A DNA stretch of 33,341 bases from the IMG/VR virus record IMGVR_UViG_3300025592_000041, positions 1 to 33,341 of that record; one strand, 5' to 3'. Every line of letters starts with the position of its first letter. The stretch's first letter is position 1. The DNA is from a virus. Shown here in pieces: positions 1-33,341 of the stretch. The notes under the pieces are model-generated. The model saw only the letters and a list, made by a program, of their open reading frames with translations, was not told the origin of the DNA and made no database searches. The position numbers were made by a program, and so were the translations under genes.

Positions 1-223
1 AAACAAAATCAGGTTCTACGGCCTCAATCACACCCGGCAAACTGCTCACCACCGCATTAATCTTAGGCTCCATTCCCTGCTTGTGCGGCAATTCAATTTT
101 GCCATACAGGCCAAGAGACACAGCTCCCCCACCGCCCAGCGTGCATAAAGCCCACGCCAATGAGCGAGTAGATGGATCTATGCCAAGGATCTTAACGTTT
201 TTCAAGATAGAAAAAGTCTTCAC
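1..223 (-). CDS. RuvC-like Holliday junction resolvase (partial, C-terminus cut by window edge)
   Basis: I translated this frame by hand; 74 codons are visible before the window ends. The N-terminus has the RuvC pattern: a hydrophobic strand leading into ILGIDPSTRSLAWA near residues 12-25, where Asp16 matches the first catalytic Asp of RuvC (ILGIDPGSR in E. coli), then a second strand with GKIEL. The visible part stops at EPDFV, just before the expected strand carrying the second catalytic acidic residue. RuvC enzymes are RNase H-fold nucleases that cut four-way junctions; phage versions resolve branched DNA before packaging. The GTG start overlaps the upstream stop as GTGA, so translation is probably coupled. 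Remaining catalytic residues cannot be checked here. Confidence 0.75.
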   Translation of the reverse strand, partial: MKTFSILKNVKILGIDPSTRSLAWALCTLGGGGAVSLGLYGKIELPHKQGMEPKINAVVSSLPGVIEAVEPDFV

Positions 224-537
224 TCATACTCACGACGCAACTGAGGTTCGCTCCATCCCCATCCAACCAATCTTTGGATAAATCTTTCACGTTTGCACTG
301 TTCACAAATATCCTCCTCGTTGTATCGAGACAGAACGGTGCCACACTTCTTAGTGAGACACACTCTGCGCGAATTGCGCCGTTCCTTCCTCTCATAGTAC
401 CTTTGTAGTACTTTCTTGTTTGTAATAATCTTACGGCATTCAGCCCCGCAGTAAATAGCATTATAGACCTTAGGCGTAAAAGACTTGCCACAGTCAGGGT
501 TGGCACAAGACTTACAGTTTGGTTCCTTCGTCATCAT
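220..537 (-). CDS. Double zinc-finger small protein, function unknown
   Basis: A 105-residue basic protein with nine cysteines. Two Cys4 knuckles can be read: C11-x4-C16-x13-C30-x3-C34, containing CGKSFTP and YC..ECRK, and C60-x4-C65-x12-C78-x2-C81. A charged helix rich in Arg and Lys (near 40-58) links them. The start is placed at ATG 537 because GGAG lies about six bases upstream; a further in-frame start at 564 lies deeper in the preceding Cas4-like gene. It sits between a Cas4-like nuclease and a RuvC-like resolvase, so a DNA- or RNA-binding role in recombination or late transcription is plausible but not shown. The first knuckle resembles the N-terminus of the metallophosphoesterase at 11852-13063. 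Confidence 0.75.
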   Translation of the reverse strand: MMTKEPNCKSCANPDCGKSFTPKVYNAIYCGAECRKIITNKKVLQRYYERKERRNSRRVCLTKKCGTVLSRYNEEDICEQCKRERFIQRLVGWGWSEPQLRREYE

Positions 538-1243
538 CACTCCAACAAAACGATCTAACATCACAATACTGGCATTTTGGAGAAGTAATCTTATAAGGCC
601 TCACGGGCAATACATCATCCAAGAAAGCCTGATACCACTTACGCCATTTATTAAACAGCCTATCAACAAACTTGTCATCTCTCTGAATTAGCAGAGGCAA
701 CAGCCTTTGATTATTCTTATTCTCATATATGACCAACCCCTCATCAAAGCCCAAACACCTCATATAAACTTGGGCCTGCCGGTAATGATCATCCTTAGGC
801 TTGTTATGCAACTGCCTATAATGAAAACCCTCCTGGGAGATAGACTTCAACTCTATGAGCTTCTCCCCCTCCCAGTTCATGACTCCATCAGCCGTGCCAA
901 CAATCGGCGGATCATCATACTTAACAGAAATTTCTTCAGCAACAAGGATGCCCATATCCCTAAAATAAGAATACAAGCGATCATGAACAGCATGTCCATT
1001 GTCAAATATACGATAAGTGTGGCCAGTAAAAGTAGGGGCTATAGATATGCCACGAAACAAATACACCCAATATCGAGAACACTGATTTGTATAGCTTGGA
1101 TGAAACCCATCCACCCTTTTAAAATCACGTTCATTCTTAACTCTAAGATGTTCATCTACCGCCTTTGAAAAACTTTCCTCTAAAGAAACTGCGACTTCCC
1201 TCACAGGCTCCTCTACACTCTTGAGCATGTTAAGAGATTTCAC
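512..1243 (-). CDS. Cas4/RecB-like PD-(D/E)XK exonuclease with Fe-S cysteines
   Basis: A 243-residue protein with the layout of phage Cas4-like nucleases. His84 and His87 (NGHAVHD), Asp119 in GTADGV, and Glu131-x-Lys133 in LIELKS form the PD-(D/E)XK core; a conserved Gln follows near 156. One N-terminal Cys (C55 in TNQCSRYW) and three C-terminal Cys (C224, C227, C233 in CQYCDVRSFC) match the four ligands of the Cas4/AddB [4Fe-4S] cluster. Such enzymes resect DNA ends. It follows RecA-like and Hjc-like genes, and there is no CRISPR array or cas1/cas2, so it is best read as a phage recombination exonuclease. The GTG start overlaps the previous stop as GTGA and has AGGAG about eight bases upstream. 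Confidence 0.85.
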   Translation of the reverse strand: MKSLNMLKSVEEPVREVAVSLEESFSKAVDEHLRVKNERDFKRVDGFHPSYTNQCSRYWVYLFRGISIAPTFTGHTYRIFDNGHAVHDRLYSYFRDMGILVAEEISVKYDDPPIVGTADGVMNWEGEKLIELKSISQEGFHYRQLHNKPKDDHYRQAQVYMRCLGFDEGLVIYENKNNQRLLPLLIQRDDKFVDRLFNKWRKWYQAFLDDVLPVRPYKITSPKCQYCDVRSFCWSDDDEGTKL

Positions 1244-1560
1244 GAACTACTCCTAGCCAAAAGCTTGAGGGTATTAATATTCTCCTCAAGCGCTTCATGT
1301 AGAGTATACCATATATCTTTGGAAATCTTATCATTATTAGACATAATCGTAGAATTTCTCTTATACGCCTGAGCCATGACAATCACCCTCGTTCTATACG
1401 CAGCCAAGATAGCGGCAGTTTTAGCAGCCTGAATTCCGTGATAATGGTTAGGATTGGCAATAATGTCCTCTACAATCCTCATCACAGCAATAAACTCCTC
1501 AGCCTTCTCGCCCATAGCAGCCTGCAGACTCTCTACAGACACAACAATATCTCTACTCAT
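1240..1560 (-). CDS. Hypothetical all-helical protein in recombination cluster
   Basis: A 106-residue protein that I do not recognise by function. It looks entirely alpha-helical, with a central segment (about residues 35-70) reading ANPNHYHGIQAAKTAAILAA and then AYRTR and AQAYK, and a second amphipathic helix near the C-terminus. There are no cysteines, transmembrane segments or nuclease motifs. The 3' end of the upstream Hjc-like gene overlaps the start by eight bases, and its own stop overlaps the GTG of the Cas4-like gene, so it is co-translated with the recombination genes. A partner or accessory factor of those nucleases is possible but unproven. Confidence 0.75.
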   Translation of the reverse strand: MSRDIVVSVESLQAAMGEKAEEFIAVMRIVEDIIANPNHYHGIQAAKTAAILAAYRTRVIVMAQAYKRNSTIMSNNDKISKDIWYTLHEALEENINTLKLLARSSS

Positions 1561-1852
1561 AATCTGACCCTTCTACTAGTTCACGGAACACAGACCACTC
1601 AATCACAGCGAGTTTACACTCACTGTCCTCGCCTAAAACAACACTCAAGCATGGATGTCGGTAATGATCATTCCAAGAGTCCCTGGCGTGCTTCTTCCAA
1701 TTAGACAGAGACAACGTAAACGACTTACCACAATGCTTATAGTCAAGTAGGAAGCTCTTCCACTGAGCGTCGCCTTTCTTCATCCCCCTCCCAGAATTCT
1801 TCACAGCCTTAGCACCATCACGCTTTATCTCTTGCTTCTCTGTGCGCTTCAT
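1553..1852 (-). CDS. Hjc-like PD-(D/E)XK nuclease, putative Holliday junction resolvase
   Basis: A 99-residue protein. The pattern R-x-G-A near 11-14, an S-G turn at 20-21, K-G-D (Asp28), a strand ending in L-L-D-Y-K-H (Asp37, Lys39), and a Ser-containing segment with a Trp-Lys helix (45-58) follows the Hjc and small phage PD-(D/E)XK resolvase layout (SGA...KGD...flvExK...S). Here the acidic member of the E/D-x-K motif is Asp. The C-terminal strand (CLSVVL, then LAVIEWSVF) fits the fold. The ATG overlaps the stop of the RecA-like gene (ATGA). It probably cuts branched or repair DNA; the family call is by motif only, and another small PD-(D/E)XK nuclease is possible. Confidence 0.6.
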   Translation of the reverse strand: MKRTEKQEIKRDGAKAVKNSGRGMKKGDAQWKSFLLDYKHCGKSFTLSLSNWKKHARDSWNDHYRHPCLSVVLGEDSECKLAVIEWSVFRELVEGSDYE

Positions 1853-2766
1853 CCGACAAGCACCTTCTCAAAAATCTCAGAGTGCTGTACGTCTGAAAGG
1901 TCTATATTGACAGCGCCATTCCACTTGTCATCTCCATAATAGAACCAAGCACCCCGTCTCTCAATGACACCCATCTCAACAGCAATGTCAATCAACTCAC
2001 GAAGAGTATCAATACCGCCCCGCTGAGGCAATATATAGTATTGGCCAGTGGTGCCAATGCTCGCCCTCTGTTTAGTCTTATCAATGGTCCAAGCAACCTT
2101 CTGAGAGGTAATCATCTTGGCGTTATCTCGCTCCGTCTCCGACTGAGACATCGACAAGAACAGCCTAACAATGTTATGCATATTATGATGCACTGTGTTG
2201 CCGTACTTACCCTTCAAAACAGCATACATGCCGCTCAAATCCACCATTTGATGAGAGACAAACAACATAATATTACGCTCCTTATTGAGATAGTTCACTA
2301 GCTTCTGAATGAAGTACCCCTGGGAGCGAGCAGCAAGCCCCATAGCCTTCCCGCCATCAGGCTTGCCATAAAACTCATCTTTCATCAAATTGGAGAGAGA
2401 GTCAACAAGAAATATATGCTTCTCGTCTGTGCTCTCAAGCATTGGCATAATAGCTTTCAATATATCTTCCACAATAGTGCCCTGAATTATAATAGGATCA
2501 CCAATGTCTACTCCGCACTGCTCAGCATACTCTTCTTTGTATGAAAACTCAGAATCAATAATAACAGGCCTATAGCCCATCCTCTGAGCCTGCGCCAAAA
2601 CATGGTAACACAAAGTTGTCTTCCCCGCTGAAGGCGTTCCCCACAATAGATGGGTCATACCCGTATATAAGCCTCCGCCCAATGCTCTATTCAAACCAAT
2701 GGAAGGTGTGGGTATAATCTCATACTCCGGCATCTTGTCGCCGCTACGTTTATCAACTACTAACAT
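1849..2766 (-). CDS. RecA/UvsX-like recombinase
   Basis: A 305-residue P-loop ATPase of the RecA/RadA/UvsX type. Walker A is GTPSAGKTT (about 43-51), preceded by the typical target-loop entry PSIGLNRALGGGLYTG; the catalytic Glu region is IIDSEFSY (69-76); Walker B is FLVDS (119-123). A QKVAWTIDKTKQRAS segment near 222-236 carries the Lys-rich strand seen near the C-terminal end of the RecA core. It should form filaments on single-stranded DNA and promote strand exchange. GGAGG lies about ten bases before the ATG, inside the 3' end of the polymerase gene. It lacks the long RecA C-terminal domain, as in phage versions. Neighbouring Cas4-like, Hjc-like and RuvC-like genes suggest one recombination operon. 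Confidence 0.88.
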   Translation of the reverse strand: MLVVDKRSGDKMPEYEIIPTPSIGLNRALGGGLYTGMTHLLWGTPSAGKTTLCYHVLAQAQRMGYRPVIIDSEFSYKEEYAEQCGVDIGDPIIIQGTIVEDILKAIMPMLESTDEKHIFLVDSLSNLMKDEFYGKPDGGKAMGLAARSQGYFIQKLVNYLNKERNIMLFVSHQMVDLSGMYAVLKGKYGNTVHHNMHNIVRLFLSMSQSETERDNAKMITSQKVAWTIDKTKQRASIGTTGQYYILPQRGGIDTLRELIDIAVEMGVIERRGAWFYYGDDKWNGAVNIDLSDVQHSEIFEKVLVG

Positions 2767-5700
2767 TAATCTTCATCCTCCTACAAAAATCATCAATATC
2801 AATAATATCGTCTGTGCCGTCAACTTTAAATCCCTCATCAGCATTCGATATAGGGGTGGGCTTAACGGCTACCCACGTTCTCTCTATTCTACCAAGTTTC
2901 TGAGCGTATCGTCCGTACATGTGAGGGAAAATTACGATTTTAGAAAACTGTTTTCCATCCCACACGTATACAGTCGCCATTGACTGCCCCTTGGAAGTTT
3001 TAAACTGACGCACATTCACAACATACGCCAGAGCCTTGGAATCATTCATAGACCCCAAGCCATGTTCGTACAGCCATGCATGATCATGATTACATTCAGT
3101 CCGCATCAAGTTCATTAGCTCCACAGCGGCACCGCTCTCATCCTCCACATCGTTATAGCATTGCAGCGAGCGATCTCCAATCAGAGCATAAACGTAGTCG
3201 CGTTTCTTCAATTCAATGTCCAGATTGCTAAACACCGTAAATGAACCAGTAGGGTCTTCAAACTCTATTCGCACATAGGTTGGAGATCTCTTGATGGATC
3301 TCACCACAGCCTTTACAAACGACATAGACATCTCATCCTCATGCACAGACGATGCAGGAGCCAACAGATCATCATGCTTATCATCAATCTCTTGCGCAAT
3401 GGGGAAGCCAAGCAAAGGCATGTAATACTTGCTATGATCATATTCAGATATATGTCCTAGCGATTCCAAAGAGCCAATCTTGTCTAAACTCTCAAGAACA
3501 TTTCTTCTGAGATAACGCTTAGCGCACCTACCCGTAAGTTCATCATAAGAAGAGAAGGGTCGCTTCTGCATAATTTCTTTAATAGCACTCTTGCCCACAC
3601 CGTCAATGTTGGAAAGGCCAAACCTGATTGATCCTTCGCCAGAGTAATCAACAGAAAAGAACTCATCAGAATGATTAACGTCAGGAGGTTTTACCTCAAC
3701 ACCTAGGCGCTTAGCTTCCAGCAGATAGGCAGTAACCTTCTCCCTGCTGCTCTCGTTCGCCAGCAGAGCCCAACAGAATTCCAAAGGATAATTCAGCTTC
3801 AACCACATAGTCTGATACGACAACATTGAATATGCTACAGCGTGTGACTTGTTAAACATATACAAAGCAGAAACCTCAAAATCATCCCACATCTTCTCAG
3901 AAGCCTCAGCGCTCATAACATTATTCTCGACAAACCGCTTGCGATACTGTTCAAACTCATTCATGTCACGCTTCTTGCCAATAATCTTGCGCAGGCTGTC
4001 CGCCTCAGCCCAGCTAAACCCTGCGAGTATCACCACCGCATGCATCAACTGTTCCTGAAATATAAACGTACCATACGTCTCCTCCAAGATAGGCTTCAAT
4101 GAAGAGTGTGGGTACTTAACCCTCTGCTGTCCTGAACGGCGCTTAACAAACTTATCACCCTGCGTCAACAGAGCACCCGGGCGCACCAAAGCATTAGAAA
4201 TAACCAAATCTATAAAGCTCTCACAAGGCATATGCTCCAGCAGACTACGATAGGCACCGGCATCAGCCTGGAACACGCCCGTTGTTTCCGCAGAATCAAA
4301 CTGTGCAAATACAGCGGGGTCATCTAAACTCAAAGACTCCGATTCAACATCCAAGCCACGATGCTCACTAATTTGGCTAAGACAATCTTTGACCACAGAA
4401 ACCGTCTTCAACCCCAAGATATCAATCTTGATTAGACCAACAGCTTCAGCATCATCCATGTCAAATGCCGTTACAACTGTTCTGCCGTCCCCAGAAGCAT
4501 CCTTGCGGGACTCAACCGGACAGACCTCCCACAGAGGCTTAGAAGAGACCACAACACCAGCAGCGTGCATTCCTGCAGTGCGAACACGACCCTCCAGCCT
4601 TTCAGCCACAGGTTTTACATCCACATACTTGTCACAAAACTCACGGACCTTAGGACTACGATTCATATCCTTAAGCGACTCAAACAATTGCGTGATGCCG
4701 TTTATTTCTCTAAACTCTACACCAAAAACTCTGGCCACATCCTTCACAGCAGACTTAGCCTTGAACACACCGAATGCTGAGATAGAAGCCACGTTGTCCG
4801 CCCCCCAACGGTTCTTCAAATACTCCTTAACCTCTCCCCGCCTCTTGTCTTCAAAGTCAAGATCAATATCAGGGTAGTCATTACGATCCGGGTTGATAAA
4901 CCTAGCAAACAACAGATCATACTTGATCGGATCCACAATGGTAATATCCATTAGATACGCCAACAAAGAGCCGCCCACAGAGCCCCGTCCTGGCCCGACA
5001 CCTATGTTGCTATTCCTAGCCCAATTGACGAGATCCCAAATAACCAAGAAGTAATCAGCAAAGCCAGTCTTCTCGATAGTATCTATCTCCTCATTTAAGC
5101 GATCTACATACTCACTCTCGCCAGCAAAGCCTTTACTAGACATCGACATGTTTGCAATCTCACGCAAATACCACACAGAATCAAATTTCTCATCATACTT
5201 AGGCAGCAAATAGCGCTTCTTGGATATCTCAGCATTGCACTTATCAGCAACTTCTAAAGTGTTCTCCAGATGATCACCAAGACCCTTATCTAAAAACAGG
5301 TCCCTGATCTCAGCAGCCCCCATTATATAAGGCTGGATATCATCAAAACGCAGCCTTCTGTCAGGATACATTGTGTTTATCTTGCTAGTAATATCCATGC
5401 CAGTTTTTTTAGCACATCCATTATGCTCCATAGCATAACGCTTAGCAGCAGCATTCATAGAGGGGAACTGAGCCACTGTTAGCAGCACCTCCTCAACTCC
5501 CGCATCACTATGGCTGGGATAATGGCAATCTAAAGTGGGAACTACCTTTTTCCCATAAGAATCTGCGAGCATTATAAGACCCTTATTTATTTCCTCAGGG
5601 TTCCAAGACTGGATCTCAAAATAGAAATCATCACCAAAGATATCAATAAACTTCTCAGATAGACGCTCAGCCCTGCTCCAATTACCTGCTTCGATTGCCT

Positions 5701-6133
5701 TAGCAATAGAGCTCCCCCTGCAGCCAGACAAAGCTATAATGTCGTTATTGACAATACGCTCTAGCATTGGGAAGTCCATGCGTGGCTTATAGTAAAAACC
5801 ATTCATCCACGCCTCGTTGTTCAGCCGGAACAGATTCGACAGCCCCTCATTGTTCTTAGCAAGAAGGATGAGATGGAATCTCTCAGTCTTAGCGTCCACA
5901 GTATCATCAGCCATGTCTGGAGTAAAGTAGGCCTCGATTCCAAATATCGGCTTAACATTCTGCTTAGAACAAGCATCCTGAAACTTTAGAACACCGGCCA
6001 TACTTCCATGATCCGTAATGGCTAGAGAGGTCTGACCATGTGTAGACGCTGTAGCGGCCATCTCCTCTGGAGTAGACATGCCATCAAGCAAAGAATACTC
6101 GCTATGAACATGGAGGTGAACAAAGTCTGTCAT
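2753..6133 (-). CDS. dnaE: DNA polymerase III alpha subunit (DnaE-type, phage-encoded)
   Basis: A 1126-residue C-family replicative polymerase, close to the length of bacterial DnaE. An N-terminal PHP domain starts HLHVHSEYSLLDG (H6, H8, H10) and continues with ITDHGSM (39-44), HLILLAKN, LSGCRGS and DCHYPSHSD (202-210). The palm carries GPGRGSVGGS (379-389) and the catalytic PDIDLDFED (421-429); a third Asp lies in LIKIDILGLKT. A helix-hairpin-helix region and an OB-fold (IEFEDPTGSFTVF) follow. The PHP metal ligands look intact, unlike E. coli DnaE, so built-in 3'-5' proofreading is possible. The ATG overlaps the dCMP deaminase stop (ATGA). No sliding clamp or separate proofreading exonuclease is visible in the window. 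Confidence 0.95.
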   Translation of the reverse strand: MTDFVHLHVHSEYSLLDGMSTPEEMAATASTHGQTSLAITDHGSMAGVLKFQDACSKQNVKPIFGIEAYFTPDMADDTVDAKTERFHLILLAKNNEGLSNLFRLNNEAWMNGFYYKPRMDFPMLERIVNNDIIALSGCRGSSIAKAIEAGNWSRAERLSEKFIDIFGDDFYFEIQSWNPEEINKGLIMLADSYGKKVVPTLDCHYPSHSDAGVEEVLLTVAQFPSMNAAAKRYAMEHNGCAKKTGMDITSKINTMYPDRRLRFDDIQPYIMGAAEIRDLFLDKGLGDHLENTLEVADKCNAEISKKRYLLPKYDEKFDSVWYLREIANMSMSSKGFAGESEYVDRLNEEIDTIEKTGFADYFLVIWDLVNWARNSNIGVGPGRGSVGGSLLAYLMDITIVDPIKYDLLFARFINPDRNDYPDIDLDFEDKRRGEVKEYLKNRWGADNVASISAFGVFKAKSAVKDVARVFGVEFREINGITQLFESLKDMNRSPKVREFCDKYVDVKPVAERLEGRVRTAGMHAAGVVVSSKPLWEVCPVESRKDASGDGRTVVTAFDMDDAEAVGLIKIDILGLKTVSVVKDCLSQISEHRGLDVESESLSLDDPAVFAQFDSAETTGVFQADAGAYRSLLEHMPCESFIDLVISNALVRPGALLTQGDKFVKRRSGQQRVKYPHSSLKPILEETYGTFIFQEQLMHAVVILAGFSWAEADSLRKIIGKKRDMNEFEQYRKRFVENNVMSAEASEKMWDDFEVSALYMFNKSHAVAYSMLSYQTMWLKLNYPLEFCWALLANESSREKVTAYLLEAKRLGVEVKPPDVNHSDEFFSVDYSGEGSIRFGLSNIDGVGKSAIKEIMQKRPFSSYDELTGRCAKRYLRRNVLESLDKIGSLESLGHISEYDHSKYYMPLLGFPIAQEIDDKHDDLLAPASSVHEDEMSMSFVKAVVRSIKRSPTYVRIEFEDPTGSFTVFSNLDIELKKRDYVYALIGDRSLQCYNDVEDESGAAVELMNLMRTECNHDHAWLYEHGLGSMNDSKALAYVVNVRQFKTSKGQSMATVYVWDGKQFSKIVIFPHMYGRYAQKLGRIERTWVAVKPTPISNADEGFKVDGTDDIIDIDDFCRRMKINVSS

Positions 6134-6618
6134 GAGAAGCGAACCAAGTCCGTAAGTTCAACCGGTGAAATAATCCTGACCTCAACGCCACCCTCCTTCA
6201 ACAATGAGATAGCATCTTCATGAGCGTACTTACTCATAGCATACACTTCTTTTACGCCAGCATTAATGAGAGTCCTAGAGCAGAACACACACGGAGTGGT
6301 AGTGAGATACATCCTACAACCATCAGTGCTTACTCCACTCTTGGCTGCATGCAAAATAGCATTCAACTCAGCATGAACAGCCTTACACCTCTCAAAGCTC
6401 TGACCCGACTTCCGTGTCCAGCAACTCTCACCACAATGACTTGTACCTCTAGGAGCACCATTGTATCCAGTGGCCAACACATGATTAGTTTCAGGGTTGA
6501 TAATAACACATCCAACCGACCTGGAGGGACAGGTGGCACGCGTAGCGATAAGCGTAGCCATCCTAAAGAAATACGAATCCCAATCTGGCCTATCGCTCCT
6601 ACTCACTTCAGCACTCAC
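6130..6618 (-). CDS. Deoxycytidylate (dCMP) deaminase
   Basis: A 162-residue zinc-dependent deaminase converting dCMP to dUMP, the precursor for dTTP. The zinc site is complete: His82-Ala-Glu84 (VHAELNAI) and Pro109-Cys110-x2-Cys113 (TTPCVFCSRTL). Further family segments are visible: PSRSVGCVI, ATGYNGAPRG and a Cys/His-rich stretch SHCGESC that in T4-type enzymes binds a second zinc. The start is GTG with GGGAG eight bases upstream, formed by the tail of the nucleotidase gene. It is followed with an ATGA overlap by dnaE, so precursor supply and polymerase are co-translated. No thymidylate synthase gene is visible in the window. Confidence 0.92.
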   Translation of the reverse strand: MSAEVSRSDRPDWDSYFFRMATLIATRATCPSRSVGCVIINPETNHVLATGYNGAPRGTSHCGESCWTRKSGQSFERCKAVHAELNAILHAAKSGVSTDGCRMYLTTTPCVFCSRTLINAGVKEVYAMSKYAHEDAISLLKEGGVEVRIISPVELTDLVRFS

Positions 6619-6622
6619 TTTA

Positions 6623-7213
6623 TTACTCCCAACCTAGTTTGTTAAGCAATTCCTCAAGGTCACTAAAAGAATCTACCCGATTATCAAGCTTGCTATCCGA
6701 CCACCAAGGCTTGTTTAACTCAAAATCCTTATTATAATCACGATTCATCAACACGCCCAACAGCTTTGCCTCATTCACTGCATCCACCTCAAGAGGGTTG
6801 TCTTCAACCATCAAGGCAGTCTCGCCCCAAGGAACATTCTCTTGCATCATCTCTAGTAACTCAGGCTTCCTACCAGCCTCAGTGAACAGGATGTCATGAT
6901 AGGCAATATCCCACTCATCAAGCCACCTCTCAGTTGCATCACGCCACTTAGGATTACGGCTAGTGACAAACATAACATCTACACCAGACATAAAGGCCTT
7001 ATTCACAAAATGCCAAGCATCCTCATAAGGCCTCAAGTTGCGCCAAAATACCTCATCCTGCATTGCCTCATAGACCCATTCGACATCGCGCCAGTGTTTA
7101 CTGTCAAACGAATTGCTAAAATCATATTTATCATGGCCATCACGAATAGCGATGAAGTCTAATTCATAGGCAATATCTGCGACAACACCATCAATGTCTA
7201 AACACAAAAGCAC
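6623..7213 (-). CDS. HAD-superfamily 5'-nucleotidase-like phosphatase
   Basis: A 196-residue protein of the HAD phosphatase fold, resembling 5'(3')-deoxyribonucleotidases. Motif I is LDIDGVVAD at the very N-terminus (nucleophile Asp6, acid/base Asp8); motif II is MFVTSRNP; the C-terminal motif is LMVEDNPLEVDA, carrying the acidic metal ligands. It may dephosphorylate deoxynucleotides, fitting its place before dCMP deaminase, but the substrate cannot be told from sequence. I chose GTG 7213 because GGAAAGGA lies about five bases upstream; the further upstream start at 7228 is a TTG that would include the ribosome binding site. A strong hairpin separates it from the preceding gene. Confidence 0.8.
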   Translation of the reverse strand: MLLCLDIDGVVADIAYELDFIAIRDGHDKYDFSNSFDSKHWRDVEWVYEAMQDEVFWRNLRPYEDAWHFVNKAFMSGVDVMFVTSRNPKWRDATERWLDEWDIAYHDILFTEAGRKPELLEMMQENVPWGETALMVEDNPLEVDAVNEAKLLGVLMNRDYNKDFELNKPWWSDSKLDNRVDSFSDLEELLNKLGWE

Positions 7214-7235
7214 GATATTCCTTTCCAAGCAGAAA

Positions 7236-7257
7236 GGGGAGGGCCGAAGCCCTCCCC
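7236..7257 (-). terminator. Strong hairpin with TTCG tetraloop, possible terminator or mRNA processing element
   Basis: On the minus strand GGGGAGGGC, loop TTCG, GCCCTCCCC form a perfect nine-pair GC-rich stem closed by a C(UUCG)G tetraloop, one of the most stable RNA loops. It lies between the putative ssDNA-binding protein and the nucleotidase gene. Only three T residues follow the stem, so it may be an inefficient terminator lowering downstream expression, or a 3' end stabiliser for the upstream message. Confidence 0.6.
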
Positions 7258-7271
7258 GGATCCACTACCGA

Positions 7272-7925
7272 CTACCAAGCACCACTTCCAGCAGTTTCGC
7301 CCGTGGAATAGAAGGACTCCTGCTGATCGTAGGGGATAACCTTGTAAACCTTGTCCAGATCATGGAGAGGCATAGCTGAAATCTCGTCAGTCTCATCGCC
7401 ACTCTCTAGAGGAATCAGGTTATACGATGTGTCCTGAGGGCCGCTACCAGTACGACTGAACTTATAGTACCGATCAGTGATCGTGCCATACGTCTGCGCA
7501 TACTCAATGATAGTTTGACCAACATGGCGGGGATTTGTAAGAGTAGTCTCAATGATGCGAGACTCCCACTTACCCGGCTCAACCTCAACCGCAAGGTTGA
7601 TAAGCAAATTCTGCCGTGGCTTCCACTTAGGATCAGCAATCGACTGCTCCTGAGCCCAACACCTATAGTTGGTCTCTTCCAAACCCTCCGTGCACATCGC
7701 CTTGTACTTCCAATTAATGGGCGATGTAACAACAGGGACCACAAGTGCGGTACCACGGTCGTCATCGAAGTTAGCGCCATCCTCAGCCAGCTCCTGACGG
7801 AACCTGACCTTATAGCTGTCACCGTCCCTCAAGAAGAGGAACCTCCTGCCGCCTCCTCCAGAGGACTTGGCTGCTTCCTCCCCTACTGTTTTCTTCATAT
7901 CTGCAAGTGTGCTAAAACTCTTCAT
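7272..7925 (-). CDS. Putative single-stranded DNA-binding protein
   Basis: A 217-residue soluble protein. The N-terminus (SFSTLADMKK, then a Gly-rich linker and RRFLFLRDGDSYKVRFR) followed by a beta-rich core with aromatic residues (INWKYKAMC, YRCWAQE, W near K-W-E-S-R, YAQTYGTITDRYYKFSR) resembles OB-fold proteins encoded by phages near primase and polymerase genes. Two Cys in MCTEGLEETNYRCW could be part of a zinc site as in T4 gp32-like proteins, but a full set of ligands is not obvious. The tail is acidic in part (GDETDEIS) but ends in a neutral GSGAW segment. It has a good AGGAG site and stands between the primase gene and a strong hairpin. The function is inferred from composition and position. 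Confidence 0.5.
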   Translation of the reverse strand: MKSFSTLADMKKTVGEEAAKSSGGGGRRFLFLRDGDSYKVRFRQELAEDGANFDDDRGTALVVPVVTSPINWKYKAMCTEGLEETNYRCWAQEQSIADPKWKPRQNLLINLAVEVEPGKWESRIIETTLTNPRHVGQTIIEYAQTYGTITDRYYKFSRTGSGPQDTSYNLIPLESGDETDEISAMPLHDLDKVYKVIPYDQQESFYSTGETAGSGAW

Positions 7926-7939
7926 AGTTATATTTTCTC

Positions 7940-8857
7940 CTAGTTAAATAAAGTTGTTTTCTTATCGGCAATCATCTTGATTATTTGATAAGTATTCATA
8001 TCCCCCGCATCCTTGAAGCCTTCAGGGCATGCGGCCACGAAGACTTCCTTTCGGCGGGTTGTCTCTATTATAGCATCCCTCATGGCGAAACCGGCGGCAT
8101 CAACGTCAGGAATTATTACAATCTGGTCAAAATGCTTATTGAGCAATTGTACCTGCTCCTTTGTGATGACAGCGCCAAGCGTAGCCACGACATTAGGAAA
8201 ACCTGCCTGATGGATCTTCATTGCATCCAGGCTGCCCTCAACGACCATAACTTCATCATGCACCTTAGCCTTATTCAAGTTAAACAGGGTCTTACGCCTC
8301 GGGAAACCTGAGCTATAAAGATACTTCGGAAGCTGTCCAGAGAGGGTCCCCCTGCCAATGAGGCCAATCAGATTAAAGAACTGATCTCTGACTGGAATAA
8401 CCACTCTCTTCTTCACTCTGGAAAACCCTACCTCAAAATCTTTCAGAGTGTCTAGTTCAAAGCCTCGATCAATCATTAGATCAAGAAGCTTCACATCGTC
8501 AGATGTGTAATCTATAGAGCATTGCTGAAGTAGGCGCTCCAAATCATCTACATCGTCATTCTCGCTCAACCCCCTCAATAGTTTGTCAAGATAATCTCCA
8601 CTCATTGTTGTAGTGTCAATGCGTGAATCTTCGTTAAGGAGTAGTTTCTGGAGGAGCCTTACACCTCCCCGCTTTTCACAATCAGGATTGAAGCATTGCC
8701 ACAAACCCGTGTGCCTGTTGATAGAGAATGACGGAGTGTTCATATTGCTATGAAACGGGCAATAAGTTACAAGCTCATCGCCAACCTCACTAACTATCGA
8801 AACAGCGCCTCTATGCAGTATATCACGGATAGAAGCCTCAAGCGATTGCGTAGACAC
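7940..8857 (-). CDS. DnaG-type DNA primase (CHC2 zinc finger plus Toprim)
   Basis: A protein of about 305 residues that makes RNA primers for replication. A CHC2-type zinc finger is near the N-terminus (CPFH, then CFNPDC, with the PSFSINRHTGLWQC strand between). The Toprim domain shows MVVEGSLDAMKI with the conserved Glu, ATLGA, and IIPDVDAAG with the DxD metal site. It is shorter than bacterial DnaG and lacks the C-terminal helicase-binding domain. The start is uncertain: an ATG at 8899 would overlap the upstream gene by 62 bases, so I place it at GTG 8857, just before the family's first helix; TTG 8866 is also possible. It follows the DnaB-like helicase and one small gene. Confidence 0.88.
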   Translation of the reverse strand: MSTQSLEASIRDILHRGAVSIVSEVGDELVTYCPFHSNMNTPSFSINRHTGLWQCFNPDCEKRGGVRLLQKLLLNEDSRIDTTTMSGDYLDKLLRGLSENDDVDDLERLLQQCSIDYTSDDVKLLDLMIDRGFELDTLKDFEVGFSRVKKRVVIPVRDQFFNLIGLIGRGTLSGQLPKYLYSSGFPRRKTLFNLNKAKVHDEVMVVEGSLDAMKIHQAGFPNVVATLGAVITKEQVQLLNKHFDQIVIIPDVDAAGFAMRDAIIETTRRKEVFVAACPEGFKDAGDMNTYQIIKMIADKKTTLFN

Positions 8858-9032
8858 AGTAATCAAACATCTCACTCTCAGGATCGTAAGACCATTCAAA
8901 CTTACAATCAGAAACAGTCATGCCCTCCTTGCCAATCTCCTCAACAATACAATCAGACATCCAACCCTTAAGTCTAATGATTGTTTCAACGTCCTTAGCT
9001 CTGCCATCGTATTTTCTTATAACTTTAGACAC
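8838..9032 (-). CDS. Small hypothetical protein between helicase and primase
   Basis: A 64-residue protein of unknown function. It has a basic N-terminus (SKVIRKYDGRAKD), a central helix (VETIIRLKGWMSDCIVEEI) and a C-terminal aromatic, acidic stretch (KFEWSYDPESEMFDYCVYAIA). The start is GTG 9032, with a near-consensus GGGAGGAG about seven bases upstream; an upstream ATG at 9053 lacks such a site. It overlaps the helicase stop by eight bases and the primase start by about 20, so it is translated with both. A helper of the helicase-primase pair would fit its place, but nothing in the sequence proves it. Confidence 0.65.
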   Translation of the reverse strand: MSKVIRKYDGRAKDVETIIRLKGWMSDCIVEEIGKEGMTVSDCKFEWSYDPESEMFDYCVYAIA

Positions 9033-10242
9033 CCCACTCCTCCCGCCATTCACCAGTATCCAAATCCCAATTCAAATAGAAGCCAAACTGAGCGCAGCGC
9101 CTGACCTTTCTGCTCACCACTTGGAAGATGCTAGAGTCAACCTCTCTGTGGAGAGACAGAACCAAGTCGGCATCGTAAGCTAACTGCTTGCTCCAAGCGA
9201 CCTCTTCCAACTCAGGTGGACGCTCAGAATGTCCATCTTGCATCGTCACGGCAGCAACATCAATAATGGCCACACCGTTCTTTACGGCCATTCTCTTAAA
9301 AGCCTTAGAGAGATTCTTAGCCTTCTCAGTTTCAGACTTAGCACCACTAGCATCATCAAACAGGCCGTGATAATCAAGAATAACAAGATCTGGATTATAC
9401 TGATCTATCTTAGCCTGGACAAGGTTCTGATCACACACATCCAGCCCCTCGGAGGTGATTAGATAGAACGGATGCATATTCTCAAACGTATCTTCTGCCC
9501 ACTTCTTATACGAATCTACAACCTCATCATTAGGTCGGACAAGATCAGAGTGTGTAAAGAACCCCTTACCGTTATTTAATATGGTATCAATACGCTGAGC
9601 CTCTTGCTGCTTGTTCATTTCAAGCGAAATAATCATAGGCCTATAACCAGCCAGCCAAGCATTGACAGCAAACAGCCTTGTTATGAACGACTTCCCCACA
9701 CCCGTCCATCCCAACAATACAATAAAATCACCCGGCATCCACCCACCAAACTCAGAATCTATAACACTAATATCGGTGGGTATACCAAGAGTTTTCTCAT
9801 CAGAATCATTCACACGATTAGCAAGATCTTTAGCCCTGTCTCTCCACTCACTAACAAGATCAGTATCTTTAAGACTAGTCGCCTCCTTAACCAGCCTGTT
9901 AGCATTAGACAGCAGATAGCTAAGAGCAATCTTAGGACCACCAGATTTCAACATCTCATGCGTACTGGCGATAAGAGAGCGGGTATTTGCAGACATGGAC
10001 TCCTGACGAGCATTATCAATATAATACTGCAGAGGCTCCGTGGTGGTTAGATACTCAAAGTCAGGAAAGTGGGACTTAACTTCCTGCTTCGCAGGAATCT
10101 TCTTATGCTTATCATAGTGGGAAGTTATAAAGCTCCATACGTCCTGATAGTTGATGAAAACATCGCCCACCCCCTCATTCTGGCACTCAATATAGTCACC
10201 AGTATCAATAACGGCATTAAGTAGTTTAACTTCATAATTCAC
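9025..10242 (-). CDS. Replicative DNA helicase (DnaB/gp41-like)
   Basis: A 405-residue RecA-fold helicase that would unwind DNA at the fork. Walker A is GWTGVGKS (178-185); the DnaB motif SLEM follows at 206-209; Walker B is LVILDYHGLF (286-295); a downstream loop with SKQLAYDADLVLSLHRE carries the DnaB-type motif near the arginine finger. The N-terminal 130 residues are helical and only loosely like the DnaB N-domain. GTG 10242 overlaps the upstream stop, giving GTGA. Neighbouring genes are a small unknown protein upstream that could help loading, and a DnaG-type primase downstream; together with DnaE these supply most fork functions. Confidence 0.9.
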   Translation of the reverse strand: MNYEVKLLNAVIDTGDYIECQNEGVGDVFINYQDVWSFITSHYDKHKKIPAKQEVKSHFPDFEYLTTTEPLQYYIDNARQESMSANTRSLIASTHEMLKSGGPKIALSYLLSNANRLVKEATSLKDTDLVSEWRDRAKDLANRVNDSDEKTLGIPTDISVIDSEFGGWMPGDFIVLLGWTGVGKSFITRLFAVNAWLAGYRPMIISLEMNKQQEAQRIDTILNNGKGFFTHSDLVRPNDEVVDSYKKWAEDTFENMHPFYLITSEGLDVCDQNLVQAKIDQYNPDLVILDYHGLFDDASGAKSETEKAKNLSKAFKRMAVKNGVAIIDVAAVTMQDGHSERPPELEEVAWSKQLAYDADLVLSLHREVDSSIFQVVSRKVRRCAQFGFYLNWDLDTGEWREEWGV

Positions 10243-10553
10243 TTGCGCTTGTCCATTCTCTCGCGTGTCTTTTCCACGATCTCCAAGAACCTTTCTCTAG
10301 ACTTACGTTCAGCAACAGCCTTCCCAATAATAGAAGGAGCATCCATAGCAAAGCTGAACACCATAATTGGGCTAGAGGCCTTCCTCACATACGCCCCAGC
10401 AGTGGTGGCAACATCTTCGTACCCGTAGGCATCTATCAGACTATCAGCCACCGCCTCCTCCCTGACAGCATCAGGAAGGAAAAACTTACCCTCCTCTTTT
10501 GAGAGCTTTTTCAATAACTGAATCAGGTCCGCTCCAGTTTGACTCTGAGGCAT
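10239..10553 (-). CDS. Hypothetical protein upstream of helicase
   Basis: A 104-residue protein not recognised. The start is clear: AGGAGG lies seven bases before ATG 10553. The N-terminus has a helical segment (TGADLIQLLKKLSKEEGKFF), the middle is hydrophobic and Ala-rich (about residues 45-75), and the C-terminus is strongly charged (RKSRERFLEIVEKTRERMDKR), likely a long helix. There are no cysteines or catalytic motifs. The gene ends in an overlap with the helicase start and begins within the 3' end of the WhiB-like gene. A helicase loader or replication accessory role is possible from position only. Confidence 0.65.
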   Translation of the reverse strand: MPQSQTGADLIQLLKKLSKEEGKFFLPDAVREEAVADSLIDAYGYEDVATTAGAYVRKASSPIMVFSFAMDAPSIIGKAVAERKSRERFLEIVEKTRERMDKRK

Positions 10554-10782
10554 CTTCAATCCTCCTCCATGCAGCCATAAGCATATCGTACTTTGATAAA
10601 CCAGCGCTCACACCGACAAAAAAAGGATCGCTCGTAGCGGCAATTAAACATGGCAGTTTCACCTTACAATCATTGCAAATAGTCTTCGCATATTGCGTTT
10701 CATCATAATCATAACTAGTCCAATAATGCCTATGCCCGCTGTTAAAGCACAGCGCACCTTGCGACCAATCATGACTATCCAT
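10486..10782 (-). CDS. WhiB-like Fe-S transcription regulator
   Basis: A 98-residue protein matching the actinobacterial WhiB layout. Four cysteines, C12, C36, C39 and C45, give C-x23-C-x2-C-x5-C, the last three in ICNDCKVKLPCLIAA, which parallels the WhiB C..C.V...C..yA block. They are followed by a turn FFVGVSAG in the position of the family's GVWGG motif and a basic helix (MAAWRR). WhiB proteins bind a [4Fe-4S] cluster and act with the host primary sigma factor; phage copies such as WhiBTM2 alter host gene expression. ATG 10782 is preceded by AAGGG; an upstream start at 10815 would lie deep in the previous gene. This is the best single marker of an actinobacterial host. Confidence 0.82.
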   Translation of the reverse strand: MDSHDWSQGALCFNSGHRHYWTSYDYDETQYAKTICNDCKVKLPCLIAATSDPFFVGVSAGLSKYDMLMAAWRRIEDASESNWSGPDSVIEKALKRGG

Positions 10783-10975
10783 CGCCCTTAGCAATCTCAG
10801 TAAGCTTGGCCTCAATCTGGCTGTCTACAGTATCCCAGAGCTTCTCCCACAACTTATCATCACCAGGGTCGCCAGACAACTTAGCACCAGCGTCAAGACG
10901 CATAGACTCATAGTTGCCCAGATTCTTGGTTACACCAATAGAAACCCAAACATGATTATCATCATCAGCTTTCAT
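10775..10975 (-). CDS. Small conserved phage protein with GNYES motif
   Basis: A 66-residue protein. The N-terminal half reads like a beta-hairpin (HVWVSIGVTKNLGNYES, then MRLDAGAKL), and the C-terminal half is an amphipathic helix (KLWEKLWDTVDSQIEAKLTEI). Small proteins with a similar G-N-(Y/F)-E-(S/N) segment occur in many phages, often near recombination and replication genes, with no firm function that I can name. AAAGGTG precedes the ATG, which overlaps the stop of the MerR-like gene as ATGA; its own stop overlaps the WhiB-like gene by eight bases. It is probably expressed with both regulators. Confidence 0.72.
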   Translation of the reverse strand: MKADDDNHVWVSIGVTKNLGNYESMRLDAGAKLSGDPGDDKLWEKLWDTVDSQIEAKLTEIAKGDG

Positions 10976-11418
10976 AATACACCTTTCTCAGCATTGCGGA
11001 TTTTGTCTCTCAACTCTCTACGGGAGTATACCGTCTTCTTGGACGGCCTTCCAACCTGACGGGCATTAAAAAATGACTCGATCCCCTCCACATCGCCAAG
11101 AGTGTAGTAACGGCACTGAGTCTTCTTGTAGGGAAAACGACTAGCGGCAGGGAGCAGGCCGGAACGTTCATAGTCCCGTATAGTGCCTGCCGCCCTGCCG
11201 ACCTGTCGGGCAACTTCGCTAATGATAAACACACGCTTACGGAATAAAGCTGATCCTTTATAGTCATCATAATACTCCTCGCCTGTGTCTGTCCGCCGGA
11301 AGACAACTCTGTTCTCTTTTCTAATGTATTTAATTGCTTGCACAACCACTCCATCATCAAGGTAGAATCCTCTCACCTGAGCGTTAATCTTATTAGCTAA
11401 ACTATCTAGTTCGTTCAC
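10972..11418 (-). CDS. MerR-like helix-turn-helix regulator
   Basis: A 148-residue protein. Residues about 64-115 are a MerR-type winged helix: FIISEVARQVGRAAGTIRDY, then ERSGLLPAASRF and CRYYTLGDVEGIESF, matching the MerR pattern (i.e.A...gv...TIR.yer.GLlp......R.Yt..dv). Unusually, the domain is preceded by about 60 residues with a beta-rich segment (YLDDGVVVQAIKYI, RVVFRRTDTGEEYYDDYKG), and followed by a basic tail (VGRPSKKTVYSRRELRDKI) rather than the long dimerisation helix. It lies with a zinc-ribbon and a WhiB-like gene in a regulatory cluster between lysis and replication genes. GTG 11418 lacks a strong ribosome binding site and overlaps the upstream gene, so the exact start is uncertain. 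Confidence 0.75.
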   Translation of the reverse strand: MNELDSLANKINAQVRGFYLDDGVVVQAIKYIRKENRVVFRRTDTGEEYYDDYKGSALFRKRVFIISEVARQVGRAAGTIRDYERSGLLPAASRFPYKKTQCRYYTLGDVEGIESFFNARQVGRPSKKTVYSRRELRDKIRNAEKGVL

Positions 11419-11599
11419 TCAACAAACGTTTATAGAGCTTGTCCTTTTCTCCATTCCATAAAGCCACCTCAGGCTCGACTCGCCAACCGCAAATCAAGCA
11501 TGAAAGCTCAATGGTGTTTTTAAACGTTACTCCTTCCATAATCTTGCCAGAGCACTTGGGACATTTTATATGAGCTCTAAGCTTCCCATAGCCACTCAC
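11402..11599 (-). CDS. Zinc-ribbon small protein
   Basis: A 65-residue protein with a simple zinc ribbon: C13-x2-C16 in IKCPKCSGKI and, after a short beta segment, CLIC at about 34-37 followed by a conserved-looking GWRVEP. The C-terminus is charged (GEKDKLYKRLLSERTR). Such phage ribbons may bind nucleic acid or a host polymerase, but no target can be named. GTG 11599 overlaps the stop of the holin gene as GTGA with no clear ribosome binding site, so it probably depends on coupling. Confidence 0.68.
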   Translation of the reverse strand: MSGYGKLRAHIKCPKCSGKIMEGVTFKNTIELSCLICGWRVEPEVALWNGEKDKLYKRLLSERTR

Positions 11600-11790
11600 T
11601 TAAGAGTTGAACCGTTGCTTGGGTCTCCAATCTTTGAAGCAGCCACACTCTTAAGTGCAGAAATCAAAGCACCGGCTCCCGCAACGGCAGCAGCCTTGGA
11701 TGAAGACAGGTCAGTGACTGTAAACACAGCCAAAAAACTCTGCACCGCAGTCCAAACTGCTCTTTCAATAATATCTCTATATAAATTCAT
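11596..11790 (-). CDS. Holin, r1t-like
   Basis: A 64-residue membrane protein. The pattern RAVWTAVQSFLAVFTV (residues about 10-25), then a short polar turn (TDLSSSKA) and a second Ala/Gly-rich hydrophobic stretch AAVAGAGALISALKSVAAS, ending in a polar G-D-P-S-N-G-S tail, is the layout of the phage r1t holin family common in actinophages (R-x2-x-TA-x-Q near the N-terminus, then a glycine-rich second helix). It would make the membrane lesion that lets endolysin reach the wall. AGGAGG lies seven bases before the ATG. The endolysin is about 21 kb away at the right edge, so the lysis genes are split. Confidence 0.75.
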   Translation of the reverse strand: MNLYRDIIERAVWTAVQSFLAVFTVTDLSSSKAAAVAGAGALISALKSVAASKIGDPSNGSTLK

Positions 11791-11851
11791 ATTTCCTCCT
11801 ATTTGCTATAGATTCCGCCAGTCTATAAAGACAAGACGATCTCATAGTTCT

Positions 11852-13063
11852 CTAATCATCCAGCCAGACACAATATTCAGAGGTCACAATGCCTCGCTCT
11901 GGATGAACAAACATCAATGGCTGAGAGGGTCTGCCGACTGCGGCCAACCTCTCTGCAGCATAATCATTACTACTCTCAGGGCTTCCTGAGATCCTACACT
12001 GTATAGTATTAAACGTCATCTTTGTGGGCGTATGAAAATGTCCAATATATACATCATCAAAGTGCTTCTGTATTGCCCCCACACGCCAGCCGTAAATCTT
12101 CTTCTGAAACTGATAGAAAGACGACAGCGAATTAAACTGATCTCCGTGGCAAAGCAAAGAGCTATAGTTGCCTATGTCGTCAATAGCATACCAGTGACCC
12201 TCGCCACGACCATCGGGGATATCAAAAGTGATCCTGTCTTCGTCTTGAAAGACAAGATCCATAATCCTATAAATCATTCTATCCGCATTTGTTTCAGGAT
12301 CGTGGTCTCTACGCTGCCTTCCACCGATGGCTCCATGATTCCCAATCACTCCAGTGACATATACATGCCGAAAGTTTTCCAGCATCTTTTTAAAGAACTT
12401 AGTCATTATCCTTGGACCATCGACGGTGACCTGACGATACAGACCGCCATCAACCAAGAAGCTTTGCCCAGGGAATATCAATTCCCCTTCAACAATGTCG
12501 CCTAGCATCCATATATGTATATCTTTAACAGGATGGTCCGCACGCTGAATCTCAGTCAGCGAAACGACCTTCTCAGCAAACTTATCAATACGACTCTCAC
12601 ACGTAGCCGAATCGTAATCAGGAGTGACCTTTGCAAGTTGCCAGTCGGCCAACACAGCCACAGCGACTTCTTCCCCCTTAGAGCGTCTGTCTGAACGGGG
12701 TGGTGTCGTGGGCGGAACTACATAGTTTTCCGCATTGTCCACAACAGCACGATATACAGACGCAGACAAATCATCTTTTTTTGTTTTAACCTTTTCATAC
12801 TCCTTCACCAGCCTCGTATAAGCCAGCTTCAACTCAACCTCATTTGTAATCTCTAACTCGTCCATAGGATCTATTGGAACACCAAAATCGTTTTGCTCTC
12901 TTCTGTACGAGCAAACAATATTATATTCCTGCTCCTTCCTGCATCGCGGATCTGCATATTTCTGGTTATGCGAATTCGGGGTGAAACAAATGCCGCACCC
13001 GTCGCCTTCGCACTCTTTTACGCCATCACTCATGTCATCTCCAATGTTTGTTCTATACATCAT
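11852..13063 (-). CDS. Calcineurin-like metallophosphoesterase with N-terminal Cys motif
   Basis: A 403-residue protein with the five metallophosphoesterase motifs in order (numbered from ATG 13063): VLADWQ (Asp140), LGDIVEG (Asp189), IGNHG (Asn242, His243), CHGDQ (His306) and GHFHTP (His342, His344). It would bind two metals and cleave phosphodiesters; nuclease (Mre11/SbcD type) or cyclic nucleotide activity cannot be separated by eye. The N-terminus has C18-x4-C23-G-x-C26-F-T-P and C41-R-K, like the zinc knuckle of the 220-537 protein, followed by a helical, possibly coiled-coil, segment. ATG 13063 follows the HNH stop with GGA nearby; an upstream GTG at 13135 would overlap the HNH gene by 71 bases. 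Confidence 0.87.
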   Translation of the reverse strand: MMYRTNIGDDMSDGVKECEGDGCGICFTPNSHNQKYADPRCRKEQEYNIVCSYRREQNDFGVPIDPMDELEITNEVELKLAYTRLVKEYEKVKTKKDDLSASVYRAVVDNAENYVVPPTTPPRSDRRSKGEEVAVAVLADWQLAKVTPDYDSATCESRIDKFAEKVVSLTEIQRADHPVKDIHIWMLGDIVEGELIFPGQSFLVDGGLYRQVTVDGPRIMTKFFKKMLENFRHVYVTGVIGNHGAIGGRQRRDHDPETNADRMIYRIMDLVFQDEDRITFDIPDGRGEGHWYAIDDIGNYSSLLCHGDQFNSLSSFYQFQKKIYGWRVGAIQKHFDDVYIGHFHTPTKMTFNTIQCRISGSPESSNDYAAERLAAVGRPSQPLMFVHPERGIVTSEYCVWLDD

Positions 13064-13064
13064 A

Positions 13065-13514
13065 TCAGTCCTGTACCGATCCCACACCGCTTTTCCCCGG
13101 GTTTTTAAAATTTCGCTTAATAGGCCTAGATCCACGCTCCCTCATCTTCTTGCGCATGTGGTCCTTGTGAGCCATAGGGTGAGTAGATCCTTCTCTGTGA
13201 ATAGCGCTATGTTCAGAAACCGTGCATAAATATAAATTGGACGGCCTGTTGTCTTCTTTGATTTCATTAATATGATGCACAGATTCCCAAGTTTGAAGAT
13301 GACGCCCAAATAATTTCTCAATCACAAGTCGATGCTCATAAACATATCCATGCACCTGATAGGGATGTTCAGTGACTCTGACTCTCACGTATCCTTTATC
13401 ATCAATATATTTACCGCCGGACCAATTGCTATTGCCTTTGCCTTTACGAGCGTCGTTTCCCCACTTAAGGTCATCACGACGAGAGGCTAAAGTTTTACGC
13501 TGAGGCTCCGGCAT
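13065..13514 (-). CDS. HNH endonuclease (homing-type)
   Basis: A protein of about 149 residues. The segment GGKYIDDKGYVRVRV and YVYEHRLVIEKLFGR lead into the HNH core VHHINEIKEDNRPSNLYLC (His80, His81, Asn93) and a following His pair in SEHSAIH, the standard arrangement of phage homing HNH nucleases. It cuts one or both strands of a target and often spreads as a free-standing mobile gene. The open frame extends to 13688 through the preceding tail gene, but homology-like sequence begins only after ATG 13514, so I start there; its ribosome binding site is poor and other starts are possible. It overlaps the upstream gene by 20 bases and abuts the phosphoesterase gene. Confidence 0.85.
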   Translation of the reverse strand: MPEPQRKTLASRRDDLKWGNDARKGKGNSNWSGGKYIDDKGYVRVRVTEHPYQVHGYVYEHRLVIEKLFGRHLQTWESVHHINEIKEDNRPSNLYLCTVSEHSAIHREGSTHPMAHKDHMRKKMRERGSRPIKRNFKNPGKSGVGSVQD

Positions 13515-14118
13515 CCTCAACCCAAAGCTGTAGTGGTGCATTTGTGGATATCGACACAGAATAAGTGTCTGTGTCTGTCCCCACTCTATTAGCTTGAGAT
13601 AGCGTTGCACTAATCTCGTGAGGGGTGGTACTGCCAGCCCCTGTGTCAAGCATAACGTGATAAACTCCGCCGCCGAAATAGGCTGCACCTGGGGCGTTAG
13701 TTCTCATAATATTAAACGTTCCAAGAGTAGTATCAACAGAAGAAACCGTCTTAATCATGCTTAACACAAAATGACTGCCAGCGTGCCCTCCGCTTAAATA
13801 GATGTTAGGCAAAGAGAGGACCACCTTGTAATATCTCGCAGCCTCCAAGGTAATACGCTGATCTGTACTGCCGCTACCAGATGCGCTATTCAGTGTGGAT
13901 ATAGTATATGTACTACCCGCCAAACCGGTATGCAGTACACCGTTAGCGATAGTAGAAATTTGAGAAGTGAACTGGTTGAGTACAATCACACCCTTAGCGT
14001 GATTGCCAGAAGCAGTCTTCACCTCTGAAATATTAGTGGACATCTGCTGGAGCCGACCGTGAGTGATCGGCGTTCCAAGAGACCAACTTATTGCATCGTA
14101 GTTTTGATAATCAGCCAT
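13495..14118 (-). CDS. Putative virion/tail-associated protein
   Basis: A 207-residue protein, low in charge and rich in Ser, Thr, Gly and Ala, as in phage structural proteins. The N-terminal helix-like part (ISWSLGTPITHGRLQQMSTN, then ISEVKTA) resembles short proteins that follow fiber genes in actinophages; the rest is beta-rich (VIVLNQFTS, YYKVVLSLPNIYLSGG, YHVMLDTGAGS, DTYSVSIST), suggesting a jelly-roll head or fiber tip. There is no signal peptide or catalytic motif. GGAGAGG lies just before the ATG, and a promoter-like TGGAAT-N17-TATAAT stands upstream. A role in adsorption or as a minor tail protein is inferred from position and composition. Confidence 0.65.
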   Translation of the reverse strand: MADYQNYDAISWSLGTPITHGRLQQMSTNISEVKTASGNHAKGVIVLNQFTSQISTIANGVLHTGLAGSTYTISTLNSASGSGSTDQRITLEAARYYKVVLSLPNIYLSGGHAGSHFVLSMIKTVSSVDTTLGTFNIMRTNAPGAAYFGGGVYHVMLDTGAGSTTPHEISATLSQANRVGTDTDTYSVSISTNAPLQLWVEDAGASA

Positions 14119-14126
14119 ACCTCTCC

Positions 14127-14155
14127 ATTATACCCTATCGAGGGTTAAAATTCCA
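14127..14155 (-). promoter_or_regulatory. Candidate promoter TGGAAT-N17-TATAAT
   Basis: On the minus strand, TGGAAT (14150-14155) and a perfect -10 TATAAT (14127-14132) are separated by exactly 17 bases, a few bases upstream of the ribosome binding site at 14119-14125. The same hexamer and spacing occur at 28468-28496. The leader would be very short. This rests on pattern only. Confidence 0.35.
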
Positions 14156-14158
14156 CCC

Positions 14159-14350
14159 TTATACTGTTGGATCTGCAACGTTCGCCAAAGCGTTATTTCT
14201 AGCCATATCCCACAAAGAACTATCCATCCACTCCTGCAGCCACGCTGTAACGTCCAGCAAGCGTCCAGCATCATCTATCGACTCGCTATTGATATAGACA
14301 GCGAAGTTGCTAATTTGAGAATTTGGTATGTTGACAACTAGTGTAGTCAT
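14159..14350 (-). CDS. Small hypothetical protein after fiber gene
   Basis: A 63-residue protein of unknown function. It starts with a beta-like segment (TTLVVNIPNSQISNFAVYI), followed by an acidic amphipathic region with two Trp (DVTAWLQEWMDSSLWDMARN). A strong ribosome binding site (AAGAGGGGGTG) precedes the ATG, so it is probably a real gene. Its place right after the S74-containing fiber gene would suit a tail-linked or fiber-assembly protein, but no family is recognised. Confidence 0.6.
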   Translation of the reverse strand: MTTLVVNIPNSQISNFAVYINSESIDDAGRLLDVTAWLQEWMDSSLWDMARNNALANVADPTV

Positions 14351-14368
14351 ATTTCACCCCCTCTTTTC

Positions 14369-17300
14369 TTAAAGCTCTAGAGCCGCCAAACGGGACTCAA
14401 GCTCCTGCACCGACGCAACTAAATCTGCCATTATAGCCCTCTCGTTAAAGTCTGTAGGAACAGCCTCTTCCAAATTGGGCTCAGGATCAGCACCAGGAAG
14501 CATTCGTTTCTCCATGCCAACATTGCTCTGATCAATCCAGCCCCACTGAGCCATCCAGTGATCTACCTCAGCCACTTCTTCAGCAATAAAACCCCTCTGC
14601 TTTTCGTAGGGTATCATCTCATTATTACCTAGCTCCATATATTCTTTTTTAAAATTAAAGGCTACAGGTCGCAAAGCCTTAATTCTTGACAAAGAGCTAC
14701 GTCTATCTAAAGTAATAATATTTTCCTTGAGGTCCCTCCTGGATGACAACGAATACAGAACATTTCCACTAATTTTAACATTTGCAGACCCCGTGCTAGA
14801 TGCCAAGGCTGCAGCGACATGGCCGCCAACTCCCACGCCTATGCCCCAGTATGTGCTACCACCCTGCATATACAGCCAAGTTGTACTGCCTCTAAAGCCC
14901 ATTCCGGCTCCCGTACTGCTGGTAAACGAGTACGCCGGATTAGTTGAAGTTCCCATAATTCCAGAACGCAAGCCAGCACTAGATAGATTCAGCCTAGTTG
15001 ATCCGGCCGTTGCGAAATCTAGCTGATCTGCAATGCTACGATACATCCCCGTGTCAGGGTCGCTGGTAAACGAATACGACGGCAACGATGCGATACCATT
15101 CACACTCCTCATTTGCTGATACGAGGTATTAAAGGATCCTGCTGTTTGAAATGCCGCCGCTGCACCATAATAAAGCTTAGTAGCTCCGGTACCTTGAATC
15201 TCTACACCTTTTACGGCGCCATTATTGGCCCTCAGGTTACCACTGGCGCCAGATCCTCCTTGCAAGACTATACCGCTATTATTACTAATTGTTCCCGTCA
15301 TTACCCCACCTGACAGTGGGAGGTATGAATGAGCATGGCTAGTTAGAGAATACTGTGGATGATCATTGTCTCCCAGGCCGGTTAGCAGTCCATGATCTCC
15401 ACCACTACCGGTAGTTCCAAAAGTAACACCAGTCATATGTCCTAAACCATCTACTGTAACAGTTTTCACAAATTGACCCGTAGAGGACTGAGTGCCAGTC
15501 AGAGCGCTGCTGTCAGTATGACTAATAACATCTGCAGCGCTAATAGTGATTCCAGTACCAGAAGTATAGGTCGTTCCACCTACGGCAGAACCATTCCATA
15601 TTAAATCACCGCCAACGTTTCTAGAGAGCATATAGCTACCTGAGCTATTGGTGGGTGTTCCTGTCAAAGTCAAGCCATTATTAACAGTTACAGCCCCATT
15701 GTTTACCAGCAGTGCCGTCTCTACAGAAAATCTAATGTTGCCAGACTCCTTCGTCATGGCAATATCGCCAGCAAGGTTCCATGTTGGCTGGTCAGCATTA
15801 GTCTGGGCGATGCCCATGCGAATATCGCCACCGCTATAGCCTCGTAGGATAATCTTACTACCGGCAGTCCTTATTATTCCAGAAACACTGTTTAAACCTA
15901 CTGCATTGTAGTCTGTGTCAAGAATAACGTTATGCGTAGAAACATTGGTGATGTTACCATCATTAATTTCCCAAGCCTTGCCAGTTTCAACATCACTCCC
16001 CGAAACACCGCCCCCTATACGAGCGTACAGCAGATACGCCCCTCCCCAATTTGCAATCTGATAGTTTGCAGCACCGTAAGTAGCATGAGCGCCCCACCAC
16101 ATATTACCAGCAGTATCGACATGCCAAGAAGTAGAATCTGCACCACCAAGATCTATAGAACCATTCTTGAACGTTATTTGTCCAGATGAAGAGATTTTAG
16201 TGTCTGCACCTGCGTAGCTCGTAGATGTCCCCCACCACATATTACCAGCAGTATCGACATGCCAAGCATTAGAGCCTAAAGCCATGCCGTTTGCAGTATC
16301 AAGCCAGTAACCACTATTAGCGCTAGTGAACGATGTCTTAGAGCCCAAACGAATGAATGGAGTCCCGGCGCCATTGGTACTAAAAATAACTGTGCCTGTA
16401 CCCGAACCGGTTTGAATAACATTTGAAGCAATAGTCCAACCAGTTGTTTCTCCACCTATAGTGCCACTAGTGGCGTGAATGGTACCTCTAGCTACTATAT
16501 TATTTACATACGCATTACCGCTACCATCAATCTGCCAACCAGAAGTGGCAGACACATAGTTGCTACTCTGGATATATTTACCAACTGTAATCGTCAATGA
16601 AGACAGCTCGTCAGCAGTAATGCTGTTAGCAGCAATTTCAGTAGCAGTGATAGTACCAGCAAAAATCTCATTAGCCGTAATAGTATTAGCCTGAACATCC
16701 ACACCGGCATTGATCTCTAGAACATTAATAGCAGATGCCGCCGAATCTGTGGCAGTCCCTGCGCCACTGGCGCCACCATCAGCAGTGTCCTTATAGTAAA
16801 CCCATGAAGAATAGTTCCCCGAGCTATCTACAGCCCTGATACGCAGGTAGTAATCAATCTTTGTACCGCCTGCACTAGCTCTCACATCTAGATTGTTAAC
16901 CAGAAAATATGAACTCTTAGATAGACCCGCCGCCTTAAGGTTGCTAGCACTATCGAACGATGCGGCGACGTTGCTAATAGACACCTGATACTCGTACCTG
17001 CCTCGCATCTTCTTCACATCGTACTCAGTATTCTCGTCTAGATAAATAAATAAACCCTTGAACGCAGGCTTAACCCCTTCATCAAAATTGCTAAAATCAT
17101 CATTAAAAGTAGGGCTAGTGGGCGGGGTAGTATCAACTGCAGGGGCGATACCAGAAGATGAAGAGGCAACACCGCGGATTCCTATCGAGCTTATAACATA
17201 GACCTTAGCCTTATAATAAAGTTGACCACCATCACCCGCATTATTATCAATCCTTTCAAACCTGTACGAGAGACCCGTTGTCTCAACCGTCTGCATGATA

Positions 17301-17704
17301 TTGTATGTTCCACTAATCCCAGATTCGCTCTTATATAACTCAACCAAGAAACTCTTATAGCTGCTGTCTGCATCAAAAGTCCACGAAACATCAATAAAGA
17401 TATTGCCATCAGACGTAGTAGAGGCAGATGAAGTGACATTAAGGTTACTCACCGCCGCAGGTATAGAGCCATCAATAACAATGGTCGAATTGCCGTCACC
17501 AACTGTGAGATGAGTAGTGCGAAGGGCGCCGTTCTGCACGACTGCACCTATAAGAGCCTTAAGCTGCTCACCATCCACAATATCGTAAATGTCATACGAA
17601 CTAAAATCAATCTTAGATGAGTTATCACCATCGTGACTATGGCCAGCCATGCGATAGAAAGTTACTCTATTTTCAGAAATCCCCTCGCCGTCTTCAAGAG
17701 CCAT
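14369..17704 (-). CDS. Tail fiber with FN3 domain and C-terminal S74 intramolecular chaperone
   Basis: A 1111-residue protein. After an N-terminal segment, a fibronectin type III-like domain is seen at about 80-190 (AVSNLNVT, IDVSWTFD, YYKAKVYV). A repetitive stalk starts near 338 with pseudo-repeats of the form TITANEI/TITATEI/SITADEL. Beta-helical repeats follow, two holding the same WHVDTAGNMWWG element. The last 125 residues are an endosialidase-type chaperone (peptidase S74): SSRRDLKENI, GFIAEEVAEV and a terminal coiled coil (MADLVASVQELESRLAAL). In this family the Ser and the Lys five residues later drive self-cleavage after trimerisation; both are present. It should be a host-recognition fiber. 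GGGAGG precedes the ATG. Confidence 0.87.
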   Translation of the reverse strand: MALEDGEGISENRVTFYRMAGHSHDGDNSSKIDFSSYDIYDIVDGEQLKALIGAVVQNGALRTTHLTVGDGNSTIVIDGSIPAAVSNLNVTSSASTTSDGNIFIDVSWTFDADSSYKSFLVELYKSESGISGTYNIMQTVETTGLSYRFERIDNNAGDGGQLYYKAKVYVISSIGIRGVASSSSGIAPAVDTTPPTSPTFNDDFSNFDEGVKPAFKGLFIYLDENTEYDVKKMRGRYEYQVSISNVAASFDSASNLKAAGLSKSSYFLVNNLDVRASAGGTKIDYYLRIRAVDSSGNYSSWVYYKDTADGGASGAGTATDSAASAINVLEINAGVDVQANTITANEIFAGTITATEIAANSITADELSSLTITVGKYIQSSNYVSATSGWQIDGSGNAYVNNIVARGTIHATSGTIGGETTGWTIASNVIQTGSGTGTVIFSTNGAGTPFIRLGSKTSFTSANSGYWLDTANGMALGSNAWHVDTAGNMWWGTSTSYAGADTKISSSGQITFKNGSIDLGGADSTSWHVDTAGNMWWGAHATYGAANYQIANWGGAYLLYARIGGGVSGSDVETGKAWEINDGNITNVSTHNVILDTDYNAVGLNSVSGIIRTAGSKIILRGYSGGDIRMGIAQTNADQPTWNLAGDIAMTKESGNIRFSVETALLVNNGAVTVNNGLTLTGTPTNSSGSYMLSRNVGGDLIWNGSAVGGTTYTSGTGITISAADVISHTDSSALTGTQSSTGQFVKTVTVDGLGHMTGVTFGTTGSGGDHGLLTGLGDNDHPQYSLTSHAHSYLPLSGGVMTGTISNNSGIVLQGGSGASGNLRANNGAVKGVEIQGTGATKLYYGAAAAFQTAGSFNTSYQQMRSVNGIASLPSYSFTSDPDTGMYRSIADQLDFATAGSTRLNLSSAGLRSGIMGTSTNPAYSFTSSTGAGMGFRGSTTWLYMQGGSTYWGIGVGVGGHVAAALASSTGSANVKISGNVLYSLSSRRDLKENIITLDRRSSLSRIKALRPVAFNFKKEYMELGNNEMIPYEKQRGFIAEEVAEVDHWMAQWGWIDQSNVGMEKRMLPGADPEPNLEEAVPTDFNERAIMADLVASVQELESRLAALEL
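16092..16128 (-). repeat. 37-nt direct repeat, copy 1 (within fiber gene)
   Basis: This stretch is identical over 37 bases to 16230-16266, 138 bases away (46 codons, so the repeats are in the same frame). It encodes the WHVDTAGNMWWG element of the fiber stalk. Identity at the third codon positions suggests a recent duplication or gene conversion. Confidence 0.85.
16230..16266 (-). repeat. 37-nt direct repeat, copy 2 (within fiber gene)
   Basis: Perfect copy of 16092-16128 in the same frame of the fiber gene. The region between copies encodes part of the repetitive stalk, so loss or gain of one unit would stay in frame and change stalk length by 46 residues. Confidence 0.85.
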
Positions 17705-20700
17705 CTATGCCGCCTCCCTGAGAGTCAGCTTCTGTGTTAGCCCGCCATCATATTTCATACTTATCTCAATCACCCAATATTCTTTATTAGAGATGCTCAA
17801 ATTGTCAAACGTCTCTATCTTTATTCTATCACCCAATTGCAACTGAGGCACGCCTGCAGCATCAATAGATAGAATCATTACCACATCTTGGAACTTATCA
17901 CGTACAAAGCTAGCAATAATTTCTGCCCACGAAGCGGAGGTGATAAACTTATTCACAATCTCAATCGCCTTGAGCCCATACTTCTTGATGCTTGGATGAT
18001 TAGAAGCAGACTGCTTTACAACCTGTTGCGACTGGGATTTAACATTGATAGGTACGCCAGCAATAGAAGTAAAGTAACCCAGCTTAGTCACAGCATTGCT
18101 GCCCTCAAGGTATACCAAATCTCCAATATTGACATCATCACTAGCGCTAATCACCAACTTGGCACTAAACGGTGTCGGCTCCCATAGATCAATCGTAGCC
18201 AATGGTGTATCTTCAAAATCAATCAAAGCAATCAGAGGGTACCTGATGTCAACCGCCGGGGTTTGACTATACTTAACCTCAAAAAACTTAGATTCACGGA
18301 CCTTGGTTGTCTCACCGCCAACTACAGCAGTATGCGCAACAGCCGTGGTGCCAAACATCCCCCTAGTTAAACCTTCAAGCGTATAAGCAGTTTTATTATT
18401 ATACTGAACAATCTCATTATCAACCCTAAAATAGCCAGAATCGTACCAAGGGAACTCACCCTGAGTCGTTGTGACCGACATACTGGTCTGGGAGGCTGTC
18501 ATATTCGCTGAGAGGCCCGCCACGACCATCGTAGTAGGGCTAGGTGGCCTCCAGATGCCCTGACGGCCAGCCGCCTCAATCGTAGGATTATTGACCGTCA
18601 CAGTCACCTTATTCGCCTGGAGATCAATAGGAGTGCTGCCGCCAATGATAAATGAATCGTCAGAGATAGTCTTTTGAACCGTCGTATGCCTGTCTATAAA
18701 CGACTCATAGAACCGGTTGTAGTGATGATAATTAAATTTATTATTCTCATCAAAATAGAACATTCCCAAATCCGCTGTAGCGATCTCCTGCATCAGATTG
18801 AAAGCATCAGTATCGTTACCCCACAGGTAGTCATACTTAATCAATTCAACCATGCTAATCACATAGTAGTTTTCCAGCACCTCCGCCAAAGTCAATGCCT
18901 GATTGTAGATAGCCAGCTGGTCGAACTTGCCATCAAAATAATAGTCAGCAGACGATCCTGACGAAGTATCGGAAGACTTCCCTATCAGAAAATCCCGGCT
19001 AGCCCAAGACGTATGGCCGCTGCCAGTGTCGGTGCCCTTCAATGCACCATTAATATAATAACTAAGCGTTGTACCATCATATGTAGCAACTACATGGGTC
19101 CACTTAGTCTGAGCAAAGTCACTACTGTCTGTAATAGACACAGAGAGAGTTTGAGAACCATCACGCAAATATACACCATTCCCCGACGTTGTGTAAAACA
19201 GGCCAACACCTTCAGTGGCGCTAGTGGCGTTATCAATATTGCCAGCATAAACACCCTCGCCACCAATAGCAGTATCAAACTGTGCTAGCACCTCAATCGA
19301 GTACTCACCAGTATAGTTATCAGACGCAGAAGCAGATAGGTTATATGAAACATCATAAGGAATCTTGACATGCTGATAATTAGCATTGCTAGTGTTATTA
19401 AAGATAACAGATTCGTTGTTAGAATCAGAAGTGATGCCCCCAGGTTCACTCAATCGCACAGAAGAGGAAGAATTTAAATATATACCATTATTATAATGAT
19501 CATCATCATAAGCCGTACTATAAGTCTCTCTAACTCCAATAGAATCTCTAGCCGCCACAAGTGCAGTGTCAGAAGTGGGGACATTGCTCCAAGATGCGCC
19601 ACCGTTAGTAGAATATTGCCAAACAAGCTTTTGCGTTCCATACCAATGGTAATAATCTATTTCAATTTGATACGTAGCATTTTGACGCAGCGTACCAACG
19701 TCTACATCATATACATTATCGACATTATAAGGCGTATCTACGTTAACATACTCGTCTACTATCATGACATCATTCATTTTGACCCTGATGCCTCCATTCT
19801 GAGTAGTAAACCTGAATCTCACATTGCCAGAAGAGGGAGATACGTAAAACGTATAAAATCGTGCATTAATATAATAGGGGAACCCTCCCGAAGTCTGGCC
19901 GGAAGTAAACACATTAGAGGAGCCATTGTTCAACCCATTGATTGTTAGAGCATTAGTAGCAGAGCTAACAACCTCTCTTGCAGTAGGCGCAGCAGCAAAA
20001 TTGATCTGCTTAACAGTGTCTCTCAGAGCATTATACTCAACATCAATATCTACAATAGGCTTCCAACGATCCTGCTCCTTGTTCCACCAGTTGGCCCAAA
20101 TACCACTATCGGCCGTATTAGAAATAATTGTTTCATTAAAGGGATTGCCATCAGTAAACCTTAGATGCACTACGCCACCCTTATCAACAACCTCATCTTC
20201 AAACCTCTTTAAATAATCAACATCAGCACGCGGGAAGTTTGTCTTTAAAGCTAGATCCGTAACAGCACGCCCAGCAAGAACATCCTCAATCAAGAATCCG
20301 TCATCTATCAACAACTCAGAAAGGAATTTTGTGTAATCTCTGAACTGACCTTGTATTTGCATCCCCGCAGAGATATTCCAATTATCAACCCAGAATGTAC
20401 CATATGGTACATACTCGTATGTCTCAGTATTCTCATCAATCAATACACCCATGTCTACCACAATCTTTATATCTTTTCTAACATATCTGCCAACACCAGC
20501 AGTCGAGAAAGGACTAAACCTGCTAGAGGTATTATCCAGACTGAAAGTGCCAGAGTTGGCAGCAGTGGCGCCGACTGGCAAGGAACTATCATGAACAGTG
20601 TGGACCTTGTTCACACTGAGAGATGTCAGATAGGGAGTAACATCTTCTCTATAAATTGGAGAAACTTCATTAAACCGTGCGTGATCATCCTTATTGCGTG

Positions 20701-21352
20701 TAGCCAGGGCAGTAACCCTCACACCTATAAGATCAAAATAGTCACCACTATTAATCTCAGACTCATAATAGTAAGATCCAACCGGTATGCTAGCTGACGA
20801 GGTGTGTACAATCCAAGTCGATGCACCAGCCTTTTTATATTCAACTTTAATACTACTAACTTGACCATAAAACTCTGAAGTGTTTACTCTGATATGAGTA
20901 GCTCTTGCCGAGTCAAACACAAGCTGGACGTATGGCTCAGAGCCAGATGCGAAAGTTCCATCCACAGCGCTTGAGCGACTACCGCTCCACCAGCCATACT
21001 CGTATCTATCTTTATTTTCATCCGGCATAGCAGCCCAACGTCCATCGGCACGAATAGTCTGTCCGTTTACGTCCAAGGCGCCACAAACTCCCCACAGATA
21101 AGACTGACGTTCAAACCCATTAGCAGATTGCGCCGGAGCAAAGAAGTGGCCGACATCTCCCTTGGCGCTGCTTGAATGAGCATCATTGGTTGTTGCCTGG
21201 ACTGACTGAATCTCGCCACCAACCGTGTACTCTAAGTGACGACTATCTAGCCAGTCAATCATCACCCTGGCTTTAGTTGTAAGCACAGAACTATCTACAG
21301 CATCAGTAAAGGCCGTAGAAAGGGCACTCCCTGCGGTGTTAGTCGTTATCAC
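17705..21352 (-). CDS. Large tail-tip protein with PA14-like and LamG-like domains
   Basis: A 1215-residue protein. Residues about 240-400 (VTPYLTSLSVNK, SGTFSLDNTSSRFSPF, YGTFWVDNW, YTKFLSELL) read like the beta-rich tail-tip module of actinophage minor tail proteins. A PA14-like segment lies near 485-595 (YFYVSP-like strands, RFRFTTQNGG, YQIEIDYYHWYG). A LamG/concanavalin-like lectin domain follows at about 655-830 (EYSIEVLAQF, WTHVVATYDG, LSYYINGALKG, FDGKFDQLAIYNQALT). The C-terminus returns to a baseplate-like module. It probably forms the tail tip and binds glycans. GTG 21352 overlaps the upstream stop as GTGA, and the fiber gene starts directly after its stop. Confidence 0.8.
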   Translation of the reverse strand: MITTNTAGSALSTAFTDAVDSSVLTTKARVMIDWLDSRHLEYTVGGEIQSVQATTNDAHSSSAKGDVGHFFAPAQSANGFERQSYLWGVCGALDVNGQTIRADGRWAAMPDENKDRYEYGWWSGSRSSAVDGTFASGSEPYVQLVFDSARATHIRVNTSEFYGQVSSIKVEYKKAGASTWIVHTSSASIPVGSYYYESEINSGDYFDLIGVRVTALATRNKDDHARFNEVSPIYREDVTPYLTSLSVNKVHTVHDSSLPVGATAANSGTFSLDNTSSRFSPFSTAGVGRYVRKDIKIVVDMGVLIDENTETYEYVPYGTFWVDNWNISAGMQIQGQFRDYTKFLSELLIDDGFLIEDVLAGRAVTDLALKTNFPRADVDYLKRFEDEVVDKGGVVHLRFTDGNPFNETIISNTADSGIWANWWNKEQDRWKPIVDIDVEYNALRDTVKQINFAAAPTAREVVSSATNALTINGLNNGSSNVFTSGQTSGGFPYYINARFYTFYVSPSSGNVRFRFTTQNGGIRVKMNDVMIVDEYVNVDTPYNVDNVYDVDVGTLRQNATYQIEIDYYHWYGTQKLVWQYSTNGGASWSNVPTSDTALVAARDSIGVRETYSTAYDDDHYNNGIYLNSSSSVRLSEPGGITSDSNNESVIFNNTSNANYQHVKIPYDVSYNLSASASDNYTGEYSIEVLAQFDTAIGGEGVYAGNIDNATSATEGVGLFYTTSGNGVYLRDGSQTLSVSITDSSDFAQTKWTHVVATYDGTTLSYYINGALKGTDTGSGHTSWASRDFLIGKSSDTSSGSSADYYFDGKFDQLAIYNQALTLAEVLENYYVISMVELIKYDYLWGNDTDAFNLMQEIATADLGMFYFDENNKFNYHHYNRFYESFIDRHTTVQKTISDDSFIIGGSTPIDLQANKVTVTVNNPTIEAAGRQGIWRPPSPTTMVVAGLSANMTASQTSMSVTTTQGEFPWYDSGYFRVDNEIVQYNNKTAYTLEGLTRGMFGTTAVAHTAVVGGETTKVRESKFFEVKYSQTPAVDIRYPLIALIDFEDTPLATIDLWEPTPFSAKLVISASDDVNIGDLVYLEGSNAVTKLGYFTSIAGVPINVKSQSQQVVKQSASNHPSIKKYGLKAIEIVNKFITSASWAEIIASFVRDKFQDVVMILSIDAAGVPQLQLGDRIKIETFDNLSISNKEYWVIEISMKYDGGLTQKLTLREAA

Positions 21353-21822
21353 AGCTCCACCAAGCTAATAGAAACATCATACAACACTCCGCCAGCCGAA
21401 TTGCGACGCATAACCAACGACTCGTTATACCTATCAGCATAAACACTGTACTGAGAGTAACCCGTACCATCTGGCTTCTTAACATATAGGATTAAAGCCT
21501 TCTTACTACTGGCTAACGTCTTCAACTCAATACGCCCCCTACGGCCATCATAAGTATCAGCAGACGCATCTGGTAGGTTCGTCCAGTTTAAGGACACAGA
21601 CACCTTGGCAACATTGCGTGGATAGTAGTGCCGATTATACCCGGCAGTAGTATTAACGCTCTTAGTGCCTATCTGTTTAACGCTAAGGCTTGTCTTACGG
21701 CCATGATCTGTCACAGCAAAATCATTAATCATGATATACGGCCTATCACGCCACGCACCATAAATAGTAAGACTAGCACTCCCCGCCCCAGAGATTGCGG
21801 CATCGCCAGCAACAACAGCCAT
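21349..21822 (-). CDS. Distal tail protein, paralog B
   Basis: A 157-residue beta-rich protein of unknown precise role. Its second half (KVSVSLNWTNLPD, then DGRRGRIELKTLASSKKALIL and YNESLVMRRNSAGGVLYDVS) aligns by eye with that of the upstream 166-residue protein, so the two are paralogs. The strand pattern fits small tail proteins between tape measure and tail tip, such as tail-tube-like or Dit-like subunits. ATG 21822 overlaps the stop of its paralog (TAATG), and its stop overlaps the start of the large tail-tip gene. No enzyme motif is seen. Confidence 0.7.
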   Translation of the reverse strand: MAVVAGDAAISGAGSASLTIYGAWRDRPYIMINDFAVTDHGRKTSLSVKQIGTKSVNTTAGYNRHYYPRNVAKVSVSLNWTNLPDASADTYDGRRGRIELKTLASSKKALILYVKKPDGTGYSQYSVYADRYNESLVMRRNSAGGVLYDVSISLVEL

Positions 21823-22322
21823 TATAGACCCTCAAATGTAATAGAAACATCGTAATAATAACAGCCGTTGTTCTCATCCCTGCGCAGCAACGATTCATTG
21901 TAGCTAACCACCCTAGACATCTTGCTAGTATAATCAAAATCAGACTGATCTGAAGTATAGTCAGGTAGGTGCTCTACAAGAACATTCTTATCTAGAGTAG
22001 CGAGAGAGTACAAAAAATCCCGCCCCTCTCGACCATCAATTGTCATGCTGCTTGGACCGGGCAGATATGTGAAATTTAAAGTGTGCTTCTCAGGAGTACG
22101 AACATAATAACGCTTACTAGAGCCAGAAGCCAAAGCAACATTCTTAGCAATAGAACCAGACTCAGATGCAAACCGTCGGTTATGAGCAGTAATGTCACGA
22201 CCATTAGCCCTAAAAAGAGACTTGGGGATCTGCTTAGCCCCACCCTTGGCTTTATCAACAGAGTCTATAGCGTCCACAGAAGCGGCAGAGTGTATGAAAG
22301 CACTAGCAGCAACTAAGGCCAT
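21822..22322 (-). CDS. Distal tail protein, paralog A
   Basis: A 166-residue protein. The C-terminal half contains KHTLNFTYLPGPSS, DGREGRDFLYSLATLDKNVLV and YNESLLRRDENNGCYYYDVS, each matching a segment at the same place in the next gene. The N-terminal half differs, with an Ala/Ser-rich start and a basic region (QIPKSLFRANGRDITAHNRRF). ATG 22322 overlaps the tape measure stop (ATGA). Its place directly after the tape measure gene is where a Dit-like distal tail protein is usually encoded; the exact function is inferred. Confidence 0.7.
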   Translation of the reverse strand: MALVAASAFIHSAASVDAIDSVDKAKGGAKQIPKSLFRANGRDITAHNRRFASESGSIAKNVALASGSSKRYYVRTPEKHTLNFTYLPGPSSMTIDGREGRDFLYSLATLDKNVLVEHLPDYTSDQSDFDYTSKMSRVVSYNESLLRRDENNGCYYYDVSITFEGL

Positions 22323-25300
22323 CAGACACGCCCCCTTCTATTGTTATCCGCCATAGAGCTAATTCTGCGAGAGTCTAGCCCCTTGCTACGTTCGTGGCGA
22401 GGTGCAACGCTAATATTGTAGTCCTGCATCATACCTTCAAACCATTCCGGCTGTCCAATAAAGTTCTCAACGTAGATGTTAACTCCTCCAGAGTCACCAC
22501 CGCCGTCATAATTACGCTCACTGTTCATAGCCTCCAGGTTAGACAAGCCAACATTTTGAACAGCCTTAGCGTTCATCACATACTCGCCACCGTGAGCCAT
22601 GATCGGGACCATAGCAGAACGGAAGCCATTCAGATAACGACCATATTGTGCCTTAATAGCGCCACCATTGAATCTAGAACCATAATAATCGCTGTACTCA
22701 TCCGAGTCTACTCCAGAGAAACGAGGGTCGTTGGGATCATAACCATACCTGACGCCTGTACCGCCACCACTACCGACAACCCCGGGGCCACCAAATCCAC
22801 CCGTTCCACCAAAGTTAGCCCCAGGTGCCATTATGTATGGATCATCCTGGTACAGCCCCTCATACGGATCAACCCTGAATTCCGAACTTGGTGGCAGCAC
22901 TGTATCCTGCCTAAGCTTATCAGCCAAGAATAATTCAGGATTAACCATGACACTCTGCACCGTGTCAGTCATGGCATCTTCTATTAAGCCCTGAGCGACT
23001 TTAAGCTGTTCAATAATGTGAGGAATAGCCTTGTCCATAAATCCGGCCATCCATCCCTGGGCAATCAAGTCCCACTCCAAGGCGCCCTTCCACTCTTCGT
23101 TAACAAGATCAAATATTCTCTGGAACGGTGTTACTGGATCAAACTCAAGGAACGCCAACAGCCAATCTGACACAGCCTTAGATATTGTCGTTGCCACCTT
23201 CGTTGTTTCTTCATCGACAGCGACAGTCACGCCTGTGAACGCATTTGTAAACGTCACTTGCGCACCGTCAGACACTATGCCAATACTTCTAAACAGCTCA
23301 TTAAACCGACTAGTCAGTTCACTATCAATTATCGTAGCAAATTTTTGCAACGATACTGCTGCACCGCCTTCAGGACCGAACGCCTCTCCCATATGGTCCG
23401 CTAAGCCTGAGGTTATCTCAGATAGCTTAGCCTGAAGTTCTGCATCAGTTGCAGGAAGATCCTCAAGCATCGAATCGAAGCTGCCCTTAAGCCTATCACG
23501 AACATCCTTGAGACGATCCTTCTCGACCTTCTGCTCATCTTTAATCGTATCAATTGCAGCCCGACGCTTCTGATCAAGAAGGTACGAAGCCCGCCCCCCT
23601 GCTAGACCAGACAGAGACTCTTGCGACTTAGTTTTTGTAAGCCCAAACTGTACCGACAAATTGCGTGCATCTTCAACGCGCCCCTCATACAACGCAAGAG
23701 CCCTGTTGCGCACAAAATTCTCAGAATCGAGAGCCATCTTGTTTATGAGAGAACGACGATCACTCTCGTATTTAATTGTCCGAGTAAGTTCCTTCTCAGC
23801 TTCAACAACCTTTTGAATCACATTAATTCGTGTATCATAAGCAGACAGATAGACCTTTGTATATGCATCAAACTTCTTCATGCTGAGATCCATTAGATTA
23901 CGAAGTTCCTTTATCAAACGAGACTTAACCTTGCCTACGAAGGTATTAAATGCGTCTTGCATAGCCTCTGAAACTTCCTCTGCTATGCCTTCGCCTATCG
24001 GACCAGTGTCAACATCCGCAAAAACTCGATCCAAAAGATCGGGGAGCTTGTCATCAATATCGTCAGCTAAATTATTGCCCAGTCCAAACTCGCCCCCCAG
24101 AATACCCTCAAGAACGCCCCGGACAGCCCCTGCAGCATCAGCGCCCGCCACAGCATCTATACCATCAATAAGCTTCTCTAAGGCAAAATCTACACCATCA
24201 CCAATCGCACCAACAGCTATACCCAGCTTGTCCTGAATTAGTCCATTGAGACCCGCGCGGCCAGCCTGAATAACGTCAAACAGCGTATCAGCCTTCTCTT
24301 TGACATCATCTAAGCTCTCAGGAATCCTAAAGTCTATACTCCAACCCATACCAATCTTATCTAAAGCCCCGCCGAGAGTGTCCAGTGCGCTAAGAATTTT
24401 ATTAATAAGGGGCCTAGAGGTCTCTACAGCCCACAATATTGCCTCAACGAGCTTTCTCATTGCACCAATCACAAATGCTAGAACTCCATCAACAACCTTC
24501 CAGATCCCCCTGAATACCGGGACTATTGCATGCTCTAGAAGCCCAAAGAATGCTTTCCCGACCCACTGCAGAACACTAGCTATGACTTTAGCCTCCATCA
24601 AGAGCATGTCGATCCAAAACTCCATGATCTTGACAATCCAATACACCACAGAAGAAACAGTTTTGGAAATCTTCTCCCAATTCTTTCTCATCCAACCCAG
24701 AGCGGCACCTACGCCATCAGCAACTTTCTTAACCACAGTCAAAAAGAACCTAATAATAGGGGGTAGAAATGTCTGCATTACATTACGGACAACTTTAGCA
24801 AAGCCTAAGAATATGTTAGCGACTCCTTGTATAGTTCGACCAACGGCGTCCATGCCGCTAGCCGCTTCCTTGGAGCCATCTTTTGCCGTCTTGCCAAAGA
24901 TTTCACCAAAGATTTCAAAGAAAACTTTACCAATAGACAAGAAGGCTTCCTTCAGCACAGACAATGCTTTACTGAAGGTTCCAAACGAATTCTTACCAGC
25001 CTCTTTAAACATATCTAGATTAGATACCACATATGCCACAGCAGACCCAATAATCAGGAAGATTGCCAATATGCCTGAAGTCATCATGGCAAATTTAATA
25101 GCCTTGATAGCACCCTTAAACGCCATTCCAAACACTCCAGCGGAAATTATAGCCTGAACTCTAATCATTTTGAATACGGCGCTCATAGAGAATCTCAAGT
25201 TATCCATCTTCCCAGCAGCACTGTAGGCAGCGAGCGAGAATTTACTAGCAAAATGATCCGCTACGCCAGTCAACTTGCGACTCCAAGCTACAGCCATCTC

Positions 25301-27757
25301 AGCAGGATTAGGGAACTTAGCGCCAGTGAATCTGCCACCAACACGTTTCATTATTGTTGGCTGTGGGGCTATCTGCCCTACTCTTGCACTAGCAATATGC
25401 CTCATAGAGACTCTACTCTTAGCAGCGCCCGCCTTAATTCGCGCCATAAGAGTATCAAACTGTCTCTCTGTCTTGCGGAACATTCTTGTCATGCTGCCTT
25501 CAGCCTTGACAGTAGCCGACTGTGCGCTGGCTGCAACACTAGCCGAGCCCTTAGCGGCACTAGCGGACATTGAAGTAGAAGCAGCAGCAACAGATTTTGA
25601 CCCCTGGACAGCTACTGTCCGTGTTTGAACGATAGCTTGTTGGTATGGCGATGCTGCAATGTGAGGATCTTGCTTAAGCAGAGCAACGGAGCGCGCCCAC
25701 TTGTTGCCCATATGAGTAAAGTCAGATGAAGCTTGAACCGCCTTTCTACCCACCTGCACGAGGCCTGTTCCCAACCGTCGCAAGCGAGGCAGAGGCTCGC
25801 CTGCAGCCTGCTTAGCAAGCAGCATACTTACAGTTATAGACTTCATCTTGGGCAAGAATGCGGACATCACACGACCCAAGCTACCCACGATATTGCCCAA
25901 TTGACCCATAGAGAATCCAACAGGGCCAATAACGGCCAGCAACCCAGTGAATGCCATAATAGCCTTCTTTGTAGTCGGGCTTAAATTAGCAACCCATTTA
26001 GTGAAATTTTTAATGGCAGGAATGATAGTTTTTTCAATAGCGTCGAAGAACGCCGTCCCCATTTCCTGCATGGCAATCTTGATATCATTACGCAATCTTT
26101 GCATCACAGCGGCTGGGCCAGCCATCACCAGATTAAACTCATCAGCGAATGTCTCACCAGCTTGTGTTGCACCCATAAAGTCAATCACTAGAGACTTCAA
26201 TGGTGGAGACAAACCCTGCAGAGCTGTGGAAAGAATTCCAGCCGATGTGGTATTCTTATCAAAACCCTGACTAGAACTCCCCAGACCCTGATCGAAGGCT
26301 ATAATATCATCTCTAAAGCTTTGAATCGCTTCCGGTGAAGAAAAGGCGCTGCTGATCTTAGCCTCAAGCTCTTCTAAGTTCTCAACTCCTCCAATAAGAT
26401 CTGCCAGACCCACAGCTCCTCCAGATCGCAATTGTTGCTGCATCGTTTTAACAGATTGAGTGAAGCCCTCCATGCCGCGCATGGCTGCAAACATACGGCT
26501 TGCTTGGCGCTTACCAACAAGCTCGCCAAGATAAATAACAGCAGCCTTCTTCCCAGCAGCCTTGTCGATGATATTCAAGTTCTCAGCCAGATTGAATAGA
26601 AGCATATTGCCCATACCAAGATCAACATTGAATTCTGACCACTTAGAGCCCATCTCTTCAGCCATATCACGAACCTTGGCTGTGGGGTTAATCATCCTCT
26701 GAAGAGAGAATTTCAAAGCGTGGGCAGATTCGGTAGCATCAAGACCAACTTCCTTCATGTTAGCCATAACGCCAGACAAGAATACTAAGTCCACACCCGC
26801 CGCAGCAGCGGCAGGAGAAACCTGAGGAAAAGCTTCTGCAAGATCTTTCAACGATAGAGCAGTGGTATTCTCCATCATGTTAAACTTAGCTAACAATCCA
26901 GCGACTTTAGCTATCCTGTCCCCGGCAGGGTCCATCTGCTTAACCATGCCTGCAAGGTTAGCAATGAAGTCTCTGCCCACCTCAACAGATACCTCTCCGA
27001 CCTTCTCCAATTCAAGAGCCAGGCCAGCATACTCTACAGCGAGATCAGAGAGTTTATCTTTCTGTCCGCCACCAAGCAGAGCCTTACCCATTTGGGCGAA
27101 GTCAGACGTAAGACCGGCAACAATGGACGTAGACGCACCTATAGCGGAAGACAAACTGAGCATCTTCTTCTTGAGATCAGCAGCCGCCCCGCCAGAGATA
27201 TCAAGAATTTTCTTCGTTCTGACGAACTGTCTCTCAAAGCTCTCAAACGATTGCATCATAAAGCGTAATGCAATGCCAATAGGAGCAGTTATACCAACCA
27301 TCATCTGACGCCCCAACCACTGCATATTCTTAGCAGCCGAAGTAGCATTCTGAGAGACGCGCTTAAGGTCAGTACCAAACTTACGGAGAGGCACCTTCCT
27401 CATGTCCTTTCTAAGCTTTACTAGCTCTCTGGAGTAGGCACGATAGGCCTGAGTGCCACGCTGAGTTTGTTGACGCTGAAGCTTAAGCGTCCCAAGCTGG
27501 CCCTTAATTTCACGCCGATAAATCTTCTGGTTTCTAACCAGCATCTTGACGCTTTGAGCCTCGCCATGAAATATCTTTTGAAGCTCTTTAGCAGAGCCAG
27601 TAAGTCGAGGTATTTGAGATCCGAGGCTGTGCGAAGCGTCTTCAAGAACGACAATGCCATTCTTAAGCTTCATCACCTGAGCTTGCAGTTGACCAAGCTG
27701 ATTCAGCCCGCCAACATTAACTCTAAATTCTAGATTTGCTCCGCCTGTTTCTGCCAT
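22322..27757 (-). CDS. Tape measure protein
   Basis: At 1811 residues this is the longest gene of the window and sets the tail length. The N-terminus is helical and charged, then a TP901-type tape measure core spans about 150-480 (MQWLGRQMMVGITAPIGIAL, FERQFVRTKKIL, FPQVSPAAAAAGVDLVFLSG). Hydrophobic segments occur near 600 (AFTGLLAVIGPVGFSMGQLG), 885-915 (MTSGILAIFLIIGSAVAYVV) and 1035-1110 (WIVKIMEFWIDMLLMEAKVI and beyond), probably for membrane passage of DNA. A long coiled-coil region lies near 1300-1450, and the C-terminus is Gly-rich. No lytic transglycosylase or peptidase motif was recognised. It follows the frameshifted chaperone, the usual order. Confidence 0.93.
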   Translation of the reverse strand: MAETGGANLEFRVNVGGLNQLGQLQAQVMKLKNGIVVLEDASHSLGSQIPRLTGSAKELQKIFHGEAQSVKMLVRNQKIYRREIKGQLGTLKLQRQQTQRGTQAYRAYSRELVKLRKDMRKVPLRKFGTDLKRVSQNATSAAKNMQWLGRQMMVGITAPIGIALRFMMQSFESFERQFVRTKKILDISGGAAADLKKKMLSLSSAIGASTSIVAGLTSDFAQMGKALLGGGQKDKLSDLAVEYAGLALELEKVGEVSVEVGRDFIANLAGMVKQMDPAGDRIAKVAGLLAKFNMMENTTALSLKDLAEAFPQVSPAAAAAGVDLVFLSGVMANMKEVGLDATESAHALKFSLQRMINPTAKVRDMAEEMGSKWSEFNVDLGMGNMLLFNLAENLNIIDKAAGKKAAVIYLGELVGKRQASRMFAAMRGMEGFTQSVKTMQQQLRSGGAVGLADLIGGVENLEELEAKISSAFSSPEAIQSFRDDIIAFDQGLGSSSQGFDKNTTSAGILSTALQGLSPPLKSLVIDFMGATQAGETFADEFNLVMAGPAAVMQRLRNDIKIAMQEMGTAFFDAIEKTIIPAIKNFTKWVANLSPTTKKAIMAFTGLLAVIGPVGFSMGQLGNIVGSLGRVMSAFLPKMKSITVSMLLAKQAAGEPLPRLRRLGTGLVQVGRKAVQASSDFTHMGNKWARSVALLKQDPHIAASPYQQAIVQTRTVAVQGSKSVAAASTSMSASAAKGSASVAASAQSATVKAEGSMTRMFRKTERQFDTLMARIKAGAAKSRVSMRHIASARVGQIAPQPTIMKRVGGRFTGAKFPNPAEMAVAWSRKLTGVADHFASKFSLAAYSAAGKMDNLRFSMSAVFKMIRVQAIISAGVFGMAFKGAIKAIKFAMMTSGILAIFLIIGSAVAYVVSNLDMFKEAGKNSFGTFSKALSVLKEAFLSIGKVFFEIFGEIFGKTAKDGSKEAASGMDAVGRTIQGVANIFLGFAKVVRNVMQTFLPPIIRFFLTVVKKVADGVGAALGWMRKNWEKISKTVSSVVYWIVKIMEFWIDMLLMEAKVIASVLQWVGKAFFGLLEHAIVPVFRGIWKVVDGVLAFVIGAMRKLVEAILWAVETSRPLINKILSALDTLGGALDKIGMGWSIDFRIPESLDDVKEKADTLFDVIQAGRAGLNGLIQDKLGIAVGAIGDGVDFALEKLIDGIDAVAGADAAGAVRGVLEGILGGEFGLGNNLADDIDDKLPDLLDRVFADVDTGPIGEGIAEEVSEAMQDAFNTFVGKVKSRLIKELRNLMDLSMKKFDAYTKVYLSAYDTRINVIQKVVEAEKELTRTIKYESDRRSLINKMALDSENFVRNRALALYEGRVEDARNLSVQFGLTKTKSQESLSGLAGGRASYLLDQKRRAAIDTIKDEQKVEKDRLKDVRDRLKGSFDSMLEDLPATDAELQAKLSEITSGLADHMGEAFGPEGGAAVSLQKFATIIDSELTSRFNELFRSIGIVSDGAQVTFTNAFTGVTVAVDEETTKVATTISKAVSDWLLAFLEFDPVTPFQRIFDLVNEEWKGALEWDLIAQGWMAGFMDKAIPHIIEQLKVAQGLIEDAMTDTVQSVMVNPELFLADKLRQDTVLPPSSEFRVDPYEGLYQDDPYIMAPGANFGGTGGFGGPGVVGSGGGTGVRYGYDPNDPRFSGVDSDEYSDYYGSRFNGGAIKAQYGRYLNGFRSAMVPIMAHGGEYVMNAKAVQNVGLSNLEAMNSERNYDGGGDSGGVNIYVENFIGQPEWFEGMMQDYNISVAPRHERSKGLDSRRISSMADNNRRGRV

Positions 27758-27783
27758 ATTTCACACCTATACCATTATCCCAC

Positions 27784-28445
27784 TCATTGGCTTTCATAAC
27801 CAAGCCCGATGGGTAGATGTGTAATCGTAAACTCGCTGTCCAGAGCATTGCCTGAAGAGGAACCCGACGAAGTATCTAAATCAGTCATCGACTGATACTC
27901 ACCTATTCCCTCACCAGTAACAACCTGAGCAAGCAGATTATAGTCTGCGTGCTTCTTGCTACGAACCATATCAACAATATGGATCAGCTCTGGAAATGTT
28001 AATATGTTTTCTATATCGTCAATGCTTTTCCAAACACCGACAGAAACGAAAGCCTCTAAAATAAGGTGGTGGAGAGGGAAGGTACTCCATTGAAATGGTG
28101 TACCATCACTTCCCTCTCCACCTACTCGTTTGGGGCTTCGTCAACCTCATTGCCCATGCTTGCAGCCATTAAAGAAGCAAAACATCGCAAATCTAAAGCG
28201 TCCTCAAGAGCATCATTATCATTAGCCAAATCAGGATCAACCTTCTGTAATGCAATAGATGATGCGAGGACCATATTATCAATGTCCTCATCGGATAGAC
28301 CGGCATCATCCTCGACATTAAGCTTATCTGCTACGGCCATAAACTTCCGTAACTGCCTAATGGTCAAAGGATGAATCGTCCTTTCCACACCATCTGCAAA
28401 GATGATATCCTGACCTCTCCTGAGATCTTTGTTCGTTGCAGCCAT
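27784..28445 (-). CDS. Tail assembly chaperone GT fusion, made by -1 frameshift
   Basis: Ribosomes slipping back one base at CCCAAAC (28128-28134) leave the G frame six bases before its stop and read a second frame to 27784, giving a product of about 220 residues. I translated the -1 frame through the hairpin: it is open from the slip site to the stop, with ILEAFVSVGVWKSIDDIENI and FPELIHIVDMVRSKKHADYN followed by a Ser-rich tail. As in lambda gpG/gpGT, G binds the tape measure and the T extension recruits tail tube subunits. Stop-free extension, slippery site and hairpin together make this call strong; the efficiency is unknown. Confidence 0.85.
28068..28134 (-). promoter_or_regulatory. Programmed -1 ribosomal frameshift signal
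   Basis: The minus strand holds the heptamer CCCAAAC (28128-28134), read in the zero frame as C CCA AAC, the X XXY YYZ form. After a five-base spacer comes GGTGGAGAGGGAAG (28109-28122), which pairs perfectly over 14 bases with 28068-28081. The loop region adds a nested stem, GTAC with GTAC and CCAT with ATGG. The zero-frame stop TAG (28122-28124) lies at the base of the stem. Slip site, spacing and stem all fit a -1 frameshift element. Confidence 0.88.
28122..28445 (-). CDS. Tail assembly chaperone G
   Basis: A 107-residue acidic protein. FADGVERTIHPLTIRQLRKF (about 16-35) is the usual start of small phage tail chaperones, followed by an acidic helical region (DDAGLSDEDIDN, DPDLANDNDALEDALD). 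It lies between the major tail tube and tape measure genes, the position of lambda G. The gene ends six bases after a slippery CCCAAAC, so most ribosomes make G and some make the longer GT. The leader has AGGTGTGAAA, also found before the tape measure gene. Confidence 0.85.
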   Translation of the reverse strand: MAATNKDLRRGQDIIFADGVERTIHPLTIRQLRKFMAVADKLNVEDDAGLSDEDIDNMVLASSIALQKVDPDLANDNDALEDALDLRCFASLMAASMGNEVDEAPNE

Positions 28446-28467
28446 TTACTTTTCACACCTTTCATTC

Positions 28468-28496
28468 GTTATAACATCATGCTATCAGATATTCCA
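28468..28496 (-). promoter_or_regulatory. Candidate promoter TGGAAT-N17-TATAAC
   Basis: In the 80-base gap before the chaperone gene, TGGAAT (28491-28496) is followed after 17 bases by TATAAC (28468-28473), which has the TGn of an extended -10. The element matches the one at 14127-14155 in hexamer and spacing. It would serve the chaperone and tape measure genes. No experimental support is available. Confidence 0.4.
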
Positions 28497-28505
28497 AAGA
28501 ATATC
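28488..28505 (-). terminator. Short hairpin after major tail protein gene
   Basis: GATATTC and GAATATC form a seven-pair AT-rich stem with a four-base loop, 20 bases after the tail tube stop. No T-run follows, so it is at best a weak terminator or a 3' stabiliser. It overlaps the -35 part of the candidate promoter at 28468-28496. Confidence 0.3.
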
Positions 28506-28525
28506 AACCCGAATCGCCAAATTTC

Positions 28526-29125
28526 TTAGGCGTTTGCGGTTACATCAATAATCTTGCCATATTCATAGTTGGTATCCGAGCTATTCGGCAGAATACGAAA
28601 TTCTACCGGAAATGCTACAGCCTCAGCTCGCTTCATTGAATGAGAGCTTGCTGAATACGATACAGCGCGCTTCGTTTGAAAGATGCGCTTTAGCGTAGTG
28701 CTAGCAGTCGTGCCGGGAGCGTTACCAGTAATCTGAAGTACCTTCTCATACGGGTAAACGTTCTCAATACCAAACTTAAATGTCCGCGTAGCAGATGCGC
28801 CCGACACCGTATCCAAATCGGTTACGATATCAGCTGTTGTACTGTCTGTCGCGGCAACCGTTGATGAATAGTTCCATGCGTGGGCAAGGTTCTGAAGCGT
28901 TGCTTCGGCAAGGGTCGTCTTGACCATCACCTTAACCCTCGACTGGATGACCTTGGCAGCATCGCCAAACTGATCAACTTCTACGTCAACCATGTCCGGC
29001 TCCCATGATAGCTCAACGCCATCCATAGTAGCACCAACGTCAGTTAGGGACGCAAAAGCCGTTCCCGACTCGCCCAATTCGACGGTAGCCTCACCAACGA
29101 CAATATTTGCAGTTGTAATTGCCAT
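28526..29125 (-). CDS. Major tail (tube) protein
   Basis: A 199-residue protein rich in Thr, Val and Ala with alternating strands. MAITTANIVVGEATVELGES, then LTDVGATMDGVELSWEPD and VDVEVDQFGDAAKVIQSRVKV, follow the pattern of siphovirus tail tube proteins, where a DG-x-E/T-x-S segment and a long loop precede the tube strands. It should polymerise as hexameric rings into the tail tube. It has the strongest ribosome binding site of the region (AGGAGGAAAATA), as expected for an abundant virion protein, and lies between the tail terminator and tail chaperone genes. No Ig-like decoration domain is obvious. Confidence 0.82.
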   Translation of the reverse strand: MAITTANIVVGEATVELGESGTAFASLTDVGATMDGVELSWEPDMVDVEVDQFGDAAKVIQSRVKVMVKTTLAEATLQNLAHAWNYSSTVAATDSTTADIVTDLDTVSGASATRTFKFGIENVYPYEKVLQITGNAPGTTASTTLKRIFQTKRAVSYSASSHSMKRAEAVAFPVEFRILPNSSDTNYEYGKIIDVTANA

Positions 29126-29140
29126 TATTTTCCTCCTAAA

Positions 29141-29341
29141 TTATTCAAGAATAAACATGCGCTTACCGCGCCTGTCTCTCCATCTAGCTATTTTCTGTGC
29201 GTGCTCTAAGAGCACTTCGTCCTTACGGCCCCCCACTCCTACGGAATTTTGCCACTCAAACTCATACTGAGTGGCACCGATACGAGCAGTAAAACCAGAG
29301 GTCTTTCCCACATATGTAATAGCAGTATACCTTACTTTCAT
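29141..29341 (-). CDS. Small hypothetical protein between tail terminator and tube genes
   Basis: A 66-residue basic protein. The N-terminal half is beta-rich (VRYTAITYVGKTSGFTARIG and YEFEW) and the C-terminal half is a basic helix (DEVLLEHAQKIARWRDRRGKRM). I do not recognise it. Proteins of this size with a Y-E-F-x-W segment are often encoded between the tail completion and tube genes of siphoviruses and may be neck components. The ribosome binding site is weak, but spacing to both neighbours is tight, so it is probably a true gene. Confidence 0.6.
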   Translation of the reverse strand: MKVRYTAITYVGKTSGFTARIGATQYEFEWQNSVGVGGRKDEVLLEHAQKIARWRDRRGKRMFILE

Positions 29342-29355
29342 TTTTATTGCGAATA

Positions 29356-29814
29356 CTATCCCGCTACATACATAACGGAAAAGTCCAATTGGACAGAGTA
29401 CCAGCCCTCCTTTTCAAGAGGCTGATTTGATCTAGAACCTATTAATCTCGATCCCAGAACACGATTAACAGTGTTATTTACATTGACTGTAGATGTGACT
29501 GTAGTGTCGGTTCCAGGGCCCCTTGGACCACCCCCGACATCGAACATACTAATAATTTTATTACTTATCCTAAAGCACCTATCTGCATTGGAATCATAGA
29601 TTATATACCGCAGAGTGTCTTCTCTCAAAAGATAGGCACTTGATGCAATATGGCCAGGAAGCCAGTAATACACGATAAATGGAGGCTTCTGGTCATTAGG
29701 AATCACCATAGGAAATATTTTGACAGCCTTGCCAGCTATATCCTTCAAACCATAGTTTCTTTTAAGCTCATCATTGAAATCATAAGCAATTATTTGATCA
29801 CTATAGTCTGGCAC
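29356..29814 (-). CDS. Putative tail terminator / tail completion protein
   Basis: A 152-residue protein placed between the HK97-gp10-like gene and the tail tube gene, the usual site for the tail terminator. It has an N-terminal helix (SDQIIAYDFNDELKRNYG), strands PFIVYYWLPG and LRYIIYDSNADRC, a helix RISNKIISMFDV and a final strand pair (WYSVQLDFSVMYV) that fits the terminator fold. I chose GTG 29814 because GGAGG lies six bases before it; the upstream start at 29832 is a TTG without a site. A Gly/Pro/Thr-rich loop (GGGPRGPGTDTTVT) interrupts the domain. The role is inferred from order and secondary structure. Confidence 0.65.
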   Translation of the reverse strand: MPDYSDQIIAYDFNDELKRNYGLKDIAGKAVKIFPMVIPNDQKPPFIVYYWLPGHIASSAYLLREDTLRYIIYDSNADRCFRISNKIISMFDVGGGPRGPGTDTTVTSTVNVNNTVNRVLGSRLIGSRSNQPLEKEGWYSVQLDFSVMYVAG

Positions 29815-30235
29815 CAGAAACCTCCGATGCAACAGTATTAGATATCTCTTCGGCCAAATTATTCATCTCTGACACAACAATCCTTTGAATCCCGCTTGTA
29901 ACAGACTTGATACTACCATCTGATACATTATCATAGCTCACCTCGGCGCTCACCGAACCATCACCATCAAAGTCCATACTCGCAGTAGAGACGATGTAGG
30001 TTCCATACTGGCTTTTGCCAGAGATAACAAGATGCAGCCCCATAGGGTCAACAGTATGTCTTACTGTCAAATGACTAGCCTGCTGAGGAAAGTGTTCATG
30101 AATCAGACTTTCTACATTCTTAACGGCAGCATCGCCATGAGCAGCCATCGCTGAGTAGATCATCACATTAGAGCTTTGCATGCGTCTAGCCATGCTCTTC
30201 AATGCATGCATCCCCTTAATATCAAGCTTCATCAT
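29801..30235 (-). CDS. HK97 gp10-like neck/tail protein
   Basis: A 144-residue protein. It begins with a helix-rich part (MKLDIKGMHALKSMARRMQS, then a second helix with AAMAAHGDAAVKNVESLIHEH), followed by strands (LTVRHTVDPMGLHLVISG, YGTYIVSTASMDFDGDG) and ends in a long helix (IQRIVVSEMNNLAEEISNTV). This fits the HK97 gp10 family that lies between head closure and tail terminator genes. It starts directly at the end of the preceding gene with tandem ATG codons and overlaps the next gene by 14 bases. No catalytic motif is seen; the family call is by order and helix-strand layout. Confidence 0.6.
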   Translation of the reverse strand: MMKLDIKGMHALKSMARRMQSSNVMIYSAMAAHGDAAVKNVESLIHEHFPQQASHLTVRHTVDPMGLHLVISGKSQYGTYIVSTASMDFDGDGSVSAEVSYDNVSDGSIKSVTSGIQRIVVSEMNNLAEEISNTVASEVSGARL

Positions 30236-30609
30236 TATTTAGATTCCACCACAACACGAGCTTTAACGTAAAGATGATTTAATCTACCAGAATACCCCGG
30301 CCTCTTTGCGATGGATATAACCTCCAGGGGGCCAGCTTCTAGCACATTACCACGACTATCACGAATGTTATACAATCTAGAGTCATAAGTAACCTTGTCC
30401 TCAAAATGCCGGGGGATGAAAACACCATATTCAGCGTTCTCAGCCACATAGGGAGTAGTCTTCCTCACAGTGCCTATCGGAGCAACGTGTGCATTGATAG
30501 TCCTACTAAAGTAATAGTCTGGAACGACCTGACCGGAAGCGCTCTCAGACTCGCTATAGAAATGCACATCTACAATGTGAGGGAAACGCATAAAGGTTTG
30601 AAACGACAT
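30235..30609 (-). CDS. Putative head closure (stopper) protein
   Basis: A 124-residue beta-rich protein. HIVDVHFYSESESASGQVVPDYYFSRTINAHVAPIG with a later loop GVFIPRHFEDKVTYDSRLYNI and a final strand set (LEVISIAKRP, LNHLYVKARVVVES) has the pattern of SPP1 gp16-type stopper proteins (short beta barrel that begins with a tag-like strand, a Ser-rich loop, then DxR-Y-x-I-x-x). It lies right after the connector gene, as expected. GGGGTGAG, formed by the end of the connector gene, precedes the ATG. Confidence 0.65.
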   Translation of the reverse strand: MSFQTFMRFPHIVDVHFYSESESASGQVVPDYYFSRTINAHVAPIGTVRKTTPYVAENAEYGVFIPRHFEDKVTYDSRLYNIRDSRGNVLEAGPLEVISIAKRPGYSGRLNHLYVKARVVVESK

Positions 30610-30614
30610 TTAGC

Positions 30615-31562
30615 TCACCCCACATAATCCATAACATATAAAGTATAATCCATCAAAAGAATGTCGGCGTCTACGTTGCCCGTGGAGCCAAAATAATCAC
30701 CATCAAATCTGTACCTAGTTGTGTCCATAGCCACATAGTTGACACGATGACGTCTATATTCTACATCATCATTCATTAAATCAAGAATTAATAATTCCGC
30801 CGCATTAAAGACATTGCTAGGAATATAGCGCCAACCGAAACTGCCAGTTACTTTATAATCAGATTTGCTGTTAAACTTGTTTGCATAGGTTCTAGCAATA
30901 TAGTTCTTACTGGTGTCAGAAACCTTGTTTTTAAACCGAATAGCATATGAGGAACCAAAATTCCCCATAGAATTAAACTTTTCTAAATTATTCAACGTAG
31001 AATCAGAACTGTCATGCACAGTCTCAGAGTCGCTATCGCCAGCATCAGCAACGACAGTTGTCAACACATCCAGGGGGTAGGGCAATCTTAGATAGCGATT
31101 GTCTGTGCCATCAATAACAAAACTCTTGCTTCCATAATAATCAAAGGCCTGGCCGCAGAATGTATTGATAATCCTTCTAGCCTTCTTCTCTAGATCATCG
31201 AACTTGGCCCCATAGTTTGCTTGCATATCAGAATTGTTAGAAAAGAACTGCGCTGAAGTTATGTAAGGAGTGTATACATTTATATACGACTCGCTAGTAT
31301 GCGCAACCGAACTAATAGAATACGAAAAAACTACTTTATGAATCCCGCCCTGAGACAGTACGTAATTGTTAGAATTAGCCGTAGATTCACCATACGTTAT
31401 TGCATACGTACCGACAGCAGTGCGTGTACACGCAGTAGAGGCCTGAACTACACTACTGTCATCAAATTCATGATACAAGGTAGCATTAACTATATTGCTG
31501 TCTGGGTCTCCCCCCAGCGATAGTGTTACAACCTTACTGGTACCAATCTTTACGTCATCCAT
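30615..31562 (-). CDS. Head-tail connector with N-terminal beta domain
   Basis: A 315-residue protein. The N-terminal third (about 1-100) is a Ser/Thr/Val-rich beta domain (SKVVTLSLGGDPDSNIVNAT, VVFSYSISSVAHTSESYINV). The rest begins with YITSAQFFSNNSD and a helical part (FDDLEKKARRIINTFCGQAF), then strands and a helix with NVFNAAELLILDLMNDDVEYRRHRV, like HK97 gp6/SPP1 gp15 adaptor proteins that sit under the portal. The fused beta domain is larger than in those models. ATG 31562 has GAGGAAAG just upstream; the TTG before it is less likely. The gene heads the neck module after a promoter-like sequence, although portal and capsid genes are not in the window. Confidence 0.65.
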   Translation of the reverse strand: MDDVKIGTSKVVTLSLGGDPDSNIVNATLYHEFDDSSVVQASTACTRTAVGTYAITYGESTANSNNYVLSQGGIHKVVFSYSISSVAHTSESYINVYTPYITSAQFFSNNSDMQANYGAKFDDLEKKARRIINTFCGQAFDYYGSKSFVIDGTDNRYLRLPYPLDVLTTVVADAGDSDSETVHDSSDSTLNNLEKFNSMGNFGSSYAIRFKNKVSDTSKNYIARTYANKFNSKSDYKVTGSFGWRYIPSNVFNAAELLILDLMNDDVEYRRHRVNYVAMDTTRYRFDGDYFGSTGNVDADILLMDYTLYVMDYVG

Positions 31563-31580
31563 CAACTTTCCTCTAACAAC

Positions 31581-31589
31581 ATTATACCA
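31581..31589 (-). promoter_or_regulatory. Candidate extended -10 promoter (TGGTATAAT)
   Basis: In the 54-base gap between ferredoxin and connector genes the minus strand has TGG directly before a perfect TATAAT (31581-31586), the extended -10 form. No good -35 hexamer is seen 16-19 bases upstream. Transcripts would begin close to 31574, at the ribosome binding site, giving a very short leader. It could drive the head-tail and tail genes. Confidence 0.4.
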
Positions 31590-31616
31590 CCACAGACATC
31601 TAACAGCTAACCTCTG

Positions 31617-31886
31617 CTAGCCGTCTGCCTCTATGCATATTATACATTCGCCTGGGCATTCATCAGCAGAATCAATAACATTCTCTAGCTCACCATCAGG
31701 AACTGTAGCAAGTCCCTGAGCCATCTGATACACCGGCTTGGTTTGATAATTAGGACCAAAGATAGTATCCCAATGCACCTCTTTCACATAGGCCAATCCA
31801 TCATCATGCATTTGGAATATAGCCGGTGCAATCTCTGCGCACAGACCGTCACCAGTACACAAGTCCTGGTCAATCCATACCTTCAT
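31617..31886 (-). CDS. Single-cluster ferredoxin with Asp in the cluster motif
   Basis: An 89-residue ferredoxin of the 3Fe-4S/4Fe-4S type common in Actinobacteria. It opens VWIDQDLCTGDGLCAEIAPA, with C10-x2-D13-x2-C16, and the downstream ligand is C77-Pro (DECPGECIICIE), the same order as in P450-linked ferredoxins. Asp replaces the second Cys, as in 3Fe-4S proteins and in Pyrococcus furiosus ferredoxin, where Asp ligates a 4Fe-4S cluster. C81 and C84 are extra. An insert of about 30 residues (40-70) separates the halves. ATG 31886 is chosen because GGGGG lies six bases before it. It would carry single electrons; the partner enzyme is not in the window. Confidence 0.85.
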   Translation of the reverse strand: MKVWIDQDLCTGDGLCAEIAPAIFQMHDDGLAYVKEVHWDTIFGPNYQTKPVYQMAQGLATVPDGELENVIDSADECPGECIICIEADG

Positions 31887-32616
31887 TAAAACCCCCAGTA
31901 ATTTCATCAATCAAACGCAATTCTAGACATTCATTTGAACTCAACCACCAGTCCTTGCGATGCCAGTTTCTTTTGACCTTTTGAGGTGTAAGTTTAGAAT
32001 TAGCGCAAAAGATAGAAACGATTCTCCCCTCTATCCTTTTGATCCATTCAACCTTGTCTTCGATCTCAAAAGTTTTTCCAATCGCACCAAAAGCTGCCCT
32101 GTGAATCATCATCCAAGCCTCTGCAGACATCCATCTGTGATCGCCAGCCTGAACCAATACGCCACCCATGCTTGCAGCCATACCAGTAGCACCAGTGGTT
32201 ATATGATGCCCTGCATTAGAAAGAGACCTTATATAATCGAATAATGCAAGCCCAGGAATTACAGCCCCTCCCGGTGAATCGAAGATTATCTCTATATCGC
32301 ACCCTGGATCGAGACGAGACCATTGCGTTAACTTCTTTACACATCTATTGACACTATCAGAATCTACTTCACCAATAAACCGGTAGATATGATGGAATTC
32401 ATCTCCAGCGGCACGATTATCAGCAGCATATTCAGCCTGCGATACCTCAATGTGCTCCAAACGAACACTCAATTCTGCCTGGTCAGCCTCAGCATTAGCC
32501 TTACGAGCCTCAGCCAGAGCCTTCTCAGCTTCAGCGATGGCTTTCTTTGCTTCAGCTTCAGACTTGGCAACATTCGCACTTCTCTCTTCATTAGAGAGAC
32601 CATCTTCATCGTTCAT
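31870..32616 (-). CDS. ClpP-like serine peptidase with N-terminal coiled coil
   Basis: A 248-residue protein. Residues about 10-60 are an Ala/Glu/Lys-rich coiled coil (SEAEAKKAIAEAEKALAEAR). The rest is a ClpP/crotonase-fold peptidase: FDSPGGAVIPG (oxyanion region), GMAASMGG with nucleophile Ser149, MMIHRA with His172, and RKDWWLSSNECLELRLID with Asp222, which matches the Asp of the ClpP motif RDxFMSxxEA. The full triad suggests an active enzyme. Phages use such proteins for prohead maturation, but no scaffold or capsid gene follows; it may instead act with or against host Clp ATPases. AGGCGGAGG precedes the ATG. It overlaps the ferredoxin gene by 17 bases. Confidence 0.83.
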   Translation of the reverse strand: MNDEDGLSNEERSANVAKSEAEAKKAIAEAEKALAEARKANAEADQAELSVRLEHIEVSQAEYAADNRAAGDEFHHIYRFIGEVDSDSVNRCVKKLTQWSRLDPGCDIEIIFDSPGGAVIPGLALFDYIRSLSNAGHHITTGATGMAASMGGVLVQAGDHRWMSAEAWMMIHRAAFGAIGKTFEIEDKVEWIKRIEGRIVSIFCANSKLTPQKVKRNWHRKDWWLSSNECLELRLIDEITGGFNEGMD

Positions 32617-32630
32617 AAAAACCTCCGCCT

Positions 32631-32741
32631 CTATATGATAGCAGCAAGGATATCATAAATCCATAGACAAATAAGAACTACCGAAGGAATGATGCCCCAC
32701 AGCAAAAGCTGTTTCTTAACAAAAGCACACCTATCACCCAC
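32631..32741 (-). CDS. Tiny single-pass membrane protein, possible second holin or lysis accessory
   Basis: A 36-codon frame read by hand from GTG 32741, one base after the endolysin stop. After a short charged N-terminus (GDRCAFVKKQ) there is one strong transmembrane segment, LLLWGIIPSVVLICLWIYDI, then LAAII at the end. An in-frame ATG at 32786 with GAAG upstream would give 51 residues, adding a hydrophobic N-terminal stretch inside the endolysin gene. Its position right after the endolysin and its size fit a holin or a pinholin-like accessory; an r1t-like holin is encoded elsewhere in the window. No strong ribosome binding site is seen before GTG 32741, so the start is unsure. Confidence 0.5.
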   Translation of the reverse strand: MGDRCAFVKKQLLLWGIIPSVVLICLWIYDILAAII

Positions 32742-32742
32742 G

Positions 32743-33341
32743 CTATAGCCACAGAGCCTTCCAAGTGTCAGGACCAACCACACCATCAGACTTCAGCTCA
32801 GACGCCCTCTGAAGCGATCTGACGGCCTTGCGAGTCTTTCTGCCAAAGATACCATCAGGGATGCCAGCATCGTGCCCAGAGGCCCCTAAACGGCTCTGAA
32901 GGCACTTCACGCGGTCTGAGCGTTCCCTAATGCGAATAGGAGTCTTTTTGACCTGTTCTGAAAGATCGCTCAGATAATCAGACACACCAGCCCAATCTGC
33001 CTTCAATTCACGGATGGCGCACTTATCCTCAACCATCAACGGGGCATTAAACCACTCAATACCATCTCTAGGCTGATGGTGCCACCACTCACTCTTAACA
33101 GTAGGGTAAAGACCATAGGATTTAGCTATATTACTAACTTCCCACTCCTTCAACCCGCCACCAATCAATTTAAAGTCCACAGCATAACAAAACCCATCAT
33201 CTTGAACCTGATGAAAACTCCCTTTAAAGAACCCGTCTGGACGGTGCCAATCGGGATTTGCGGCAAGATTACCTCTGCCTGACTTATAGCGGTCATACAG
33301 CCACTTTTGCTGAGCGTATGTTCTACACGCAGAAACTACAG
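32743..33341 (-). CDS. Endolysin: M15 D-Ala-D-Ala peptidase plus peptidoglycan-binding domain (N-terminus cut by window edge)
   Basis: Read by hand beyond the internal GTG at 33180, the frame stays open to the right edge, so only the 3' end (about 199 codons) is present. The visible N-terminal part has SACRTYAQQKWLYDRYKSG, then G-S-F-H before Y-A-V-D-F and later S-E-W-W-H-H, matching M15 (VanY-type) zinc ligands His, Asp and His with the catalytic Glu. The last 60 residues form a PG_binding_1 domain (VKCLQSRLG, GIPDGIFGRKTRKAVRSLQ, DGVVGPDTWKAL). The enzyme would cut peptide stems of the cell wall at lysis. The real start lies outside the window. Confidence 0.88.
   Translation of the reverse strand, partial: VVSACRTYAQQKWLYDRYKSGRGNLAANPDWHRPDGFFKGSFHQVQDDGFCYAVDFKLIGGGLKEWEVSNIAKSYGLYPTVKSEWWHHQPRDGIEWFNAPLMVEDKCAIRELKADWAGVSDYLSDLSEQVKKTPIRIRERSDRVKCLQSRLGASGHDAGIPDGIFGRKTRKAVRSLQRASELKSDGVVGPDTWKALWL

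Follow-up and report, generated by a model that had tools for sequence, protein, structure and literature searches.

Near the 3' end of a small gene in a viral tail gene region, the heptanucleotide CCCAAAC is followed closely by an unusually long hairpin. The locus raises the question of whether ribosomes are programmed to slip there and what the hairpin contributes. The DNA analysed (the window) was IMG/VR record IMGVR_UViG_3300025592_000041, positions 1–33,341, a stretch of 33,341 nt. We consider it highly probable (about 0.93) that the locus is a programmed −1 ribosomal frameshift site making the tail assembly chaperones G and GT. Frameshifting of the phage lambda G/GT type is known; this member of the type has an unusually strong, structurally conserved putative stimulator. 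The analysis shows anatomy, reading frame, structure statistics, conservation and homology; slippage and its level, the stimulatory roles of the hairpin and of an upstream GAGG, and the function of GT are inferred. Coordinates of the features are given in Table 1.

Table 1. Features of the putative frameshift site and of the neighbouring tail genes, in window positions.
Feature	Position	Strand	Evidence
Major tail protein-like gene, upstream of G	28526..29125	(-)	phrog_2175, phrog_885
Gene G, tail assembly chaperone, zero-frame product, 107 aa	28122..28445	(-)	ORF, phrog_10504, hhalign, predicted fold
SD-like GAGG, possible upstream stimulator, 10 nt 5' of heptamer	28145..28148	(-)	anti-SD duplex; conservation
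Slippery heptamer C_CCA_AAC	28128..28134	(-)	in frame; invariant across clade
5-nt spacer GAGTA	28123..28127	(-)	length constant in all clade members, sequence variable
Stem 5' arm GGTGGAGAGGGAAG	28109..28122	(-)	sequence, folding, conserved pairing
Apical extension GGTAC/GTACC + CCAT/ATGG, UUUC loop	28081..28104	(-)	folding; re-paired in relatives
Stem 3' arm CTTCCCTCTCCACC	28068..28081	(-)	sequence, folding, conserved pairing
T segment, -1 frame, 114 aa	27784..28128	(-)	open frame bounded by stops; hhalign
Tail tape measure protein gene, 1811 aa, directly downstream of T	22322..27757	(-)	PHROG tape measure families, PF10145

The G and T frames and the tail genes around them

The product of G matches phrog_10504 (E = 2e-8), and its profile was aligned with those of Streptomyces phage tail assembly chaperones using hhalign (probability 98.7, E = 4e-16). 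The predicted fold of G (mean pLDDT 77.6) matches a tail assembly chaperone of an uncultured phage in BFVD with 53% identity, a TM score of about 0.9 and an E value of 8e-12. Searches of the PDB with G by sequence or by fold gave no meaningful match, and no curated family was matched in Pfam. The T segment matches −1 frame segments of Streptomyces phages (hhalign probability 98.7, E = 4e-16). No match to the window G was found in INPHARED using tblastn, and the Streptomyces phages were reached only via the more distant relative L010, the major tail protein and the T segment. The genes lie in the order major tail protein, G, T and tape measure, with the G and T frames overlapping. The major tail protein-like product shares 37% identity with Streptomyces phage major tail proteins.

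Stops bound the T frame on its upstream side, and since no start codon occurs close to where it begins (its first listed ATG ORF starts at 27969), T is unlikely to be translated by reinitiation at a start of its own. A −1 slip would yield a G–T fusion of 220 residues that ends at 27784, with the predicted junction peptide ...EVDEAPN-RVGGEGSDGTPFQW... The gene order, the homology of G and T to annotated Streptomyces phage chaperones, the conservation of site, spacer and hairpin in six distinct phages and the comparison with other chaperone sites (see below) all argue for the tail-chaperone −1 frameshift proposed in the first-pass annotation.

Slip site, spacer and predicted hairpin

The 3' end of the G ORF reads ...GAA GCC CCA AAC GAG TAG, which places CCCAAAC in the frame C_CCA_AAC, as had been claimed for it. 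The five-base spacer described earlier was found as GAGTA. Since the zero-frame stop TAG occupies 28124–28122, its G is the first paired base of the stem, and the reported position of the stop at the stem base is correct. The whole window was scanned for in-frame heptamers and 23 were found across its 35 ORFs. The hairpin at the right place after CCCAAAC has an energy of −34.5 kcal/mol, compared with −18.5 kcal/mol for the next best, and the open −1 frame after it runs for 114 codons, compared with 20 for the next longest. CCCAAAC is the only one of the 23 to combine a strong, well placed hairpin with a long open −1 frame. Among the papers searched, none was found to report CCCAAAC in phage tail genes. 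In Escherichia coli, slippage is weaker at heterogeneous ZZN codons, AAC among them, and heptamers of the AAC type are expected to slip less than those of the AAG type (PMC4066793). By these rules, which may not be those of the host, only modest slippage is expected of C_CCA_AAC, less than of C_CCA_AAG.

The two arms of the stem form 14 perfect pairs. Above them, GGTAC/GTACC (28104–28100/28085–28081) and CCAT/ATGG (28098–28095/28090–28087) form the apical stems. Residue C28081 has two possible partners, one in the outer helix and one in the apical helix; the minimum free energy (MFE) fold contains 13 + 5 + 4 pairs (22 in total), in which one of the 14 outer pairs is traded for a coaxial apical helix. 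The perfect 14-pair stem with nested GTAC/GTAC and CCAT/ATGG of the first-pass annotation is therefore present as drawn, but the MFE fold departs from it by this one pair. The folding of 28050–28140 on the minus strand that the annotation had proposed was run and gave −42.8 kcal/mol (z = −6.3 versus dinucleotide shuffles). No other 55-nt hairpin on either strand of the 33-kb window is as stable as this one (−34.5 kcal/mol), and none of 2000 T-frame synonymous recodings matched it. The very strong predicted structure claimed earlier is borne out by these values. No match was found in Rfam at gathering thresholds.

Conservation and alternative roles of the hairpin

The close relatives in IMG/VR are L003, L004/L009, L005, L006, L007 and L008, in which G is 75–100% identical to that of the window; G and T of L003 are identical to their window counterparts. 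CCCAAAC, the 5-nt spacer and the long hairpin are kept in five other distinct phages, making six with the window. In L008 the stop is shifted to directly after the heptamer, and the stem still starts 5 nt downstream. A scan of genome_contigs returned no relatives. An extra contig from a pattern search with the heptamer and 5' arm (L044) was rejected as a chance match in an unrelated gene.

All positions of the outer stem are paired in the relatives, mostly as invariant pairs, with some G–U replacements and a single pair in which both partners differ. The apical helix is re-paired with differing sequences (GGTAC/GTACC, GGTGT/ACACC, GTCGC/GCGAC and TGAG/CTCA; Fisher combined p = 0.003 versus dinucleotide shuffles of the apical segments), a pattern that favours selection on RNA structure. 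The apical loop is short in the window and differs among the relatives. Each of the seven clade sequences folds better than its T-frame synonymous recodings (z = −2.9 to −4.8), of which 0–7 per 1000 were as stable. Judging by the apical re-pairing and this folding beyond synonymous recodings, the RNA hairpin seems to be under selection within the clade.

The hairpin might alternatively be a by-product of coding the T motifs GGEG and FPLHH, with no RNA role. The outer arms do encode conserved residues and most of their pairs are invariant; because the mostly invariant letters of the lower stem also encode FPLHH, part of their conservation is uninformative about RNA. This explanation is barely credible, however, given how rarely recodings of the window or of any clade sequence reach the same stability, given that the apical segment conserves its pairing across the relatives and not its protein sequence, and given that L010 has a related T without such a hairpin.

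It is also very improbable that the slip site works and the hairpin is an mRNA stability element, a transcription terminator or an attenuator placed between the chaperone genes and the tape measure gene. A very stable inverted repeat does lie inside a tail operon, with a U-rich stretch (UUAUUUU) a few nucleotides past the stem, but the stem base is not directly followed by a U tract, and the hairpin keeps a distance of 5 nt from the heptamer in every clade member. Termination at the hairpin would also remove T and the tape measure gene, because it sits inside T, which is translated. The arrangement of an intrinsic terminator, in which a G+C-rich hairpin is followed directly by a U tract, was not found here, and the terminator scan does not report the hairpin.

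In a further structure, the hairpin would extend over the slip site by pairing CCAAAC with GUUUUGG; the site would then be masked, and frameshifting could become switchable. Pairing between the slip site and the 3' flank is predicted by RNAalifold, and in L007 and L008 it surpasses that of 99% of synonymous recodings; in the window, however, the pairing is worse than in most recodings (fraction 0.72), which leaves the extension unsupported there, and it is average in L004 and weakly better in L005/L006 (0.23). A ribosome on the slip site would in any case melt those pairs. We regard this structure as very improbable.

The GAGG upstream of the heptamer forms an anti-SD duplex of −6.3 kcal/mol, within the best 2.5% of positions in the region from G through T to the tape measure gene. 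It is present in all six distinct relatives, where it is also coding, at a spacing of 10 nt in five and of 7 nt in L008; the reported range for SD stimulators of −1 frameshifting is 9–14 nt upstream (PMC5009743). GAGG contains a glutamate codon common in these genes, and since GAG is the preferred one (186 versus 100), the evidence for GAGG as an upstream frameshift stimulator is suggestive only.

Outside the clade, slip-prone sequences were found at the homologous proline codon: CCCAAAT in L010, CCCAAAC in L036, and CCCAAAT or CCCGGAA in Streptomyces phages. These relatives, together with L025–L035, have no hairpin in the corresponding position; folding versus synonymous recodings gave z = −0.9 for L010 and +0.3 for L036. 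The hairpin is thus dispensable for the wider family, and it looks like the property of one clade, gained there or lost elsewhere. The first-pass annotation had named related phages lacking both heptamer and stem as evidence against the signal; the retention of both in six distinct phages speaks in its favour, whereas the absence of the hairpin from distant relatives does not.

At the homologous slip position, near the end of the G homologues of L025–L035 (e.g. L026 around 2288), the sequence is C_CCU_UCC or C_CCU_UCU, which is non-canonical with respect to X_XXY_YYZ. The open −1 frame of L026 starts exactly at CCC, which makes slippage of the P-site tetramer (C_CCU) likely there. For Streptomyces phage Yaboi, the annotation of the homologous chaperone gives a joined frameshift product. 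In Annadreamy and Wakanda (L037 and L039), T is annotated as a separate hypothetical protein that begins downstream of the G stop; no joined product is given, and the open −1 frame extends back to CCCAAAT in G.

Proposed mechanism and comparison with known systems

In the proposed mechanism, most ribosomes would terminate at TAG and release G. A minority would be held at C_CCA_AAC by the hairpin, which starts 5 nt downstream, at the mRNA entry, and pairing of GAGG with the 16S anti-SD would probably assist the slip. The tRNA-Pro and tRNA-Asn on CCA AAC would re-pair on CCC AAA in a stimulated tandem slip, and the slipped ribosomes would continue in the −1 frame across the hairpin and so make GT. 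As in lambda, GT should bridge the tape measure and the major tail protein. By ribosome geometry, non-slipping ribosomes too must open part of the stem to place UAG in the A site. The earlier suggestion that stem opening is tied to slipping or stopping holds only to the extent that these ribosomes also open part of it.

The locus resembles lambda G/GT in gene order, in a −1 frameshift near the end of G, in the position of G and GT upstream of the tape measure, and in a presumed low level of GT. It differs in the heptamer (C_CCA_AAC here, G_GGA_AAG in lambda), in the 14-bp hairpin 5 nt downstream and in the distance from slip to stop (3 nt here, 15 nt in lambda). In a small comparison of chaperone sites, hairpin energies at +3 to +9 were −34.5 kcal/mol for the window, −17.0 for lambda, −12.1 for P2, −5.1 for TP901-1 and −28.3 for D29 (68% G+C); no canonical site was found by the filter used in HK97, phiC31, Predator or TM4. 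Most of the compared sites have weaker hairpins, in agreement with the earlier remark on a very strong predicted structure here. The Streptomyces Stanwilliamsviridae chaperones (Annadreamy, Yaboi, Wakanda) have homologous G and T and slip at the homologous proline codon, but their slip lies 36–51 nt before the stop and lacks a comparable hairpin.

With GAGG 10 nt upstream, the heptamer and the hairpin, the layout resembles E. coli dnaX or IS911-type signals, which have an SD-like element about 10 nt upstream, a heptamer and a stem-loop 5–8 nt downstream (PMC5009743, PMC4066793). The stem-loop starts 5 nt 3' of the slip site in all clade members, within that range. The gene and its function are unrelated to those of dnaX and IS911, and CCCAAAC replaces AAAAAAG; the dnaX stem is also shorter than the stem here.

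Since AAC is a weak slipper in E. coli, the strong hairpin may serve to lift slippage at a weak heptamer to the few per cent that are usual, and not to produce very efficient frameshifting. The high efficiency or regulation suggested in the first-pass annotation is speculative. It is unlikely that the composite hairpin of about 22 pairs, kept by structure and not by sequence, drives GT far above the lambda-type few per cent or makes its synthesis condition-dependent, perhaps to offset the weak heptamer or to suit a very long tail (1811-residue tape measure). Stimulators of tail-chaperone frameshifting are often unclear; here a hairpin with phylogenetic support, a fixed spacer and a candidate SD element surround one heptamer. 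The family forms a natural series, with the same slip codon accompanied by the hairpin in the clade and lacking it in L010, L036 and the Streptomyces phages, in which the gain of a stimulator, and any resetting of the GT/G ratio, can be tested directly.

Elsewhere in the window, a gene for a WhiB-family transcription factor (PF02467) at 10486–10815 indicates an actinobacterial host, and the source phage probably infects an actinobacterium. A replication block encoding a RecA-like protein, DNA polymerase III alpha, a primase (Toprim/DnaG) and a DnaB-like helicase occupies 1849–10242. A small 4Fe-4S ferredoxin (PF13459) is encoded at 31617–31910, beside a ClpP-like protease gene in the structural region.
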